From positions 3,193,501 to 3,257,500 of the forward strand of contig NZ_CP041025.1 of assembly GCF_006385135.1 (NCBI RefSeq): 64,000 bases of DNA, read 5' to 3'. The notes below the pieces were generated by a model that had not been told where the DNA came from, did not search any database, and saw only the letters and a list, made by a program, of their open reading frames with translations. Made by a program: the position numbers and the translations under genes. This document shows positions 1 to 64,000 of this stretch, piece after piece. Numbering within the stretch: the stretch's first letter is position 1; each line of letters begins with the position of its first letter. The stretch is from Paremcibacter congregatus (GTDB taxonomy: Bacteria > Pseudomonadota > Alphaproteobacteria > Sphingomonadales > Emcibacteraceae).

Positions 1-1032
1 CATTTTATGGGTAATCAGGTCATCAATATTGATCTTGCCGTCCATATACCAGTCAACGATCTTCGGCACATCGGTGCGGCCGCGTGCGCCGCCGAAGGCC
101 GACCCGCGCCAGACCCGGCCGGTGACCAGCTGGAACGGCCGGGTGGAAATTTCCTGCCCCGCGCCGGCGACGCCGATGATAATGCTCTCGCCCCAGCCCT
201 TATGGCAGCATTCCAGAGCCTGGCGCATGGTATTGACGTTGCCGATACATTCAAAACTGTAATCCGCCCCGCCGTTGGTCAGATCCATAATCGCCTCGAT
301 CAGATCAGGGGTTTCCTTCGGGTTGATGAAATCGGTCATGCCGAATTGCTTCGCCAGCTTGACTTTCGACGGATTGATATCGACGCCGATGATCTTGTTG
401 GCGCCGACCATGCGCGCGCCCTGAATGACATTCAGACCGATGCCCCCGAGCCCGAAGACCACCACATTGCTGCCCGGTTCCACCTTCGCGTCAAAGGCCA
501 CCGCACCGACGCCGGTGGTGACACCGCAACCGATATAACAGACCTTGTCAAAGGGGGCGTCTTTGCGAATTTTAGCCAGGGCGATTTCCGGCAACACCGT
601 ATAATTAGAAAAGGTCGAACAGCCCATATAATGCAGAATCGGTTCACCGTTAAGCTTGAACCGGCTGGTGCCGTCCGGCATCAATCCCTGCCCCTGGGTG
701 CTGCGGATTGACTGGCAGAGATTGGTCTTGGGGTGCAGACAATAATCGCATTCCCGGCATTCGGGCGTATAGAGCGGGATCACATGATCGCCGACTTTTA
801 AGGATTTGACCCCTTCGCCGACCTCCACCACAACCCCGGCGCCTTCATGGCCGAGGATCGCCGGAAAAGCCCCTTCAGGGTCGTCGCCGCTCAGGGTGAA
901 GGCGTCCGTATGGCAGACCCCGGTGGCCTTGATTTCCACCAGAACCTCGCCGGGGCGGGGCCCGTCCAGTGTTACGGTTTCAATGCTGAGAGGTTGTCCG
1001 GCCTTGAAGGCGACGGCGGCGCGAGTTTCCAT
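1..1032 (-). CDS. Class III alcohol dehydrogenase (S-(hydroxymethyl)glutathione dehydrogenase type), C-terminus cut by window edge
   Basis: Zinc-dependent medium-chain dehydrogenase; the class III family oxidises S-hydroxymethylglutathione (formaldehyde detoxification) and long-chain alcohols with NAD+ in the cytoplasm. The 344 visible residues show the catalytic zinc ligands Cys40 (GVCHTD), His62-Glu63 (GHEG) and Cys169 (GCGVTTG), the structural zinc cysteines C92, C95, C98 and C106, and the NAD-binding GLGGIG. The family is about 370 residues long, so roughly 25 are missing beyond base 1. The ATG at 1032 has AGGAAAG about 8 bases upstream. It is transcribed away from the neighbouring flavoprotein gene. 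Family assignment is secure; class III is inferred from overall similarity, and substrate cannot be proven from sequence. Confidence 0.93.
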
Positions 1033-1156
1033 GGGAATGCTTTCCTGTTGCGTATTAATATTACAGCAAAATTTACCGTGAAGCGACGCCGATGACAATC
1101 CCTTTCCACGGTTTTCCCCAAAGCCCCTGTCTTCAGGAGATCTTCACCGGCAAAGC

Positions 1157-1184
1157 TTGACAACCGCCCCCAGTCGTACAATAC
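1157..1184 (+). promoter_or_regulatory. Possible sigma70 promoter for the flavoprotein gene
   Basis: A perfect TTGACA hexamer (1157-1162) is followed after 16 bases by CAATAC, or after 14 bases by TACAAT. It lies about 55 bases before the ATG at 1239 in the 206-base gap between divergent genes. The -35 is good and the -10 is weak, so this is only a candidate. Confidence 0.3.
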
Positions 1185-1238
1185 CAGAAAGAACCAAAAA
1201 AACACTTGATCCCAATCCGACATACAGGAACGACGCCC

Positions 1239-2819
1239 ATGACCCAGGATGCTCTTATTATCGGTGGCGGCCATAATGGCCTTGTTTGCGCCTATTATCT
1301 TGCCCGGGCCGGTCATAAGGTCAGGGTTCTGGAACGGCGCGATGTGGTTGGCGGCGCGGCGGTGACGGAAGAATTTCATCCCGGCTTCCGCAATTCCGTC
1401 GCCTCCTACACCGTTAGCCTGCTTAACCCCAAAATCATTCAGGATATGGATCTTGCGGCCTTTGGGCTCAGGATTGTCGAGCGGAAAGTCAATAACCTGT
1501 GGCCCCACCCGAACGGCGACTTTATCGCCTATCCGGTGGGTGATACCGCCACCAAAGCCGAAATCGCCCGTTTTTCCGAAAAAGACGCGGCGGCGCTTGA
1601 CCGTTACAGCCGCGATATTGAGATGGTCGCCGATCTGGTGCGCGATTTCCTGCTGGAAACACCGCCCAATGTCGGGGGCGGGCTTCGTGATATTTTCAAG
1701 GCCGCCAAATTCGGCAACCGCCTGCGCAAACTGTCACTGGAAGACGAACGGATCGTACTTGATATCTTCACCAAGAGCGTCGGTGATTTTCTTGATCTCT
1801 ATTTCGAAAATGACCATGTCAAGGCCAGCTTCGCCTTCGACGGGGTGGTGGGCAATTATGCCGACAGCCAGACCCCGGGTTCGGCCTACGTTCTGATGCA
1901 TCACGCCTTTGGCGAGGTCAATGGCAAGAAAGGCGTCTGGGGTCACGCCATCGGCGGCATGGGCGCCATCACCCAGGCCATGGCCCGCGCCGTCCAGGCG
2001 CTGGGGGTCGAGATTGAAACCGGACAGGCGGTCCGCGAGGTCATCATCGAAGAGGGGCGCGCCACCGGCGTCCGGCTGGAAAGTGGTCAGGAACACCGGG
2101 CCCGCATCATTGCCTCCAACCTGAACCCGAGCCTGCTCTATTCAAAACTGGTCGACAACCGACACCTGCCGGAAGATTTTTCCCGGCGCATGACCCATTA
2201 CAAGAATGGCTCCGGCACCTTCCGCATGAATGTGGCGTTGAACAGATTGCCGCAGTTCACCTGTCTGGAACAGCAGGACCGCGCCACGGCCGATCATTTG
2301 ACCAGCGGCATCGTCATTGCCCCGACCCTGCGTTATCTGGACCAGGCCTTCCGCGATGCCCGCGAACTGGGCTGGGCCCGGGAACCAATCATTGAAATGC
2401 TGATCCCGTCAACCCTGGACGACAGTCTGGCGCCCGAAGGCCAGCATGTGGCCAGCCTCTTCTGTCAGCAGTTTGATCCGGATGTGGACTGGGACCGTCA
2501 CCGGGAAGACGCCGCCGACGCCATCATCGCCCAGGTGGAAAAATACGCCCCCGGTTTCACCGACAGCATTGTCGGGCGGCAGATGTTAAGCCCGCTTGAT
2601 CTGGAACGCACCTTCGGCCTCACCCGCGGCGACATCATGCATGGTCAATTGTCGCTTGATCAGATGTTCAGCGCCCGGCCCCTGCTGGGTCACGGCAATT
2701 ATCGCGCGCCGATCAGGGGGCTGTATATGTGTGGTTCCGGCACCCACCCCGGCGGCGGCGTGACCGGCGCACCCGGTCATAATGCCGCCCACGAAATCCT
2801 GCGGGATCACAAAGCCTGA
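1239..2819 (+). CDS. Phytoene desaturase-like NAD(P)/FAD-dependent oxidoreductase
   Basis: Flavoprotein of 526 residues related to carotenoid desaturases, CrtO-type ketolases and the PYROXD2 group. The N-terminus has the dinucleotide-binding motif (ALIIGGGHNG, then LARAGHKVRVLE), and the C-terminus ends in the typical second FAD contact (MCGSGTHPGGGVTGAPGHNAA). I chose the ATG at 1239 because ACAGGAA precedes it by about 9 bases and the protein then starts directly before the FAD motif; a TTG 33 bases upstream in frame is less likely. No carotenoid genes flank it, so a carotenoid role is not supported. Many such proteins in this family have unknown substrates. It stands alone between a divergent dehydrogenase and a convergent DUF3422 gene. 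Confidence 0.88.
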   Translation: MTQDALIIGGGHNGLVCAYYLARAGHKVRVLERRDVVGGAAVTEEFHPGFRNSVASYTVSLLNPKIIQDMDLAAFGLRIVERKVNNLWPHPNGDFIAYPVGDTATKAEIARFSEKDAAALDRYSRDIEMVADLVRDFLLETPPNVGGGLRDIFKAAKFGNRLRKLSLEDERIVLDIFTKSVGDFLDLYFENDHVKASFAFDGVVGNYADSQTPGSAYVLMHHAFGEVNGKKGVWGHAIGGMGAITQAMARAVQALGVEIETGQAVREVIIEEGRATGVRLESGQEHRARIIASNLNPSLLYSKLVDNRHLPEDFSRRMTHYKNGSGTFRMNVALNRLPQFTCLEQQDRATADHLTSGIVIAPTLRYLDQAFRDARELGWAREPIIEMLIPSTLDDSLAPEGQHVASLFCQQFDPDVDWDRHREDAADAIIAQVEKYAPGFTDSIVGRQMLSPLDLERTFGLTRGDIMHGQLSLDQMFSARPLLGHGNYRAPIRGLYMCGSGTHPGGGVTGAPGHNAAHEILRDHKA

Positions 2820-2838
2820 CCCGCGACAGATCACCTGA

Positions 2839-4185
2839 CTATACGGCCTTGTCCACATAACGGCGCACCCGATGAATACCGTAATAGACCAGACCAATCA
2901 CAAACGGACTGCAGGCGGCGGTGATGACCGTCGCATCGGGCAGAGGCCAGATTTTTCCGCCGGCCTGCGCAACTATTTTCACAATGCCCAGGGCATAATA
3001 GCTGATGGCGACGACCGATAATCCCTCGACTGTTTGCTGCAGCCGGAGCTGTAACTGCGCACGTCGGTCCATGGATTTGAGCAGTTCCTTGTTTTGGGCC
3101 TGAAGCGTGGTGTTGATCCGCACCTGCAGCAAATTACTGGCCCGGTTGACCCGACGTGACAGGATCGATATCCGTTCATCCATGCTTTCCACAGTGCGCA
3201 TCGCCGGGGCCATGCGCCGATCTATAAAGCTCGACAATCTCTGAATGCCTTCGATATGTTGTTCCTTGATATTATCGATCCGTTTCAACACCAGGGCGTA
3301 ATAGGCCTTTGACGCATTGAAACGAAAGGATGTCTGGGCCGACAGTTGTTCGACCTCCGCCGCAAGGCCGGTAAGGATTTCCAGCAGTTCCTGTTCCTTG
3401 TCTTCATCATGAACATTGGCCATTCGCCCCACATGACGGGCCAGTTTGAGCTCTATCGCACGGGTTTGCGCGCCCACGTCGCCGGTATGGGTCATCGACA
3501 GCAATGCCATCATGCGATAGGTTTCGATTTCCCACAGACGCTGTAAAAGCCGCCCCGTCTGATGACGGGACATGGATATATTCTGAACCAGAATGCGGGT
3601 AAAGCCATCCTTGTGCAGCCGGAAATCCGTCCAGGCCGTGGCGCAGCCCCCGGAAACCCGCGCCCCGATCAGTCCATTGGTGCCGAAAACCTCTTTCAAT
3701 GTTTCAGGATCATAGGGTGCTTCCCCCGTGCTGGCCTGCACCACAAGATGCACCCCGACCAGCATCTGGCCCGGCAGGTTTTTCAGCCAGTGTTCCGGCA
3801 CAACCTGCAAAGCGGAATCCTCAAAAGAATCCTTGCCCGCGCCGTCCCGCAGAAAAGTATAGCTGCTGAATTCCGTATGACGTTCCCATTTCAGCTGGAA
3901 ACTGCCGAAATCGACAATCAGGTGATTTTTGACATCAGAGGACAGGGCGACCCCGTAATGAGCGCATAATTTTTCAAGATGCGCCCATTCTGCCGCCGCA
4001 TCATGCCCCGCGGCACCTTCCGGCCCATGCAGCATGGCGATATTGGTGCAGCGCGCCGGGCTGTTGATGGTGATAAAGGGCCGGCTGTGTACCTCGTTAT
4101 TCAGGGACACCCGGTTGGCATATGGATGAAGTCCCACGTCTGAGCCATCTGAAAAAAGCTCATTACTCCGAAAGTCTGCCGCCAT
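2839..4185 (-). CDS. DUF3422 family membrane-anchored protein
   Basis: The N-terminal part carries the family hallmark NEVHSRPF, and the length (448 residues from the chosen start) fits DUF3422 proteins, which are common in alphaproteobacteria and functionally uncharacterised. The middle is helical and charged, probably coiled coil. Two hydrophobic segments near the C-terminus (around VVAISYYALGIVKIV and VITAACSPFVIGLVYYGI) suggest anchoring in the inner membrane, with a basic tail after them. The start is uncertain: an in-frame TTG at 4242 would add 19 residues, and neither site has a strong ribosome-binding site. It reads in the same direction as the aquaporin gene but is separated from it by a terminator. 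Confidence 0.85.
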   Translation of the reverse strand: MAADFRSNELFSDGSDVGLHPYANRVSLNNEVHSRPFITINSPARCTNIAMLHGPEGAAGHDAAAEWAHLEKLCAHYGVALSSDVKNHLIVDFGSFQLKWERHTEFSSYTFLRDGAGKDSFEDSALQVVPEHWLKNLPGQMLVGVHLVVQASTGEAPYDPETLKEVFGTNGLIGARVSGGCATAWTDFRLHKDGFTRILVQNISMSRHQTGRLLQRLWEIETYRMMALLSMTHTGDVGAQTRAIELKLARHVGRMANVHDEDKEQELLEILTGLAAEVEQLSAQTSFRFNASKAYYALVLKRIDNIKEQHIEGIQRLSSFIDRRMAPAMRTVESMDERISILSRRVNRASNLLQVRINTTLQAQNKELLKSMDRRAQLQLRLQQTVEGLSVVAISYYALGIVKIVAQAGGKIWPLPDATVITAACSPFVIGLVYYGIHRVRRYVDKAV

Positions 4186-4340
4186 ATCACTTGCCTGTTC
4201 GTTGTCCCGATATATTCCATCTACCTCAGTTCCCCAGGCCAAACAATAGTTTTAAATGCAACTAACCAATTCTTATATAACACTAATTTTCTGCAGAATT
4301 ATGACACCGGAGCACCGTTGAAGCCTCCTGTCTCTCACAT

Positions 4341-4376
4341 AAAAAGGCCCGAAGATTTTTGTCTTCGGGCCTTTTA
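4341..4376 (-). terminator. Rho-independent terminator after aquaporin gene
   Basis: GGCCCGAAGA (4346-4355) pairs with TCTTCGGGCC (4362-4371) around a 6-base loop, flanked by A and T runs so that it can work in both directions. It lies 32 bases after the aquaporin stop codon and before the DUF3422 gene. Confidence 0.9.
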
Positions 4377-4407
4377 TACATTCTGATCGTTTTTCAGAGC
4401 GGTATTC

Positions 4408-5100
4408 TTATGCGTCCTTGAACGTCATTTTATAAACCAGTCCGGCCACCACAGCCCCGACAACAGGTGCAAGCCAGAAGATCCAGAGCTGTTCAAGGGC
4501 AATGCCCCCTTCCAGCAAGGCAGGGCCGGTGCTGCGCGCCGGATTGACAGAAGTATTGGTCACCGGGATGGAGATCAAATGGATCAGCGTCAGGCCCAAA
4601 CCAATGGCGATCGGGGCAAAACCGGCGGGTGCTTTTTTGGATGTCGCGCCGAGAATAATCATCAGGAACATAAAGGTCATGACAACTTCCACAACAATGC
4701 CGGTCATCATATTATAACCGCCCGGGGAATGCACCCCGACCCCGTTCGACGCCAGACCCGTGACCATCCCGCCGTCGCCGGAAGCAATAAACTTCAACAA
4801 GGCCGCCGCGAGAATGGCCCCTAAAGTTTGCGCAACGATATACGGCAGCAGTTCTTTCTTGTCGAACTTGCCCGCCATGGTCAGCCCGACAGACACCGCC
4901 GGATTAAGATGACAGCCCGAAATATGTCCGATGGCGTAGGCCATGGTTAAAACCGTCAAGCCAAAAGCCAGTGAGACGCCAAGCAAACCGATCCCCAGGC
5001 CATCACCAAATTTTGCCGCCAGCACCGCACTGCCGCACCCCCCGAGCACGAGCCAAAAAGTCCCGAGCAGCTCCGCCCCTAATTTATTACCCATAGTCAT
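4408..5100 (-). CDS. aqpZ: Aquaporin Z-type water channel
   Basis: Inner-membrane MIP-family channel of 230 residues, the usual length for AqpZ. Both NPA boxes are visible: HLNPAVSVG (N66) and SVNPARSTG (N186), the second followed by the Arg of the selectivity filter (R189). His174 in LIHLIS fits the water-selective filter rather than a glycerol facilitator. Six hydrophobic segments are evident. The ATG at 5100 has GAGGAAG 5 bases upstream; a second ATG two codons later is possible. It follows the amine dehydrogenase operon in the same direction after about 100 bases, but nothing shows a functional link. Confidence 0.94.
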
Positions 5101-5202
5101 TTTTCTTCCTCATATTTTTATTAATGGAACGAGGATTTTAGCTATATTTCAGGAAAAATGCAATTCTGGAGACATATCGGCGGAACTTATATCTACCGAA
5201 GG

Positions 5203-6306
5203 TTAATCCAGCGTCTCCCGCCGGATCATGCGCAGGGTCGCGGTGCTTTGATCCCCACAGGCGTCCGGCAGATTGATTTGACCGGTCTTGGTCAGGTTTT
5301 CCGTCTCATAGGTGGCGATATCACAGGCCGCGCCGCCGACATACACCTCTGACCCATCTGCAGAAACATTGACCGCATAATAGGTATGATCCTGATCCAC
5401 CCGTTTGGCCAAAGTGTTGGTTTCCAGATCAACCTTGGTCAGCTGGGTATAGGTGCCGAAAGCATGTTTTTTCGTCGGACTGACCACGGTCGAGAAAATC
5501 AGGACAGAGGTATCCTCGAAATCATTGATCTCATACGCCCCGGTCTTCAAATCCAAGGTCAATAACCCGGTCTTGTAAGCCGAAGGATCATCAGCGGCCT
5601 TGTCTGTGCGCACCGAATAAACCGGGGTCGAGAAGATGTCCGTCTGATCCCACAATGGCCAAAAATCCAGCACATCCGGCAGGGACCGGTTTTTCAGGGT
5701 CCAGTTCCTGAGCGGCAAGGTTTCAACGATCTCGCCGGTCATGGGGTCCATCTTGTAAATATCAAAGCCCATGGCATAGAGCCATTTATCATCAGTGGAT
5801 TTCATCAGCATATGAATGCGGCGCGGCGCTTCAAAAGTACGGACCGGTTCGGCATTCAGGCCCGCAGAGGTGTCATAAACCGCCACCCGGGTTGGCAATT
5901 GCTGATATTCCGACAGCAGAACGCGGGTTGACATCTGATAAACATATATCTCCCTGCCGTCACGGCTGATGTCCATGGCGAAGAACGCCTGACGCCGGAT
6001 ATCACCCTCGTTGAAATCGGCCCGAAACACTTGTTCCCCGGTGTCAACGTTGATGCCTGAGATGGATTTCATGCGATTGGTCACCGCGTAGACCACCTGG
6101 CCATCCGGCGACGGAGTAAGCGAATAAACCGTGCGTCCCGCGTCCGGTATCCGGTGACTGCGCACCACTTTCTGCTGCTTCATATCCAGGACATGCAACA
6201 AGCCCGGCTTATTACCCGTGATCAGATACTCGGTCGTTTCCGCCGCCGCGGCGCCGGAAAACGTCAGCAGCACCACCGCCAGAATACAAGAAAAATAGGT
6301 CGCCAT
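5203..6306 (-). CDS. qhpB: Quinohemoprotein amine dehydrogenase, beta subunit
   Basis: Periplasmic seven-bladed propeller subunit of quinohemoprotein amine dehydrogenase (QHNDH), which oxidises primary amines to aldehydes and ammonia. From the ATG at 6306 the protein begins with a signal peptide (ATYFSCILAVVLLTFSGAAAA) and continues with repeated blade-like strands (for example LLHVLDMKQQKVV, VYSLTPSPDGQVVYAV, DISRDGREIYVY). Length is 367 residues before cleavage, as expected. A longer in-frame reading to 6393 would overlap the gamma gene and bury the signal peptide, so I rejected it. It is last in the order alpha-maturase-gamma-beta, 22 bases after the gamma gene. Confidence 0.92.
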   Translation of the reverse strand: MATYFSCILAVVLLTFSGAAAAETTEYLITGNKPGLLHVLDMKQQKVVRSHRIPDAGRTVYSLTPSPDGQVVYAVTNRMKSISGINVDTGEQVFRADFNEGDIRRQAFFAMDISRDGREIYVYQMSTRVLLSEYQQLPTRVAVYDTSAGLNAEPVRTFEAPRRIHMLMKSTDDKWLYAMGFDIYKMDPMTGEIVETLPLRNWTLKNRSLPDVLDFWPLWDQTDIFSTPVYSVRTDKAADDPSAYKTGLLTLDLKTGAYEINDFEDTSVLIFSTVVSPTKKHAFGTYTQLTKVDLETNTLAKRVDQDHTYYAVNVSADGSEVYVGGAACDIATYETENLTKTGQINLPDACGDQSTATLRMIRRETLD

Positions 6307-6328
6307 TGTTAAAATCCCGTCGTTATGA

Positions 6329-6655
6329 TTATCGTTTCGGAAATACCGTTTCCAACTGCCGCCAATCGGCCCCTGCATTGGCTTTATCCGCATCCCAGTC
6401 GGGATAGCTGTTCATCACATCCGGCACCTGGGCCGGCCACCAGCAGGGATCGGAACAGCCGTAAAGATCGGCTTCCATTGGCTGACACAGGGATGCAATA
6501 CCACCAAAGGCATCTACTTCCCAGCCAGGGTCCATGGTCGATGCGCAGCCGGCCACGGTTTGCATGGCCACGACTTCGCGCATGGCCCCGTCATCCGCCG
6601 CATTCTTCAAGGCCTGGGCTTTGATGTTGATCGGTTTCAAATATTTCATCTTCAA
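6329..6655 (-). CDS. qhpC: Quinohemoprotein amine dehydrogenase, gamma subunit (cross-linked, quinone-bearing)
   Basis: Small catalytic subunit (108 residues before processing) carrying the cysteine tryptophylquinone cofactor. Counting from the ATG at 6655, the known cross-link pattern of this subunit is reproduced at exact spacing: Cys37-Glu46, Cys57-Asp63, Cys67-Trp73 (the quinone) and Cys71-Asp79. In characterised enzymes these are residues 7-16, 27-33, 37-43 and 41-49, so the mature chain should start around residue 31 and the first 30 residues form a leader that is not a Sec signal. The start overlaps the end of the radical-SAM gene (ATGA type), so the two are translationally coupled. 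Cross-linking needs QhpD; leader removal is normally done by a dedicated protease that is not found next to this operon. Confidence 0.95.
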
Positions 6656-8139
6656 ATTCCTCTCTCGAGTGACGTGTAACTTCTCTGGGTCTGCAGCAAA
6701 GTTCTGGGGCTGACGTGGCGTTCGAAATAGCCGGGATTTTCGCGCAGGATCTCACTGTAAACCCTGATCCCGAAATCGATCCAGTCGCGCATCAGGTCGC
6801 AATAATGGTAGGTCGGCTTGTTGATGTCGTCATAGGTCGCGTAAGATTCGTGATAACAGCCGCCGGAACACAGGTTCCGGATCCGGCAGGTGTCACACCA
6901 GGTGCCCTCCCGGTCGGCCCGGCCCTCGAGAAAGGCGCCCAGTTCTTTCTTCTTGATGCCCGTGTCCACCGAGCCATAGGTGTCAATATCCGAGCCGGTG
7001 AAACGGTGACAGAGATTGAGATCGCCTGCGTGATCCACCGCCAGCAGGCCAATACCCGCGCCGCAGGGCAGCGCCTTCTTGGTGCCCTCATACAGATCCG
7101 TCATCAGCTGATGCATGTTGGAAAAACCGGTATTCTCGCCGCGCAGCGCCGCATCGCGGTAAGCAAGGCCAAGGCTTTTCATATTCTCGAACACCTCGTG
7201 CAATTCTGTATTGCTGAGGTTAAACAGCGAAATATCGCCCGAGGTCACCGGTGCGAAGCCCACCTCGGCAAAGCCCAGATCATATTTGAGATGGGCGTGG
7301 ATCGCCTCCACATCCGTGACCCCGGCGGTCAGCGTCACCCGCGCCCCCACCGGCCGGGCGCTATAGCGGTCCAGCAGCATCCGGGCCTTCTTCGCCACCA
7401 CATCATAGGTGCCCTTGCCGCCGATGGTCTTGCGGTTCTTGTCATGCACCGCCTTCGGTCCGTCCATGCTGATGGCGATGCCGAATTTATGGGCGTTGAG
7501 ATAATCGATGATGTCTTCCGTGAGCAGCGTCGCGTTGGTGGTCAGGGAGAAATCCACCTTCTTGCCCAGCGCCGCGCAACGTTCCTCGGCATAGGCGACC
7601 GCGCCCTTGATCAGCGGCATGTTGCTTAACGGCTCGCCGCCGAAAAAGACCACATTGACCCGGTCGCGGCTCGCACCTTCCTTGAGCAAAAGGTCGATGG
7701 ATTTCTTCGCGGTATCGAGGCCCATCAGCTCGCCCTTGGCCGGGGTGGTGAGGTCTTCCTTGTAGCAATAGGTGCAACCGAGATTGCAGCCGGTGTTGAC
7801 ATTGAGGATGATGGTGCTCAAGGGGTAATTCTCGATCTTGACCGGCGGAAAATCCGGCCGCAGGTTTTTGTCGAAATCCGGGCCGTCACCCGTGATGATG
7901 TCCATCTCGAGGAAGTCCTCGACCACGGCGAGGATGTCATCCGGGCTGTGACGGCCTTCAAAGCGGGCCTCGACATCGGCGCAGCTGACCTCGCCCAGTT
8001 CCTTGAACAGGTCGAGCACGTCGCCCGACACCCCGTCCAGATCAAACAGCGACGTCGTCGGGATATGAAACAATATCCGCTGATCCCCCACCGTCACGTC
8101 ATGGGCGTTATGGGCGATAAATTTGAGGCCGCTGGTCAT
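6652..8139 (-). CDS. qhpD: Radical-SAM maturase of the amine dehydrogenase gamma subunit
   Basis: Radical S-adenosylmethionine enzyme with a SPASM domain that forms the intra-peptide thioether bonds of the gamma subunit in the cytoplasm. The SAM cluster motif is C118-x3-C122-x2-C125 ([10 protein letters not shown]), followed by FFGGEPL. The C-terminal cysteines (for example [18 protein letters not shown]) belong to the auxiliary-cluster domain. I chose the ATG at 8139 (495 residues), which has ACAGGA about 10 bases upstream; a TTG at 8163, two bases past the alpha stop codon, would add 8 residues. It lies between the alpha and gamma genes, the usual arrangement. Confidence 0.94.
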
Positions 8140-8165
8140 TGATAGGGGGTTCCTGTCTGTCAAAT

Positions 8166-9761
8166 TTAACGAATAGGGGGGCTGTTCCAGCGCTGAACCG
8201 TGACGATCAGTTGCGCATCCCCCGTGATCAGCTGATCAGTATCTTTCACGGTGGCGACAATCTTCAGGTTTCCCGCATTATTGGTGGCGAACTTGCGGTC
8301 CGGGTTGGGGCCCGCTGACGCCGGCAGATACCGACCTGTATCCGACAAACGTCCGGCGAAGTTGACATCCTTCATGTGCGCCGCTTCTTCATTGAAGGGC
8401 TGCGCTTCCCAGGAGGCCGGCATCAGCCCCACCCGGATATCATCCGCAGTTCCCGGCGTCGCATCGGGCCCATTGAGATACCCGTAAGCCTCGAACTGGG
8501 CGCTAACCGGTGGCGTGCGGCCGCCCCCTAGCCGGGCGATGGTATACTCAGGAAACACCCGCACACTATCCAGCGTGTCATAGACCGTGATGTCCGCCAC
8601 CGCCGCGCCCATCTGGACCTGATAACGCCCGGGGGCCAGATCTTTACCGGCGGTGATTTTCAGGCGGGCCAACGTCGCGCCCTGCACTGTCGCCGCGACA
8701 TCCAGACCCGGATCAGACGTCCTGACGTCACCGGATAATGCCACACCATAAAGACTGATATCCTTCGTCTCGCCCACCCTGATGTAAGAGGAAGACAGCG
8801 CCATGACTTCGGCCACAGCGTCTTTCTCGCGGACGGCGTAAATCTCTCCGCCCCGGTCATAATGCCCCGCCTCATACCAGCGGCCGCGCATTTTCGCACC
8901 ATCTTCGGACAGGGCGTAAACTTCGCGGGTTTCCGTATTGTTCAGCGTACCCGACCCGCGCCATTCATAGCCGGTGTAAATCACCACCTTGCTGTCGCCG
9001 GTCAAGGGCGCCCCCGAAGTGTCCTCCAAATCATAGACCACTTTATACATGTCGCCATCGGGTGAAACCGTCATGCTCCCCTGATATAGCCCCACCCCTG
9101 GACGATGGCCTGCTACCCGCCATTTTCCCACCGGGCTTTTATGATCGGCAACCTGCCACTGCGCCCAAGCCGCGGCCTGAAAAGGATATAGCGTCGCCAG
9201 TTCCTTATAGGTCTCTGTGGTGACTTCCTTCCACCAGAAACGATCCCGGGACCGGGCCTGATATTCAAGAGACGGGAATTGCCCCACATGAAAATGCATA
9301 TGTTTCAGCCAGTCCTCTTCGGTGCGGCGCTGCAGGCCGTAACGGGCATTGGTATGGCACCGGCCACAGAGCGCATCAAGATCGTCATTCACCGCCGTAT
9401 CGACAAAATGCGCCCGCTGCTCCAAAACATACCGGAAAGGCGCGGCCTCTGACGGGGCCAGACCATATTCCGTTGAGAGATATTTTATGATGGCAAAACG
9501 TTCATCACTTTCGAGTTCCAGCCCGTGCAGATGCTGCATGCGAAACAGGGTCATATCCCAGCCTTCCGGCGTCTTGCGCACCGCAGATATCCGCGCCAGT
9601 TTGCCGTCCTCCGACACTTCGTGACAAGCGGTGCAATAGTCATTGACCAGCGCCTTGCCCTCCATATCCTCGGCGAGAGCCGGAGACGATCCTGATGACA
9701 GTATCATCAGGATCATTACAGAGACGAATTGATATATTTTCCCTAGCATGCCTTCACCCAT
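8166..9761 (-). CDS. qhpA: Quinohemoprotein amine dehydrogenase, alpha subunit (diheme cytochrome c)
   Basis: Periplasmic electron-transfer subunit of 531 residues. A signal peptide (hydrophobic residues 11-30, ending ALA) is followed by two heme c sites: C43-x2-C46-H47 (CTACH) and C132-x2-C135-H136 (CGRCH). The remainder is beta-rich, as in the known alpha subunit, which has three beta-barrel domains after the diheme domain. The start is slightly uncertain: ATG at 9761 has no clear ribosome-binding site, and an ATG at 9749 is an alternative that keeps the signal peptide. It opens the amine dehydrogenase operon, 82 bases after a TonB-dependent receptor gene in the same direction. Confidence 0.93.
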   Translation of the reverse strand: MGEGMLGKIYQFVSVMILMILSSGSSPALAEDMEGKALVNDYCTACHEVSEDGKLARISAVRKTPEGWDMTLFRMQHLHGLELESDERFAIIKYLSTEYGLAPSEAAPFRYVLEQRAHFVDTAVNDDLDALCGRCHTNARYGLQRRTEEDWLKHMHFHVGQFPSLEYQARSRDRFWWKEVTTETYKELATLYPFQAAAWAQWQVADHKSPVGKWRVAGHRPGVGLYQGSMTVSPDGDMYKVVYDLEDTSGAPLTGDSKVVIYTGYEWRGSGTLNNTETREVYALSEDGAKMRGRWYEAGHYDRGGEIYAVREKDAVAEVMALSSSYIRVGETKDISLYGVALSGDVRTSDPGLDVAATVQGATLARLKITAGKDLAPGRYQVQMGAAVADITVYDTLDSVRVFPEYTIARLGGGRTPPVSAQFEAYGYLNGPDATPGTADDIRVGLMPASWEAQPFNEEAAHMKDVNFAGRLSDTGRYLPASAGPNPDRKFATNNAGNLKIVATVKDTDQLITGDAQLIVTVQRWNSPPIR

Positions 9762-9800
9762 ATTACTTTATATTGTGTAGAAACATCACCCCAATAAAGT

Positions 9801-9836
9801 GCGGCAGCCACCTCATCAATGAGAGAAAGCTGCCGC
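9801..9836 (-). other. Inverted repeat between TonB receptor and amine dehydrogenase operon
   Basis: GCGGCAG (9801-9807) pairs with CTGCCGC (9830-9836), and inside it CTCAT-CA-ATGAG (9812-9823) forms a second hairpin. It directly follows the receptor stop codon. There is no T run, so it may be a weak terminator, an mRNA-processing site or an operator for the amine dehydrogenase operon. Confidence 0.4.
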
Positions 9837-9842
9837 CAAATT

Positions 9843-12200
9843 CTAGAAGTTATACGACAGGTTCACGCCCCAGGTGCGCGGACGGCCATAATATTGCTCG
9901 GTCATGCCAAACAGACCGCCCCCGGCCAACGATCCCCCAAGATCGAACGTCTGAACCAGATACTCCTCGTCGGTAATATTCTTGACAAACAGACGTACGC
10001 TCCACGCCTCGTCTGTTCCATGAATATAGGTCACAGAAGCATTACCCACGAAATAACCATCTTCGGTCAGGGCCGGCGTACTGAGCAGACCGAAAACATG
10101 TTCGGACCGGTACTGACCATCAAGCTGGAGCGCAATGGCCCCGGAGCCTATGTCAAATTCCTGACGGATCAAGCCGTTCAGATTCCATTTAGGGGTGTTC
10201 ACCGGACGCAGTTCCGCCCCTGGCAGGATCGCCGAAACCGTCCCGAGATCGGTATCTACATCCACCGTGATGCCCGGCACATTTTTGACCTTGGCGTCGA
10301 TATAGCCAATCCCCGCCTGGATATCCATGCCGTCCCGTGGGTTAAGCAGTAATTCCAGTTCAAAACCCTTGTTTTTCGCGTCGGCATTCAGGGTAAAGGT
10401 ATCCAGTTGAATGATGGCAAAGGCCTGATAATCATTATAATCGTAATAATAGGCGGAACCATTCACCCGGGCCTTGCCCTCAGCAAAATCCAGCTTGAAA
10501 CCAACCTCAAAGGCGTCGAGTTTTTCCGGACGGTAATTCATCAGTGGTTCGGTGACATATTCTGCCGTGGGCAGCAGCGGCGCATTAAACCCGCCGGATT
10601 TCACCCCCCGGTTCCAACTGGCGTACAGCAAAGTATCTTCATTGGGGCGGTAGTTGACCTGCGCCCGGGCGGACCATTCCTTGTCATGACGTTTGCCAGC
10701 ATAAGGGGTGACAAAATCAACCACTTCTTCCGCATTGGGATCAAGGCCGTCATTTGACGTTCCCGGGAAGAAATAGGCGATATCGCGATAATTATGATTT
10801 TTCTTCTCATCAATATAGCGGAACCCGGCAATCAGACTTAACTCATCACTCAGGTCAAATTCCAATTGTCCAAAGACGGACCATGTTTTGACATCTGTCT
10901 GATACGGGTTGCGCAACCCGTTAAAGCCAAACTCGGCCGGGTCGGTGAACGGTGGAATATCGCCGTTCTGCACTTCCGGGGTCACCAGATTAACAAAATC
11001 GGTCAGGAACCCCGGCGCGATAATGCCGTTCGTGTCGTTAATGTCGAGATCCATATAATAGAAACCCGTCACCCATTTCATTTTATCCGTGCTGCCGGCC
11101 AGACGCAATTCTTCCGAGAATTGTTTCGCGTCCGTGGTCAGGTAGAAATTGAAATAATCAACGGGAGAGGCGTCAGAATCTTCAATATAATTGCGGTTGA
11201 CGGATTGATAGTCGGTGATGCTGGTCAGCTCCGCCCACTCCATATCCCAATTCAGGGTGCCGCTGAAACCATAGGTTTCAAGCTTGTTCCGGCCCGGCTT
11301 GTCATAATCCCCCGCATAAGGGTCGCCGTCATTGTCGAGATAATTATCCAGCGATACATTGGGCACGGTCGGGGTCAAAACACCATCCGGGTTGGCTTCG
11401 GAAACATTTTCAAAGAAGCCGGTGCGGATGTCCTGCTGGCCAAACCGGGCATTCAGGAGGATATCGACCGCATTACTCGGCGTAAACAGCACCTGAAGGC
11501 GGCCGGCGGATTCATTGGCGTTGTTCAATTTACTGCCCGGCTGCAGACGGTTGATGATATAGCCATCGCCCTGATGGGTCGAGGCAGACGCCCGAATAGC
11601 CAGCTTGTCATTCACCGGCATATTGACAGCGCCCTGAAATTTGATCCGATCAAAGCTGCCATAACTCAGACTGCCGTAGCCGCCAAATTCCTGGGTCGGT
11701 TTGGCAGTGACATAATGCACCAGCCCACCCGTGGCATTGCGGCCAAACAGGGTGCCTTGCGGCCCGCGCAAGACTTCCACCCGGTCAATATCAAACAGCA
11801 TAAAGCCCGCACCGGACATCTGTGAGATATAAACTTCATCAACATAAATCGCCACCGGGCTTTCCACATTGGTGGTAAAATCGTTATTGGCCACCCCGCG
11901 AATGCCGATGGAATAGTTGGCTTCCCCGTTGGGCTGCATGGTGGTCACCCCCGGCGCCATGGCGGTGACTTCCTGGGCATTGGTGTATCCCATGGCTTCC
12001 AGCTGGCTTCTGGAAAAGGCGGAAATCGAAATCCCCACATCCTGCGCCGACTGGGATCTTTTTTGTGCGGTCACCATGACCTCTTCCATGACCATTTGCG
12101 CCGCGGCCGGTTGAATGCCGGCCAGAACAACGCTTAATGCGGCCCCGGTCAGTAATTTAGTCCGATATGATTCTAATGTAATTTTGGTGTAGTTCTTCAT
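9843..12200 (-). CDS. TonB-dependent outer-membrane receptor
   Basis: Outer-membrane beta-barrel of 785 residues with a signal peptide ending near residue 35 (QPAAAQ), an early TonB-box-like stretch (EEVMVTAQKR), a plug domain (VEVLRGPQGTLFGRNATGG) and a C-terminal Phe after alternating hydrophobic residues (WGVNLSYNF). It resembles the FyuA/CirA-like receptors numerous in sphingomonad-type bacteria. ATG at 12200 has AGGGAGA 8 bases upstream. The position just before the amine dehydrogenase operon suggests uptake of a compound linked to amine metabolism, but the ligand cannot be read from sequence. It lacks an N-terminal signalling (STN) domain. Confidence 0.93.
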   Translation of the reverse strand: MKNYTKITLESYRTKLLTGAALSVVLAGIQPAAAQMVMEEVMVTAQKRSQSAQDVGISISAFSRSQLEAMGYTNAQEVTAMAPGVTTMQPNGEANYSIGIRGVANNDFTTNVESPVAIYVDEVYISQMSGAGFMLFDIDRVEVLRGPQGTLFGRNATGGLVHYVTAKPTQEFGGYGSLSYGSFDRIKFQGAVNMPVNDKLAIRASASTHQGDGYIINRLQPGSKLNNANESAGRLQVLFTPSNAVDILLNARFGQQDIRTGFFENVSEANPDGVLTPTVPNVSLDNYLDNDGDPYAGDYDKPGRNKLETYGFSGTLNWDMEWAELTSITDYQSVNRNYIEDSDASPVDYFNFYLTTDAKQFSEELRLAGSTDKMKWVTGFYYMDLDINDTNGIIAPGFLTDFVNLVTPEVQNGDIPPFTDPAEFGFNGLRNPYQTDVKTWSVFGQLEFDLSDELSLIAGFRYIDEKKNHNYRDIAYFFPGTSNDGLDPNAEEVVDFVTPYAGKRHDKEWSARAQVNYRPNEDTLLYASWNRGVKSGGFNAPLLPTAEYVTEPLMNYRPEKLDAFEVGFKLDFAEGKARVNGSAYYYDYNDYQAFAIIQLDTFTLNADAKNKGFELELLLNPRDGMDIQAGIGYIDAKVKNVPGITVDVDTDLGTVSAILPGAELRPVNTPKWNLNGLIRQEFDIGSGAIALQLDGQYRSEHVFGLLSTPALTEDGYFVGNASVTYIHGTDEAWSVRLFVKNITDEEYLVQTFDLGGSLAGGGLFGMTEQYYGRPRTWGVNLSYNF

Positions 12201-12554
12201 AGATAGTCTCCCTGCGTGATTGATGACCTATTCATCTCTCATAAGAGACAGATCACAGGCTGCGATCCGGTCGATATGAGTTTCCCATTGTTAAGAGAGT
12301 ACCCCGCAAAAGAACACAGGCCTACCTAGACAAAGGGATATGACGACATCCGTCATTGATACTATAGTATGATATCCCGCCTGTGCGCATGAGGCTTTAA
12401 TCAGAAAGCCCTTGCCGTAATTACGTTTTTTATAACAGATCATAAATATAACTCAAAGTGCATCCTCATGCCAAGGTCCTATATCCTGAATTGCTTTCCC
12501 GTGAAATAATTCGATCTGATCAAAATCACATCACACAAATATGGGAGCCGCCAG
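12201..12554. other. Divergent intergenic region between receptor and aldehyde dehydrogenase genes
   Basis: This 354-base gap holds no gene. It contains the promoters of two divergent genes and an unusual concentration of inverted repeats between 12315 and 12425, described separately. The sequence CGTGAAATAAT at 12500-12510 recurs in the 27825-27845 palindrome. Confidence 0.7.
12315..12425. promoter_or_regulatory. Nested inverted-repeat element
   Basis: CACAGGC (12315-12321) pairs with GCCTGTG (12379-12385). Inside it GGGATAT (12335-12341) pairs with ATATCCC (12372-12378), which is directly adjacent to the right outer arm. Between them lie ATGACG-ACATC-CGTCAT (12340-12356) and the 12-base palindrome ATACTATAGTAT (12359-12370). 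Right after come GGCTTT-AATCAG-AAAGCC (12393-12410) and CGTAATTACG (12416-12425) followed by six Ts. As RNA this could be a branched structure; as DNA, clustered operators. It matches no riboswitch I recognise. Confidence 0.5.
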
Positions 12555-14060
12555 ATGACAGCGTCAGTTCAACCAGAAAAATTAAGCGAGAAGGTCCGGG
12601 ATTTCATTTCCAGCCCCCGTAAAATGCTGCTCAACGGCGCCTGGGTCAATTCCGCCAGTGGCAAGACCTTCGACAGCCTGAACCCGGCAACAGGCGCCGC
12701 CATCGTCGCAGTCGCCGAAGGGGATCAGGAAGACATCGACCGGGCCGTTCGCGCCGCCCGCGCAGCCTTCGAAGACAGCCCCTGGTCAAATATGAACCCG
12801 ACAGAACGCGAACGCTGCATGCATCGTCTCGCCAACCTGATGGAGGAAAACGCCGATACCCTCGCCGAACTGGAAGCCCTGGACAACGGCAAGAATGTCG
12901 CCGTCGCCCGCGCGGTCGATATTCAGGTCGCCATTGACTATATCCGCTACATGGCGGGCTGGCCGACCAAGATCACCGGCAATACCCTGCCCCTGTCCGT
13001 GCCATACGCCCCGGGCGCCAAATTCATGGGCTATACCCTGAAAGAGCCGGTCGGTGTCGTCGGCCAGATTATTCCGTGGAATTTCCCGGCCCTGATGGTC
13101 GCCTGGAAACTGGGCCCCGCTCTCGCCAGTGGCTGCACCGTTGTCCTCAAACCGGCAGAGGAAACCCCACTGACCGCCCTGTATATCGGCGAACTGATTT
13201 GTCAGGCCGGCTTCCCGGACGGCGTGGTCAATATCATCCCGGGGTATGGACATACCGCCGGTGCGGCGCTCACCACCCATCCGGAAGTCGATAAAATCGC
13301 CTTCACCGGCTCGACCGAGGTCGGCAAGATCATTGTCAAGGCCGCCGCCGACACCATGAAAAATGTCACCATGGAATTGGGGGGAAAGTCCCCCGCTGTT
13401 ATTCTGCCGGATGCCGATCTTGATATCGCCATTCCCGGCGCGGCCAGCGCCATCTTTTTCAATCAGGGGCAGGTCTGTTGCGCCGGATCACGCCTGTTTG
13501 TCCCCGACAATCTTTATGATCAGGTCACCGAAGGCCTGGCCCAGGCCGCCAGCGCCCTGCAAGTTGGATCGGGTCTTAATCCGGAAAACATGATCAATCC
13601 CGTGGTCTCCCAGACCCAGTTTGACCGGGTGATGGGCTATATCAATAGTGGGCGCGAAGAAGGCGCCGATGTCATCGCCGGGGGCGGACGGCGCGGCGAT
13701 CAGGGCTATTTCATCGAACCGACTGTTCTCGGCAACACCACCCGCGACATGAAAGTCGTGCGCGAGGAAATTTTCGGCCCTGTGGTCTGTGTCCAGCGTT
13801 ACAGTGATGTCAGCGAAATCCCCGCACTTGCCAACGATACGGTATATGGTCTCGGCGCCAGCATCTGGACCCGGGATGTGGGCAATATCATCAACATCGT
13901 GCCCAAGATCAAATCCGGCACCGTCTGGGTTAATTGCCATAATATCCTCGACATTGCCATGCCCTTTGGCGGCTATAAACAATCGGGTTTTGGCAAGGAT
14001 ATGGGCGCAGAAGCCCTTGATGCATACCTGGAAACAAAATCTGTCTGTATTATGGCGTAA
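12555..14060 (+). CDS. NAD(P)+-dependent aldehyde dehydrogenase
   Basis: Aldehyde dehydrogenase of 501 residues, typical length. Key residues are visible: catalytic Cys308 (NQGQVCCAGS), general base Glu274 (MELGGKSP) and the cofactor-binding FTGSTEVG. It is most similar in style to phenylacetaldehyde/betaine-aldehyde type enzymes. ATG at 12555 has GGGAG 9 bases upstream. Lying divergent from the amine dehydrogenase block, it is well placed to oxidise the aldehydes made there to carboxylic acids; this is inference from position. A terminator follows at 14105. Confidence 0.93.
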   Translation: MTASVQPEKLSEKVRDFISSPRKMLLNGAWVNSASGKTFDSLNPATGAAIVAVAEGDQEDIDRAVRAARAAFEDSPWSNMNPTERERCMHRLANLMEENADTLAELEALDNGKNVAVARAVDIQVAIDYIRYMAGWPTKITGNTLPLSVPYAPGAKFMGYTLKEPVGVVGQIIPWNFPALMVAWKLGPALASGCTVVLKPAEETPLTALYIGELICQAGFPDGVVNIIPGYGHTAGAALTTHPEVDKIAFTGSTEVGKIIVKAAADTMKNVTMELGGKSPAVILPDADLDIAIPGAASAIFFNQGQVCCAGSRLFVPDNLYDQVTEGLAQAASALQVGSGLNPENMINPVVSQTQFDRVMGYINSGREEGADVIAGGGRRGDQGYFIEPTVLGNTTRDMKVVREEIFGPVVCVQRYSDVSEIPALANDTVYGLGASIWTRDVGNIINIVPKIKSGTVWVNCHNILDIAMPFGGYKQSGFGKDMGAEALDAYLETKSVCIMA

Positions 14061-14104
14061 GGTCATGTCCTCTCCTGGACTGTCAGGTTTTGTCCCACAA
14101 ACTT

Positions 14105-14133
14105 CGGGCAAGGGTCTTCCTTGCCCGTTTTTT
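14105..14133 (+). terminator. Rho-independent terminator after aldehyde dehydrogenase gene
   Basis: CGGGCAAGG (14105-14113) pairs with CCTTGCCCG (14119-14127) around GTCTT, followed by six Ts. It lies 45 bases past the stop codon. Confidence 0.93.
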
Positions 14134-14189
14134 CTTTCCTCTGAAGGGTTCCTTGCTTACACTCAGACCAGATGTCAGGAGAAGTTCGT

Positions 14190-15341
14190 ATGACCGCCAT
14201 CAGAAAGGCCGTTTCCCTGTCCCCGGACGAAGAACAGGCCGTCTCAGACCTCCACCAACAGCTCTGCGCGACAGACGCGGACCCGGCGCTATGTCTGTTT
14301 TTCTGTTCTCCGAAATATGACCTGGCGAAACTGGAACAGGAAATGCGGCGGCGGTTTGGCGATATCCCGTTGATCGGCTGCACCACGGCCGGGGAAATTA
14401 CGCCGCTTGGCTACCGCGAAGACAGCATCACCGGCGTCGCCTTTTCACCGGATCATTTCAAGGTCGCGGCTCAGCCGATACATAATATCAGCACCTTTAA
14501 GCTACAGGATGGTCTGGACGCCGGGGCCGAACTCGTGGCCGACCTGAAGAAAGACATCCCCCACGCCAATGGCCATAACACCTTCGCCTTCATGTTGATT
14601 GACGGATTGAGTAATGCGGAAGAAAGGGTCACCGCCGCCATCGGCAGCCAGTTGGGCGACATCCCCCTGGTCGGAGGGTCGACCGCCGACAGCTGGGCGC
14701 TGGAACAAACCAGCATCTTTCACGATGGCGCTTTCCAGCGCAATATGGCCGTTGTCATCCTGATTCATACCGAATTGCCGTTTCAGGTCCATTACACCCA
14801 CCATTATGTCGCCAGTGACGCCAAGGCGGTCATCACAGAAGCCGATTCCCTGTCGCGCACGGTTTATGAAATTAACGGCGTGCCCGCGACCCAGGAATAT
14901 GCCCGGCTCTGCGGTCTGGCGGAACAGGATCTTGATATTTCGGTATGCAGCAATCACCCGATTTTGATGAAAATCGGCGGAAAATATTATTCTCGCGGGG
15001 TGGTCGAAGTCAATCACGCGGAGCGCTATATTCGTTTCGCCTGCGCCATTGGCAAGGGGGTGGTCTGCACCATCGCCCGCCCGTCCGACCCTACCGTCAA
15101 CACCAAAGAAATGTTCGACAAGATCCGTCAGGAAATCGGCCCGCTGGATCTGGTGCTGGGCTGTGACTGTGCGGCCCGCAAGATGATCTGTGAGGAACAG
15201 GGGCTGATGCCGGAAATATCCAAGGTATACCAGGACAATAACGTCATCGGTTTCGCCACCTTCGGCGAACAGTACAACACCATTCATATGAATAATTCCT
15301 TCTCTTGCATCGCCATTGGCAAAGCAGGGGGTGTCCCATGA
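14190..15341 (+). CDS. FIST domain sensor protein (NosP-like)
   Basis: Cytoplasmic protein of 383 residues with FIST N- and C-terminal domains (LIGCTTAGEITPLGY near the start, LVGGSTADSWALEQ in the middle, FATFGEQYNTIHMNNSF at the end). In Pseudomonas a FIST protein of this type, NosP, binds heme, senses nitric oxide and inhibits the kinase NahK encoded by the next gene. The same gene order is present here: the stop codon overlaps the kinase start (ATGA). I chose the ATG at 14190 because AGGAG lies 8 bases upstream; an ATG at 14172 is weaker. Heme binding cannot be confirmed from sequence alone. Confidence 0.88.
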   Translation: MTAIRKAVSLSPDEEQAVSDLHQQLCATDADPALCLFFCSPKYDLAKLEQEMRRRFGDIPLIGCTTAGEITPLGYREDSITGVAFSPDHFKVAAQPIHNISTFKLQDGLDAGAELVADLKKDIPHANGHNTFAFMLIDGLSNAEERVTAAIGSQLGDIPLVGGSTADSWALEQTSIFHDGAFQRNMAVVILIHTELPFQVHYTHHYVASDAKAVITEADSLSRTVYEINGVPATQEYARLCGLAEQDLDISVCSNHPILMKIGGKYYSRGVVEVNHAERYIRFACAIGKGVVCTIARPSDPTVNTKEMFDKIRQEIGPLDLVLGCDCAARKMICEEQGLMPEISKVYQDNNVIGFATFGEQYNTIHMNNSFSCIAIGKAGGVP

Positions 15342-16732
15342 CTGACCACCGCCTGAGCGAGGCTGAAATCAAACGGCTGGTGATGGAAAACGCCCGACTC
15401 AATAAAACCGTGCAAGTGTTGATGGACCGGGTCGAACAGGAAATGGACCAGCAACAGGACAGCTTCACCATTTTCCAGACCGCCATCAAACTGGAAGAAA
15501 CCGTCAATCTGCGCACCAATGAACTCAGTGACCTCAATACCCGTCTGATGACAGAACTGGCCGAACGGGAAATCATTGAGGAAAAGCTCCAGATTGCCAA
15601 AATGCAGGCAGAAGAAGCCAATAAGAGCAAAACCAAATTCCTCGCCACCGCCAGCCATGACCTGCGCCAGCCCCTGAATGCCGCCCGTTTGTTTGTCGGT
15701 TCTCTCGCCGCCGCCGGCCTCAGCGAAGACAATGCCCGCAATGTCATGCGCATTGGCAATTCCCTCGACGCGCTGGATGACCTGCTGAGTGTTCTGTTGA
15801 ATATTTCACAGCTTGATTCCGGTGGCATCAAGCCGCGCTTTTGTCATTTCAAGCTGCAGGATCTGTTCGACCGCATTGTCCCGGATTACATGCGCACCGG
15901 TGAAGACCGCGGCCTGGACGTGCGCATGGTGCCGACATCACAAATTGTGTACAGCGACCCGCGCCTCCTGGAAACCATTCTGCGCAATTTTCTCAGCAAT
16001 GCCGTACGCTATACCAAACAGGGCAGAATCCTGATCGGCTGTCGGGGACGCGGGGAAAATGTCACCATTCGCATCCTGGATACCGGCATCGGCATCAAGG
16101 CGGATCAGCTGGAAGGCATTTTCGAAGAATTCACACAGGTGCATGAAGATCGTTCCGTCGGCGGACGCGGCATCGGACTGGGCCTGTCGATTGTCCAGCG
16201 GATATCCAAACTTCTCGACGCCCACATCGAAGTCCGTTCAATCTTTGGTCAGGGCTCATTATTCGGCATTATTCTGGCCCGCGGCAACGTCGACCAGCTC
16301 AGCCAGCCTTACGCGGAACGGGTGGCGGACGTCACCCCCGCCAACAGCCTCGCCGGGCGTACCATCGCCGTGGTGGATAATGATGAGGATGTTCTGGACG
16401 CCATGCAGGCGTTGCTGGAAAAATGGGGCTGTCGGGTGATTTCGGGCCCCTCCGCCGACACCTGTCTGGCGCCCCTGATCACAGAAGACATTACCCCCGA
16501 CATCATCATAGCCGATTATCACCTGAACGGTGATGATACCGGCGTCAGCGCCGTCCGTGAAATCCGCGCCGAGTTCGAAGGCCCCCTGCCCGCCATTCTG
16601 ATCACCAGCGACCGGGACCCGGATCTTGCCGACCTTCTGGAGCAGGAAGGCCTGCCCCTGATTTACAAACCCGTGGCCGCCGCAGCCCTGCATGCGTTAA
16701 TCCAGCATTTGCTGAACACCCCCAAAGCCTGA
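15338..16732 (+). CDS. Hybrid histidine kinase, NahK/ErcS type
   Basis: Soluble hybrid kinase of 464 residues: an N-terminal coiled coil (about 1-95), HisKA with the phospho-accepting His107 (ASHDLRQPLNA), an HATPase domain with N box (NFLSNAVRY), G1 (DTGIGI) and G2 (GRGIGLGLSIV), and a C-terminal receiver domain with Asp393 (IIIADYHL). There is no membrane segment or PAS domain, so input must come from a partner, most likely the FIST protein with which it overlaps by four bases. Its gene ends 10 bases from a convergent NarL-type regulator gene, a plausible phosphotransfer partner. Pseudomonas relatives regulate biofilm dispersal and alcohol oxidation. Confidence 0.92.
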   Translation: MTDHRLSEAEIKRLVMENARLNKTVQVLMDRVEQEMDQQQDSFTIFQTAIKLEETVNLRTNELSDLNTRLMTELAEREIIEEKLQIAKMQAEEANKSKTKFLATASHDLRQPLNAARLFVGSLAAAGLSEDNARNVMRIGNSLDALDDLLSVLLNISQLDSGGIKPRFCHFKLQDLFDRIVPDYMRTGEDRGLDVRMVPTSQIVYSDPRLLETILRNFLSNAVRYTKQGRILIGCRGRGENVTIRILDTGIGIKADQLEGIFEEFTQVHEDRSVGGRGIGLGLSIVQRISKLLDAHIEVRSIFGQGSLFGIILARGNVDQLSQPYAERVADVTPANSLAGRTIAVVDNDEDVLDAMQALLEKWGCRVISGPSADTCLAPLITEDITPDIIIADYHLNGDDTGVSAVREIRAEFEGPLPAILITSDRDPDLADLLEQEGLPLIYKPVAAAALHALIQHLLNTPKA

Positions 16733-16742
16733 GGCGATATCC

Positions 16743-17408
16743 TTATTTTTTTTGAGAAATGTTTTTAGCGGCAATCACCGCCTGCAGACGATTGGTGACG
16801 CCGAGTTTGCGCAAAATTGCCGAAACATGGGCCTTCACCGTGATTTCACTAATATCAAGTTCATAGGCAATGATCTTGTTGGCTTTGCCTTCGGCCAGAA
16901 GTTCCAGCACCGCATGCTGTCGCGGGGTCAGCTCCGGGAGTGTCGTATCAGAAGCCTGTGGTTCCGCCGCAACCGGAGGGGCGAGAGGCGTTCCCATCAG
17001 CCCCAGCGCCTCGGTCGGGATGTAACTGCTGCCCGACATCACCAGCCGGATGGCGTTTTTCATCACTTCCGGCGGGGAGGATTTGGGTAGATAGCCCATC
17101 GCCCCGTGAGAGAAGCTTTCCCGTACAATATCGACATCATCGGTTGAAGAGACCATCACCACCGGCACCGCCGGCGCCTTGCCCCGCACGGTCGTGAGAC
17201 AGGAAAATCCCTCTGCCCCCGGCAGTTTCAGATCCAGGAGGATCAGGTCGAACGCCGGGCTCCGCTCCAGCGCCTCCAGGGTTTCCCTGACCGTGCTGGT
17301 ACAGACGCATTCGGACCCCGCCGGAAAGATCGCCAGCGCGACCCCTTTCAACGCTTCGTGGAAAAGCGGATGATCATCTGCGATTAAGATACGTTTTACA
17401 TCTGTCAC
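16743..17408 (-). CDS. NarL/LuxR-family response regulator
   Basis: Response regulator of 221 residues with a receiver domain (acidic pair D11-D12, phosphorylation site D59 in LILLDLKLPG, conserved Lys in GYLPKSS) and a C-terminal LuxR-type helix-turn-helix (ELTPRQHAVLELLAEGKANKIIAYELDISEITVKAHVSAI, given here only as the region at about 160-200). The start is a GTG at 17408; no in-frame ATG lies nearby, and the ribosome-binding site is poor. It converges on the FIST/kinase operon and resembles regulators that control quinoprotein alcohol oxidation, so it may control the amine-oxidation genes. Confidence 0.9.
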   Translation of the reverse strand: MTDVKRILIADDHPLFHEALKGVALAIFPAGSECVCTSTVRETLEALERSPAFDLILLDLKLPGAEGFSCLTTVRGKAPAVPVVMVSSTDDVDIVRESFSHGAMGYLPKSSPPEVMKNAIRLVMSGSSYIPTEALGLMGTPLAPPVAAEPQASDTTLPELTPRQHAVLELLAEGKANKIIAYELDISEITVKAHVSAILRKLGVTNRLQAVIAAKNISQKK

Positions 17409-17475
17409 GGTGCGCCCAAGCCTGTTGCGGCCCTGTTAACATTTTCCCTATAGCTGATCTGATACTATAAGGAAA

Positions 17476-19107
17476 TTAACCGCTTAAACAATCCTTATAT
17501 TGTTCGCGAAGGGCAATCTTCTTGATTTTTCCGGTTGCTGTCAGGGGCATTTCATCTACAATAAACACCGCGTCCGGCATCCACCATTTGGCGATCTTGC
17601 CGGTGAGGAACGCCTTGATCTCGGCCTCTGTCGGCGGTTCCCCCGGCGCGGGTTTGATCACCAGGATCGGACGCTCTTCCCATTTCGGGTGAAAAATGCC
17701 CACCACCCCGGCCTGCAGCACCTTCGGGTGCCCTACCGCCAGATTTTCGATATCGATGGAACTGATCCATTCGCCGCCGGATTTAATCACGTCTTTCGAC
17801 CGGTCAGTGATCTTCATATAGCCATATTGGTCAATGGTCACCACATCGCCGGTTGGAAACCAGCCGTCCTGATCCAACACCTTGCCGCCCTCGGCTTTAT
17901 AATAGCCGCTCGTCACCCACGGTCCCCGCACCCAGAGATCACCATAGGCCACCCCGTCGCGGGCCACCTCATGACCGGCTTCATCCAACACCTTGATTTC
18001 AAGTCCGAATTGCACCCGGCCCTGCTTGTCCATAATTTCTTCGCGCTGTTCCGCCGGCAGGGCGTCGATCTCGGGCGTGGGCGAGGCGATCACCCCGAGC
18101 GGGCTGGTTTCGGTCATGCCCCATATCTGCAATACCGTCACGCCATACGTCTCGCGGAAGGTTTCCGTCATGGCTTTCGGCACCGCCGATCCCCCGATCA
18201 TGGTGCGTTGCAGGGCCTCGACCTTCTTGCCGGTTTCCTCCAGATACTGGAACAGCATGGAAAAGACCGTCGGCACGGCGCAGGAAAAAGTGACCCCCTC
18301 TGTTTCAATCAGGTCATGGATGCTTTCCCCGTCCATTTTCGCCCCCGGCAGCACCAGTTTCGCCCCCAGCATCGCCGCCACATAAGGCAGGCCCCAGGCG
18401 TTGGCGTGATACATCGGCGCAATCGGCATGATGGTGTCATAGACCGACAGGCCGTAGGCGCTGTTCTGTGCCGCGGACAGGGCGTGGATAATCGTCGACC
18501 GGTGGCTGTACAGCACGCCTTTGGGATTGCCGGTGGTACCGCTGGTGTAACATAACGAGGAAGCCGATTTCTCATCGAAGGTCGGCCAGTCATACTGGTC
18601 ATCCTCGGCGGCCAAAAGCTCTTCATAACATAAGACGCCGGGCAGGCTGCTATCCGGCATATAGGCCCGATCGGTCAGGATGATAAACTGTTCAATGCCG
18701 CCGAGTTCAGGTAGAAGCTGTTCCACCATCGGCACAAAATCGAGGTCAATAAACAGGACCCGGTCTTCCGCATGATTGATGATATAGCTGACTTGTTCGG
18801 CGAACAGGCGCGGGTTGGTGGTATGCAGAACCGCCCCCATGCCGGACACGCCATAAAACAGTTCAAAATGCCGGTAAGTGGTCCAGGCGAGCGTGCCGAC
18901 CCGGTCCCCCGGCAGGATGCCGAACCGGTTGATCAACACTTTCGCCAGCTGCTTTGACCGGCTTTCGGCTTCCGCATAGGTATAGCGGTGAATAGGTCCT
19001 TCGACCGTGCGGGTGACGATTTCCTGCTGCCCGTGATAGGCGGCCGCATAGCGGATCAAAGAGGAAATCATCAAATCATTATCTTGCATAAGCCCTGGAA
19101 TGGTCAT
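17476..19107 (-). CDS. AMP-forming acyl-CoA synthetase (medium-chain type)
   Basis: Adenylate-forming enzyme of 543 residues that would activate a carboxylic acid with ATP and CoA. The phosphate-binding P-loop-like motif is [11 protein letters not shown] (about residues 190-200); later signatures are [27 protein letters not shown] and the catalytic lysine region near the end ([16 protein letters not shown]). It resembles AlkK-like medium-chain enzymes. ATG at 19107 has AGGAG 8 bases upstream. Another synthetase gene lies 22 bases upstream in the same direction, so they are probably co-transcribed. Acids produced by the nearby aldehyde dehydrogenase are possible substrates; this is inference. 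Confidence 0.91.
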
Positions 19108-19129
19108 GAAAGGCGTACTCCTGTATATT

Positions 19130-20839
19130 TTAAGCCGTTTTTATTTCTGTGAGGCCGAGTGTGGCCATCATGTGCTCGCGCATTTTAAATTTTTGAATTT
19201 TACCGGTCACGGTCATGGGAAAATCCTCGACAAAAACCACATAACGCGGAATCTTATAATGGGCGATCTGCCCCCGACAAAAGGTGCGCATTTCATCTTC
19301 CGTCGCCTGCTCGCCGTCCTTCAGGCGGACCCAGATGCAGAGTTCTTCGCCAAACCTCTCATCCGGCACGCCAAAAACCTGCGCGTCCTGGATTTTAGGA
19401 TGACGGTAGAAATATTCTTCCACCTCCCGGGGATAGATATTTTCGCCACCGCGGATCACCATATCCTTGACCCGACCCACGATATTGCAATAGCCCGCCT
19501 CATCCAGGGTCGCCAGATCACCGGTGTGCATCCATCCCTCGGCATCAATAGCCTCCGCCGTGCGTTCAGGGTCGGCCCAATAGCCCTGCATCACCGAATA
19601 GCCCCGGGTGCAAAGTTCCCCCCGGACCCCGCGCGGCGTGATGTTTCCCGCCTCATCAATTACCTTGACCTCTACATGCGGATGGATGCGGCCAACGGTG
19701 GACACCCGATGTTCAATGGGGTCGTCGGTGCTGCTCTGAAAACTGACCGGGCTGGTTTCCGTCATGCCGTAGGCGATCGTCACCTCGGTCATATGCATTT
19801 CCGTGAAAACCCGCTTCATCACCTTGATCGGGCAGGACGCCCCCGCCATGATCCCGGTGCGCAGACTGCTTAAATCATAGGAATTCAGGTCCGGCAGGTC
19901 GAGTTCGGCGATGAACATGGTCGGTACCCCATGTAACGCCGTGCACTTTTCATCCATGACCGCCTTTAGCGTTTGGGCCGGATCAAACCCCTCGCCCGGT
20001 AAAACCATACAGGCCCCGTGGGTGATGCAGGTCAGGCTGCCCATCACCATGCCGAAACAATGATACAAAGGCACCGGAATACACAAACGATCCTGTTCGG
20101 TGAATTTCATCGCCTGGCCAACAAAATAGCCGTTATTGAGAATATTATGATGGGTCAGGGTCGCGCCCTTCGGCGCCCCGGTCGTGCCGCTGGTGAATTG
20201 AATGTTGATGGCGTCATGGGGGCGAAGCCCGGTCTGCACCACCTTCACCTGAGTGCGCAGATCATCATCGGCCCGCGCCATAATCGCATCAAAATTAAAA
20301 AATCCCGGCGTCTGCGCGTCCCCGAGCCTGATCACGGTTTTCAGCGCCGGTAATTTTGCCGCCTGCAAATTCCCGGGGGCCGACCGGTTCAGTTCCGGCG
20401 CCAAAGTTTGCAGCATAGTGATATAGGCGCTGTTCTTGAACTGTTCAGCCGTAATCAAGGCTTTGCAGCCCACCTTGTTCAGGGCATATTCCAGTTCCGC
20501 CTGACCGTACGCCGGATTGATATTCACCTGGATCAGCCCCGCCTTGGCGGTGGCATATTGGGTGATCAGCCATTCGGCGCAATTCGGGGCCCATATGCCG
20601 ACCCGGTCCCCCGGGACGAGCCCGAGCGACAGAAGCCCGGCAGCGAAATCCGTTACCTTCCCGGCAAATTCAGAATAGGTCCAGCGCACCCCCTGATCGC
20701 AGACCACGACACAGTTGCGATCGCCGTAAACCTTCACCGCCTGATCAAAACGATCCCCGATGGTCTGGGTAATCAGGGCCGCGTCTTTATCGCCAGTGAC
20801 GATGCTGAGCGGCGGCCCCTCAGATACTTCTGCAGTCAT
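19130..20839 (-). CDS. AMP-forming acyl-CoA synthetase (ACSF2/FadD-like)
   Basis: Adenylate-forming enzyme of 569 residues. Motifs in order: [32 protein letters not shown], the hinge region with [15 protein letters not shown] and [18 protein letters not shown], and the catalytic lysine in [17 protein letters not shown]. It is only distantly similar to the synthetase that follows, so the two are not a recent duplication. ATG at 20839 has AGGGAGA 7 bases upstream. It is first of the two-gene unit; a tandem repeat containing TATAAT lies upstream. Confidence 0.91.
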
Positions 20840-20928
20840 GTAAGTCTCCCTATGGGAAAACTATACGCGAAAGCCGGGGCAGTGACTATAGGACAAAGGC
20901 TTAGGGATTCTCCTCCCGTCTCCACCTT

Positions 20929-20966
20929 TAGTATTATATGTCTGCCCTAGTATTATATGTCTACCC
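20929..20966 (-). promoter_or_regulatory. Two tandem 19-base repeats containing TATAAT on the minus strand
   Basis: Two adjacent copies (20929-20947 and 20948-20966) of TAGTATTATATGTCTNCCC differ at one base. Read on the minus strand, each contains TATAAT. They lie about 90 bases before the start of the acyl-CoA synthetase unit, suggesting a duplicated -10 element or a pair of operator sites. Confidence 0.5.
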
Positions 20967-20974
20967 TGTCAGAT

Positions 20975-22078
20975 TTAGACCGGAACCCGGATTCCGGCTG
21001 CTTCCAGTATCGGCAGGACGGTTTCGGCGAAATAGGGCAATTCTTCTGCATAATTGACAAAGGCTAAGGTGGTGCCGGCAAAGCCCGCCTCATGCAGCTT
21101 GATCAATCCGTCCGCCACCACTTCCGGCGTCCCCACCAGTGGCACCCCGCCGTGGCCACCGGCGAAACGTTCCCGCAGGCTCTGCAGCATTTCCGGCGGG
21201 AAAGACTGGGCATGCTGGAACATCAGATTGATGATGTTATCCACCGCCGCCCAGTCGGCATTCTCCCGCGCGTAATACTGATGATATTCATCGGCTTCTT
21301 CCTGGGTCGGACGACAGACCACATAGGAAAAGGTCAGCATGTCGATTTCACGCCCCTTCGCCGCCGCCTGAACCTTCAGGTCCTTGATTTCCTGCCGCGA
21401 TTTTTCCAGTTCAATCATCGAAGTAAACAGGAAGTTGGCGTTGGACGTTGCGAATTCACGCCCTTCCGGAGAACCGGCGGCGTTAAAGATCGGCACATTG
21501 TCCCGCACCGGACGGGGATCGCCGTACGTATCTTTCAGGGTGAAAAACTCACCGTCCCAGTTAAACGGCATTTCTTCCGACCACAGTTTCGATACGATAT
21601 CGAACCATTCCTGACCGTAACGGTAGCGGCTCGCGTGGTCCTGAGGCAGGTCAAGACCAAAGGCCTCATATTCCGGCTTGTTCCAGCCGCACACCACATT
21701 CAGTCCGGCCCGGCCGCCCGACATCTGATCGATGGTGGCAATCTGTTTGGCCACGACGCCCGGATGATTAAAGGCCGTATGCATGGTGGCGAAAACATTG
21801 ATATTCTCGGTCTTGGCCAGCAACCCCGCCGCCCAGGTCATGGTTTCCAGAACACTGCCATGAAAGTTTGTTTCACCGCCATACCCGACCCAGCGGGCGA
21901 TCGGCAGCAGAAAATCCAGCCCGACCCGGTCGGCAATCTGCGCCATTTTGATGTTATTCTCCCAATTATTAACCCAACGTTCCGGGATTTTTGTCACCGC
22001 CATACCGCTCGAGCAGTTGGCGGAAAACAGGCCGAGACGGAACTGGTTACGGGTAAACAAACTATTTTGGTCTGACAT
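20975..22078 (-). CDS. LLM-class flavin-dependent monooxygenase
   Basis: Luciferase-like FMNH2-dependent monooxygenase of 367 residues, closest in layout to RutA, SfnG and SsuD (NVFATMHTAFNHPGVVAKQ, then QMSGGRAGLNVVCGWNKPEY). Such enzymes cleave or oxygenate small molecules with reduced flavin supplied by a separate reductase; no reductase gene is adjacent. The substrate is unknown. ATG at 22078 has AAGGAG upstream at good spacing. It is divergent from a winged-helix regulator, which may control it. Confidence 0.9.
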   Translation of the reverse strand: MSDQNSLFTRNQFRLGLFSANCSSGMAVTKIPERWVNNWENNIKMAQIADRVGLDFLLPIARWVGYGGETNFHGSVLETMTWAAGLLAKTENINVFATMHTAFNHPGVVAKQIATIDQMSGGRAGLNVVCGWNKPEYEAFGLDLPQDHASRYRYGQEWFDIVSKLWSEEMPFNWDGEFFTLKDTYGDPRPVRDNVPIFNAAGSPEGREFATSNANFLFTSMIELEKSRQEIKDLKVQAAAKGREIDMLTFSYVVCRPTQEEADEYHQYYARENADWAAVDNIINLMFQHAQSFPPEMLQSLRERFAGGHGGVPLVGTPEVVADGLIKLHEAGFAGTTLAFVNYAEELPYFAETVLPILEAAGIRVPV

Positions 22079-22161
22079 GATTTAGTCTCCTTTTTGTAAA
22101 AAGATGAAGCATCCTGATTTTGGATTTGGATTTTGGCCGCAATTCACTTGCACGCTCGTTA

Positions 22162-22193
22162 TTTTTATCTTATACATAATTTCATGATAAAAA
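22162..22193. promoter_or_regulatory. Inverted repeat in divergent promoter region
   Basis: TTTTTATC (22162-22169) and GATAAAAA (22186-22193) are perfect 8-base arms 16 bases apart, in the AT-rich gap between the monooxygenase and the regulator genes. Possible operator of the regulator; low-complexity arms make this weak. Confidence 0.3.
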
Positions 22194-22352
22194 CAACAAT
22201 AAGAATCCATATAAAAATAGGAGAGTTTTTCAGTATTTTTTAATTCACTGTTTTCAAACCGGTCTTACTTCCCTAAGCTGACCTTTATTGGACTGCCCCG
22301 CAGATCCCATACCTGCAAGGGCGACATTTAAGGGAAAGAAAGATCCTAAATC

Positions 22353-22916
22353 ATGCAAGATGACAAGACAGAAAATACGGAAGCCTTTGACAGACGCTGG
22401 CATCTATCCACGACCCCCCGGGAAATCGCCATTACCGAACTGGAATATTCCCTGTTTCGGTCTTTTGAAGCCTTTACCCGTTGGCAAGTCGAGGGCATGG
22501 CCGCTGCGTCAGGTAAAAATCTTAGCGCCAGTGACGGGGCGATCCTCAATGTGATCGCCATGCGCAACCGGCCCAAAGGCATTACGGAAATCGGCAGACT
22601 GCTCAACCGCGATGACATTACCAACGTGCAATATACTATTCGTAAGTTGATGCAGGAAAAACTGATCGAAAAGACAACAACGGATAAACGGAAAAAAGGG
22701 GTTTATTACAGGACGACAGAAGAAGGCATGACCGTAATCGACCGCTATGTGATGCTGCGGAAGAAACTGCTGGTCAAGCTGACGGAGACGGTGCGCGGCA
22801 TGAATGACCAGATGGAAAACGCCAGCCAGATCCTTGATCTTATGACAGGAATATATGAACAGGCCGCCCGTGTGGCCGCCACCCATCGCAACCCGGTGGA
22901 TGACATGTTCGACTGA
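22353..22916 (+). CDS. MarR-like winged-helix transcriptional regulator
   Basis: Protein of 187 residues with a central winged helix (GITEIGRLLNRDDITNVQY as recognition region, then wing around TTTDKRKKGVYYRTTEEG) and long helices on both sides for dimerisation, as in MarR proteins. It is longer at the N-terminus than most. The ribosome-binding site before ATG at 22353 is modest. It is divergent from the monooxygenase gene and precedes the Tat small-subunit/GMC pair by 82 bases, so it may regulate either or both. Confidence 0.85.
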   Translation: MQDDKTENTEAFDRRWHLSTTPREIAITELEYSLFRSFEAFTRWQVEGMAAASGKNLSASDGAILNVIAMRNRPKGITEIGRLLNRDDITNVQYTIRKLMQEKLIEKTTTDKRKKGVYYRTTEEGMTVIDRYVMLRKKLLVKLTETVRGMNDQMENASQILDLMTGIYEQAARVAATHRNPVDDMFD

Positions 22917-22998
22917 CCTAGATCTGCCCGGCCTTTTCGCCGTTGTCCCTGACCTCAAAAAAATAACATGACTCAAAATATCAGGGAATCACATAACA

Positions 22999-23535
22999 AT
23001 GAACAGGCGAGACTTTCATAAAACTTCGGGCGCGATCTTACTCAGTTACTTTATCGGCGGGACGGCCCTGTCCTTAAGCCCGGCCGCGGCTCAGGAAAGG
23101 CACCTTCCCTTTCAGATCCTTACCCCGGAAGAGGCCGATCTGCTGGCCCGCCTCGGCGACGCGATCGTGCCGGGTGCGAAGGCCGCCGGCTTCAGCCATT
23201 ATATCGATCACCAGCTGTCCGCCCCTTCTGCCGACACGATGCTGATCCTCAAATATCTCGGTGTTCCCGCCCCTTATATTGACTTCTATCGTCCGGCGCT
23301 CCGCGCCTTGAAAAACAGCCTTCACGACACCAGCGCCGCGGGTCTGCAGGCTTATATCGCGCATATGACGCAGAATAATCCACCGGATTGGGATAAGGCG
23401 CCCCCCGCGCCATTCTTTTATTTTGTCCTGCGCTCCGACGCGATTGACGTCACTTACGGCACCCGGGACGGGTTCGAGAAACTCGATATTCCCTATCTCG
23501 CCCATATTGAGCCGGAAAAAAGGAGCTGGACATGA
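22999..23535 (+). CDS. Tat-exported small subunit of a GMC dehydrogenase (gluconate 2-dehydrogenase subunit 3-like)
   Basis: Protein of 178 residues starting with a twin-arginine signal (NRRDFHKTSGAILLSYF, cleavage after the AAA near residue 32). The body matches the gluconate 2-dehydrogenase subunit 3 family (LTPEEADLLARLGDAIVPG), the small chaperone-like subunit that accompanies the FAD subunit to the periplasm. Its stop codon overlaps the ATG of the GMC flavoprotein (ATGA), strong evidence for a complex. The usual third component, a multiheme cytochrome c, is not encoded next to it. Confidence 0.88.
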   Translation: MNRRDFHKTSGAILLSYFIGGTALSLSPAAAQERHLPFQILTPEEADLLARLGDAIVPGAKAAGFSHYIDHQLSAPSADTMLILKYLGVPAPYIDFYRPALRALKNSLHDTSAAGLQAYIAHMTQNNPPDWDKAPPAPFFYFVLRSDAIDVTYGTRDGFEKLDIPYLAHIEPEKRSWT

Positions 23536-25115
23536 CCGCACCTGTCACACACCACCCCGAATATGATGTTGTTATTGTAGGGTCCGGCGCGGCCGGCAGT
23601 CTCCTGGCGGCGCAACTGGCCGAAAGCGGTAAGAAAACCCTGATTCTGGAAGCTGGCCCCGAACGTCAGCTCGCCGATCTGGTCAGTTCAGGGCTGGACG
23701 GACGTAAACTGAAATGGGGCGGCGCCCCTGTCGAGGAAAGCGGCACCAAACCCGTCGGTAATAATTTCAACAGCGGCTACGGCGCCGGCGGCAGCGCCCT
23801 GCATCATTATGCGGTCTGGCCGCGCTTGCATGCCGAAGATTTCACCATGAAAAGCCGCCATGATCGCGGCCTTGACTGGCCGATTTCCTATGACGACCTT
23901 ATGCCCTGGTATGACAGAATACAGGACGGGTTCGGCATTTCCGGCGACGCCAGCGCCGAAGTCTGGCGGCCAAAAGGCAAACCATACCCCATGGACCCGG
24001 TTCCCACCCTGTCTCACGGCGAGATCATCGCGCGCGGGTTCGAAAAGCTTGGCCGGAAAACCGCGCCCCTGCCCCTGGCGATCAATACCGAGGAGTATAA
24101 AGGTCGCGACGCCTGCATCTGGGACGGCTGGTGTGATGCCGGTTGCCCGATCGGCGCGCTGGCCAACCCTCTGGTCACCAGTCTGAAAGATGCGTTGAGC
24201 CTCGGCGCGGAAATCCGCTATCACGCCACCGTCAGCAAAGTCCTGACCAACGCCACGGGCGACAAGACTACTGGCGTGATTTATATAGATCAGAACGGTC
24301 AGCAGATTCACCAGCCGGCAAAACTGGTGATCCTCGCAGCATTCGCCATACAAACGCCGCGCCTGATGTTGTTGTCGGCGAACGACAAGCATCCCAACGG
24401 GATCGCCAACCGCAATGGTTTGGTCGGCAACTATCTGATGAGCCATACCGCCGGGCTGATTTATGGCCTGTTTGACGAGGACACCCAGTGCTACTTCGGC
24501 GCCACTGGCGGGCAACTGCTCAATCAGGATCATTACGATCACAAGGACAAACGAGATCAGGGCTTCGGCAGTTATCAGTGGATGATCGCCCAGGCGACCA
24601 AGCCAAATGACCTGCTGGGCTTTGCCGGCAGCAATCCGGCCCTGTTCGGTGACGCCCTCACCCGCTTCATGAAAGAAGCCACCTTGGGTTTTGCCACCAT
24701 GACCGCCTGCGTGGAAGATCTTCCGGTTCGGGAAAATCAGGTGCGCCTGTCTAAGGCCACGGATGCCTTCGGCCTGCCTCTGGCCCAGGCCCATCACGAC
24801 GCCCACCCGGACTCTCACGCCCTGTGGCAGGACAGCCTGAAAGACGGCAAAGCAGTCTTCGCGGCCGCCGGCGCCCGTGACATCTGGACCGGGCCACCCG
24901 GCGCCATGCATATCATGGGCGGTACAATCATGGGCAAGGATGCGGCAAGCTCTGTCACCGACAGCTTTGGCAAGACCCATGAGATTGACAATCTGTTTAT
25001 CGCCGGACCGGGATTGTTTCCCACTAGCGGCGGAGTCAACCCGACCTATACCGTGCATGCCCTGGCCCTGCGCACCGCCGACCATATCCGCAAAGGCTGG
25101 GCCGGATTGATTTAG
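23532..25115 (+). CDS. GMC-family FAD-dependent oxidoreductase with three-cysteine motif
   Basis: Flavoprotein of 527 residues: FAD-binding VIVGSGAAGSLLAAQL at the N-terminus and the GMC C-terminal motif around GGVNPTYTVHALALRTADH. The cysteines C195, C201 and C205 (CIWDGWCDAGCPIGA) occupy the region that in FAD-glucose dehydrogenases binds an Fe-S cluster for electron transfer to a cytochrome. It has no signal peptide and would be exported with the Tat-bearing small subunit encoded just upstream. Probable role: periplasmic oxidation of an alcohol or sugar; substrate unknown. A perfect terminator follows. Confidence 0.9.
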   Translation: MTAPVTHHPEYDVVIVGSGAAGSLLAAQLAESGKKTLILEAGPERQLADLVSSGLDGRKLKWGGAPVEESGTKPVGNNFNSGYGAGGSALHHYAVWPRLHAEDFTMKSRHDRGLDWPISYDDLMPWYDRIQDGFGISGDASAEVWRPKGKPYPMDPVPTLSHGEIIARGFEKLGRKTAPLPLAINTEEYKGRDACIWDGWCDAGCPIGALANPLVTSLKDALSLGAEIRYHATVSKVLTNATGDKTTGVIYIDQNGQQIHQPAKLVILAAFAIQTPRLMLLSANDKHPNGIANRNGLVGNYLMSHTAGLIYGLFDEDTQCYFGATGGQLLNQDHYDHKDKRDQGFGSYQWMIAQATKPNDLLGFAGSNPALFGDALTRFMKEATLGFATMTACVEDLPVRENQVRLSKATDAFGLPLAQAHHDAHPDSHALWQDSLKDGKAVFAAAGARDIWTGPPGAMHIMGGTIMGKDAASSVTDSFGKTHEIDNLFIAGPGLFPTSGGVNPTYTVHALALRTADHIRKGWAGLI

Positions 25116-25143
25116 TCCTCCCATTTCCCCTCACGCGCATGAA

Positions 25144-25177
25144 AAAAGGCTCCGGAAGATATCTTCCGGAGCCTTTT
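25144..25177. terminator. Bidirectional terminator between convergent genes
   Basis: A perfect 34-base palindrome: a 17-base arm (25144-25160, AAAAGGCTCCGGAAGAT) meets its exact complement at 25161-25177, ending in TTTT. It separates the GMC gene from the convergent TonB receptor gene. Confidence 0.93.
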
Positions 25178-25229
25178 AGGTTTCCTGATCAGGGAGAGGA
25201 CGCAACCTGATCAGGGATACCCGATTACA

Positions 25230-27728
25230 TTAGAAATAACGCTTCACAGTGATCGACCATTCCCGTGGCCGTGCATAGACGCCTTCGAAAACGCCGTCTG
25301 TGGAGTTATCACCCGCCACCAGATATGTCTGGTCGGTCAGGTTGCGCACGCCAAGTTTGACTTTCCAGTTGCTGTCTTCATCTTCAAAAATGAAGGCCGC
25401 ATTCAGCAGAGACAAGCCCGGCTGGATCAACAGGTTTGTGTTCTTCGCGTCATTGGCAATTTTGCTGGTATAGGAATAATCCACCCGCGGCGTTACCGTC
25501 CAGTCAGACCCCAGCGCAATGGTATAGCCCACCGCCATATTCAGGGACCATTCCGGTGTATTGACCAGAAGATGATCTTGCGTCAAACCGGCGGAAGCCG
25601 CCTCGGCGTTAATGTCGGTATATTGGGCGTCGAGATACCCCAGACCGGCTTCGATCACAAGTTCATCCGTCGGCACGGCAGTCAATTCCAGCTCTACACC
25701 CTTAATTTCGGCCGCCGCCGCATTCCGGGTGATGATGCCGATGTCCTGATCAGATGTCGTGCCCGGTGTCTGTTCGGTCACATTCACCTGCATATCTGTA
25801 TAATCAGTGAGGAAAGCCGCCCCGTTCAGGCGTACTCTGTTATCCATAAAGCTGGATTTGAACCCAACTTCATAGGCTTTCACCTTTTCCGGGCGGGCGC
25901 TTGGCACATCGGGACGCGCCGGGAAAACCCGCTGCGTGAAGGTGCCGCCTTTATAGCCTTCGGAGTAAGACGCATAGGTCATGAAATCATCTGTCCAGCG
26001 ATAGGACAGGTTGGCATGAACATCAAACACCTTGGCTGTAATACAGCTGTTTTTCTGGGCAACGACCGCGTCGCTGTCCCCGGTGGCCACGGCTTCCCCG
26101 CAGATCGCACTGTCTACAAGAGGCAAGACCTCGGTTCCCACCGGAATGCCCAGACCATTATCCTGCGCCACAAGTGATTTCGGCAGGAAGATTTTTTTGT
26201 CGTCGGTCCAGCGCGCACCAAGCGTCAGGCTCAGTTTATCATTAAAATCATAGGTCGCCTGACCAAAAGCCGCCTTGGATGTATTGTCGACAGAACCGCC
26301 ACTGTTAAAGACAGATCCCGGCAGTTCCACGATATCCAGATGGGTGCCGTCTTCCTGGAAATAATACAGGCCGGCAATCCAGTTCAGCGCCCCGTCTGCG
26401 GCACTGCCCAGAAGCTGGAATTCCTGTGTGAACTGGGTCTGCTGGAAATCATTGACCGCCTGCAGAATAAGCAGCGGGGAATGATCGACGTCGCGGGACC
26501 AGAAACCGCTGACTTCGCGGTAAGCCGTGATCGACTTGGCGGTCAGGTCATCATTGATATCCCAATCCATTCCTAATGATACGCCCCAGATATCCAGATC
26601 GGATTTCGGTTCCATCGGACGTCCGAGAACCGTGTTGACCAGTTCATTCGGCGTTGTATGAGTGCTATATGTCGCGTGTGGTCCGGCAATCCATTGGGCA
26701 TTCCAGCAGGTCGGATCCTGCAGGCGGGCCGCATTGGATGTGTCGGCGCAAACTGCACTCGGCATCGGCAGACCATGGCGGTCATTGAAAATCGGAATGG
26801 CGCCATTGGCCACCAGAGGGAAGAAAGCGTTCTCATCCACACCGATCAAGACGTTGGCGGCGGGGTCTTCGCGTTCGCGGGTACCATCAACCGCGATGTT
26901 GATTTCAAAATTATCCGACGGCAGAATGCGGAAGGACGCCCGACCGGACCAGGAATCTTCCCCGCCCAATGACGGACCGCCCGGAAGCAGGTTTTTCACA
27001 TAACCGTCCCGTGTCTTGCGGGACCCGGAAAAGTTGGTCATGAACGTGTCAGAAATCGGCACATTGATTCCGAACCGGACATCAGTTCTATTATCGCTGC
27101 CGATGGTCGCCTCGCCATAGCCTTCGAGCTCTTCATGCGGTTTTTTGGTGGTGATGCTGATCGCGCCGCCAATGGTATTGCGGCCAAACAGGGTTCCCTG
27201 CGGTCCTTTGAGAACCTCAACCCGCTCCACATCCAGCATATCCATCACACCGCCGACGGAACGGGCGATATAAACGCCGTCGAGATAGAGACCCACGCCC
27301 GGATCAGTCGCCAGCGCCCAGTCAATCTGGCCAATGCCGCGAATATAAATCGCCGCAGAGGAGCTTGAGCCTGAAATCGCGGCGGTATTATCAAACACGA
27401 GGTTCGGGGTAAACTCGCCAATCTCGGAAATATCGGAAATGCCGCGCGCCTCGATACCGGCGCTGGAGAAAGCGGTAATCGAAATCGGCGTATCCTGCAG
27501 GTTCTCTTCCCGCTTCCGCGCCGTTACTGTGATTTCATCCAGGAAAGCGTTGGTTGCTTTGGACGGTTCCTGAGATGCAGCTTCCTGCGCGTGTGCCGCG
27601 CCCATTGGCAACGCCATACTCAGCGCACTGATCGCAACGCCATATTTTAAGGCGTGCAGAATTTTGGATTGTTTGTGAACAAAATTAGAATTTTGGCCGG
27701 ATTGACCTATATCGTCCCTGAACATCAT
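25230..27728 (-). CDS. TonB-dependent outer-membrane receptor
   Basis: Receptor of 832 residues: extended N-terminus then signal peptide (about residues 28-48, ending AAHAQ), TonB-box-like DEITVTARKREE, plug with VEVLKGPQGTLFGRNTIGG, and barrel ending EWSITVKRYF. There is no STN domain. ATG at 27728 (followed by a second ATG) has AGGGAG upstream. Ligand unknown; the convergent GMC dehydrogenase suggests, weakly, a role in importing its substrate. A 20-base palindrome lies about 100 bases upstream. Confidence 0.93.
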   Translation of the reverse strand: MMFRDDIGQSGQNSNFVHKQSKILHALKYGVAISALSMALPMGAAHAQEAASQEPSKATNAFLDEITVTARKREENLQDTPISITAFSSAGIEARGISDISEIGEFTPNLVFDNTAAISGSSSSAAIYIRGIGQIDWALATDPGVGLYLDGVYIARSVGGVMDMLDVERVEVLKGPQGTLFGRNTIGGAISITTKKPHEELEGYGEATIGSDNRTDVRFGINVPISDTFMTNFSGSRKTRDGYVKNLLPGGPSLGGEDSWSGRASFRILPSDNFEINIAVDGTREREDPAANVLIGVDENAFFPLVANGAIPIFNDRHGLPMPSAVCADTSNAARLQDPTCWNAQWIAGPHATYSTHTTPNELVNTVLGRPMEPKSDLDIWGVSLGMDWDINDDLTAKSITAYREVSGFWSRDVDHSPLLILQAVNDFQQTQFTQEFQLLGSAADGALNWIAGLYYFQEDGTHLDIVELPGSVFNSGGSVDNTSKAAFGQATYDFNDKLSLTLGARWTDDKKIFLPKSLVAQDNGLGIPVGTEVLPLVDSAICGEAVATGDSDAVVAQKNSCITAKVFDVHANLSYRWTDDFMTYASYSEGYKGGTFTQRVFPARPDVPSARPEKVKAYEVGFKSSFMDNRVRLNGAAFLTDYTDMQVNVTEQTPGTTSDQDIGIITRNAAAAEIKGVELELTAVPTDELVIEAGLGYLDAQYTDINAEAASAGLTQDHLLVNTPEWSLNMAVGYTIALGSDWTVTPRVDYSYTSKIANDAKNTNLLIQPGLSLLNAAFIFEDEDSNWKVKLGVRNLTDQTYLVAGDNSTDGVFEGVYARPREWSITVKRYF

Positions 27729-27824
27729 TATACTCCCTGATTGTTCTATTAAATCACTTTTAAGGTTATATTCGTTTTTATCGTTAATTTTAAGTCTAAA
27801 ATACTTTTCAAATTTGTCAATCAG

Positions 27825-27844
27825 TTATTTCATACGTGAAATAA
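27825..27844. promoter_or_regulatory. Perfect palindrome, candidate operator of the TonB receptor gene
   Basis: TTATTTCA-TACG-TGAAATAA has 8-base perfect arms. It lies in the 169-base AT-rich gap before the receptor gene, about 97 bases from its start. The right half CGTGAAATAAT also occurs at 12500-12510 upstream of the aldehyde dehydrogenase. Confidence 0.5.
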
Positions 27845-27897
27845 TCTAAGGTGAGAAAAACGATATTATCCTGAAAAGTCACCATAGGGTCGTAAAA

Positions 27898-29025
27898 TCA
27901 GTCCAGTGTGCGGCGGTACCGTAACAGCGCTAATGAGGCCGCCCCGAGAAGAATGGCCAGCAAAGGCCAGATTTCCGTTGTCAGATCCCCCAGCCCGGCG
28001 CCTTTCAGCATAATACCCCGCACCAGACGCATATAATGGGTGGCCGGCAAAACTTCCCCGATCACCTGGGCCCAGCGCGGCATCCCGAGAAAGGGAAACA
28101 TAAAACCCGACAACAGGATTTGTGGCAACAACAGAAAGAAGGTCATTTGCAAGGCCTGCATCTGAGTCCGGGCCAGTGTAGAGAAGAGAAAACCCAGAAT
28201 CAGGTTCACCACCACAAAAAGAGTTGTCACCGCCAGCAACAACAATAGCGACCCGACAAAAGGAATATGAAAGATATACAAGCCCGCCAGCAGGATCACC
28301 GCTGTCTGGGAATAACCAACAATCACATAAGGCGCAATCTTTCCCAGCATCATTTCCAACGGCCGCACCGGGGTCGCAAGCAGATTCTCCATGGTCCCCT
28401 GCTCACTTTCCCGGGTCAGTGCCACCGCCGTCATCATGCTCATGGTCATGGCGAGGATCACCCCGAGCAGCCCCGGCACGATATTATAATGGGTCAGCCC
28501 CGCCGGGTTATACCGTCGATGAACCACCACCTCCACCGGCCAGGGATCAGACGCGACGGCCGCACCGCCAAAATCACGCCGCAGCCCCGAAGCCACAATC
28601 TGGTTGATTGAATTGAGCGCCCCCGAGGCGGCCGAGGGATCTGTTGCATCGGCGACCAACAGCATCTGTGGCCGCAGACCCCGGTGCAGATCACGGGAGA
28701 AATGCTCCGGAATGATCATCAGATAATTGACCCGCCCTTCCCGCATCAGCCTTTCGGCCTCGTCTTCTGTAACCGGCCGGTGGCTTATGTCAATAAATGT
28801 GGAGTTTTCAACCGCCGCGACCACAGCCCGTGACAAGGCCGACTGATCCCGATCCATCAGGGCGGCCGGCAAATGGCGCGGGTCGGTATTGATGGCGAAA
28901 CCAAACATGATCAACTGCATCATCGGCAGGGCGATCATCATGGCCAGCGTCATACGGTCCCGGCGCATCTGGATAAATTCCTTCAACAGCACCGCCACAA
29001 GGCGGGAAAGGGAAAATCTCACCAT
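27898..29025 (-). CDS. ABC-2 type transporter permease
   Basis: Inner-membrane permease of 375 residues in the YhhJ/YbhS style: one membrane helix near the N-terminus (MMIALPMMQLIMFGFAI), a large periplasmic domain (about 45-165), then five hydrophobic segments. The ATG at 29025 overlaps the ATPase stop codon (TGATG). An in-frame extension to 29097 would run into the ATPase gene. It is last in the TetR-HlyD-ATPase-permease operon. E. coli relatives have two permeases; only one is here, so it probably works as a homodimer. Likely role: export of a hydrophobic drug or metabolite. Confidence 0.9.
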   Translation of the reverse strand: MVRFSLSRLVAVLLKEFIQMRRDRMTLAMMIALPMMQLIMFGFAINTDPRHLPAALMDRDQSALSRAVVAAVENSTFIDISHRPVTEDEAERLMREGRVNYLMIIPEHFSRDLHRGLRPQMLLVADATDPSAASGALNSINQIVASGLRRDFGGAAVASDPWPVEVVVHRRYNPAGLTHYNIVPGLLGVILAMTMSMMTAVALTRESEQGTMENLLATPVRPLEMMLGKIAPYVIVGYSQTAVILLAGLYIFHIPFVGSLLLLLAVTTLFVVVNLILGFLFSTLARTQMQALQMTFFLLLPQILLSGFMFPFLGMPRWAQVIGEVLPATHYMRLVRGIMLKGAGLGDLTTEIWPLLAILLGAASLALLRYRRTLD

Positions 29026-29966
29026 CAGAAATTGTCCTCCGCGCCGCTCATCAAATGAATAAAGGCCTCCTCCAGGCCGGCCAGACGTTCTGACCACATC
29101 AGATCGGGATCATTGCGCAACGGGGCGATGGCCTTGTCCAACGCCGCCTTGTCCCGTCCGCTGACATGCAGGGCGGTGCCAAAGCGGGAAACCTGTTCCA
29201 CTCCCGGTGCGTCTTTCAGTTGCGCCGCCGCCGCTTTCAAACCCTTGCCTTCCGCCCGCCAGGTATAAAGCCCGACCCTTTGCGCGATCTCGGTTGAAGG
29301 CGCGTCAATCAGCTTCTTGCCATAGGCGATATACACTATGTAATCGCATTGCACGGCCTCATCCATATAATGAGTCGACACCAGAATCGTCACCCCCTTG
29401 TCGGCCAGTTCATGAATGGTGTCCCAGAATTCCCGCCGCGCCTTGGGGTCCACCCCGGCCGTCGGTTCGTCTAGCAACAACAGCTTCGGGTCATGAATCA
29501 TACAGGCCGCCAGCGCCAGCCTCTGCTTCCAGCCTCCGGACAGAGACCCGGCCAACTGATGCGACCGCCCCGCCAGCCCCAGATCTTCCAGCGCCGCCTG
29601 AACCCGCCGCTGTCGGTCCTTTACCTGAAACATACGGGCGATGAAGTCCAGGTTTTCGCCAATGGTCAGGTCCGCCCACAAGGAGAACTTCTGGGTCATA
29701 TAACCGACCTCGGCCTTGATTTGTTCCGGCTGATGCACCACATCCCACCCCAGACAGCTTCCCTCACCTGCATCCGGGGTAAGCAACCCGCAAACCATGC
29801 GGATTGTCGTGGTCTTGCCTGACCCGTTGGGCCCGAGGAAGCCATATACCGCGCCTTTCGGCACCGTGAGGTCAAAGTTATCAACCACCGTCCGCCCGTC
29901 AAATATCTTGGTCAGGCCCCGAACATCAATGACAGTCTCGGTCGGCATTTTTGCCCCGCCTGTCAC
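29025..29966 (-). CDS. ABC transporter ATP-binding protein
   Basis: Single ABC domain of 313 residues: Walker A GPNGSGKTTT, signature LSGGW, Walker B LLLLDEPTAGVD and the switch His (STHYMDEA). It has the C-terminal extension seen in drug-export ATPases. The GTG at 29966 overlaps the stop codon of the adaptor gene by four bases (GTGA), which suggests coupling; an ATG at 29948 is the other possible start. In E. coli YbhF the two ABC domains are fused; here there is one. Confidence 0.92.
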   Translation of the reverse strand: MTGGAKMPTETVIDVRGLTKIFDGRTVVDNFDLTVPKGAVYGFLGPNGSGKTTTIRMVCGLLTPDAGEGSCLGWDVVHQPEQIKAEVGYMTQKFSLWADLTIGENLDFIARMFQVKDRQRRVQAALEDLGLAGRSHQLAGSLSGGWKQRLALAACMIHDPKLLLLDEPTAGVDPKARREFWDTIHELADKGVTILVSTHYMDEAVQCDYIVYIAYGKKLIDAPSTEIAQRVGLYTWRAEGKGLKAAAAQLKDAPGVEQVSRFGTALHVSGRDKAALDKAIAPLRNDPDLMWSERLAGLEEAFIHLMSGAEDNF

Positions 29967-30904
29967 GGCAGAATTCCTTCAACCGGCTGACCATTGAGAA
30001 ATTTATCCGGGTGATCAGGCGTGACTTCAAACATATAAACCAGCTTCGCCCGTTCCTTTTCGGTAAAGATAATCGGCGGGGTAAATTCCGCCTCATGGGC
30101 GATGAAGGTAATCTTGCCCTGCAAACCGGCCGGGCAATTGTCGCAGTACAGATCCATCACCCCGCCCGGATGCACCCGGGGCAACATCTTTTCCGGAACA
30201 AAGAAACGAATGCGCATCTGCCCCGGCGGCAAAAGAGACAACACCGGCTGCGCGGGACCTGCGGCTTCACCCTGCCGGCGAAATATTTCCTCAACCCGGC
30301 CCGCCACTGGCGCCTGTACCGTCCGGTCCTCCAGAGCAATTTGCGCCTGACGCACGGCGGCCTCCAGACGCACCACATCCCGTTCGGCGGCGGCGATAAC
30401 GTCTTCCCGTGCCGGCAGCCGCACCAGATCAAGCCGCGATTGCGCCTCGGTCACCCGCGCCCTGGCGGCATCCCGGGTCGCCCGATCCTGATCCAGACGG
30501 GCGACGGGCACAACGCCGCGCGCCACCAGATCCTGACTTCTCTGAAAACTCTGTTCCGCCAAGATCAATGCCGCCCTGGTTTCGGCGAGATTTTCCTGCG
30601 CCGCGCGAATTTCTTCTGGCCGCCCGCCTTTGCGGAGATTGGCAAGCTGGGCCGCGCTGGCCTGCCGCGCCGCAATTCCTTCCTCAAGACGCGCCGTGGC
30701 CTCTGCCGTATCCAGGTGAAACAACACCGTACCGGCCGCCACCCGGTCACCCTCCCTGACCGTGACCTGCTGCAGAATACCAGACGTCCGGGGCGCCAGA
30801 TTCAGAGAGTGGCCTTCCACATACCCCTGCAAAACAGTCTGCGGGGCATCATCGCCACACGCCGCCAGGGCAAGAGCCAAAAGACCTAAAATGATCTGAC
30901 GCAT
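29963..30904 (-). CDS. HlyD-family periplasmic adaptor, lipoprotein
   Basis: Membrane-fusion protein of 313 residues. It starts with a lipoprotein signal (LALALAAC, Cys16), so it is anchored in the inner membrane by lipid. It then has the split biotinyl-lipoyl domain (GILQQVTVREGDRVAAG ... IQALE-type second half around APVAGRVEEIFRRQGE) around a long coiled-coil hairpin (about residues 75-185). It should bridge the ABC permease to an outer-membrane channel, which is not encoded here. Start overlaps the TetR stop codon (TGATG). Confidence 0.92.
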   Translation of the reverse strand: MRQIILGLLALALAACGDDAPQTVLQGYVEGHSLNLAPRTSGILQQVTVREGDRVAAGTVLFHLDTAEATARLEEGIAARQASAAQLANLRKGGRPEEIRAAQENLAETRAALILAEQSFQRSQDLVARGVVPVARLDQDRATRDAARARVTEAQSRLDLVRLPAREDVIAAAERDVVRLEAAVRQAQIALEDRTVQAPVAGRVEEIFRRQGEAAGPAQPVLSLLPPGQMRIRFFVPEKMLPRVHPGGVMDLYCDNCPAGLQGKITFIAHEAEFTPPIIFTEKERAKLVYMFEVTPDHPDKFLNGQPVEGILP

Positions 30905-31635
30905 CAGTTCTTCTCCTTTTCCGCCACAATACCGTTCAGGAACAGATCAAGGTGAGACTGCGTAATCTCTTCCGGCGAAAGCGGATCTTCGTCAGACCGC
31001 AGAAACACCCCGTTCCAGATCAACTGTAACAGAATGACGCCAATAAAAGAGCGCACGGCAATATGCGGCGTCACATTTCTTCTGAATTCCCCATTTTCAA
31101 TACCCCGCGCGATCACACCCTCGACCGCCTGCATCACCACCTCGACCACGTCCGCTCGATACCGGTGCACCAGTTCGGGAAAATTTCCGGCCTCGGCGAT
31201 AATTAACAGCGGCATGGCGCTCACCTTGGAATCCACCGTGCGTTGCGCCGCCATCTGCAACATCATTCGCAACATATCGGCCGCGCTGACAGACATATCC
31301 GCAGCCGGCGCCGACAGCATCTGAGCAGCCATCTGCTGCAGACCCATGGCGATCGGTTTAACCGTTCTTTCCACCAAGGCCTGCAACATGGCTTCCTTAC
31401 TGTCAAAATAGAGATATACCGTGCCCTTGGACAGACCGGCATGCCGGGCGATGTCTTCAATGCGCGCCCCGGAAAATCCCCGCGTGCGAAACTCGATCAA
31501 GGCCCCGTCCAGAATAGCCTCTGGTCGTTCTTCCGGCTTGCGGCGCCATCGCGGCGCATCCGGGCGTCCCCCTGCGGGAGAAGATGCCTCTGTTGGTGGT
31601 TTCTTTCTTGGTTCGGCAGGCTTGCGTAAGGTCAT
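30904..31635 (-). CDS. TetR-family repressor of the efflux operon
   Basis: Regulator of 243 residues. A basic, proline-rich N-terminal arm (about 40 residues) precedes the TetR helix-turn-helix (ARIEDIARHAGLSKGTVYLY followed by FDSKEAML). The C-terminal ligand domain is divergent, as usual. ATG at 31635 has AGGAG 9 bases upstream; a longer in-frame reading upstream would cross the operator and was rejected. As first gene of the efflux operon, with a palindrome directly upstream, it probably represses its own operon, like E. coli YbiH. Confidence 0.91.
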   Translation of the reverse strand: MTLRKPAEPRKKPPTEASSPAGGRPDAPRWRRKPEERPEAILDGALIEFRTRGFSGARIEDIARHAGLSKGTVYLYFDSKEAMLQALVERTVKPIAMGLQQMAAQMLSAPAADMSVSAADMLRMMLQMAAQRTVDSKVSAMPLLIIAEAGNFPELVHRYRADVVEVVMQAVEGVIARGIENGEFRRNVTPHIAVRSFIGVILLQLIWNGVFLRSDEDPLSPEEITQSHLDLFLNGIVAEKEKN

Positions 31636-31654
31636 GTTATCGCGACTCCTTTTA

Positions 31655-31680
31655 TTAATAAATAACCAGTCATTTATTAA
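31655..31680. promoter_or_regulatory. TetR operator candidate
   Basis: TTAATAAAT (31655-31663) and ATTTATTAA (31672-31680) are perfect 9-base arms around AACCAGTC, 20 bases before the repressor start. Position and symmetry fit autorepression. Confidence 0.65.
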
Positions 31681-31932
31681 ATTGCAAGAAGAATCCTTTG
31701 CCCTGTCTTCGGGAAACGATGCCCGGCTCCCTCTAACCGGCATATTTCCGGACAAAAAAACTGGTGAACAGACCGGAAAATCACGATTATTTTCCTTAAG
31801 GTAACCATTTGCCAGATATGAAAAATATGGTTTCCCGCCGAGAATCATGCTATAAAGGATCATTATTCCTCTTGCATTTGTCGGAGAGGGTGTATTAGCT
31901 TCAAAGGAAAAAAGCAGCAGCGGGAGGCTACT

Positions 31933-32583
31933 GTGTCAGGCTACAAAACCGACAACAAATTGGGGGATACTTCACATAATGCCGATCAGATATCGTCTAT
32001 CGACACGTCCCCTGCCGCCACGCTGGAAAGCATGTCTATTCCCCTGCAGCGGAACCGTTTCCTGACAGAAGTCTATTATAATTGCCAGACAGATCTCTGT
32101 GCCTATATCCGCAAAACTTTTGGCGGCGGCCCCCCCGACCCAGAAGATGTGGTGCAAACCGCCTTTTGTAAGTTCGCCGCTCTGGAAGACCCCTACGCCA
32201 TACGTAACCCGCATGCGTTTCTGCTCACCACAGCCCGCAACATCATATTCGATCACCATAAAAAAGCAAAAACCCGCAACAATCACTTGCGGCAGGTGGC
32301 GGAAGATCGCGCCGCCGAATTCAGGCTTTTCGACGATTTGACCCCCGAACGCGTCATATTGGGGAAAGAGGAATGTGACATTTTGCGACGGGCCCTGAAA
32401 AACATGTCGAAGAAAAGACGCGAGCTATTGCTCTTGCATCGCGTTCATGGCATGTCATATGTTGACTTGGCCAAGCGGACCGGCTTGTCCCAAACCACAG
32501 TGAAATATCATGTCGCCATGGCGTTTTCAGAGTGTCTGTCCGCCATGGATGATGCCGGGATCGGACCCGGAAACGAGGATTGA
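31933..32583 (+). CDS. ECF sigma factor, FecI type
   Basis: Sigma factor of 216 residues with region 2 (LCAYIRKTFGGGPPDPEDVV, then QTAFCKFAAL) and region 4 helix-turn-helix (GMSYVDLAKRTGLSQTTVKYHV). The first 40 residues are an unusual polar extension. The start is a GTG at 31933 backed by GGGAGG; no better ATG exists until far inside region 2. It is followed after three bases by a FecR-like gene and then by a TonB receptor with a signalling domain, the classic cell-surface signalling set. Confidence 0.91.
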   Translation: MSGYKTDNKLGDTSHNADQISSIDTSPAATLESMSIPLQRNRFLTEVYYNCQTDLCAYIRKTFGGGPPDPEDVVQTAFCKFAALEDPYAIRNPHAFLLTTARNIIFDHHKKAKTRNNHLRQVAEDRAAEFRLFDDLTPERVILGKEECDILRRALKNMSKKRRELLLLHRVHGMSYVDLAKRTGLSQTTVKYHVAMAFSECLSAMDDAGIGPGNED

Positions 32584-32586
32584 TAT

Positions 32587-33717
32587 ATGGCGTTTATGAT
32601 GGCTGACAATATGACCGTGAAGGAACAGGCGGCGCTGTGGATCGTGCATTTATCATCCGAGCCCCCCAGTCCCCAGGACCGGCGTGACTTTGACGCCTGG
32701 CTGGCGAAGGACCCGGCCAACCGGGCAGAATATGATCGCGCCCGACGACTGTGGGCCGGATTGAGCGGTGCCGAGGGACTGGCCGATCTGGTCGATACGC
32801 CCGATATCGCCGTGTCTGATTTTCCGTCCGAGCAAACCGGGGCCGCCGCGGCACAACAATCTCTGCACCTCCAGAGTGTGAAAAATTCTGGCGGTTTCCG
32901 CCGCGTGATGAGTGCGGCAGCAGCGCTTTTCCTGCTGATCATGACATCTCTTCTTATTCTGCAGGACACCACATTTTTCTCAGGCGGCACAGTGCACGCC
33001 ACGGAGATTTCGGAAATTCGCGATGTTGTTCTGCCGGACGGCAGCCGGGTGACGCTCGGGGCGAAATCAATGATCCGTACAGATTTCACCGATACGGAAC
33101 GGCGGGTGACCCTGGCCCAGGGCGAGGCCTTCTTCGCGGTTGAAAAAGATCCCGCCCGCCCCTTTATCGTCACCGCCGGCGATACCCGTGTCCGGGTGGT
33201 TGGCACAAAATTTGATATGCGGCACGGGGTGGGCGAAGTCAAAGTCACTGTGCTCGAAGGTATTGTCGAAGTCGACAGGGTTCCGGCCACGCCATCGGCC
33301 CTGACAAAGCAGGCGACAGCCAATGTTTCCCCGCAGCCTTCCCCGTCCGACCCGCCCGGGACAGAGGAAAGCCACTTGCGTACGAATGTTCTCACCGCCG
33401 GTCAGGAAATCATTGCCGCCGTCCGCGGGTCTTCCTTTATCCGCGAATTGCCGTCCCAGAAAATAGGCGTCTGGCGTTCCGGACGACTGGTATACGCGGA
33501 TGAAACGTTGCGGGAAGTTGTCGCCGACGCCAACCGCTATTACCGCAAGGAAATTCGCCTGGCCTCAACCGACCTCGGGGAACTGCGGATTACAGCGTCC
33601 TTTCGCGCCGAACAGATAGAACAGATGATCCGTAGCCTGATCGCCGCCTATGGGCTGGAAGCCGATCAGCGCGATGGCGAGGTCATCCTGCGGCGCAAGC
33701 AAGCCAACCCGGCCTGA
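32587..33717 (+). CDS. FecR-family anti-sigma regulator
   Basis: Inner-membrane protein of 376 residues. A cytoplasmic N-terminal domain (AALWIVHLSSEPPSPQDRRD region, binds sigma) is followed by one membrane helix (about residues 103-123, AAALFLLIMTSLLIL) and the periplasmic FecR domain (VVLPDGSRVTLGAKS, then VTLAQGEAFFAVEKD and VRVVGTKFDMR). The last 80 residues resemble the STN-like fold. In FecIR systems this protein relays ligand binding by the receptor to the sigma factor. It is 3 bases after the sigma factor gene. Confidence 0.91.
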   Translation: MAFMMADNMTVKEQAALWIVHLSSEPPSPQDRRDFDAWLAKDPANRAEYDRARRLWAGLSGAEGLADLVDTPDIAVSDFPSEQTGAAAAQQSLHLQSVKNSGGFRRVMSAAAALFLLIMTSLLILQDTTFFSGGTVHATEISEIRDVVLPDGSRVTLGAKSMIRTDFTDTERRVTLAQGEAFFAVEKDPARPFIVTAGDTRVRVVGTKFDMRHGVGEVKVTVLEGIVEVDRVPATPSALTKQATANVSPQPSPSDPPGTEESHLRTNVLTAGQEIIAAVRGSSFIRELPSQKIGVWRSGRLVYADETLREVVADANRYYRKEIRLASTDLGELRITASFRAEQIEQMIRSLIAAYGLEADQRDGEVILRRKQANPA

Positions 33718-33851
33718 TCATCAGATCAGCCGCGCAAGCGATGCAACCGGTAAAATTTATTTATTTCTGGACTATTCTTTAACCTGATTTATTTCGCGGC
33801 GTTTTTTGCAGATGTTTAGACGATTGCATCTAGCCATGCGTCATTCCCGTA

Positions 33852-33879
33852 CAGCGCCATGAAAAAAGAACTGGCGCTG
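33852..33879. other. Hairpin upstream of STN-type receptor gene
   Basis: CAGCGCCA (33852-33859) and TGGCGCTG (33872-33879) are perfect 8-base arms around 12 bases, 80 bases before the receptor start in the gap after fecR. Possible weak terminator, mRNA-processing or regulatory structure. Confidence 0.4.
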
Positions 33880-33958
33880 CATGGCGTGCCCTCTGCGGCG
33901 CGATGCCTTTTGCGGGTTCACGTCATGACATCTTTAGAAAAGAATAGGGAAGAAAATA

Positions 33959-36709
33959 ATGGAAAATGGAATAAAAAAGATCGCATCTGGACCCAGAATG
34001 AGATCAAAATTCCTTGGCGCGGTTTCAGCGGTCGTCCTCTCGATGACACCATATGGTGTCAGCGCACAGGCCGAAGAAGCCAGCCAGAAAATTGACATCG
34101 GCGCCCAGTCCTTACAGAGCGCTTTACTGAAATTCTCCGAACAGACCGATATTGTCGTCGTCGCCCCAAGCGCCCTGGTCAAAAACAAGACGGCCCCGAA
34201 AGTGGTCGGCAACCTGCCACCTTATCAGGCCCTGTCCCGGCTTCTTGTCGGGTCCGGCCTGAAATATGCCCGGGGCGCAGATGGTGAAATCACCATCGTA
34301 TCCAGCGCCGATCAGATTGGAATTGCCGCAAACGCATCTTCTACCCAACTGGCCATGTATCAAAATTCAGAACAACAAAATGACGCCACGTCAAACTCAC
34401 AAGACCAGGCAGTCAGGCAGACCGGGAACAGCCAGGAAGAAGAAGATCTGATGGAGCTCCAGGAGATCATCGTCACCGGCTCCCACATCCGCGGTGCGGG
34501 CGCAGTAGGGTCCAAGGTTTTTACCTATGACCGTAGCGAGATTGACCTTCAGGGTTTTGCCACCCTGCCTGATTTCATGCGTAGCCTGCCGCAGAACTTT
34601 AATGGGGGCTTTAGCGAAAGCACCGCCGCCCAATTTGGTGGTTCCTCCGCAGCGTCACGTGGGAATCTGGTCATGGGCAGTGGGGTAAACCTGCGGGGCC
34701 TTGGCAATACATCAACCCTGGTTTTACTGGACGGCCAACGCCTGTCTCCTGCTGGGTCCGATGGCAGTTTTGTCGATATTTCGATGATTCCACTCGCCGC
34801 CATTGAAAGCATCGAAGTCCTGGCCGACGGGGCCTCCGCGACCTACGGCTCTGATGCTGTCGGCGGGGTGGTGAATTATAAAGTTCGCAAAGATTATGAT
34901 GGCGCAGAAACCCGTATGCGGTATGGTTTCGCCACGCAGGGTGGGCTGGAAGAAATTCAGGTGGGACAGACATTTGGTCGCGCCTGGGATGATGGACATG
35001 CGCTGATTACCGGTGAATATGGCAGCCGGGATGCCTTAGACGCCAAAGACCGCCCGTTCTCAGAAGACGCTCCCGAATTTAACCACCTCCTACCCGAACA
35101 TGAGCGCTATAGCATTTTCGCAACCGGTGGTCAGAAGTTGGCCGATAATCTGGAAGTTTCCACCAAGGCCTACTTCAGCCGCAGGGACAGTGCGCGCCTG
35201 GTTAACCAGCCACGCCCTGCTCCCCTTCCGCCCGCTATTCCCTTTTCGAGTCTAACCTCCGCCACCAAGCAGTATGGCGGCACCTTGGGAGTGACCGTTG
35301 ACCTCGGAGACACCATCAATAATGACTGGCGCATCAAGGTCGTTGGCGGCTACAACCGCCTTGATACCAACATTGAAACTTTCGAGTTTGCAGCCCAGAC
35401 TGTAACAGGAACAACTATACGGGAATCCGAAACAACTTCTCTGGATGCTCTTGCAGATGGCACCATTTTTACACTTCCCGGCGGGAAGGTCAAACTGGCG
35501 GTTGGTGGACATTACAGAGAAGAGGATTTTTTCAACCCCACAGCTATGACCAGATTTGACCGTAACGTCAAAGCGGCATTTGGCGAACTGTTTGTCCCTC
35601 TTGTCGGTGAAGACAACCGGATGCCAGGTGTAGAAAAGTTGGAAGTCAGCATGGCGTTGCGCTATGAAGATTACAGTGACTTTGGTAATACAACCGATCC
35701 TAAAATTGGAGTCAAATGGTCTCCTTTCGAGGGGTTGAACTTGCGGGGTACATATAGCACTTCGTTCCGAGCTCCTTTATTGACGGAACTGGACGATAGT
35801 GCGAACTTCGCCTTCCTGCTCAACGCCACAAATGCACAAGGTGGAAGCAATGTTCTTGTCGCACTTGCTGGCGACGGGAACCCGGCCTTACAGCCTGAAT
35901 CTGCCGATATCTGGACAGCAGGATTTGACTTTTCCCCTGCAGCCCTTTCAGGACTTAATGTGAGTGCAACCTATTTCAGCATAGAATATAAAGACAGGAT
36001 ATTAGCGCCACCTTTCATAAGTCTGTTCAGCATCCTCACAGATCCGACGTTGGCAGAGTTGATAGATCTGAATGCGCCGGATGCCGAAACTCAGGCCATG
36101 ATTGACAGGTATGGTCAGTTCAATTTTACGACATTCATTCCGCCATTACGTGATTTCTCCGATGCGGATGCCGTATTTCGTGGCTTTGTGTCCAATATCG
36201 CGAGGACGGAAACGTCAGGCATTGATTTTTCAGCCTCCTATGCTTTGGAAACAGTGGATTCCGGAACGTTCAATTTTTCCGTTGGTGGCACGTATCTCCT
36301 CGACTTTATGCAGCAAGTTACAGCCAGTGCACCGGCTCAGGATGCTTTGAATGTTATTCAAAACCCGGTTGACCTGCGGCTCAATGGTGGGGTTTCCTGG
36401 ACACTTGAAGGGTTCACAGCCAGTGTAAGGCTTAGTCATATTGATGGATATACGGACAATATCTCCGATCCCGATGGTGTTCCGGTCGATTCCTGGACCA
36501 CCACTGATTTGTCGTTGCGTTATAACACAGGTGATCGTTTCGGCGGTTGGCTGGACAATACGTCCTTCGTGGTCAGTGCCCGCAACCTGTTTGATCAGAA
36601 TCCGCCTTTTGTCCAGTCTCTTCGGCAAAACTCGGAAGTCAATTACGACCCCAACGCCCACTCTCCAGAAGGCCGGGTGTTGAGCTTTAATATTGTGAAA
36701 CAGTGGTAA
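33959..36709 (+). CDS. TonB-dependent receptor with N-terminal signalling (STN) domain
   Basis: Outer-membrane transducer of 916 residues: signal peptide (to about residue 37, GVSAQ), STN domain (about 43-115, KIDIGAQSLQSALLKFSEQT), low-complexity Gln/Asn linker, TonB-box region (ELQEIIVTGSHI), plug (LRGLGNTSTLVLLDGQRLS, then VLADGASATYGSDAVGG) and barrel. ATG at 33959 has AGGGAAG upstream. Together with the sigma factor and FecR gene it should sense its own ligand. Because two lasso isopeptidases follow, the ligand is probably the lasso peptide or its metal or siderophore-like complex; such receptor/FecIR sets are known next to AtxE-type lasso loci. Confidence 0.93.
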   Translation: MENGIKKIASGPRMRSKFLGAVSAVVLSMTPYGVSAQAEEASQKIDIGAQSLQSALLKFSEQTDIVVVAPSALVKNKTAPKVVGNLPPYQALSRLLVGSGLKYARGADGEITIVSSADQIGIAANASSTQLAMYQNSEQQNDATSNSQDQAVRQTGNSQEEEDLMELQEIIVTGSHIRGAGAVGSKVFTYDRSEIDLQGFATLPDFMRSLPQNFNGGFSESTAAQFGGSSAASRGNLVMGSGVNLRGLGNTSTLVLLDGQRLSPAGSDGSFVDISMIPLAAIESIEVLADGASATYGSDAVGGVVNYKVRKDYDGAETRMRYGFATQGGLEEIQVGQTFGRAWDDGHALITGEYGSRDALDAKDRPFSEDAPEFNHLLPEHERYSIFATGGQKLADNLEVSTKAYFSRRDSARLVNQPRPAPLPPAIPFSSLTSATKQYGGTLGVTVDLGDTINNDWRIKVVGGYNRLDTNIETFEFAAQTVTGTTIRESETTSLDALADGTIFTLPGGKVKLAVGGHYREEDFFNPTAMTRFDRNVKAAFGELFVPLVGEDNRMPGVEKLEVSMALRYEDYSDFGNTTDPKIGVKWSPFEGLNLRGTYSTSFRAPLLTELDDSANFAFLLNATNAQGGSNVLVALAGDGNPALQPESADIWTAGFDFSPAALSGLNVSATYFSIEYKDRILAPPFISLFSILTDPTLAELIDLNAPDAETQAMIDRYGQFNFTTFIPPLRDFSDADAVFRGFVSNIARTETSGIDFSASYALETVDSGTFNFSVGGTYLLDFMQQVTASAPAQDALNVIQNPVDLRLNGGVSWTLEGFTASVRLSHIDGYTDNISDPDGVPVDSWTTTDLSLRYNTGDRFGGWLDNTSFVVSARNLFDQNPPFVQSLRQNSEVNYDPNAHSPEGRVLSFNIVKQW

Positions 36710-37060
36710 CTTCCTTGGCGTAACTTGATACGATCTTTTCTTGAAGGAAAGGTCGTATCATCATTCACAAAATACGTCTTCCCGGTCCCTCCGAAGGGAA
36801 GACGCCGCGAAAGCAGGGGTGCGATTCCATCCCCCCCTGCTTTCCACTTTTTAAGTCCATAAAATTTAATCATAAAAAGACGAACACCTGCACAAGCACG
36901 CCGCCACCGACATCGCCCCTGTATAACTGCCGGCTAAATTCTCGCGGTTTACCGGCAGCACACAAGGTTCAGGCAATCTTGTTACGTTAATTCTAAAAAC
37001 CAACGATCCAGTAGATACGTTTTGACAATCTTTATTCATACGAGATGACGGAATTCTGAC
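36710..37060. other. Intergenic region with three consecutive hairpins
   Basis: No gene is supported in this 351-base gap. Three stem-loops follow the receptor gene: 36727-36759 (14 pairs with some GU, loop TTGAA), 36775-36804 (CGTCTTCCC with GGGAAGACG) and 36810-36843 (ten perfect pairs). The right half (36860-37060) is AT-richer and should hold the promoter of the first isopeptidase gene; TTGACAATCTTTATTCATA near 37021 is a possible element. Confidence 0.6.
36810..36843 (+). terminator. Probable terminator after STN-type receptor gene
   Basis: AAAGCAGGGG (36810-36819) pairs perfectly with CCCCTGCTTT (36834-36843); a run of five Ts comes 5 bases later. It is the strongest of three hairpins after the receptor gene. 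Confidence 0.6.
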
Positions 37061-39211
37061 ATGAAAATAAAACCCGTGCCCCCTGCCATCTTCGGCATCA
37101 TGATAATCGTACTGACCCTGGGGTTGACCGCCCCGCTGCAGGCAAAGTCTGCCCCGCCCAAACGGGACATTACCATCGATGACCTGATTTCGATCCGCGA
37201 TATCAGCAGCATGCGCCTGTCGCCCGACGGCAAATATATTGCCTTCCAAACGGTGCAGCGCCATAGTGACAGCAATGATTTCACCCTGCAGTGGTATATT
37301 GCACCGACACAAGCTGGCGCCACGGCGCGGATTGTCGATACCGGGACAGAACCCTTCATCATCAAACCCGCCGGATACCTGACCGGCAGCACCATCGCCT
37401 GGACCCCGGACAGCAAATGGATCTATTACACCAAGAGAAAGCAGGACAGCATTCAGGTCTGGCGCGCCTCCCTGAACACGCAACAGGCCCAGCAGATCAC
37501 CCATAAGCCCGGCGACATCCAGAGCATGCGCATGGGCCCGGACGGCAAACGGTTATTTTTCACCTTGGGCCGCACCCACGCAGAGATCCAAGCCCTGAAG
37601 GCCGACGGCGACCGCCGTGGATATCTGGAACAAAACCCCCCGCTCTATTATGTTTCCCACGGGCCAATGATCCCGCCCTGCACCGACGGCAAACCCCGCA
37701 GCAAGACGTTCGACAAAAACCTCGCCTGTCTGCTGACCAACTGGGTTTATGATATCGGGGCCGGCAGTGTCCGCACCGCCGCGCAGGCCGAGCTTGACGC
37801 CCTGCCGCCTCTGGACGATACGCTGGATGTCATCGCCAGAATGGGCATCCAGATGAGCAAGACCGTCAGGAAGATGCAGACCCCGTCCCCAGATGGCGGC
37901 CGGCTCGCCTGGATCGAAAATGCCGATCCCGAGGTTTATAAAGGCGTCTTTCCGCTCATGGCGCTCACCGCCACCACCGCCGACGGCACACCCCTGCGCT
38001 GCCCGGCCCCGGAATGCCTTGATCAGGATCTGGTCGGCTTTGGCGGCATCTGGTGGCACCCCAATGGCCGGGAAATTATTTTCAAGGTCAATAATGATCC
38101 GCACCACAGCCTCACCGCCTTCTACGGCTGGACCCCGGGCGACCAGCATGTGCGGCCCCTCCTGCGCAGCGACGACAGCCTGTCCGGCTGTCAGATCACC
38201 GGCCTGCGGCTGATCTGCGGCCAGGAAAGCTGGACCTCGCCCAAGAAAATCTCCGCCCTTGATCTGGAGAGTGGCAAGCTGACCCCGCTTATCGACGTGA
38301 ACCCCGACTTTAAGGCCATCCGCTTTACCAAGGTGGAGAAAATCCTCGGCGAGGATGCCTATGGCCACAAGGTCTACGGCCACCTGGTCTATCCCAAGGA
38401 CTATCAAAAGGGCAGAAAATATCCCCTGATCGTCACCCAGTATCATTCCTACGGTTTCCTGCGCGGCGCCACCGGGCATGAACAGCCGATCCACGCCTAT
38501 GCCCGCGACGGCATTGCGGTGCTGAGTTTTGACCACCGCCTGAACAGGGCGGACTATCAGAAAACAGCCGTTTTCCCCGGCACCAATGTCGCCCATTTCA
38601 CCAATCTGCATATCAAGGAAGGCCCGGCGACGGCCGTGGAAAATATGGTCGACAGGCTGGTTGCGCGCGGCATCGCCGACCCGGATCACATCGGTGTGAC
38701 CGGCTTTAGCTACGGCGATCAGGTGCTGAGCACAATGCTCCTGCGGCGCAACTATGCCGCCGTCTCCTCCGCCGGACCGCCCTCCGTGCCCTTGCATAAC
38801 GTCCTGCCCTACAGCAGCAACACCGCCAAAGCCTTTGCGGAAATTTTTGGCAAGCCGTTCAGTGAGAAAGGCCTGGAGATGCGGGTTAAATATTCTCTGG
38901 AGGCCCACGCCAGCGAGATCGACAGCCCGATTCTGATGAATGTTACCGATAAGGAAGTCTACAGCATGCTCAGTGTCTATTATGCGCTGACAGGCGAAGG
39001 CAAACCGGTGGAGATGTATACCTATCCCGACGAGTATCATATCAAGTGGCAGCCGGCCCATAATTACTGGATTTATAGCCGCAATCTCGACTGGTTCAAC
39101 TTCTGGCTCAGGGGGGCGGAAGACGGCGCCCCGGAAAAATCCCCGCAATATGAACGCTGGCGCAAATTGCGGGAAACGCATGAAACGCATTTAAAGGGGA
39201 TAAAAAAGTAA
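37061..39211 (+). CDS. Lasso peptide isopeptidase, AtxE2-like (copy 1)
   Basis: Prolyl-oligopeptidase-type (S9) protein of 716 residues: signal peptide (about 1-28, ending LQAKS), a beta-propeller N-terminal part (MRLSPDGKYIAFQT and similar), and an alpha/beta hydrolase domain with catalytic Ser550 (GFSYGD), Asp630 (NVTDKE) and His660 (DEYHIKW). AtxE-type enzymes cleave the isopeptide bond of lasso peptides and so linearise them. The conserved cysteines (PAPEC, SGCQITGLRLICG) probably form disulfides, which fits the periplasm. Ser, Asp and His occupy identical residue numbers in copy 2. A weak GACGGA precedes ATG at 37061. It sits between the receptor gene and two opposite-strand precursor genes. 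Confidence 0.9.
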   Translation: MKIKPVPPAIFGIMIIVLTLGLTAPLQAKSAPPKRDITIDDLISIRDISSMRLSPDGKYIAFQTVQRHSDSNDFTLQWYIAPTQAGATARIVDTGTEPFIIKPAGYLTGSTIAWTPDSKWIYYTKRKQDSIQVWRASLNTQQAQQITHKPGDIQSMRMGPDGKRLFFTLGRTHAEIQALKADGDRRGYLEQNPPLYYVSHGPMIPPCTDGKPRSKTFDKNLACLLTNWVYDIGAGSVRTAAQAELDALPPLDDTLDVIARMGIQMSKTVRKMQTPSPDGGRLAWIENADPEVYKGVFPLMALTATTADGTPLRCPAPECLDQDLVGFGGIWWHPNGREIIFKVNNDPHHSLTAFYGWTPGDQHVRPLLRSDDSLSGCQITGLRLICGQESWTSPKKISALDLESGKLTPLIDVNPDFKAIRFTKVEKILGEDAYGHKVYGHLVYPKDYQKGRKYPLIVTQYHSYGFLRGATGHEQPIHAYARDGIAVLSFDHRLNRADYQKTAVFPGTNVAHFTNLHIKEGPATAVENMVDRLVARGIADPDHIGVTGFSYGDQVLSTMLLRRNYAAVSSAGPPSVPLHNVLPYSSNTAKAFAEIFGKPFSEKGLEMRVKYSLEAHASEIDSPILMNVTDKEVYSMLSVYYALTGEGKPVEMYTYPDEYHIKWQPAHNYWIYSRNLDWFNFWLRGAEDGAPEKSPQYERWRKLRETHETHLKGIKK

Positions 39212-39215
39212 CGAG

Positions 39216-39271
39216 GCGAGAGGGAGGCATCCTCTCCACAAGAATGGCGGGCCTCCCCTCTCAGACAACAA
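39216..39271. terminator. Hairpin between convergent isopeptidase 1 and precursor genes
   Basis: GAGAGGGAGGC near 39216 pairs, with one bulged base, with GCCTCCCCTCTC ending at 39271, around a long loop. It lies between isopeptidase 1 (plus strand) and the two-gene precursor unit (minus strand), so it may serve both. No strong T run follows directly. Confidence 0.45.
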
Positions 39272-39276
39272 GTCTT

Positions 39277-39384
39277 TCAGTCTGGATACTCGCAAAAAAT
39301 ATCAGGTTGCAATATATGGTCAGGTGGAAAGCACGCCCCCTTATTAACTCGTGTAACTTGATGTATTTTTCCCAGATTTATCAT
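39277..39384 (-). CDS. Candidate lasso peptide precursor (paralog 6, 35 residues)
   Basis: Tiny gene with ATG at 39384 and AGGAG 7 bases upstream. The leader MINLGKIHQVTR aligns with MIDLGKVSVATK of the other paralogs, with Thr at the penultimate leader position. The predicted core begins VNKGACF and continues with the family block PDH-I-L-x-PDIF. It differs from the rest: Asp falls at core position 10, not 9, and the core holds Cys6 and Cys19 (in IFCEYPD). Either the ring is larger, the cut is one residue further on, or this copy is degenerating. It lies 64 bases after the paralog at 39449-39547 and is probably co-transcribed with it. Confidence 0.75.
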   Translation of the reverse strand: MINLGKIHQVTRVNKGACFPPDHILQPDIFCEYPD

Positions 39385-39448
39385 AAATATCTCCTGTCAT
39401 GTTTCAAAGAAATGCCGAAACGGTCCGAAAAAAACTGATCTGGACACC

Positions 39449-39547
39449 TCAATGTTCAACGAAGATATCCGGCACAAGCAGGTGATCCGGCTTACCTACA
39501 CATTTATAAATTTTCGTAATTTCCGTGGTCTTTCCAAGAACAATCAT
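39449..39547 (-). CDS. Candidate lasso peptide precursor (paralog 5, 32 residues)
   Basis: ATG at 39547 has a perfect AGGAGG 5 bases upstream. Leader MIVLGKTTEITK, the form closest to astexin-type leader ends (IVLGK...T). Core IYKCVGKPD then HLLVPDIFVEH: Asp at core position 9, Cys at position 4 inside the ring, the shortest core of the family (20 residues). A GTCGAA-ATGG-TTCGGC hairpin lies upstream at 39580-39595. It is on the opposite strand between the two isopeptidase genes. That it is translated is well supported; that it is a lasso precursor is inferred from leader motif, Asp9 and neighbours. Confidence 0.8.
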   Translation of the reverse strand: MIVLGKTTEITKIYKCVGKPDHLLVPDIFVEH

Positions 39548-39579
39548 AATCGCCTCCTATGTCTCAAGTAATTAAAAAC

Positions 39580-39595
39580 GCCGAACCATTTCGAC
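39580..39595 (-). promoter_or_regulatory. 5' hairpin upstream of precursor paralog 5
   Basis: Read on the minus strand, GTCGAA-ATGG-TTCGGC forms six pairs including one U-G wobble. It is the counterpart of the hairpins before paralogs 1, 3 and 4, at a similar distance from the start codon. Confidence 0.6.
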
Positions 39596-39717
39596 AATCA
39601 CCAGTTTAATGGAAATCTTAACCACACTCAAAATTATAAGATTTTTATAAAAGGTAAATATCCATCAAACGTCTTTCATCATGAAAGCCACAGCCCCAAT
39701 CAAAAGGAAAGATCATT

Positions 39718-41865
39718 ATGCTCCCTTTTATTTCACCTCGTTTATCTTCCCTTGCCTTTTTTCTCCGGCTTCTGTTTTTAGCGACCACCGGCATCATCAC
39801 CGCCGTGCAGGCCGCGCCCAAACGGGACATTACCGTCAGGGATCTGGTGGAGTTTCGCGACGTACAGACCATCCGGCTGTCCCCGAACGGTCAGTATGTC
39901 GCCTTTCAAACCCTCCAGCGCCACGCGGACAGCAATGATTTCACCGTCGCCTGGTATATCGTCGCCACACAGCCCGGGGCCGCGCCCCATATCGTGGACA
40001 CCGGCACCGAACCTGTGCGCGACGACCGTATCGGACAATTTTTCCCGAGCGCAATCGTTTGGGCCCCGGATAACGACTGGGTTTATTTCACCAAAAAGCA
40101 TCAGGGCACGATCCAGATCTGGCGCAGTTCCCTGAACGCCGCCAAGGCCGAACAGATCAGCCATCAAGCCGGCGATGTGATGAGCCCGCGCCTGTCCCCG
40201 GACGGCGCCAAACTTTTCTACACCATGGGGCGCAGCCACGCGGAACTGGCGGCGCTTAAGAAAACCCTCGCCCGGGACGGCTATCTGCAACAGAATCCAG
40301 CGCTTTATTATCTCGAACATGGTCCGATGATCCCCTTTTGCACCGATGGCCGGGCGCGGATTTCCCTGGGCAGTGATAAGCTATCCTGCCGGTTGAAAAA
40401 TTTCGTCTATGATATCGCCTCCGGCACAACCCGTAACGCCACTCAGGATGATCTCAAGCTGTTGGGCGACCAGGATGATGATTTCTCGACCATGATGCGT
40501 CAGGGGCCACTCAAGGGCGCCGACCTGAAGTTTCGCACAAAGATGTCTCCGGACGGGAGCGCAAGGGCCTGGGCCGAGAATGTCGACCCCGAAATCTATA
40601 AGGGCTTGCGTCCCCCGGTGGTTCTCACCGTCCGCCATAACGGTGATACCATCCGGTGTGCCGCGCCCCAATGCCGCGGCATTCAAGGCACAGGCTTTCA
40701 GGATCTTTGGTGGTCCCCCAATGGTAAAGAAATCATCTTCAAGGTCGTGGACGGGCCTCACCACAGCCTGATCTCCTTTTATGGCTGGACACCGGAAACC
40801 CGGAAAATTCGTCAAATCCATAGCAGCAACGATATATTTTCCCAGTGCGAACTTACCGGCCTGCGCCTAATTTGTGGCCATCAAACCTGGACTTCCCCCA
40901 CAAAAATCGTGGCGCTGAATAGTGTCACCGGCGGGATCACTCCTATCGCCAGCGTCAATCCGGAATTTGACGACATCCGATTCACCAAGGTCGAAAAAAT
41001 TCTCGGCAAGGACGCCTACGGTCATGAGGTTTACGGTCATCTGATTTATCCCAAAGGCTATCAAAAGGGAAAAAAATACCCGCTGGTCGTTACCCAGTAT
41101 CATTCCTATGGTTTTCTGCGCGGCGCCACAGGACATGAGCAACCTCTCCATGTTTATGCCCGCGACGGCGTGGCCGTGTTAAGTTTTGACCATCGCCAGA
41201 ATTTTGATAAAGAACAGCAGAAGGCCCCTTTCCCTGATTCAAATATAAATCATGAGAAAAAGATCTATATCGAACAGCGCCCCGCGACCGCCGTGGAAAA
41301 TATGATTGATGATCTTGTGGCCCGTGGCATCGCTGATCCTGATCGCATCGGCGTTACAGGCTTCAGTTACGGTGATGTGGTGCTGGACACACTTCTGATG
41401 CGACGCAATTACGCCGCTGCTTCCTCAACGGGACTGTCTTCCATCCCCCCTTACCGTAAATTCCCGCCCGGCGCAGGCCCCGGCAAGCGGCTGGATCATG
41501 CCTTTGGCAAACCCTTTACGCCGGAAGGCCACACTAAACGGCTGAAATATTCCCTCGCCGCCCAGGCCGATAAAATTGACACACCGATCCTGATGCAGAC
41601 CGCTGACCGGGAATTTTATTTCATGTCGGACACCTATTATGCGCTGCTGGACGCAGGTAAGCCGGTGGAGTTATATCAATATCCCGACGAATATCATGTC
41701 AAATGGCAACCGGCCCACAATGAACGTATTTACAGTCGTAATCTAGACTGGTTCAAATTCTGGCTCAGGGGGGCGGAAGACGGTGATCCGGCAAAAGCCG
41801 CTCAATATGAACGTTGGCGGACCTTACGAGAAAGGCATAAGATAAATATGCAGACAAAGAAATAA
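39718..41865 (+). CDS. Lasso peptide isopeptidase, AtxE2-like (copy 2)
   Basis: S9-type protein of 715 residues, collinear with copy 1: signal peptide (about 1-36, ending AVQAA), propeller part (IRLSPNGQYVAFQTLQRH), and hydrolase domain with Ser550 (GFSYGD), Asp630 (QTADRE) and His660 (DEYHVKW). The two copies share long blocks (for example VTQYHSYGFLRGATGHEQP) but differ around the active-site entrance (residues 560-590), which may mean different peptide specificity. ATG at 39718 has AAGGAAAG upstream. It is followed by the terminator of the minus-strand precursor array. Expected role: periplasmic or cytoplasmic opening of re-imported lasso peptide. Confidence 0.9.
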   Translation: MLPFISPRLSSLAFFLRLLFLATTGIITAVQAAPKRDITVRDLVEFRDVQTIRLSPNGQYVAFQTLQRHADSNDFTVAWYIVATQPGAAPHIVDTGTEPVRDDRIGQFFPSAIVWAPDNDWVYFTKKHQGTIQIWRSSLNAAKAEQISHQAGDVMSPRLSPDGAKLFYTMGRSHAELAALKKTLARDGYLQQNPALYYLEHGPMIPFCTDGRARISLGSDKLSCRLKNFVYDIASGTTRNATQDDLKLLGDQDDDFSTMMRQGPLKGADLKFRTKMSPDGSARAWAENVDPEIYKGLRPPVVLTVRHNGDTIRCAAPQCRGIQGTGFQDLWWSPNGKEIIFKVVDGPHHSLISFYGWTPETRKIRQIHSSNDIFSQCELTGLRLICGHQTWTSPTKIVALNSVTGGITPIASVNPEFDDIRFTKVEKILGKDAYGHEVYGHLIYPKGYQKGKKYPLVVTQYHSYGFLRGATGHEQPLHVYARDGVAVLSFDHRQNFDKEQQKAPFPDSNINHEKKIYIEQRPATAVENMIDDLVARGIADPDRIGVTGFSYGDVVLDTLLMRRNYAAASSTGLSSIPPYRKFPPGAGPGKRLDHAFGKPFTPEGHTKRLKYSLAAQADKIDTPILMQTADREFYFMSDTYYALLDAGKPVELYQYPDEYHVKWQPAHNERIYSRNLDWFKFWLRGAEDGDPAKAAQYERWRTLRERHKINMQTKK

Positions 41866-41904
41866 GGTCCAAGAACATCTGAAAATAAAAGATTAAGCCC
41901 CCGC

Positions 41905-41941
41905 AAAAAAAGGGAAACACGGTGTCCCCACTGTGTTTCCC
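41905..41941 (-). terminator. Terminator after precursor paralog 1
   Basis: On the minus strand GGGAAACAC pairs with GTGTTTCCC (plus-strand arms 41912-41920 and 41933-41941), followed by seven Ts. It ends the last precursor cassette and may also stop transcription from isopeptidase 2. Confidence 0.9.
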
Positions 41942-42011
41942 GAGTCAAGTTACGTCAAGTGATGCAGATACAGGCCTCCGGGAGCCGCATCATGCATATT
42001 CTGCCCGGCTC

Positions 42012-42128
42012 CTAGATCTGGCCGTCTGCAGGAACTTCAACAAAAATATCAGGCAGCAGCAGATGGTCTGGCACGCCTACAGGTTTTTTGATTTTTGTCG
42101 CTACGGATACTTTTCCAAGATCAATCAT
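42012..42128 (-). CDS. Candidate lasso peptide precursor (paralog 1, 38 residues)
   Basis: ATG at 42128 with TGGAG 6 bases upstream; an in-frame stop lies a few codons further up, so the leader cannot be longer. Leader MIDLGKVSVATK, core IKKPVGVPD-HLLLPDIFVEV and ending PADGQI (26 residues). Asp at core position 9 can close a nine-residue ring with the amino group of Ile1. The leader matches only the last part of known proteobacterial lasso leaders (IDLGK...TK then Gly); the usual N-terminal half and the Gly1 are absent. Own promoter-like block, hairpin and terminator. Confidence 0.85.
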   Translation of the reverse strand: MIDLGKVSVATKIKKPVGVPDHLLLPDIFVEVPADGQI

Positions 42129-42160
42129 AGTTTTCTCCAGTCAGTTTAGAGTTGAGTTAA

Positions 42161-42222
42161 TGTCGGATGGTTCCGACATCACAATTATATAATCATTTCA
42201 ACTATCGTTCTAACTTTATAAT
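42161..42222 (-). promoter_or_regulatory. Precursor cassette promoter and 5' hairpin (paralog 1)
   Basis: On the minus strand: ATTATAAAGTT (plus 42212-42222), 22 bases, TATAAT (42184-42189), TGTGA, then the hairpin TGTCGG-N6-CCGACA (42161-42178). Spacing is identical in paralogs 3 and 4. Transcription would start about at the hairpin, placing it at the 5' end of the mRNA. Confidence 0.65.
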
Positions 42223-42327
42223 TCTATTATATTATTTCAGATAGGAGCATAAAAACAACTCTGCTCCAGCTTAAAAGGTAGAACATATCCCTCCCCCTTG
42301 GCATTACTATTCAGCCTCTCTTCAAAA

Positions 42328-42465
42328 TCAACATGTAAAGAAAGGAAATACCCCACACGAATCTTCAGGTATTTCAACAAATATATTGGGCGTCATCAGG
42401 TCGTCTGGAACACCTACGGCCTTTTTGACTTTGGTCATTACAGACACTTTCCCAAGATCAATCAT
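42328..42465 (-). CDS. Candidate lasso peptide precursor (paralog 2, 45 residues, two cysteines in tail)
   Basis: ATG at 42465 with GGGAG upstream. Leader MIDLGKVSVMTK, ring segment VKKAVGVPD (Asp9, Val1), then DLMTPNIFVEIP as in the others, but the C-terminus is different and longer: EDSCGVFPFFTC, with cysteines at core positions 25 and 33 that could form a disulfide. The upstream region keeps the CAACTCTAA-containing segment before the ribosome-binding site but lacks the ATTATAAAGTT block and an intact hairpin, so it may depend on readthrough from paralog 3. Confidence 0.8.
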   Translation of the reverse strand: MIDLGKVSVMTKVKKAVGVPDDLMTPNIFVEIPEDSCGVFPFFTC

Positions 42466-42553
42466 AATATTCTCCCGTTCAGTTAGAGTTGAACCAATGT
42501 CGATTTATTCTGTAACCCCCTAATAAAATCAGACCTTGTTTTGTCTCAAAAGG

Positions 42554-42586
42554 GGGGAGACACGTTACAGTTTACCGTGTCTCCCC
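42554..42586 (-). terminator. Terminator between precursor paralogs 3 and 2
   Basis: On the minus strand GGGGAGACACG pairs with CGTGTCTCCCC (plus arms 42554-42564 and 42576-42586), followed after two Cs by TTTT. Strong 11-pair stem. Confidence 0.88.
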
Positions 42587-42610
42587 AGTCAACATACTAC
42601 TCTGGTTTAA

Positions 42611-42640
42611 AGCATCATCCGAACAAAGCCGGATGATGCT
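42611..42640. terminator. Second hairpin after precursor paralog 3
   Basis: AGCATCATCCG (42611-42621) pairs with CGGATGATGCT (42630-42640) around 8 bases; on the minus strand it is followed by TTTAAA. It comes 10 bases after the paralog 3 stop codon and could protect the mRNA 3' end or terminate weakly. Confidence 0.6.
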
Positions 42641-42649
42641 TTAAGTTCC

Positions 42650-42766
42650 TTAAACCTGACCGTCCGCTGGGACTTCGACAAAGATGTCAGGGCGCAAAAG
42701 ATGGTCTGGCACACCTATAGGCTTCTTGATTTTTGTCGCTACGGATACTTTTCCAAGATCAATCAT
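42650..42766 (-). CDS. Candidate lasso peptide precursor (paralog 3, 38 residues)
   Basis: ATG at 42766 with TGGAGAA upstream. Leader MIDLGKVSVATK, ring segment IKKPIGVPD, then HLLRPDIFVEVPADGQV. Compared with paralog 1 it differs at core positions 5 (Ile), 13 (Arg) and 26 (Val) only. Asp9 is kept. Complete cassette: promoter-like block, TATACT, hairpin GTCGAA-AAAC-TTCGAC, gene, two hairpins. The near identity of three cores suggests recent duplication. Confidence 0.85.
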   Translation of the reverse strand: MIDLGKVSVATKIKKPIGVPDHLLRPDIFVEVPADGQV

Positions 42767-42799
42767 AGTATTCTCCAGTCGTTTTAGAGTTGAGATAAT

Positions 42800-42860
42800 G
42801 TCGAAGTTTTTCGACCTCACAAGTATATAATTATTTTAAAAATCGCCATAACTTTATAAT
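42800..42860 (-). promoter_or_regulatory. Precursor cassette promoter and 5' hairpin (paralog 3)
   Basis: On the minus strand: ATTATAAAGTT (plus 42850-42860), 22 bases, TATACT (42822-42827), TGTGAG, hairpin GTCGAA-AAAC-TTCGAC (42800-42815). The stem pairs differ from paralog 1 (AA/TT in place of GG/CC at the inner end) with pairing kept. Confidence 0.65.
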
Positions 42861-42887
42861 TCTATTATATTATATTGATTTTTTTCA

Positions 42888-42919
42888 GAAAAAAAGAAAC
42901 AAACCTAACGCTTTGTTTC
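42888..42919 (-). terminator. Terminator after precursor paralog 4
   Basis: On the minus strand GAAACAAA pairs with TTTGTTTC (plus arms 42896-42903 and 42912-42919), followed by a run of Ts (42888-42895). It closes the paralog 4 cassette. Confidence 0.85.
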
Positions 42920-42986
42920 CCAGTTCACTATTTTGTTCTAGTTTAATTTTTTATAGAGGTAGAGTTTCGCAAAATCTGCGCACCCC

Positions 42987-43103
42987 TTAAATCTGACCAT
43001 CCGCAGGGACCTCGACAAAGATGTCAGGGGTCAGCAAATGGTCTGGCACACCTACAGGTTTCTTGATTTTTGTCGCTACGGATACTTTTCCAAGATCAAT
43101 CAT
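42987..43103 (-). CDS. Candidate lasso peptide precursor (paralog 4, 38 residues)
   Basis: ATG at 43103 with TGGAGAA upstream. Leader MIDLGKVSVATK, ring segment IKKPVGVPD, then HLLTPDIFVEVPADGQI; identical to paralog 1 except Thr at core position 13. It is the precursor nearest to the cyclase gene (stop codon at 43218), but a promoter-like block lies between them, so it can be expressed separately. Codon choices differ from paralog 1 at several synonymous sites, so the peptide sequence appears to be under selection. Confidence 0.85.
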   Translation of the reverse strand: MIDLGKVSVATKIKKPVGVPDHLLTPDIFVEVPADGQI

Positions 43104-43136
43104 AGTATTCTCCAGTCATTTTAGAGTTGAGATAAT

Positions 43137-43197
43137 GTCGAAGTTTTTCGACTTCACAAGTATACAATTACTCCAAAAGACTTCCCAACTTTATAAT
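43137..43197 (-). promoter_or_regulatory. Precursor cassette promoter and 5' hairpin (paralog 4)
   Basis: On the minus strand: ATTATAAAGTT (plus 43187-43197), 22 bases, TATACT (43159-43164), TGTGAA, hairpin GTCGAA-AAAC-TTCGAC (43137-43152). Bases between the block and the -10 element differ strongly from paralog 3, so the conserved parts stand out. Confidence 0.65.
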
Positions 43198-43217
43198 ATC
43201 ATTATATATTTTATATA

Positions 43218-45074
43218 CTACGCTACATTAGACCTGACAATATCGGCAAAAGTTTCACCTTTCATTTTCCGGGCCCAAAGTTCAGCCGACAGATAGGAAT
43301 GCACCCCGGCAAAATCCCTCAGTTCGATATCATGGTCGCGATTGAGGGTTTTTTCCAGACTGGCCCGGTCCAGTAGTCCTTCCCGCACCAATTCGCCATC
43401 CATCAGCAATTCCCGGAACTTGTCCAGGTTGGCCAATGTATAGGACCAGAAATATTTACCGCTCAATGATTTCGAACTGCGCCACACCACTTCCGGCGGC
43501 AACAGGTCCTTGAACGCCTTGCGCGCCAGGCCCCGGCCCTTGCCGTCCGCCAGCAACACCCACAGGGGAATCCTCAGACAGGTTTCAATCACCGGCAGCG
43601 ACAAATAAGGTCGCAGGGTTTCGAAGAAATGTTCGGGAACCATCGCTTCTTCCCTTTTATACTGTCCAAAGATCAACGGTTCTATATGGTCGATTTTCCC
43701 CGGCGTGACATTCTCGCGAAATTCCAGCCAGGGATGGACCGTCTGCTCTTCCCGCTGCCGCTCGGCCTCGACCATATCCTGAACCTGGGCCGTTAAAAGA
43801 CTGGTGGGTTGTGCGGCCACCGCCTCAATCCTGTTTTTACCAAAACCATCCCGCATGATTGAGGGCAGGATCGACCAGACGGACCGCTGCTGCATGCGGG
43901 AAGCTTCCATAATCAACCGAAACAACGGTGGCCGGATGCCGTGGGTCTTGAGATAGTCAATCACCGCATAATTCTTGCCGTGGCAATAAAGCATCTCATC
44001 CCCGCCAGAGCCGTTAAAAATCACCCCGCCGCCATTTTCCGTCAACCGGTCATGGATAAATTTCTTATAGGTCGGGGCCACGCAATGGTCGGTCGGCCAG
44101 GGCGTGATCGGCACCATATCATCCCCGTGAACCGTGAAACGGCTGACTTCCGCCTTATGTTCAATCAACGGCACGCCGAGGTGATGACAGGTCTGACGCA
44201 CATAATAACGTTCATCCCCGCCAGGATCTTCTTCATAGGAATTTAGCCCTGTGAGTTTAAACGGGGCAGGCACCTGCGCCAAGGCCGCCATGAGAATGGA
44301 TGAATCAAGACCGCCAATCATGTCTATGGCGCCATCATAGGGGGCCGCCATGCTGGTCACCGTCGCCAGAATGGCCTGGCGCAAGGTGCGGCTGGCTTCA
44401 TCCACATCCTCGATCACGTCCGTCTGGGTAATCTTCTGCGGATTCCAGTAAAATGTTTTCGCCGTCCCCTCCGGGGTGATGGTCACACATTCTCCTGACT
44501 TAATTTTTGTCATTTCACAGATGGGAACCCGGGTGTGATCGACAGGATAAATCAATCCCTTGGCAATCACCGGCCAGTCGATGGAAAAATCAAGAAACCT
44601 GCAGGCCGCCACATCGGGCATATAGGTGAAATAAATCTCCACCCCGCGATAACCGGTCTTGTAACAGGGAAGCTGTCCCATGGGGTCCACCAGCACATAT
44701 TTGCGCGGTCCGCGTTGAAAAAAGGCAACATAAGTGCCCCAGTAATCTTCCACCAGCGCCCGCCCGGACGTATGGATAACCCGGCGCGCCTCCGGTACCG
44801 TTATATGCGCATTACGGGAAACCGCTTCAGGACGGCGGTCGCGCGTCAGCAACTTGCCCACCACCACGCCGCCACTATTCTCATCCTGGGTCGGCAACGC
44901 ATAAGCTTGCATACGGTTTGGTTCTTCGTCCCGGTGCATAACACACAGTCCTGAACCGTCATAGGCGGTCTGCCAGGCCGAGGACATATCCGTGAAGGTA
45001 TTCTGCAGGAAATGCGCTGTCTCCGTCGCCTGAGGATCGGCCGCGTTCCAGATAAATGAGATGTAGCGGTACAT
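43218..45074 (-). CDS. Lasso cyclase, asparagine synthetase-like (C protein, copy 1)
   Basis: Protein of 618 residues related to asparagine synthetase B. The N-terminal glutaminase-like domain starts MYRYISF without the catalytic Cys2, so it cannot use glutamine, as in all lasso cyclases. The synthetase domain has the ATP pyrophosphatase loop IGGLDSSILMAAL. The enzyme activates the Asp or Glu side chain of the core with ATP and closes the macrolactam ring. ATG at 45074 has AAGGA 8 bases upstream. It follows B protein copy 1 after 16 bases and is the last large gene before the four-precursor array. Confidence 0.92.
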   Translation of the reverse strand: MYRYISFIWNAADPQATETAHFLQNTFTDMSSAWQTAYDGSGLCVMHRDEEPNRMQAYALPTQDENSGGVVVGKLLTRDRRPEAVSRNAHITVPEARRVIHTSGRALVEDYWGTYVAFFQRGPRKYVLVDPMGQLPCYKTGYRGVEIYFTYMPDVAACRFLDFSIDWPVIAKGLIYPVDHTRVPICEMTKIKSGECVTITPEGTAKTFYWNPQKITQTDVIEDVDEASRTLRQAILATVTSMAAPYDGAIDMIGGLDSSILMAALAQVPAPFKLTGLNSYEEDPGGDERYYVRQTCHHLGVPLIEHKAEVSRFTVHGDDMVPITPWPTDHCVAPTYKKFIHDRLTENGGGVIFNGSGGDEMLYCHGKNYAVIDYLKTHGIRPPLFRLIMEASRMQQRSVWSILPSIMRDGFGKNRIEAVAAQPTSLLTAQVQDMVEAERQREEQTVHPWLEFRENVTPGKIDHIEPLIFGQYKREEAMVPEHFFETLRPYLSLPVIETCLRIPLWVLLADGKGRGLARKAFKDLLPPEVVWRSSKSLSGKYFWSYTLANLDKFRELLMDGELVREGLLDRASLEKTLNRDHDIELRDFAGVHSYLSAELWARKMKGETFADIVRSNVA

Positions 45075-45090
45075 GTCTTAATCCTTTTTG

Positions 45091-45825
45091 TTAAACAATC
45101 ATGATCGGTTTGAAATCAGCCACCTGGGTGATCTGGCCGTTGTAAATGCGGCGACCTTCCTGAACCCACGCATGGGCCGCGAAGGGGCCCATCTGCACTC
45201 CGAAAACCACATGGGGGTAGATGCCGTAGGACGCCAGAAAGTTCACCATGGTCAGAGAATCGAACAGGCATTCATTATGGGCGGTGTAAAACAGACCTTT
45301 GAGAATGCGAAATATCTCGATCAGTTCGCGGATCTGCTCAATACTGGCCTCCGGCTGTGGACGCGCCGCCAGACGCGTTTGCCGTTTTTTGATCTTGTGG
45401 ATGATCTTTTCCATGGGGTTGAACCACCACACCAGCCGGGTGTATAAAAACGCCTTCAGACACCGATAGACATGGCTGGCGCGAATGTCGGGCAGACCGT
45501 CATAAGGATAACCGCTGATTTCTCTTGTCACGGGCGGCAGGTCCGGCGCGCTGTGTTGGCGGGCCTTTTGGGGAGTATCCACCAGCAGGCCCTGTATCAC
45601 CAGGTCTTCGATCAGTTTCTTAAAATGGTCCGGCCCCTGGGCGTCCAGTTTGTTCTGCCCTTCAAATAATAGGCTGAACACATATTTTTCTGTATCACTG
45701 AGCAACAAATAACTGTTCTGACGCAAATCAAGCACCACAAAGTGACCATCCACATTGGTATAGAAAATATGCTTCGCCAGGAAATACCGCTCCCGGATAT
45801 CTTTCAAAAAATTTTCATGCATCAT
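45091..45825 (-). CDS. Lasso B protein: fused recognition domain and cysteine protease (copy 1)
   Basis: Fusion of an N-terminal PqqD-like recognition element (about 1-90, VVLDLRQNSYLLLSDTEKYV) and a C-terminal transglutaminase-like protease. Catalytic Cys186 (NECLFDSL), His (AAHAWVQ) and Asp (QVADFKP) are all present. It should bind the leader and cut it off after the TK/TR pair. I prefer the ATG at 45825 (two ATGs in tandem, GAGG upstream); a GTG at 45840 would add five residues. The C-terminus lies 16 bases before cyclase copy 1. Confidence 0.9.
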   Translation of the reverse strand: MMHENFLKDIRERYFLAKHIFYTNVDGHFVVLDLRQNSYLLLSDTEKYVFSLLFEGQNKLDAQGPDHFKKLIEDLVIQGLLVDTPQKARQHSAPDLPPVTREISGYPYDGLPDIRASHVYRCLKAFLYTRLVWWFNPMEKIIHKIKKRQTRLAARPQPEASIEQIRELIEIFRILKGLFYTAHNECLFDSLTMVNFLASYGIYPHVVFGVQMGPFAAHAWVQEGRRIYNGQITQVADFKPIMIV

Positions 45826-45856
45826 ATTGCCTCGTTCCACTTAAGTTGAAGTCAAG

Positions 45857-47704
45857 TCAGGCCACTTTCGACCGGATAAAATCTGCGAATGTCTCGCCTT
45901 TTAATTTCCGGGCCCAGAGCTCCATATCCAGAAAATAAAACAAAAACCCGTGGTCCCCTTCGCTCATCTCCGCCGGGTTTTTCATGATATCTTCCAGATG
46001 GTCCCGACGCAGAAATCCCCCCCTGACCATTTCCCCTTCCAGCATCAGACCACGGATCACATCGATATTTTCCTGAATCAACGGCTTGCTCGGCGGGTAG
46101 ATCGCCGATTTTGACGTGCGCCACACCACTTCCGGCGGCAGATCCTGCTGAAAAGCCTTGCGCGCCAGCCCCCGGCCCTTGCCATCGGCCAGCAGCAGCC
46201 ACACCGGGATGCGCAAACAGGCCTCGACCACCGGCTGCATCAGAAAGGGATGCAGGGTGCTGTGGGAATGTTCCGGGGGCGCGAAACCTTCCCGGTCAAA
46301 CCGCCCCGTCGCCAGAGGCGAAAGATGATTGAATTTTCCCGGCGGCACCCCGGCCGCCCGATGCGACCAGGGGTGGGTCTGTTCCGGGGCCGTCACCAAC
46401 GCCAATATCTCTGGCGTCAGAAAGGCATGGGACCAGGTGCTGGATTGCTGCGTTGCGACAGATTCCGGCCCGGACAGCCCGCGGATAATTTCCGGCAGGA
46501 TCGCCCAGACCGACCGGCGCTGCATCCGCGCCGCCTCCATTATCACTTTCACCAGTCCGGGACGCAGGCCGCGCAGTTTGATATAATCGATGGGACCAAA
46601 ATTAAATCCGTGGGCATAAAGAATCTCGTCACCGCCAAAACCGTTGAACATTACCTCCGCCCTGACGTCTGTCATATATTGATTAACCACCCGTCGGTCC
46701 TGCATCAGGAACAGATAAAACGGTGGTGTCGACGTAACCGACATCTCGGACAGGGTCTGAAAATCCAGCGTCACCGGCGGCGCCTGATATTCAACAAGAG
46801 GCACATCCATATGAGCCACCGTCTTACGGACGAAATAACGTTCATCCCCCTCCCGGCTGTCGCCATACTGGTTGATGCAGAACAGTTCCGGGGCCGAAGG
46901 CGCCTGCCTCAGACAGGCCAGAAGGATGGAAGAATCCAGTCCCCCGATCGACTGCACGATACGACTGTATGGCGCGGCAAGGGCCGCCACCGTATCAAGG
47001 ATGGTATGCCGCAACAGCGCCACCGCCTGATCCATATCGTAGATGATGTCGCTCTGGGCGATCTGTTGCGGGTCCCAGCAAAAATTGGCCCGCCTGCCGT
47101 CCGGTGTCAGGACCAGTCTCTGCCCCGGCAGAATCTTACTCACCCCGTTGATCGGGACATCCGTGCGTCCCTGACCATAGTTCAGCTTTTGCGCCACCCC
47201 TGTCCAGTCAACGGAAAGATCAATAAAATCGCAGGCCGCCATATCACGCAGCGCTGAAAAATATATCTCCACCCCGCGGTAAACCAGACAAAAACACCCC
47301 AGCCCGCCCATGGGATCCACCAGAATATATTTCCGGGATGCTGTCTGGAAAAAAGCCACATAGGCGCCCCAATAGTCCTCGGCCAGGCATTGTCCTTCCG
47401 TCTGCAAAACCTGCCGCGCCTCCGGAACGGTAAAGTCCGCATTTTGGGAAATGGCTTGCAACCGCCGGGCCTTGTGCAGCAATTTGCCAAGCACGACACC
47501 GCCCTGTTGATCCTGATGCGGGTACAGCGGATAGGCCTGCATGCGCCGTCGGGCGCCGCCCGTCTGCAATACCCGCATCCCCGCCCCGTCATACGGGACC
47601 TCCCATATTGTCTCTTCCGCGTTAAAATAATCGCTCAGAAAATCCGCCGTGGCGTCGGCCTTCGTATCTTCGGCATTCCAGATCAGTGCGATATAGCGGT
47701 ACAT
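45857..47704 (-). CDS. Lasso cyclase, asparagine synthetase-like (C protein, copy 2)
   Basis: Paralog of copy 1, 615 residues: MYRYIALIWNAED start, no Cys2, ATP loop IGGLDSSILLACL, and the same C-terminal end type (LKGETFADFIRS versus MKGETFADIVRS). Shared blocks such as LLADGKGRGLARKAF and PPEVVWRTSKS show a common origin, but the middle is clearly diverged, so the duplication is old. ATG at 47704 has AGGAG upstream, overlapping the end of B copy 2, 12 bases away. Together they form a second B-C module. Confidence 0.92.
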   Translation of the reverse strand: MYRYIALIWNAEDTKADATADFLSDYFNAEETIWEVPYDGAGMRVLQTGGARRRMQAYPLYPHQDQQGGVVLGKLLHKARRLQAISQNADFTVPEARQVLQTEGQCLAEDYWGAYVAFFQTASRKYILVDPMGGLGCFCLVYRGVEIYFSALRDMAACDFIDLSVDWTGVAQKLNYGQGRTDVPINGVSKILPGQRLVLTPDGRRANFCWDPQQIAQSDIIYDMDQAVALLRHTILDTVAALAAPYSRIVQSIGGLDSSILLACLRQAPSAPELFCINQYGDSREGDERYFVRKTVAHMDVPLVEYQAPPVTLDFQTLSEMSVTSTPPFYLFLMQDRRVVNQYMTDVRAEVMFNGFGGDEILYAHGFNFGPIDYIKLRGLRPGLVKVIMEAARMQRRSVWAILPEIIRGLSGPESVATQQSSTWSHAFLTPEILALVTAPEQTHPWSHRAAGVPPGKFNHLSPLATGRFDREGFAPPEHSHSTLHPFLMQPVVEACLRIPVWLLLADGKGRGLARKAFQQDLPPEVVWRTSKSAIYPPSKPLIQENIDVIRGLMLEGEMVRGGFLRRDHLEDIMKNPAEMSEGDHGFLFYFLDMELWARKLKGETFADFIRSKVA

Positions 47705-47716
47705 GTCATGCTCCTG

Positions 47717-48457
47717 TTAAACAGCCATAATCGGTTTGAAGTCATCCACATGATCCAGTGGACAATTGTAACTCACTTCCCCACCCTGCACCCAGACATG
47801 CAGGCTCAGGGGATCGACTGAAACGCCCCAGACAATCTCCGGATAAATACCGTAAGAGGCAAGAAAATCGGCCAACACCAGGGAATCGAACAGGGACTCA
47901 TCCCGGCTGCTGTAAAACAAAACCTGCAGGATGCGGAACACCTCCACCAGATCACGGGTCTTGATGAAACTCGACCCGCCGCCGCCCCGGCTGACAGCCC
48001 GAAGCTTGCGCCGCGCCAACCGGACCGTGATCTGCTCAAGCGAATGACACCACAGAGCCAGCCTCACGGCCAGAACGGCCCTCAAACAACGGTATAAATG
48101 CCCAAACCCGATGACGGGAATACCGTCGAAAGGATAGCTGTCCAGGTCACCTTTCACCGCAGGAAAAGAATTTCGCTGTCCTGTTTCTGCCCCATCAGTA
48201 GCCCGGCCAACCAAAACATCCTTTTCCACCAGAGACGTCAGGGCCGACATCAGATCAGAAAGGCGGACATCCCCCGGCGGTGTGTCTTCCTGCATCAGCA
48301 CATCCAGAACCTGCTTTTCACCGGCATCCAGAAGCTGACAGTCATTCTTCCGCAGGTTATAGACCACGCAACGGTCCTCGATACAACAGGTATACACTTG
48401 CGGTGCCAAGGCATAACGGTGTTTCAAATCATGGACAAAGCTATCATTCATGATCAT
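47717..48457 (-). CDS. Lasso B protein, copy 2, catalytic Cys replaced by Ser
   Basis: Same layout as copy 1 in 246 residues: PqqD-like domain (VVYNLRKNDCQLLDAGEKQV), linker, transglutaminase-like domain. Where copy 1 has NECLFDSL, this protein has DESLFDSL, with Ser188 (codon TCC) in place of the nucleophilic Cys. His (SLHVWVQ) and Asp (VDDFKP) remain. It may be inactive as a protease and act as leader-binding partner, or use Ser. ATG at 48457 overlaps the GntR stop codon (ATGA) and has GGAGG upstream. Confidence 0.88.
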   Translation of the reverse strand: MIMNDSFVHDLKHRYALAPQVYTCCIEDRCVVYNLRKNDCQLLDAGEKQVLDVLMQEDTPPGDVRLSDLMSALTSLVEKDVLVGRATDGAETGQRNSFPAVKGDLDSYPFDGIPVIGFGHLYRCLRAVLAVRLALWCHSLEQITVRLARRKLRAVSRGGGGSSFIKTRDLVEVFRILQVLFYSSRDESLFDSLVLADFLASYGIYPEIVWGVSVDPLSLHVWVQGGEVSYNCPLDHVDDFKPIMAV

Positions 48458-49137
48458 TCCGCCTCCGCCTGGGCGCGCCGCAATAACAAAAGCAGTTCCG
48501 GCAGAAAAGTGATCATTTTGTCATGATACTCCTGCAGGGCCTGACGCAGGCCGGCGATATCCTTCTGGTCATAAAGCCCGCAGATGTTTTTCAGTTCATC
48601 TTTCCAGGTGGGCATCAACTGGCATTCCTGCAGACGGATATAATAGGTCCTGTCATTGACATTCTTGACCCCGTGGAGGATTTCCAGATTACCGGACTGC
48701 CGGGCCATATGGACAAACACCTGATTGAGGATATGAACATATTCCGCCGGCGTCCGGGCGCATAATTCCCCGGCGTCATCGCAGAATTTAGGCGGTTTCA
48801 TCATCCCCGGCCCCGGGGCGGCCTCGCGAATATAGCTCAGCGACAGATCAAGCAACGCCAGATTAAGCACATAAAGGCTTTGAATCTCCATGCCGGAGAT
48901 TTCCTTGGTGAAGAAACCGGCTTTCGGCACATCCCGGATCATGCGTTCCGCCGCCAGATGAATCAATACTTCCCGGACCGGGGTATTGCTCACCCCCAGG
49001 CCATCCGCCAGCGGCTCTACCAATATGCGTTTCCCCAACGGAAGTTCATGTTCCATGATCATGGTTTTGATGCTGCCATAAACGCGATTGCTTTCCGCGA
49101 TGCCCTTTGTTGTGCCATCGGCTATCCCTGTTTGCAT
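48454..49137 (-). CDS. GntR-family regulator (copy 1)
   Basis: Protein of 227 residues with an N-terminal GntR winged helix (VYGSIKTMIMEHELPLGKRI, then LADGLGVSNTPVREVLIHLAAE) and a helical FCD-like ligand domain. ATG at 49137 has AAGGA 9 bases upstream. It overlaps B copy 2 by four bases and follows the second GntR-like gene, so it probably regulates this lasso operon. GntR regulators occur in some isopeptidase-containing lasso loci. Confidence 0.9.
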   Translation of the reverse strand: MQTGIADGTTKGIAESNRVYGSIKTMIMEHELPLGKRILVEPLADGLGVSNTPVREVLIHLAAERMIRDVPKAGFFTKEISGMEIQSLYVLNLALLDLSLSYIREAAPGPGMMKPPKFCDDAGELCARTPAEYVHILNQVFVHMARQSGNLEILHGVKNVNDRTYYIRLQECQLMPTWKDELKNICGLYDQKDIAGLRQALQEYHDKMITFLPELLLLLRRAQAEAE

Positions 49138-49155
49138 GCCTCGGTTCCTTCGCCT

Positions 49156-49833
49156 TTATAAAACCGCCATCAGGCGGGGGATGGTTTTAAATCTGGTGAG
49201 ATGATACTGCGCCACGGCGTCCCGTAATTTCCCGATTTCATTCCTGTGGTACAGATGACATAAATGGGCCACTTCTTCGTCTACGGCCTCAATCAGGGTG
49301 CATTCACACAGACGGATATAAGAAAGCCGTTGATTGATCATCACCACCATTTCGGTGAAATCGCTTCGCCCGGCCTGGGTGACAATATGCAGAAACAGTT
49401 CGCCGGTAATCCGCACCAGATCTTTTTGCGACAACGGGCCGCCGGTGGCGCCCGCCTTCTCCGCCTTATCCTCCCGGGCAACAAATAACTGCGGGTATTG
49501 CACAACCCCGTTCGCCACGTCATGGGCTTCGAGAATTTCCAGGGAACGGTCCAGAAGGACCTTGTTTTCCTCATACAGGGTACAGACTTCAACGTTGGAA
49601 AAATGACGGGTGAAAAAACCTGATTCCGGGCGTTCGACCACCACCCCTTCCTGCACCAGACGCCACAGTGCCTGATAAATTTCCTGTCTCGGACAGGGAT
49701 CCAGAATAATAGCGATATGTTCTACCATAAGATGTGTCTGTGGCGGCAACCCGTGGGTCTGAACCAGTTCCCTGACCTGTTCATAAACCGAACTCCCCCT
49801 GCCTTCCGTGATGTCTTCAGCGTCCTGTGTCAT
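49156..49833 (-). CDS. GntR-like regulator (copy 2), diverged helix-turn-helix
   Basis: Protein of 225 residues, distant paralog of copy 1, with matching landmarks (VYEQVRELVQTHGLPP, GFFTRHFSNVEVCTLYEENKVLLDRSLE, SYIRLCECTLIEA). The recognition-helix region reads IILDPCPRQEIYQALWRLV, unlike typical GntR (VSxxPVREAL), so its DNA target may differ or it may act as a heteromeric partner. ATG at 49833 has AAGGA upstream. First gene of the B-C operon; three 17-base repeats lie 30-80 bases upstream. Confidence 0.85.
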   Translation of the reverse strand: MTQDAEDITEGRGSSVYEQVRELVQTHGLPPQTHLMVEHIAIILDPCPRQEIYQALWRLVQEGVVVERPESGFFTRHFSNVEVCTLYEENKVLLDRSLEILEAHDVANGVVQYPQLFVAREDKAEKAGATGGPLSQKDLVRITGELFLHIVTQAGRSDFTEMVVMINQRLSYIRLCECTLIEAVDEEVAHLCHLYHRNEIGKLRDAVAQYHLTRFKTIPRLMAVL

Positions 49834-49862
49834 ATCCTTGTCCTTATCTCGTCTAAACCCCC

Positions 49863-49913
49863 GGCCTGTCTAAAACTCTGGCTTGTCTAAAACTCTGGCC
49901 TGTCTAAAATTCT
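49863..49913. repeat. Three tandem 17-base repeats upstream of the GntR/lasso operon
   Basis: Three adjacent copies of GGCCTGTCTAAAACTCT (49863-49879, 49880-49896, 49897-49913) with one difference in the second and one in the third. They lie directly upstream of the GntR copy 2 gene and overlap the end of the small ORF at 49904. Possible operator array. Confidence 0.75.
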
Positions 49914-50116
49914 GGATCTCTCTTGAAAACGTTACCCTTTTTGATCGTCTGACACTGTCCCGGGAGCAAAGCTGTACATCCCGTATCGATATTTTCCCGC
50001 ATCAGCGGCGCAAGCCAGGGGATATCCCCCGTCACCCCCGGAAAGTCATCCGGATGGGATACCCAGGTTGTCCCAAGAAGATACGTCATGTTTCTGTGCG
50101 GATTAAAACCAGTCAT
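49904..50116 (-). CDS. Small hypothetical protein, 70 residues
   Basis: Open frame with ATG at 50116 and AAAGGA 5 bases upstream. I do not recognise it. It has no signal peptide or membrane segment; it is rich in Pro, Gly and Asp, with two Cys (TGCTALLPGQC) and a basic end (TIKKGNVFKRDPEF). The stretch MTYLLGTTWVS faintly resembles the precursor leaders, but no TK/TR site with a suitably placed Asp follows. It lies between the sensor kinase and the lasso operon in the same direction. May be a real regulator or peptide, or chance. Confidence 0.4.
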   Translation of the reverse strand: MTGFNPHRNMTYLLGTTWVSHPDDFPGVTGDIPWLAPLMRENIDTGCTALLPGQCQTIKKGNVFKRDPEF

Positions 50117-50274
50117 TCTGTGTCCTTTTCCCATGCGCCCTGCGCAACCTGCGCTTCAGGCGCCGTCAGTCTATATCCTCAGTATCAGGGAAAATAATAT
50201 TTTTATCAACTATTGGTTGTGCTGAAGGTGTGCAAATTCTGAGGGATATAACAGGAGGGGACAGAGACGACTTA

Positions 50275-51681
50275 TCAGGCTGAAGGCGGGAAATGCAGGG
50301 TAAATTCAGACCCGCCGCCAGGGGCGTTATGATGCTCGACAGCACCTTTATGCAAGGTCATTACTGCCCTCACGATCGCCAGACCAAGACCATGACCGGG
50401 GCGGTTGGGTGGGCTTTTGGCGAAGGGATGAAAAATTTGTTCCCGTCTTTCGGCCGTCACCCCCGGTCCCTGGTCCCGCACCCTGACTTCCCCGTTCGGC
50501 GTGACCACGACGGAGATCACATCCCCCTTTCGACTGACGGACAAGGCGTTATCCACCAGATTGGCGATGGCGATTGCAATCATTTCCCGGTCCCCGGCAA
50601 TCGGGACAGTATCCCGGTCAGTGTTAAGCTGCAGGTCAAGACCCTGTTCAATGGCGAGAGGCGCACGATTGGCACAAACGGCCCGTACGACATCCACCAG
50701 ATTGACCGGTTTTGGCGACAGATCTTCCACTGATTTTAAACGAGTCAGCCGCAGGAGCTGCTCAACCAACGTGGCGATCCCGCGAATATCATGGCGCAAC
50801 TGGTCTTTTATCTCCCCGTCGATCAGGTCTTCCAGCCGGGTACGCATGATGGTCAGGGGCGTGCGCAGTTCATGGGCCGCCGTCGCCAGAAAGAAATTAT
50901 GCTTCTCATGGGCCTCCTCGACCCGGGACAGCATCTCGTTCAATGCCCGCACCAGGGGGCGCACCTCCAGCGGCAAACCTGTCTCCGGCAGGGCGTTATG
51001 CTTCCTGTCCGGATCAAATTCTTTCGCGACCCGCGACAGTTTGCGCAGGGAATAGACCGCCTGAAATATGATAAGAAGCGCCGTCAGAAGAATGCCGCCA
51101 CCCAGCAGAAGATGACTTTCAAAAAATACAAACTGCAGACTGGTGATAAAATCCCACAGCTGTTCCCCCCGACTAAACGAGGATGTCTCTACCCCGGCCA
51201 CTTCGATATAATAGGCCTTGCCCGGACAATTGTTATAACTGACCCGCCCGACAATCCCGGCCTCCCGGAATGGAAAATTCCCCGCCGCGAAATTACTGCA
51301 GGGGTAAGGGGCGTCCGGTCGCGGATCAAGGGTATAAATACTTTCCGGCAGGCGCAGCCGACGCGGCGGCCCGCCAAAGGAAATATGGTCGCCTTCCGTT
51401 TCGGCAAAGAAACGAAATTTCGGGTTAAGGCGGGCAATCCGCAAAATCGTCTTATTCTGTAAAAGACTCTCGAGGTCGGCATCCTTTTTCAGGATCTCGC
51501 CATAGATGATGCCGGAAACCTTGTTACGGTCAAAGGCGGCGGCATCCGTCCCCCCGGGTTCACTGGACCAGAAGGGCAGGATAAAAAACTGAACGAACAG
51601 CATCGCCAGCACCACGCAGTACAACACCGTCAACTGAACGAACAGGGAGCTGCGATAGGCCCAAATCTTACCCGGCGTCAT
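50275..51681 (-). CDS. Sensor histidine kinase
   Basis: Membrane kinase of 468 residues: first helix about 15-36 (VQLTVLYCVVLAMLFVQFFI), periplasmic domain about 40-180 with two Cys (YPCSNF, YNNCPGK) that may pair, second helix about 190-215, HAMP-like linker, HisKA with His270 (ATAAHELRTPLT) and HATPase (IANLVDNALS, DQGPGV, GHGLGLAIV). GTG or ATG near 51681 overlaps the response-regulator stop codon by four bases. Stimulus unknown. It is transcribed toward the lasso operon, 158 bases before the small ORF, so it might control it. Confidence 0.91.
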   Translation of the reverse strand: MTPGKIWAYRSSLFVQLTVLYCVVLAMLFVQFFILPFWSSEPGGTDAAAFDRNKVSGIIYGEILKKDADLESLLQNKTILRIARLNPKFRFFAETEGDHISFGGPPRRLRLPESIYTLDPRPDAPYPCSNFAAGNFPFREAGIVGRVSYNNCPGKAYYIEVAGVETSSFSRGEQLWDFITSLQFVFFESHLLLGGGILLTALLIIFQAVYSLRKLSRVAKEFDPDRKHNALPETGLPLEVRPLVRALNEMLSRVEEAHEKHNFFLATAAHELRTPLTIMRTRLEDLIDGEIKDQLRHDIRGIATLVEQLLRLTRLKSVEDLSPKPVNLVDVVRAVCANRAPLAIEQGLDLQLNTDRDTVPIAGDREMIAIAIANLVDNALSVSRKGDVISVVVTPNGEVRVRDQGPGVTAERREQIFHPFAKSPPNRPGHGLGLAIVRAVMTLHKGAVEHHNAPGGGSEFTLHFPPSA

Positions 51682-52352
51682 GCCTCTTCCTTCATCATGT
51701 ACCCCACGCCGCGCACCGCATGGATCATCACCCCCGCCCCCTGCTGCGTGAGCTGCTTGCGCAGGCGGGAGATATGGGATTCCATTGTATTGCTCTGGAT
51801 CTCGTCTTCATAGCCGTAAACACTGTCTTCCAGATGATCGCGGGTCACCACCCGACCGGCGACCTTGATCAGGGTTTCCAGGATTACAAGCTCGCGCCGC
51901 GGAAAGCTCACCGGCCCCCCATTGATCCGCACCTGACGGCTCGGCAGTTCAAACGCCACCTTGCCGCAACGCCAGACCCGGTTCTGGTCCGGCACGGGCC
52001 GCCGCAGGGCCGCCCGCAGACGCGCCAGCAACTCTTCCGGCTCGAACGGTTTGACGATATAGTCATCGGCCCCCAGATCCAGCCCCTCGACCCGGCGCGA
52101 AATATCCCCCAGAGCCGACAGGATCAGAAAGCGGCTTTTAATGTCGTGGCGGCGGGCAAAGGCCACCAGATCCGTGCCCTCGCCGTCCGGCAGCATTCTG
52201 TCGAGCAGCACCAGGGGATAGTCCGTCGAGCGCAAGGCCTCCCGGGCGTAGGACAGGGTGGGGGCAATATCGACAATATAATTTTCCCGCTGCAGCAGGC
52301 GCTGCACCAGCCGGGCGATCTCTTCCTGATCTTCGACGACCAAAAGTCTCAT
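51678..52352 (-). CDS. OmpR-family response regulator
   Basis: Regulator of 224 residues: receiver with Glu7-Asp8, Asp51 (VLLDRMLPDG) and Lys in DYIVKPFEPEE, then an OmpR winged helix (FPRRELVILETLIKVAGRVV, SHISRLRKQL, VRGVGYMM). ATG at 52352 has AGGAT 8 bases upstream; a GTG three bases before is also possible. It forms a two-component pair with the overlapping kinase gene. Confidence 0.92.
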   Translation of the reverse strand: MRLLVVEDQEEIARLVQRLLQRENYIVDIAPTLSYAREALRSTDYPLVLLDRMLPDGEGTDLVAFARRHDIKSRFLILSALGDISRRVEGLDLGADDYIVKPFEPEELLARLRAALRRPVPDQNRVWRCGKVAFELPSRQVRINGGPVSFPRRELVILETLIKVAGRVVTRDHLEDSVYGYEDEIQSNTMESHISRLRKQLTQQGAGVMIHAVRGVGYMMKEEA

Positions 52353-52781
52353 CACATCATCCTGTTTTTCTGTTCAAACTATATCACGCCAAAGGATCAA
52401 CACCAAAGGCCCGCGGCAGCGCCAACAATATAATAATCGACATGTTGCGTCGCCAGTCCTTGATAATGCTTAAATATGCGCAGGACACCATTCCCGACCG
52501 TCTCACTTGTCTGCTTTTACTTTGTGAACCGTATGGTGCCTGATGAAGCTTGCCCCAAGCTTGCAAATCACCCGACCGAAGCCTTTTCTGTCATTCTTAC
52601 AGGATGTTCTGAGAGGAATTATCACCTGTATAAAAACTAATTTAGCATTAACTCATAATTAATGCTGGTTGCGTTATTATCCTGAAACTCTTCTTATAAA
52701 ACCCACCATAAAACCTAAAAAAACAAGCAGGAGAAAAGATTTGCGAGTTGGTGATCAGCTCTACATTTGGGAAAATACAGG
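52353..52781. other. Divergent intergenic region
   Basis: This 429-base gap separates the OmpR regulator from the heme-PAS kinase and holds no supported gene. It becomes AT-rich to the right and contains the hairpin at 52644-52666; AAGCAGGAGAAAAG near 52725 resembles a ribosome-binding site but has no following frame of note. Confidence 0.6.
52644..52666. promoter_or_regulatory. Perfect inverted repeat upstream of heme-PAS kinase
   Basis: AGCATTAA (52644-52651) and TTAATGCT (52659-52666) are perfect 8-base arms around CTCATAA, 116 bases before the kinase start. Candidate operator; it does not match the FNR consensus. Confidence 0.4.
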
Positions 52782-55700
52782 ATGACAGAACTCATAAAAC
52801 GACCGCTTCCAGCCCACATGCTGATCGGCGTCTTTATGCTTGTGCTCAGTGCTCTGGTGATGTTCGGCTGGTACAGCAAATCGCCCCTGCTGATTCAGGT
52901 GCATGCCGGTCTCGTCCCCATGCAATTCAACACAGCCCTCGGCTTTTTCCTGCTGGGCGCCAGCCTGATCAGCCTGTCATTCCCACTGAAACAGCTCAGC
53001 CCTCTTCTGGCGGGGCTGGTGCTTCTTCTCAGTCTTGCGACATTAGTTCAGTATGTCTTTAACAATAATCTGGGGATCGATCAGCTTTTCATAGAGTCTT
53101 ACATCACTGTGCATTCGCCAAATCCCGGGCGCATGTCGCTTCACTCTTCACTCGGTTTTTTCTTCTCCAGTCTGGGATTGCTGATCCCCGCCATCGGCAA
53201 GAAAAACCAATGGTTCTATCTTTTCATGACAATATGTGGCGGCCTTGTTCTCGCCCAAAGCATCATTGCCCTGCTCGGCTACGCAACGGGATATGAAAAG
53301 GCCTATGGCAGCGATGAATATTCACAAATGGCGATACACACCTCCATCGCCTTTGCTTTGGTGGGCGTCGCCATCCTGTTGCTCACCAAACCCCCGAAAA
53401 ACACCATTTCCGTTCAACGTTATCATTTATCCGCCCTGGGCATCACAATCGTTCTGGCCTTTTTCGCCTTTCTGGCGATCACCATCTATTCCGCCGAACA
53501 ACGGTTGTACCGCAATGTGGTCAAGACGGATATCAACGCCATATCATCAGAGCTTGAAAATGATGTGACCCGGTTGACGCAAACCTTGCACCGTATGGGC
53601 GACCGCTGGACGGCGGGCCGCACGCTATTGCAGGACACTTACAGTCCGAACCAGAGGCAAGCGCTACAGGAAAGAATGTGGCGGCATGATGCGGAAACCT
53701 ATTTAACCGACATTTCCAGCATTGACACGCTGATGTGGGTTACCCCCGAGATCACAGTTCTCTGGTCGGAAAACCGTAACGGCTCTTTAACGTTTTCCGG
53801 CTTTTCCCCTGGCATCAAACAAATTATCCGTGAAACGCTCCCGCAGCCCCGTAACCCGGCCATCACCGCCCCGGCCCAGGATATCATCCCCGTCGAAGAT
53901 GGCTCTGCAGTATTTATTTTCCATCCTTTATATGCCGAAAATCAGTTTCAGGGCTGGATCGTGGCGCTGATGTCGATTGACAAATTCATGGCGCCCCTGG
54001 CCCAGAAATCCCTGACCCAAAACTATGTCGTCGAACTGATCAATGCCAACGATACCGTCTTATTCCGATCCAAAGGCAAGGATATAGCGCTTTCCTCATT
54101 GATAGATCGTCAGACAATCTCTTTCTTTCGCTTGAACTGGACATTAAAGCTGCAGGCGACGCCGGACTTCTTCAAATACCATGAATTACCCCTGCAATGG
54201 TTGCTGACCCTCATGGTGATCGCCTCTCTGGTATCTTTATTCTGGTTGACCCGCCTGTATTTCAAGGGACAGGAACAGGAACAATGGGTCAGCACCCTCT
54301 ATCAACGTCAATCCGCCGCGCTTGATACCATGCTGGATGGCCTGCTGGTGATTTCCGACAAGGGCATCATACAGGAAGTCAACCGCGCCGCCCTGGCCAT
54401 GTTCGGATATCACAGGGAAGACCTGATCGACCGCAACATCAACTGTTTGATGCCGGAACCCTATCATTCCGGTCATGACGGCTATCTGCAGCATTATCAT
54501 GACACCGGCGAGAAACGCATCATCGGCAAAAAACGCACCCTGACCGCCCTGCGTAAAGATGGCACCACCTTTCCCATGACTCTGCAGGTCACCGAAGGCA
54601 AAGCCAGTAACAAAAGATTTTACACAGGGGTTATTCAGGATCTGACCGCCCAAATGGCGGCCCAGGAAAAGCTGGCCGAACAGGAAGATCTCGTCAGCGC
54701 CCTGTATCAACGCCAGTCCGCCGCGCTTGATACCATGCTGGATGGCCTGCTGGTGATTTCCGACAAGGGCATCATACAGGAAGTCAACCGCGCCGCCCTG
54801 GCCATGTTCAATTACAAAAGGTCGGATCTGATCGACCGCAACATCAACTGTCTGATGCCGGAACCCTATCATTCCGGTCATGACGGCTATCTGCAGCATT
54901 ATCATGACACCGGCGAGAAACGCATCATCGGCAAAAAACGCACCCTGACTGCCCTGCGCAAAGATGGCACCACCTTCCCCATGACCCTGCAAGTCACCGA
55001 AGGCAGAACCAAAGACGGCCGGTTTTATACTGGCGTCATTCAGGACCTGACCGAACAAATGGCGGCGGCTGAAAAAATGGCCGAGAAAGATACCTTGCTC
55101 AAACTGGCCCAGAAGGATGCCTGGTTAAAATTGGCGGTACAGGATTCTTCCGCCGGGCTGGCGTTGCAGAACACAGAAGGGAAATTCATTGAAGTCAACG
55201 CGACCTTCTGTCAATGGCTGGGCTTCACCAATGAAGAAATGCTGGACCTGTACGCCGAAGATATCGTCACAAAGCAAGACCTGAGCATCATCCGCAAGAC
55301 CCTGAAGAAAATGTTGTCCGGGGAAATTTCAGTCGCGCATCAGGAACGACAATATAAAACCAAGGACGGGTCCTATATCTGGTGTATGGCATCATCAACC
55401 GTCGTGCGGAACGAGGACGACAAGATTGAGTTCATCGCGTCTCACATTATCAATATTGAACAGGAAAAACGCCTGGGGATTCAGTTGAAAGACGCCCAGA
55501 GTTTCCAGAAACTGATCACCGATAACAATCCTGACCTGATTTATGTCAAAGACGCCTATTCACGTCTGGCCTTTGCCAATCCGGCCTTTATAAAACTTTT
55601 TCCCAATAAAAAAATCAATCAGGTGATCGATACCACGCCCAATGAATTATACACGCAGGAAGAAATCGACAACATTCAAACCCAAAGCCGCAAGGCCTTT

Positions 55701-56552
55701 GCCGAAGGCAAGGCTGAAATAATCCAGAAAGTCAAAGACCCGAGCGGCAGCCCCCGCATTCTGCTGAACACGAAAACCCGGTTTGAAAATGCCGAAGGGG
55801 AACCTTTTATTCTGGGGGTCGCCCGCGATGTAACCGCGCAGGAAACCCTTATCGCAAAGCTGGAGAAATCCAACCAGGATCTGGATCAGTTTGCCTATAT
55901 AGCCTCCCATGACCTGAAATCTCCGCTGAACGCCATTCAGAAGATTGCCTCATGGCTTGAAGAAGACTGCCATGACATTCTTCCGGAAAGCTCAAAGGAA
56001 CATCTGTCCCTGCTCAAAAGCCGCTCACAACGCATGTCCCGTTTGTTGACGGATTTGTTGATGTATTCCCGGGTGGGGCGGTATGAGTATAAAGATGAAA
56101 ACGTAAACCTGAAAGACATCACCACTGATATTTTTGAACTGCTGGATGCACCGGAGACGTTCACCTGCGATGGTCAGGATGTAGAACTCGACGTACCCCG
56201 TATTCCTCTTGAGATTATTTTACGTAATCTGGTGTCCAACGCCATCAAACATCATGACAAGTCAAAAGGCCATATCAAAGTCACCTATGAACAGACCCCG
56301 ACGTCCCATAAGATCCAGGTCAGCGACGACGGGCCGGGCATCCCTCCCGAACTTCACAAAAAAGCCACAGAAATGTTTCAAACTCTCAAATCCCGCGATC
56401 AGGTAGAAGGCAGTGGCATGGGGCTGGCCATGGTGAAAAAAATCATAGAACATTACAATGGCCACCTGAAAATCAATTCTGACGGCAAGCGGGGAACCAT
56501 CGTAAAGGTTCTATGGCCGTTCGCAAAAAACAATCCAGGAGAAGACGAATGA
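52782..56552 (+). CDS. Membrane histidine kinase with tandem FixL-like heme PAS domains
   Basis: Protein of 1256 residues. Seven hydrophobic segments lie in about 10-240, then an extracytoplasmic domain (about 245-470), one more helix, and four PAS domains. The first two PAS domains (about 505-635 and 640-770) are near-identical and match the FixL heme pocket: proximal His565 and His700 in SGHDGYLQ, and Arg585 and Arg720 (equivalent to the ligand-sensing Arg220 of B. japonicum FixL) after GEKRIIGKK. The equivalent of Arg206 is His. A HisKA-like domain (His1043, IASHDLKSPLN) and HATPase follow. The FixL-type heme suggests oxygen or nitric oxide sensing. ATG at 52782 chosen (GGGAAAA upstream); a TTG lies 15 bases earlier. 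It overlaps the response regulator gene. Confidence 0.9.
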   Translation: MTELIKRPLPAHMLIGVFMLVLSALVMFGWYSKSPLLIQVHAGLVPMQFNTALGFFLLGASLISLSFPLKQLSPLLAGLVLLLSLATLVQYVFNNNLGIDQLFIESYITVHSPNPGRMSLHSSLGFFFSSLGLLIPAIGKKNQWFYLFMTICGGLVLAQSIIALLGYATGYEKAYGSDEYSQMAIHTSIAFALVGVAILLLTKPPKNTISVQRYHLSALGITIVLAFFAFLAITIYSAEQRLYRNVVKTDINAISSELENDVTRLTQTLHRMGDRWTAGRTLLQDTYSPNQRQALQERMWRHDAETYLTDISSIDTLMWVTPEITVLWSENRNGSLTFSGFSPGIKQIIRETLPQPRNPAITAPAQDIIPVEDGSAVFIFHPLYAENQFQGWIVALMSIDKFMAPLAQKSLTQNYVVELINANDTVLFRSKGKDIALSSLIDRQTISFFRLNWTLKLQATPDFFKYHELPLQWLLTLMVIASLVSLFWLTRLYFKGQEQEQWVSTLYQRQSAALDTMLDGLLVISDKGIIQEVNRAALAMFGYHREDLIDRNINCLMPEPYHSGHDGYLQHYHDTGEKRIIGKKRTLTALRKDGTTFPMTLQVTEGKASNKRFYTGVIQDLTAQMAAQEKLAEQEDLVSALYQRQSAALDTMLDGLLVISDKGIIQEVNRAALAMFNYKRSDLIDRNINCLMPEPYHSGHDGYLQHYHDTGEKRIIGKKRTLTALRKDGTTFPMTLQVTEGRTKDGRFYTGVIQDLTEQMAAAEKMAEKDTLLKLAQKDAWLKLAVQDSSAGLALQNTEGKFIEVNATFCQWLGFTNEEMLDLYAEDIVTKQDLSIIRKTLKKMLSGEISVAHQERQYKTKDGSYIWCMASSTVVRNEDDKIEFIASHIINIEQEKRLGIQLKDAQSFQKLITDNNPDLIYVKDAYSRLAFANPAFIKLFPNKKINQVIDTTPNELYTQEEIDNIQTQSRKAFAEGKAEIIQKVKDPSGSPRILLNTKTRFENAEGEPFILGVARDVTAQETLIAKLEKSNQDLDQFAYIASHDLKSPLNAIQKIASWLEEDCHDILPESSKEHLSLLKSRSQRMSRLLTDLLMYSRVGRYEYKDENVNLKDITTDIFELLDAPETFTCDGQDVELDVPRIPLEIILRNLVSNAIKHHDKSKGHIKVTYEQTPTSHKIQVSDDGPGIPPELHKKATEMFQTLKSRDQVEGSGMGLAMVKKIIEHYNGHLKINSDGKRGTIVKVLWPFAKNNPGEDE
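54290..55060 (+). repeat. Intragenic tandem duplication of the heme PAS module
   Basis: Two nearly identical stretches, about 54290-54655 and 54695-55060, offset by exactly 405 bases (135 codons). Long runs are identical at DNA level, including silent positions, while short patches (for example GYHRED versus NYKRSD) differ. This indicates recent duplication or gene conversion. Confidence 0.9.
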
Positions 56553-57028
56553 CCTTGAGTAGTGTTACAGCAATCACCCCCAGTGCCGTCACTTTGTTAT
56601 TGGTCGAGGATGATGATGTCGACGCCATGAGCATCGAACGGGGATTCCGCAAACAACGGATTGCCAATGATATTGTCCGCGCACGCGACGGGATCGAAGC
56701 CCTTGATCTATTGCGCGATGATGCTGTGGGGACACCCTATATTATACTTCTGGATTTACAAATGCCCCGCATGAACGGCCTTGAGTTCCTTGAACAGTTG
56801 CGAAATGATCCCGTTCTCTTCAACAGCGTGGTTTTTGTCTTGACCACCTCCCCGGCGGAGGAGGATATCACCGCCAGCTACCGTAAGTATATCGCAGGAT
56901 ATTTCGTTAAGGACGGGGCAGGAGACGGCTTCCTTGATGTCGTCGAAATGCTGCAAGGATATTGGAAAATAGTTCATCTCCCTTTGGTGGATGATGGCAA
57001 AAGCAACATAAATAATCGCACTCACTAA
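56549..57028 (+). CDS. Single-domain response regulator (Rcp1-like)
   Basis: Receiver domain of 159 residues: acidic pocket VEDDDVDA, phosphorylation site Asp69 (IILLDLQMPRMNG), Thr/Ser in VLTTSPAEED, Lys in GYFVKDG. There is no output domain. The ATG at 56549 overlaps the kinase stop codon (ATGA) with AGGAGA upstream, so this is the likely partner of the heme-PAS kinase, as Rcp1 is of phytochrome kinases. Confidence 0.92.
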   Translation: MTLSSVTAITPSAVTLLLVEDDDVDAMSIERGFRKQRIANDIVRARDGIEALDLLRDDAVGTPYIILLDLQMPRMNGLEFLEQLRNDPVLFNSVVFVLTTSPAEEDITASYRKYIAGYFVKDGAGDGFLDVVEMLQGYWKIVHLPLVDDGKSNINNRTH

Positions 57029-57073
57029 TCGTCTCTCAGGTAACTGGGTAACATTTGAAGAGTTGAGAAGAAT

Positions 57074-58771
57074 ATGAATATTTTAATAGTTGATGATGAT
57101 CAGGTTGATCGGGAACATATCAAACGCGCATTGAACCATCACAATGGTTACAGCAACATCACAGAAGCCATGACGGTGGAAGAAGGCCTGACGCAATTCC
57201 GCCAGAACCATTTTGATGTCATTCTGCTGGATTACTCCATGCCCTGCCGCGATGGTCTCGAAATGCTCATGGAACTGCGCAGTGAACCAAAGGAAAACTG
57301 CACGGCAATCGTGATGATGAGTACCTCTGATGAGGAACAACTGGCGTTGCGCTGTCTGCGGGCCGGCGCCCAGGATTTCATGATCAAGGGGGATATTACC
57401 GCACCTCTTCTGCGCCGGGCCATTCTCAACGCCCAAACTCGATTTGAACTGGAAAAGAAACTTGATCACAGCTACCACAAGGTCAAGCAGTTGGCCGAAA
57501 AAGACAGCCTCACCGGGCTCGCCAATCGTCATATGTTTGACCAGGCCCTGAAATTTGCCATCGCCAACCACACCCGCACGGACTCGCGTCTCGCCCTGCT
57601 GCTGATCGATCTGGATAATTTCAAATATGTCAATGATACGCACGGGCATGATGCCGGCGATATTCTCCTGAAAAAAGTCGTAGAACGTATTCAGAAAAAT
57701 CTCCGTGGCAACGAATTTTTTGCCCGTCTTGGCGGCGATGAATTCGGCATCATTCTGACCAACATCCAGGACACACAGGATATCACGCATATTGCCCAGC
57801 GCATCCTGTCTGTATTGAATACCCCCTTTCAGGTCGGTCAGGTCAAGATAAAATCAGCCATCAGCATCGGCATTGCCCTGCACCCGGACAACGGCAAAAA
57901 TGCCGAGGAAATGTTCAAATTTTCTGACATCGCCATGTATCGCGCCAAGAAAAGCGGCCGCAACCAGATCTGTTTCTTTCAAGAAGAAATGCAGGCTCAG
58001 TTCACCGAACGCTATGAAATTGAAGAGAAATTAAGATCCGCCATAAAAGAACAACAGTTTATCCTGTATTATCAACCGGTGATCAGCGTGAAGACCAAGG
58101 ACCTTATCGGTTTCGAGGCTCTGATCCGCTGCACAGCGCATGAAGACATCCATCTGCCGGATGTGTTCATTCCGGTGGCGGAAGAATCGCGCCTGATCCT
58201 GCCGATCGGCCGTTGGGTAATCACAACCGCCATACATCAGCTTTCCATATGGAACGCAAAGTCAGACGTGCCATTGACCATGGCGATCAATCTATCGGTG
58301 GTGCAATTGACAGATATTACCTTGCCTCAATTTATCGAGGAAGAACTCGCAAAATACGACATTAATCCGAACCTGATTGAATTTGAACTGACCGAAACAG
58401 CTTTGCTGGATAATTCCGAAGACAAGATCCATGTCATTAATCAGATACACAAAATCGGCTGCCGGATTGCTCTTGATGATTTTGGCACGGGCTTCTCCTC
58501 CATATCTCATTTGCAGAATTTCCCCCTCAATACGGTCAAGATCGACAAAACCCTGATGCCGGCCAGCCAGGACAACGCCAAGGCGCTTTCCCTGATTTAC
58601 GGGCTATCAACCATGATCCATTCCCTGGGGCTGGAGATCGTCGGCGAAGGCGTGGAAAGCTCCTCTCACGCCACTCTCTGCGAGAAACTGGAAATTCAAA
58701 AGGCCCAGGGATATTTTTTCGGGAAACCCTATACGGAAGACGAAGTCGAAGAGACTTACTTCAAAAAATAG
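57074..58771 (+). CDS. REC-GGDEF-EAL protein, c-di-GMP cyclase/phosphodiesterase
   Basis: Protein of 565 residues: receiver with Asp53 (VILLDYSMPCRDG), GGDEF domain with an intact motif at 220-224, and EAL domain with E348-A349-L350, D468-D469 (DDFGTG) and GEGVE. Both catalytic motifs look functional. The inhibitory site before GGDEF reads RGNE, not RxxD, so product inhibition may be weakened. It follows the single-domain regulator by 45 bases and is likely the output of the heme-PAS kinase, converting a gas signal into a c-di-GMP change. Confidence 0.92.
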   Translation: MNILIVDDDQVDREHIKRALNHHNGYSNITEAMTVEEGLTQFRQNHFDVILLDYSMPCRDGLEMLMELRSEPKENCTAIVMMSTSDEEQLALRCLRAGAQDFMIKGDITAPLLRRAILNAQTRFELEKKLDHSYHKVKQLAEKDSLTGLANRHMFDQALKFAIANHTRTDSRLALLLIDLDNFKYVNDTHGHDAGDILLKKVVERIQKNLRGNEFFARLGGDEFGIILTNIQDTQDITHIAQRILSVLNTPFQVGQVKIKSAISIGIALHPDNGKNAEEMFKFSDIAMYRAKKSGRNQICFFQEEMQAQFTERYEIEEKLRSAIKEQQFILYYQPVISVKTKDLIGFEALIRCTAHEDIHLPDVFIPVAEESRLILPIGRWVITTAIHQLSIWNAKSDVPLTMAINLSVVQLTDITLPQFIEEELAKYDINPNLIEFELTETALLDNSEDKIHVINQIHKIGCRIALDDFGTGFSSISHLQNFPLNTVKIDKTLMPASQDNAKALSLIYGLSTMIHSLGLEIVGEGVESSSHATLCEKLEIQKAQGYFFGKPYTEDEVEETYFKK

Positions 58772-58928
58772 ATCCCCGGACCTTGCCCCCTTCCGATCAG
58801 GATATCCACAAACGTCCGGGACCATGATCTGCCCCCCAATGCCTGGCCCGCCAGAAGCATTGCCTTACCCCTGACTTTGCCCTATATCAAACGATGAGAA
58901 TCATATTTCCGCCGTAATAAAATCGTAA

Positions 58929-60800
58929 ATGTGGGACACCTTGACAGAAAGAACGCACAGCATAACATCGCCGTCCGGCCCGGGAAAATCCAACAGCAGC
59001 AAAACCCTGCGGCGGATTGTCTTCACCTGTTGTCTTGGCATGTTTCTGGCATTCGCAACAGGCGCGGTGATCCCCCCGACCACAGCCTCTGCCGCCAACC
59101 CGCTTAACTATTCCCTGTCCATCATCGGGCTTGAAGCCGACAGTATGAAACCGGTCCTCACCACCTTCGAGGCCGCCTCCCTGCTCAAGGCCGATCAGGA
59201 CGTCCCGATGCTGTCCATCGCCAATCTGCATCAACATATCAAGGATGATATCAAGCTCCTGATCAAAATCATGCGGGCGGAAGGCTATTATGGCGGCAGC
59301 GTAACCGAACGCCTGAGCCGAAAACGCAATCATTTTGATATTGAACTTCAGGTGGTGCCCGGGCCCCGTTATCAGATTGGCGATATCGTTATCACCTACC
59401 GCGACCCCGCGCCCGCCGCACAGATCCAGCAGCAAATCCGCCAGAACCTGCCGCTGGCCATCGGGGACCCCGCCCGGGCCGCCGATGTGATTACCGCGGA
59501 AGCCCACCTCAGTCGCCGCCTGCCCAATCTCGGGTTTCCTTTTGCCCAGGATATTGCCCAGGATGTCCTCGTCGACCACCAGACCCGGCGCATGACGGTC
59601 ACTTTCTCTCTGAAGACAGGCAATCGCCAGCGGTTTGGCGACACCCGCATCACGGGCCTCCAAAATGTCAAGGACAGCGTCATCACCCGCTTTGTGACAT
59701 GGTCTCCCGGCGACTTTTATGACGACCGGCAGATCAATGACCTGCGGGGTCGCTTGTCCAGCACCGGCCTGTTTGCCGGTATAAACATCAAACCCACCCC
59801 GCAGGAAGACCAGACCGCCGACATCACCGTGGCCCTGATCGAGGCCGAACATCGCACCATCGGGGCCGCCGCAGGTTATTCCACCGCCGAGGGCATCAGT
59901 GGCGAGCTCAGCTGGGAACATCGTAATTTCATGCAGGAAGGCAACCGGCTGAAACTGGTGGCCCGGGGCGCGGAACTGGAACAATCCTTTTCCAGCCGCC
60001 TGGAAATACCTCATTTCGCCAGACTTGATCAAACCCTGTCTTTCGAGGCCAGCTACCGGCGTCAGGATACCGATGCCTTCTTTGCCCATACGCTGAACAG
60101 CACCGTCGGGCTTGACCGCATGATCACCGACCACATTGGCGCCAGCGCCGCCGTGGAACTGGAATATAGTGATATCACCGATAGTGAAGGCAACCGTAAT
60201 TTTTATATTGCCGCCCTGCCGATCGGCGGCCGCTGGGACAATACCGACAACCTGCTGGACCCGCAACATGGCTGGCGTCTGTCCCTGATCGCCGCCCCGA
60301 CAATCGGCATGGACGGCAAGCAATTTACCTTCGTTAAAAGTGACCTGCGCGCCAGCGTCTACTATCCGCTCGCCACAGACCAGCTTACCCTGGCGCTCCG
60401 CACCCGTCTCGGGTCAATCACCGGAACCGACCGGGAAACCCTGCCGGCGACACGGCGTTTTTATGCCGGCGGCGGCGGATCGGTGCGCGGGTACGGGTTT
60501 CAGCGGGTCGGTCCCGTAGATGCGGAGGATGTGCCTCTCGGCGGCCGGTCCGTGACCGAAGTCGCGGCCGAACTGCGCTGGAAATTTATGGATAACATCA
60601 GCCTCGTCCCCTTTATCGAAGGCGGCAATGTCTATGACAGCAGCCTGCCGAAACTGTCCGGATTAAGATGGGGCGCGGGTCTGGGCGCAAGATATCATAC
60701 GGATTTCGGGCCTGTCCGTCTGGATGTCGCCGTTCCGCTTGATCGCCGCACCGGTGAAAGCCGGGTCCAGATCTATATCAGTTTGGGGCAGGCCTTCTGA
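58929..60800 (+). CDS. tamA: TamA-like outer-membrane assembly protein
   Basis: BamA/TamA-family protein of 623 residues: charged N-terminal stretch and signal peptide (to about residue 55), POTRA domains (about 60-265; for example YQIGDIVITY, then RFGDTRITGLQNVKDSVITRFV) and a 16-strand barrel with the VRGYGFQRVGP loop (the conserved VRGF/Y-type motif of the Omp85 superfamily). The last residue is Phe (ISLGQAF). The start is uncertain: the signal peptide is preceded by an unusually long polar stretch and the ribosome-binding site is weak. Stop codon overlaps tamB (TGATG). TamA and TamB move proteins or lipids to the outer membrane. Confidence 0.91.
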   Translation: MWDTLTERTHSITSPSGPGKSNSSKTLRRIVFTCCLGMFLAFATGAVIPPTTASAANPLNYSLSIIGLEADSMKPVLTTFEAASLLKADQDVPMLSIANLHQHIKDDIKLLIKIMRAEGYYGGSVTERLSRKRNHFDIELQVVPGPRYQIGDIVITYRDPAPAAQIQQQIRQNLPLAIGDPARAADVITAEAHLSRRLPNLGFPFAQDIAQDVLVDHQTRRMTVTFSLKTGNRQRFGDTRITGLQNVKDSVITRFVTWSPGDFYDDRQINDLRGRLSSTGLFAGINIKPTPQEDQTADITVALIEAEHRTIGAAAGYSTAEGISGELSWEHRNFMQEGNRLKLVARGAELEQSFSSRLEIPHFARLDQTLSFEASYRRQDTDAFFAHTLNSTVGLDRMITDHIGASAAVELEYSDITDSEGNRNFYIAALPIGGRWDNTDNLLDPQHGWRLSLIAAPTIGMDGKQFTFVKSDLRASVYYPLATDQLTLALRTRLGSITGTDRETLPATRRFYAGGGGSVRGYGFQRVGPVDAEDVPLGGRSVTEVAAELRWKFMDNISLVPFIEGGNVYDSSLPKLSGLRWGAGLGARYHTDFGPVRLDVAVPLDRRTGESRVQIYISLGQAF

Positions 60801-63800
60801 TGAAATTTTCCCTGACAGACATGAAATCCCTTTCCGGTCGCCGCGTTGGCAAGATCATCGCCAAGGTGAGTGGCGGCGCTCTGGCGCTGCTGCTCATCCT
60901 CCTGATCGGCACAGCGCTTTATCTGGATACGCCATCAGGACATAAACGCCTGACCACCTGGATTGAAAACAGCCTGCGAACCCCGGACCAGACCGTGCGC
61001 CTGAGCCCAATAGAAGGGTCTCTGTTTACCGGCTTTCGCCTCGCCGACATCACATTTTCCGACCGGGAAGGCCCCTGGCTTACCCTGACGGACGTTGATC
61101 TTGACTGGTCACCGTCGGCGCTCCTGCGTCAGAAAATCATGATTTCCCGGCTTCAGGTCGCCACCGCGCGGCTGGTCCGCCTGCCCGAAAGCACCGACCA
61201 TCCTCAACCCGCCGCTACCGCCCCGATGGACTTCACCCTGCCCCGGTTACCGGTAGACGCGGAAATCGCCGATTTTGGCCTCAACCAGTTCCTGCTTGGT
61301 CAAAAAGTCATGGGCATTCGCGCTACATTTACCGGTCAGGGGGCGCTCAAGCTCACCCGCCGGGACGGCATCCTGTTACGGCTGAACCTGATCAATCAGG
61401 GAGCCAGCCAAGATGAGATATCCGCCCGCATCGCTTACCCTGGCCCTACAGAAAACCTGTCAATTGATGTAACCGCCCGCGCCCCCGAAGGCGGCATTTT
61501 CAGCCGAATGATCGGCACGACACCGACGCAGGATGTGGTTGCCCGTCTTACAGGGGATGGTCCGCTGGAAGACTGGCGCGGCAGTTTCCGTCTGCAGGTG
61601 GGGGAAACCACCATTGCCGATGCCAGCCTGCGCAATACGGATAAGGCCTTTGCCCTGCGCGGCACGCTGGATTCCGGGGACATGATCCCGGAATCCAGCG
61701 CCGCTCTTTTGGGCCGGACCGCCCGCCTGTCTGTGGATCTGACCCCGTCCCCGGCAGACACCCGCACGATCCTTGATCTGAAACTGGTCGCCGACACCCT
61801 GACCCTGACGGCCCAAGGCGCGGTCACCGGCGACGCCACAGCCTCTGTGCAGCCGGTCAGCTTCAGCCTTGACCTCACCAACGCCGCGCCGGTCAACAAG
61901 ATGTTTGCCCCTGTGCGGCTGATGCCTTTCACGCTCAGCGGAAAAATCAGCGACATCACCGGCAATCCCAAATTGCAGCTGACCGCCCAAGGTCTGCGGG
62001 CGGGTTATGGCGCCGACATTTCGGGACGTCTTTCCGGCCAAATCCGGGCCGAAACAGAAGGCCAGCGCATCACCTTCAGCGCCAAGGGGAAGCTGGACGA
62101 ACTTTCCGGGACCCGGATCACGCCCTTCACCGCCCTGACAGCTCCCGGCCTCGACTGGAGCCTCAATGGACATGCAAATCAGGACAGCGGGACGCTTTCC
62201 CTGTCGCAGGCCCGCCTGAACAACCCTCGTTTTGATAGCGAAATGACCGCGACATTTAACCGCAGCAGCGGGAATCTGTCCGCCCGGATCACCGCCGCCC
62301 TGTCCCGGCTTTCAGGCCTGAGCCCGTCTTTGAACGGCAGCCTCACCAGCGTCATAAACCTCTCCCGGGAAGACCCGGATGCCGCCCTGACCGCCGCAGT
62401 AACCGTCGCAGCCCGCCAGCTTGATCTCGGGGATGCTACGGCCAGCGCGCTTTTCGGACCCGCCCCGGTATTTTCCGCCCATATCAGCCGCATGGCGGAT
62501 GGCGCCCTGAACCTGAAGCAGGCCCGCCTCAACGCCGCCCACCTCACGCTGACGGCCGACGCTCACTTGTCCCCGCAACAGGTTATCCGGCAAAGTAATT
62601 TCTACCTTGTCGTCACCGACCTCGCCGACCTGTCCGGTCAGGACGCCCTGCAGATGGACGGCGGCATTGAATTTACCGGCCAACTGTCCGGGCCGGTGCG
62701 CGCCCCGGCCCTCACCCTGGAAACCGGCATCAAGGCCCTGACCCTGCAGGATGTCACCCTGCAAAATGTCACAGCGCGTCTGGAGGCGACAGATATCATT
62801 CAGCGTCCCGCCGGCAGCGCCACCTTGCACGGTGAAAGTGATTATGGCCCCTTGCAGGGCGGGGTCACCTTCACCAGCCCGACACAAGAACTGATCCGGC
62901 TCTCTGATCTCACGCTCACATTTGGCGCCCTGCGCGCTGCCGGGCAAATCGACCTGCCAAAAGGACGCCCCGCACTTGGCCGGATCAACCTTCTGACCGC
63001 CGGGACCGACCTCGCCGCAAACGCCATTAAAGGCACCCTGTCCGCAGAAATCATGCTCGGGGAACAGGACGACGCCCAACAGATCACCGTTCAGGGACGC
63101 GCCAGTGAAATGGCGTTGCGCACCGGCCCCCGTGACCTGACAACCTTGAAGGAAGCCACCCTGTCCGGGGATATTCTCCTGATGGACAAGCAGCCGCGGA
63201 TCAGCCTCACCGCCGATTTTACCGCCTTGTCTCATCCCCGCCTGCAGGCCAGTGAGGGTCATCTCCGCATCACCCAGCAGGAGAAAGACAAGACCCTGTC
63301 CTACGATCTCGCCCTGCGGGGGAATGATATCATGCCCTATGACCTGACCCTGTCCGGCACGGCGCCCCAACCGACCGAATCCGGCCGCGACATTACCTTA
63401 GGCTTCACCGGCACCGTCGATCAAACCCCGGTCGCCCTGAAACAGCCGGTCACGCTCTCACTGAGACAAACGGGCTTCAGTCTGACGCCTTTTAAAGTAG
63501 AACTCGGCAAAGGCCATATCAGCGGCCGTTTCACCCGCGCGAACAAGGCGCTTCAGGCCAGCCTGACAGCGGACAATGCCGACCTCAGGCCACTCCTGGT
63601 GTTTGCACCGGAACTGCCTCTGGTTGGCCTTCTCAACGGCACGGTCCGCCTGAACGCCACAGAAAACACCACCGACGGCGCCTTTGACTTACGCCTCACC
63701 CAGATCCCGACCCTGGTGCAGGGCATGGCGTTTCAGGCGCAAGGCACGCTCGCCCCCACCGGCCTTGACCTGACCGGCAGCGCCCGCCTGAACGACCAGT

Positions 63801-64000
63801 TCCAGGCCGACTTCACCGCCCGCCTGCCGTTGTTTTATGATGCCGCTGCTCCGACGTTCCACTTTCCCGCCGACCAGCCGTTATCAGGGCAGTTCAGTTG
63901 GCGCGGGGCGATTGACCCGTTATGGCCGGCCTTTTACCTGACCAGTCATGATCTCGGTGGTGACGTGACGCTTGACCTGATGCTTGGCGGAACAAAAGCC
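60800..64000 (+). CDS. tamB: TamB translocation and assembly protein, C-terminus cut by window edge
   Basis: Open for 1067 codons from the ATG at 60800 to the end of the window without a stop. A basic N-terminus and one membrane helix (about residues 24-42, GGALALLLILLIGTALYL) anchor it in the inner membrane; the rest is a long repetitive beta-rich series (repeats such as LTGDGPLEDWRGSF and LNGHANQDSGTLSLSQARL) as in the periplasm-spanning AsmA/TamB bridge proteins. TamB proteins are about 1250-1500 residues and end in a DUF490 domain, which lies beyond the window. It overlaps tamA. Confidence 0.93.
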   Translation, partial: MKFSLTDMKSLSGRRVGKIIAKVSGGALALLLILLIGTALYLDTPSGHKRLTTWIENSLRTPDQTVRLSPIEGSLFTGFRLADITFSDREGPWLTLTDVDLDWSPSALLRQKIMISRLQVATARLVRLPESTDHPQPAATAPMDFTLPRLPVDAEIADFGLNQFLLGQKVMGIRATFTGQGALKLTRRDGILLRLNLINQGASQDEISARIAYPGPTENLSIDVTARAPEGGIFSRMIGTTPTQDVVARLTGDGPLEDWRGSFRLQVGETTIADASLRNTDKAFALRGTLDSGDMIPESSAALLGRTARLSVDLTPSPADTRTILDLKLVADTLTLTAQGAVTGDATASVQPVSFSLDLTNAAPVNKMFAPVRLMPFTLSGKISDITGNPKLQLTAQGLRAGYGADISGRLSGQIRAETEGQRITFSAKGKLDELSGTRITPFTALTAPGLDWSLNGHANQDSGTLSLSQARLNNPRFDSEMTATFNRSSGNLSARITAALSRLSGLSPSLNGSLTSVINLSREDPDAALTAAVTVAARQLDLGDATASALFGPAPVFSAHISRMADGALNLKQARLNAAHLTLTADAHLSPQQVIRQSNFYLVVTDLADLSGQDALQMDGGIEFTGQLSGPVRAPALTLETGIKALTLQDVTLQNVTARLEATDIIQRPAGSATLHGESDYGPLQGGVTFTSPTQELIRLSDLTLTFGALRAAGQIDLPKGRPALGRINLLTAGTDLAANAIKGTLSAEIMLGEQDDAQQITVQGRASEMALRTGPRDLTTLKEATLSGDILLMDKQPRISLTADFTALSHPRLQASEGHLRITQQEKDKTLSYDLALRGNDIMPYDLTLSGTAPQPTESGRDITLGFTGTVDQTPVALKQPVTLSLRQTGFSLTPFKVELGKGHISGRFTRANKALQASLTADNADLRPLLVFAPELPLVGLLNGTVRLNATENTTDGAFDLRLTQIPTLVQGMAFQAQGTLAPTGLDLTGSARLNDQFQADFTARLPLFYDAAAPTFHFPADQPLSGQFSWRGAIDPLWPAFYLTSHDLGGDVTLDLMLGGTKA

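Follow-up and report, generated by a model that had tools for sequence, protein, structure and literature searches.

Six small open reading frames (ORFs) in Paremcibacter congregatus very probably encode lasso peptide precursors in which all that is left of a benenodin-type leader is roughly its final 12 residues. This is by far the best-supported reading of the window (the whole 64,000-nucleotide stretch analyzed here). A confident judgment in its favor draws on a surrounding cluster with B and C proteins, isopeptidases, TonB receptor and FecR, on alignment to precursor models, purifying selection, acid spacing in the cores, the cyclase tree, and the RiPP recognition element (RRE) of B1. Counting against it are two window peptides that match no precursor model, an acid at core position 10 in 39277–39384 and two relatives (L039 and L121), low cyclase model scores, one possible GTG start, an absent exporter, and weak Foldseek E-values.

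Six Candidate Precursor Genes under Purifying Selection

All six ORFs anticipated by the original prediction are present on the minus strand, encode 32–45 amino acids, and begin with M-I-x-L-G-K:

42987–43103, minus strand: candidate lasso precursor A, 38 aa; leader MIDLGKVSVATK, core IKKPVGVPDHLLTPDIFVEVPADGQI, predicted ring I1-D9
42650–42766, minus strand: candidate lasso precursor A, 38 aa counted from the ATG; core IKKPIGVPDHLLRPDIFVEVPADGQV
42328–42465, minus strand: candidate lasso precursor A, 45 aa; core VKKAVGVPDDLMTPNIFVEIPEDSCGVFPFFTC, predicted ring V1-D9, extended tail with two Cys
42012–42128, minus strand: candidate lasso precursor A, 38 aa; core IKKPVGVPDHLLLPDIFVEVPADGQI
39449–39547, minus strand: candidate lasso precursor A, 32 aa; core IYKCVGKPDHLLVPDIFVEH, predicted ring I1-D9
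39277–39384, minus strand: candidate lasso precursor A, 35 aa; core VNKGACFPPDHILQPDIFCEYPD, with the Asp falling at 10 instead of 9

Thirteen residues are invariant in 6/6 peptides (M1, I2, L4, G5, K6, T11, K15, P20, D21, P26, I28, F29, and E31, numbered on the 38-residue paralog), among them residues of the P-D-x-[LI]-x-x-P-x-I-F segment noted at the outset. If the leader is removed, residue 13 becomes core position 1 and is Ile in four peptides and Val in two, as had been proposed. The Thr expected at leader position −2 of a lasso precursor (T11) occurs in all six, and the Asp/Glu expected at core positions 7–9 in five, each with Asp at position 9 as first claimed; the sixth, with Asp10, falls outside this range. 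Every start is preceded by a GGAG- or AGGA-type ribosome-binding site, in agreement with the strong sites first described. The reading frames are under purifying selection, with pN/pS of 0.06–0.47 between window precursors (computed for 11 of the 15 paralog pairs). A peptide search of the same genome returned a single further match (E 0.35), inside a 722-aa frame.

A Probable 12-Residue Leader Aligned to the End of Benenodin-Type Leaders

Start-codon context and profile alignment suggest that the 12-residue leader is genuine. An in-frame stop lies upstream of the ATG in all six window precursors, and in five of them no ATG, GTG, or TTG intervenes. The claim that in-frame stops fix the start at the motif therefore holds for these five copies but not for 42650–42766, where the frame stays open as far as a GTG 18 codons upstream, which would extend the ORF to 42820. 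That GTG is one reason to consider that the genes encode genuine lasso precursors whose translation begins upstream, at GTG, TTG, or a nonstandard codon, giving a leader of ordinary length; another is that 20 of the 41 short-leader ORFs listed here and in related loci have an in-frame start upstream or no stop in view. We regard this as very improbable, given that 21/41 starts have no alternative start codon after the in-frame stop (2 of the 21 belonging to probable chance ORFs), that the stop sits just 3–4 codons ahead of the ATG in 12/41, and that a conserved stem occupies the stretch that any longer leader would need as coding sequence. Compensatory changes mark this 7-bp stem, which is found ahead of many short-leader precursor genes; in the window we found the following copies:

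43136–43153, minus strand: dyad/7-bp stem upstream of precursor start
42799–42816, minus strand: dyad/7-bp stem upstream of precursor start
42161–42178, minus strand: dyad/7-bp stem upstream of precursor start, arms altered on both sides
39579–39596, minus strand: dyad/7-bp stem upstream of precursor start, departing from the dyad pattern at two positions
39413–39430, minus strand: degenerate dyad upstream of precursor start, two mismatches, weak fold

An Rfam scan of 36700–50000 gave no match at the gathering threshold. With an RNA model of our own (R1), 23/385 genomes of the class matched at E 0.05 or better, and below 1e-4 only the P. congregatus genome did.

As for the 12-residue leader, four window peptides were scanned against two precursor models, the NCBI benenodin lasso model NF033522 (43 positions, cut-off 33 bits) and Pfam Subterisin (PF24178, cut-off 27 bits), and in two of them residues 1–12 align with model positions 11–22. 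Scores are below both cut-offs (NF033522: 13.0 and 12.5 bits, E 0.07 and 0.10; PF24178: 15.1 and 13.4 bits), and the other two peptides matched neither model. Three of four short-leader relatives scanned scored 18.4, 26.7, and 23.8 bits against NF033522 and the fourth was unmatched; one long-leader relative scored 59.4 bits. The proposed resemblance of MIDLGK...TK to the end of a benenodin-type leader is thus borne out at sub-cut-off scores in two peptides, and the estimate that some 15 leader residues are missing gives way to about 10 model positions. Since none of the eight short-leader peptides scanned reaches the NF033522 cut-off, similar precursors may be overlooked elsewhere.

We found no report in the literature of a natural lasso leader this short. 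Work on microcin J25 makes one plausible by analogy: product can be detected even when as many as 28 residues are removed from the McjA leader (Cheung et al. 2010, cited in PMC11420955), and, according to the same source, about eight C-terminal leader residues suffice for this. Those truncations are artificial, in contrast to the natural, clade-wide short leaders described here. The leaders presented in the leepeptin paper (PMC6856326) follow a long motif, YxxPxLxxxGxxxxxTx, unlike those in the window. Because the Met at −12 takes the place of a Leu in the long lasso leader motif, the initiator Met may act as a hydrophobic anchor for the RRE.

Short-Leader Precursors and Acid Spacing across Related Clusters

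Short leaders are common to the clade and found beyond it, and so are not peculiar to this strain: related clusters in Emcibacter, Kordiimonas, Eilatimonas, and Marinicaulis carry short-leader precursors with different cores, and Eilatimonas milleporae DSM 25217 has two such clusters. A profile of the six peptides matched 22/396 genomes of the order at E 0.1 or better, the useful matches being those in five genomes (G055, G058, G092, G095, and G107). Among the 23 matches listed outside the P. congregatus genome, 14 fall within open frames exceeding 230 aa and appear to be chance matches, as does that in G085, where the frame stops directly past the motif. A contig scan with the peptide alignment gave no match; one with the cyclase alignment yielded 130 loci, 80 of which were kept. 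The leader-motif scan covered the window plus 107 loci, chiefly ones chosen for holding a cyclase relative.

Picking ORFs on leader and length alone gave 40 ORFs and 35 nonredundant cores, of which 29 carry Asp or Glu at core position 8 or 9 (5.4 expected); shifting the position pair by one lowers the count to 16 or 23. Counted among the 35 are four ORFs that are probably due to chance (L087, L089, L111, and L138); 39277–39384 is left out because its leader position −5 is His; with its acid at 10 it would have been a miss. When 11 duplicate loci were removed, 36 of 42 motif matches had an acid at 8/9 (two double-Met ORFs being counted twice), compared with 0–2 of 2–14 matches in eight shuffles. 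The spacing holds for relatives with Gly, Ile, Val, Leu, Phe, Gln, or Ala after the leader.

L039 and L121, like 39277–39384, have an acid at core position 10 and none at 8/9, and we know of no lasso peptide with a ring closed at position 10. These cores would be compatible with peptides that are cut and cyclized into an unthreaded branched-cyclic product, or whose ring is closed through a different residue, for instance once the peptide has been trimmed, in which case Ile/Val would not be ring residue 1; no product structure is known to us for this clade. Such an outcome is unlikely, as Thr at −2 and the acid at 8/9 in 29/35 cores fit cleavage directly past the leader, and relatives with Gly1 share the identical spacing.

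The original prediction had named homologs in genomes without lasso genes as evidence that would speak against it. Among 396 genomes of the order, a stem-plus-leader model matched 10 at E below 1e-6, and all 10 also have a cyclase match, a co-occurrence that is in part inherent in the model, for which several rows were obtained via the cyclase. When ten loci from the two model searches were translated, L180 proved to be a true precursor; the rest were taken as chance, the matching 12-residue frame ending at once in L181 and L187, the frames of L204 and L200 being loose, and the remaining loci having none.

Confinement of strong matches to cyclase-containing genomes also bears on whether the peptides could be something other than lasso precursors, such as signals for the adjacent regulators. 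The conserved stem and the GntR-type regulators alongside would suit such a role, whereas the match of the leader to lasso models, Thr at −2, and the acid spacing would not, and we consider it extremely unlikely.

Biosynthetic and Accessory Genes

Genes with predicted roles in processing, opening, and sensing or uptake of a lasso peptide surround the candidate precursors. The two cyclases, two B proteins, two isopeptidases, and receptor reported earlier are all confirmed, with a FecR-type factor in addition:

31933–32583, plus strand: sigma-factor-like gene adjoining fecR, assigned on sequence and position only
32587–33717, plus strand: FecR-type anti-sigma factor
33959–36709, plus strand: TonB-dependent receptor with plug
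37061–39211, plus strand: Atxe2-family lasso isopeptidase, second copy
39718–41865, plus strand: Atxe2-family lasso isopeptidase
43218–45074, minus strand: lasso cyclase C1, Asn_synthase domain, 618 aa
45091–45840, minus strand: B1, N-terminal RRE fused to a transglutaminase-like leader peptidase, conserved Cys (TGC)
45857–47704, minus strand: lasso cyclase C2, 615 aa, sharing 47% identity with C1
47717–48457, minus strand: B2, second B protein, Ser (TCC) replacing the conserved Cys
48454–49137, minus strand: GntR-family regulator; several related loci likewise have one close to the cyclase
49156–49833, minus strand: second regulator-like protein, no family match

Both cyclases match the asparagine synthetase domain (PF00733, E 5.9e-24 and 9.7e-18) and score far under the cut-offs of curated lasso cyclase models (38.4 and 42.7 bits against NF033535, cut-off 525; 79.9 and 47.8 bits against NF033561, cut-off 300). 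A search of PDB sequences with the cyclase profile gave none at 1e-5. B1 scores 63.1 bits against NF033537 (cut-off 33), retains Cys191, and has an RRE with a profile match to TfuB1 (6JX3, E 1.2e-4). Its structure model (pLDDT 92.4) has TbiB1/TfuB1 as its six best Foldseek matches, at weak E-values of 0.01–0.04 with probability 1.00 and none at 0.001. The isopeptidases exceed the 400-bit cut-off of NF033523 (570.5 and 597.1 bits), and the product of 39718–41865 matches AtxE2 (5TXC, E 9.3e-74). The STN domain of the receptor, at 27.7 bits, is slightly below its 28.4-bit cut-off. Astexin-type clusters have TonB/FecR neighbors, as here. Relatives of the 49156–49833 product found by tblastn (26–39% identity) lie beside GntR in three related loci.

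B2, by its predicted sequence, is without the catalytic Cys, which 29/30 aligned B proteins keep, and it falls below the NF033537 cut-off (31.6 bits). The ABC exporter-like gene of most relatives has no ortholog in the window, the best match in the genome being 41% identical and ~190 kb before the window start. Together with the multiplied precursors, the Cys-less B2 and the missing exporter could indicate a decaying cluster from which no peptide is made. Decay is nonetheless quite unlikely, because intact ORFs encode B1 (with its Cys), C1, the two isopeptidases, and the receptor, and precursor pN/pS is well under 1 despite many synonymous changes.

Cyclase Phylogeny and Ring Residue 1

One cyclase clade (SH-aLRT 98) is associated with short-leader precursors, present in the locus for 16/20 rows, both window cyclases counted. 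In a subclade of eight that contains both window enzymes, core position 1 is Ile, Val, Leu, or Gln, with Gly in two members. Closely related cyclases are thus paired with Gly1 (L036 and L091) and with Ile/Val1 (the window, L038, and L034), so that tolerance of residue 1 is directly testable. Comparison of two Gly1 with four non-Gly1 cyclases gave six fully separating columns, too few for a claim about the pocket. Precedents for a bulky residue 1 exist: Leu1 closes the ring in citrulassins and leepeptin, as reported in PMC12971885 and PMC6856326; those peptides come from Streptomyces and use Leu, not beta-branched Ile or Val. The suggestion that a branched residue 1 with so short a leader would be unusual accordingly stands for leader length within the literature found and is weakened by known Leu1 rings and by clade-wide short leaders.

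Proposed Pathway and Relation to Known Systems

In the pathway that we propose, the RRE of B1, a fold backed by profile and model, would bind the short leader, and the B1 Cys protease would cleave after Thr-Lys or Thr-Arg, as Thr at −2 suggests. C1 would then close a nine-residue ring, with the tail threaded through, between the Asp9 side chain and the freed alpha-amine of residue 1 (Ile or Val), as the ring spacing suggests. The product would leave the cell without the ABC exporter-like gene of most relatives, which is missing here. By homology to astexin-type isopeptidase clusters, the TonB receptor, FecR, and sigma factor may sense or reimport the product, and the isopeptidases may open it.

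The system resembles benenodin, astexin, and subterisin (NF033522, PF24178) in leader positions 11–22, Thr −2, the B fusion, the cyclase, and the Atxe2-family isopeptidase. It differs in that the window peptides are without the first 10 profile positions, have an unmatched core, score below both cut-offs, and have Ile/Val at residue 1 in place of Gly. Metanodin, as described in PMC12670498, likewise has an unusual ring residue 1 (Asn) and a precursor gene that antiSMASH did not call as such; its product is backed by mass spectrometry and its residue 1 is different from the Ile/Val of the window peptides.

On balance, we favor the broader view that these are clade-wide lasso clusters with a natural 12-residue leader anchored by Met at −12, a cyclase subclade using Ile/Val as well as Gly, and control by a co-conserved 5′ stem, lying largely below present precursor models. 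If made, the peptides would have the shortest natural lasso leaders found in our literature comparison, and ring closure at Ile/Val, if true, would broaden the known acceptance of lasso cyclases. Precursors of 27–45 residues without a long leader would also suit in vitro and peptide-library work.

Six probable short-leader precursor genes beside two cyclases

The original prediction placed six candidate lasso precursors on the minus strand at 39277-43103, and all six ORFs are present as described, each opening with M-I-x-L-G-K and having Thr 11, Lys or Arg 12 and P-D-x-[LI]-x-x-P-x-I-F as a common segment. Four carry Ile and two Val at residue 13, which is core position 1 behind a 12-residue leader. 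Five of the six have Asp at core position 9, again as proposed; in the sixth (39277-39384) it stands at position 10. The further claim that in-frame stops fix the start at this motif holds in part: a stop lies ahead of all six starts, in five with no intervening ATG, GTG or TTG, but in 42650-42766 a GTG stands in frame 18 codons further up. For 11 of the 15 paralog pairs we counted 6–20 synonymous changes on 20–28 synonymous sites and a pN/pS of 0.06–0.47 (0.35 for the pair L036/L091, loci from other genomes), which marks the six frames as genes under purifying selection. Reading them as lasso precursors with 12-residue leaders is well supported by sequence comparison, and the predicted ring likely joins Ile/Val1 to Asp9. 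The precursor at 42328-42465 has an extended tail and a two-Cys end segment, SCGVFPFFTC, absent from its paralogs.

Features of the window cluster, with 7-bp dyads upstream of precursor starts
32587-33717, FecR
33959-36709, TonB receptor (STN match just below its cut-off)
37061-39211, Atxe2-family isopeptidase (570.5 bits, cut-off 400)
39413-39430, upstream dyad
39579-39596, upstream dyad
39718-41865, Atxe2-family isopeptidase (597.1 bits, cut-off 400; E 9.3e-74 against solved AtxE2)
42161-42178, upstream dyad
42799-42816, upstream dyad
43136-43153, upstream dyad
43218-45074, cyclase C1 (Asn_synthase domain match)
45091-45840, B protein B1 (lasso B2-protein model, 63.1 bits, cut-off 33)
45857-47704, cyclase C2 (Asn_synthase domain match)
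47717-48457, B protein B2 (same model, 31.6 bits, under the cut-off of 33)

By profile, the B family's N-terminal region matches the RREs TfuB1 (E 1.2e-4) and TbiB1 (E 0.1). A B1 structure model built from a 30-row alignment (pLDDT 92.4) had leader-bound entries of TbiB1 and TfuB1 as its six best Foldseek hits (E 0.01–0.04, prob 1.00), with no hits at 0.001. One Cys, which we take to be catalytic, is conserved in 29 of the 30 aligned B proteins, the sole exception being B2, which has Ser (TCC for TGC) at this codon near 47896. With Ser for Cys, B2 may be inactive or in another role.

Acid spacing in cores selected by leader alone

We chose ORFs by leader alone (M-x1-3-[LIVMF]-G-x2-[ST]-x2-T-x, ORF tail of 10–40 aa) in the window plus 107 loci, of which 11 were duplicates, removing identical leader-core pairs. 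The selection yielded 40 ORFs, reduced at 60% identity to 35 non-redundant cores; 29 of these cores have Asp or Glu at core position 8 or 9, against 5.4 expected at a background of 0.08 per position (binomial P = 1.8e-18, cores treated as independent). Shifted position pairs have an acid in 16 cores at 7/8, 23 at 9/10 and 2–9 elsewhere. With the 11 duplicate loci left out there were 42 hits (two double-Met ORFs each entering twice), and 36 of these had the acid at 8/9; in eight shuffles there were 2–14 motif hits, of which 0–2 had it. When the window copy at 39277 is added to the 40, 21 of the 41 ORFs have no alternative start codon between the in-frame stop and the motif's Met; two of these 21 are probable chance ORFs. 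Residue 1 of the 35 cores, a tally that includes four probable chance ORFs, is G in 18, V in 5, A in 3, I in 2, and L, W, F, Q, P, T and D in one each. In three short-leader cores an acid stands at 10 and 8/9 are without one (L039 at 8406, minus; L121 at 9083, plus; window 39277-39384), as would fit a ring of ten residues or a different cut site.

Related clusters and cyclase phylogeny

The order was searched (396 genomes) with the peptide profile and C1, and C1 matched 92 genomes at E 1e-8; the weakest of these matches may be ordinary asparagine synthetases. A search of named genomes used a 12-row cyclase alignment as query, and 80 of 130 loci were kept. Related clusters occur in records titled Emcibacter sp., Kordiimonas sp., Kordiimonadaceae, Eilatimonas milleporae, Marinicaulis sp., Kiloniellaceae, Steroidobacter and others. 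Their short leaders precede different cores, for example (leader-core) MIDLGKVSVETK-IKPTVPAEFNGELRP, MIDLGKASEVTK-FIVGVPGEADNTLSLS and MTNLGKVSVETK-VKSGFRIDLPFTPTKP, and also MTILGRASSATK-VKSTFPLEVDLLPAEEI and MIDLGRVSEVTK-GPMLPPLDDSQTFRM. Longer leaders are found too, of 23 residues in L076/L099 and 21–22 in L086 and L089. In a Steroidobacter MAG (L128; 5277, plus) the core GRFAGFEMPNIPANG stands behind a 13-residue leader, with a GTG start further upstream; its sole acid, at position 7, fits a seven-residue ring. In Eilatimonas milleporae (L035/L104), MKTLGNVSGITK-WSIPHQYIEADGQHTQRN lies directly 3′ of the cyclase gene, lacks a clear ribosome-binding site and is a possible Trp1-Glu9 precursor.

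A quick maximum-likelihood tree was built from 75 cyclases (support by SH-aLRT only; 16 rows flagged for letter make-up). Both window cyclases fall in one 20-row clade (SH-aLRT 98), and 16 of the clade's rows, both window rows counted, have a motif-defined short-leader precursor in the locus. Of the remaining four, L076 has a long leader, no precursor was found for L087 or L162, and the genome of L077 carries two short-leader precursors on a different contig (L037). In an eight-row subclade (SH-aLRT 99) residue 1 is Ile, Val, Leu or Gln, save in L036 and L091, whose cyclases are sisters of C1 and accompany Gly1 precursors. Short-leader candidates outside the 20-row clade are L112, L116, L128 and L143. 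Rooting was at the midpoint, which leaves gain and loss unordered. The L091 contig (JAJRQT010000029.1) is titled a Bacteroidetes MAG and is probably misbinned; its cyclase is 57% identical to C1.

An ABC exporter-like protein 51–69% identical to that of L034 is encoded in 12 of the 18 other loci of the clade (L034 counted). This gene is not in the window, which has a second B–C pair at the position that the exporter-like gene takes in L034, and L071, L072, L075, L078, L087 and L162 likewise have no exporter match above 50%. The genome's own best match is 41% identical and lies ~190 kb before the window start. Window 43218-49833 was compared for this gene with L034, L036, L038, L073, L096 and L101.

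Comparison with known leaders

Against the benenodin family model NCBIfam NF033522 (43 positions, cut-off 33 bits), residues 1–12 of two window peptides align with positions 11–22 (13.0 and 12.5 bits), and the other two scanned have no match. Three of four short-leader relatives score 18.4, 26.7 and 23.8 bits and the fourth, from L036, has no match; all eight thus fall under the cut-off, while the long-leader relative L086 scores 59.4. The short leader is therefore like a benenodin-type one, but without its first ten model positions. Pfam Subterisin (cut-off 27) gave 15.1 and 13.4 bits for two of four window peptides.

Among the papers listed in searches of the open-access literature we found no report of a natural lasso leader this short, nor any that combined "lasso peptide" with Emcibacter, Kordiimonas or Eilatimonas. 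A 2026 review puts lasso leaders at 20–40 residues (PMC13352647), and a 2020 review has Gly at core position 1 in 62%, Ala in 16% and Leu in about 7% (PMC7549694); Asn1 is described for metanodin (PMC12670498) and Leu1 for citrulassin N (PMC12971885) and leepeptin (PMC6856326). Microcin J25 can lose up to 28 leader residues with product still detectable, a model in the same paper places leader residues -12 to -10 alone at the RRE, and Thr at -2 occurs in 94% of the clusters analysed (PMC11420955). Where the leepeptin paper's motif YxxPxLxxxGxxxxxTx has Leu, Gly and Thr at -12, -8 and -2 (PMC6856326), the window leader has Met, Gly and Thr.

A conserved dyad upstream of the precursors

Five of the six window starts have a dyad of the type TGTCGRA-N4-TYCGACA ~29–50 bases ahead of them, and two of these dyads show two mismatches to the pattern; the sixth copy (42328-42465) retains one half only. 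Elsewhere in the window the pattern recurs at two places, with two mismatches each. Across several genera, short-leader precursors are preceded by a position-conserved 7-bp stem or operator with compensatory changes. Fold z-scores below -1.5 occur in 20 of 37 precursors for the stretch -60 to -25, against 1, 4 and 6 of 36 for three stretches further upstream. With our placement of the stem in a 27-row alignment, each of the 7 pairs shows changes on both sides; 77.7% of cells pair, a share that drops to 32–44% when the stem is slid. An operator is possible; we favour an RNA stem, given the frequent U-G pairs. A covariance model of this stem plus leader gave matches below E 1e-6 in 10 of the order's 396 genomes, and all 10 also have a C1-search cyclase hit, a co-occurrence partly built in because several of the 27 rows came through the cyclase. 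One of the ten, G377, was not among the genomes used to build the model.
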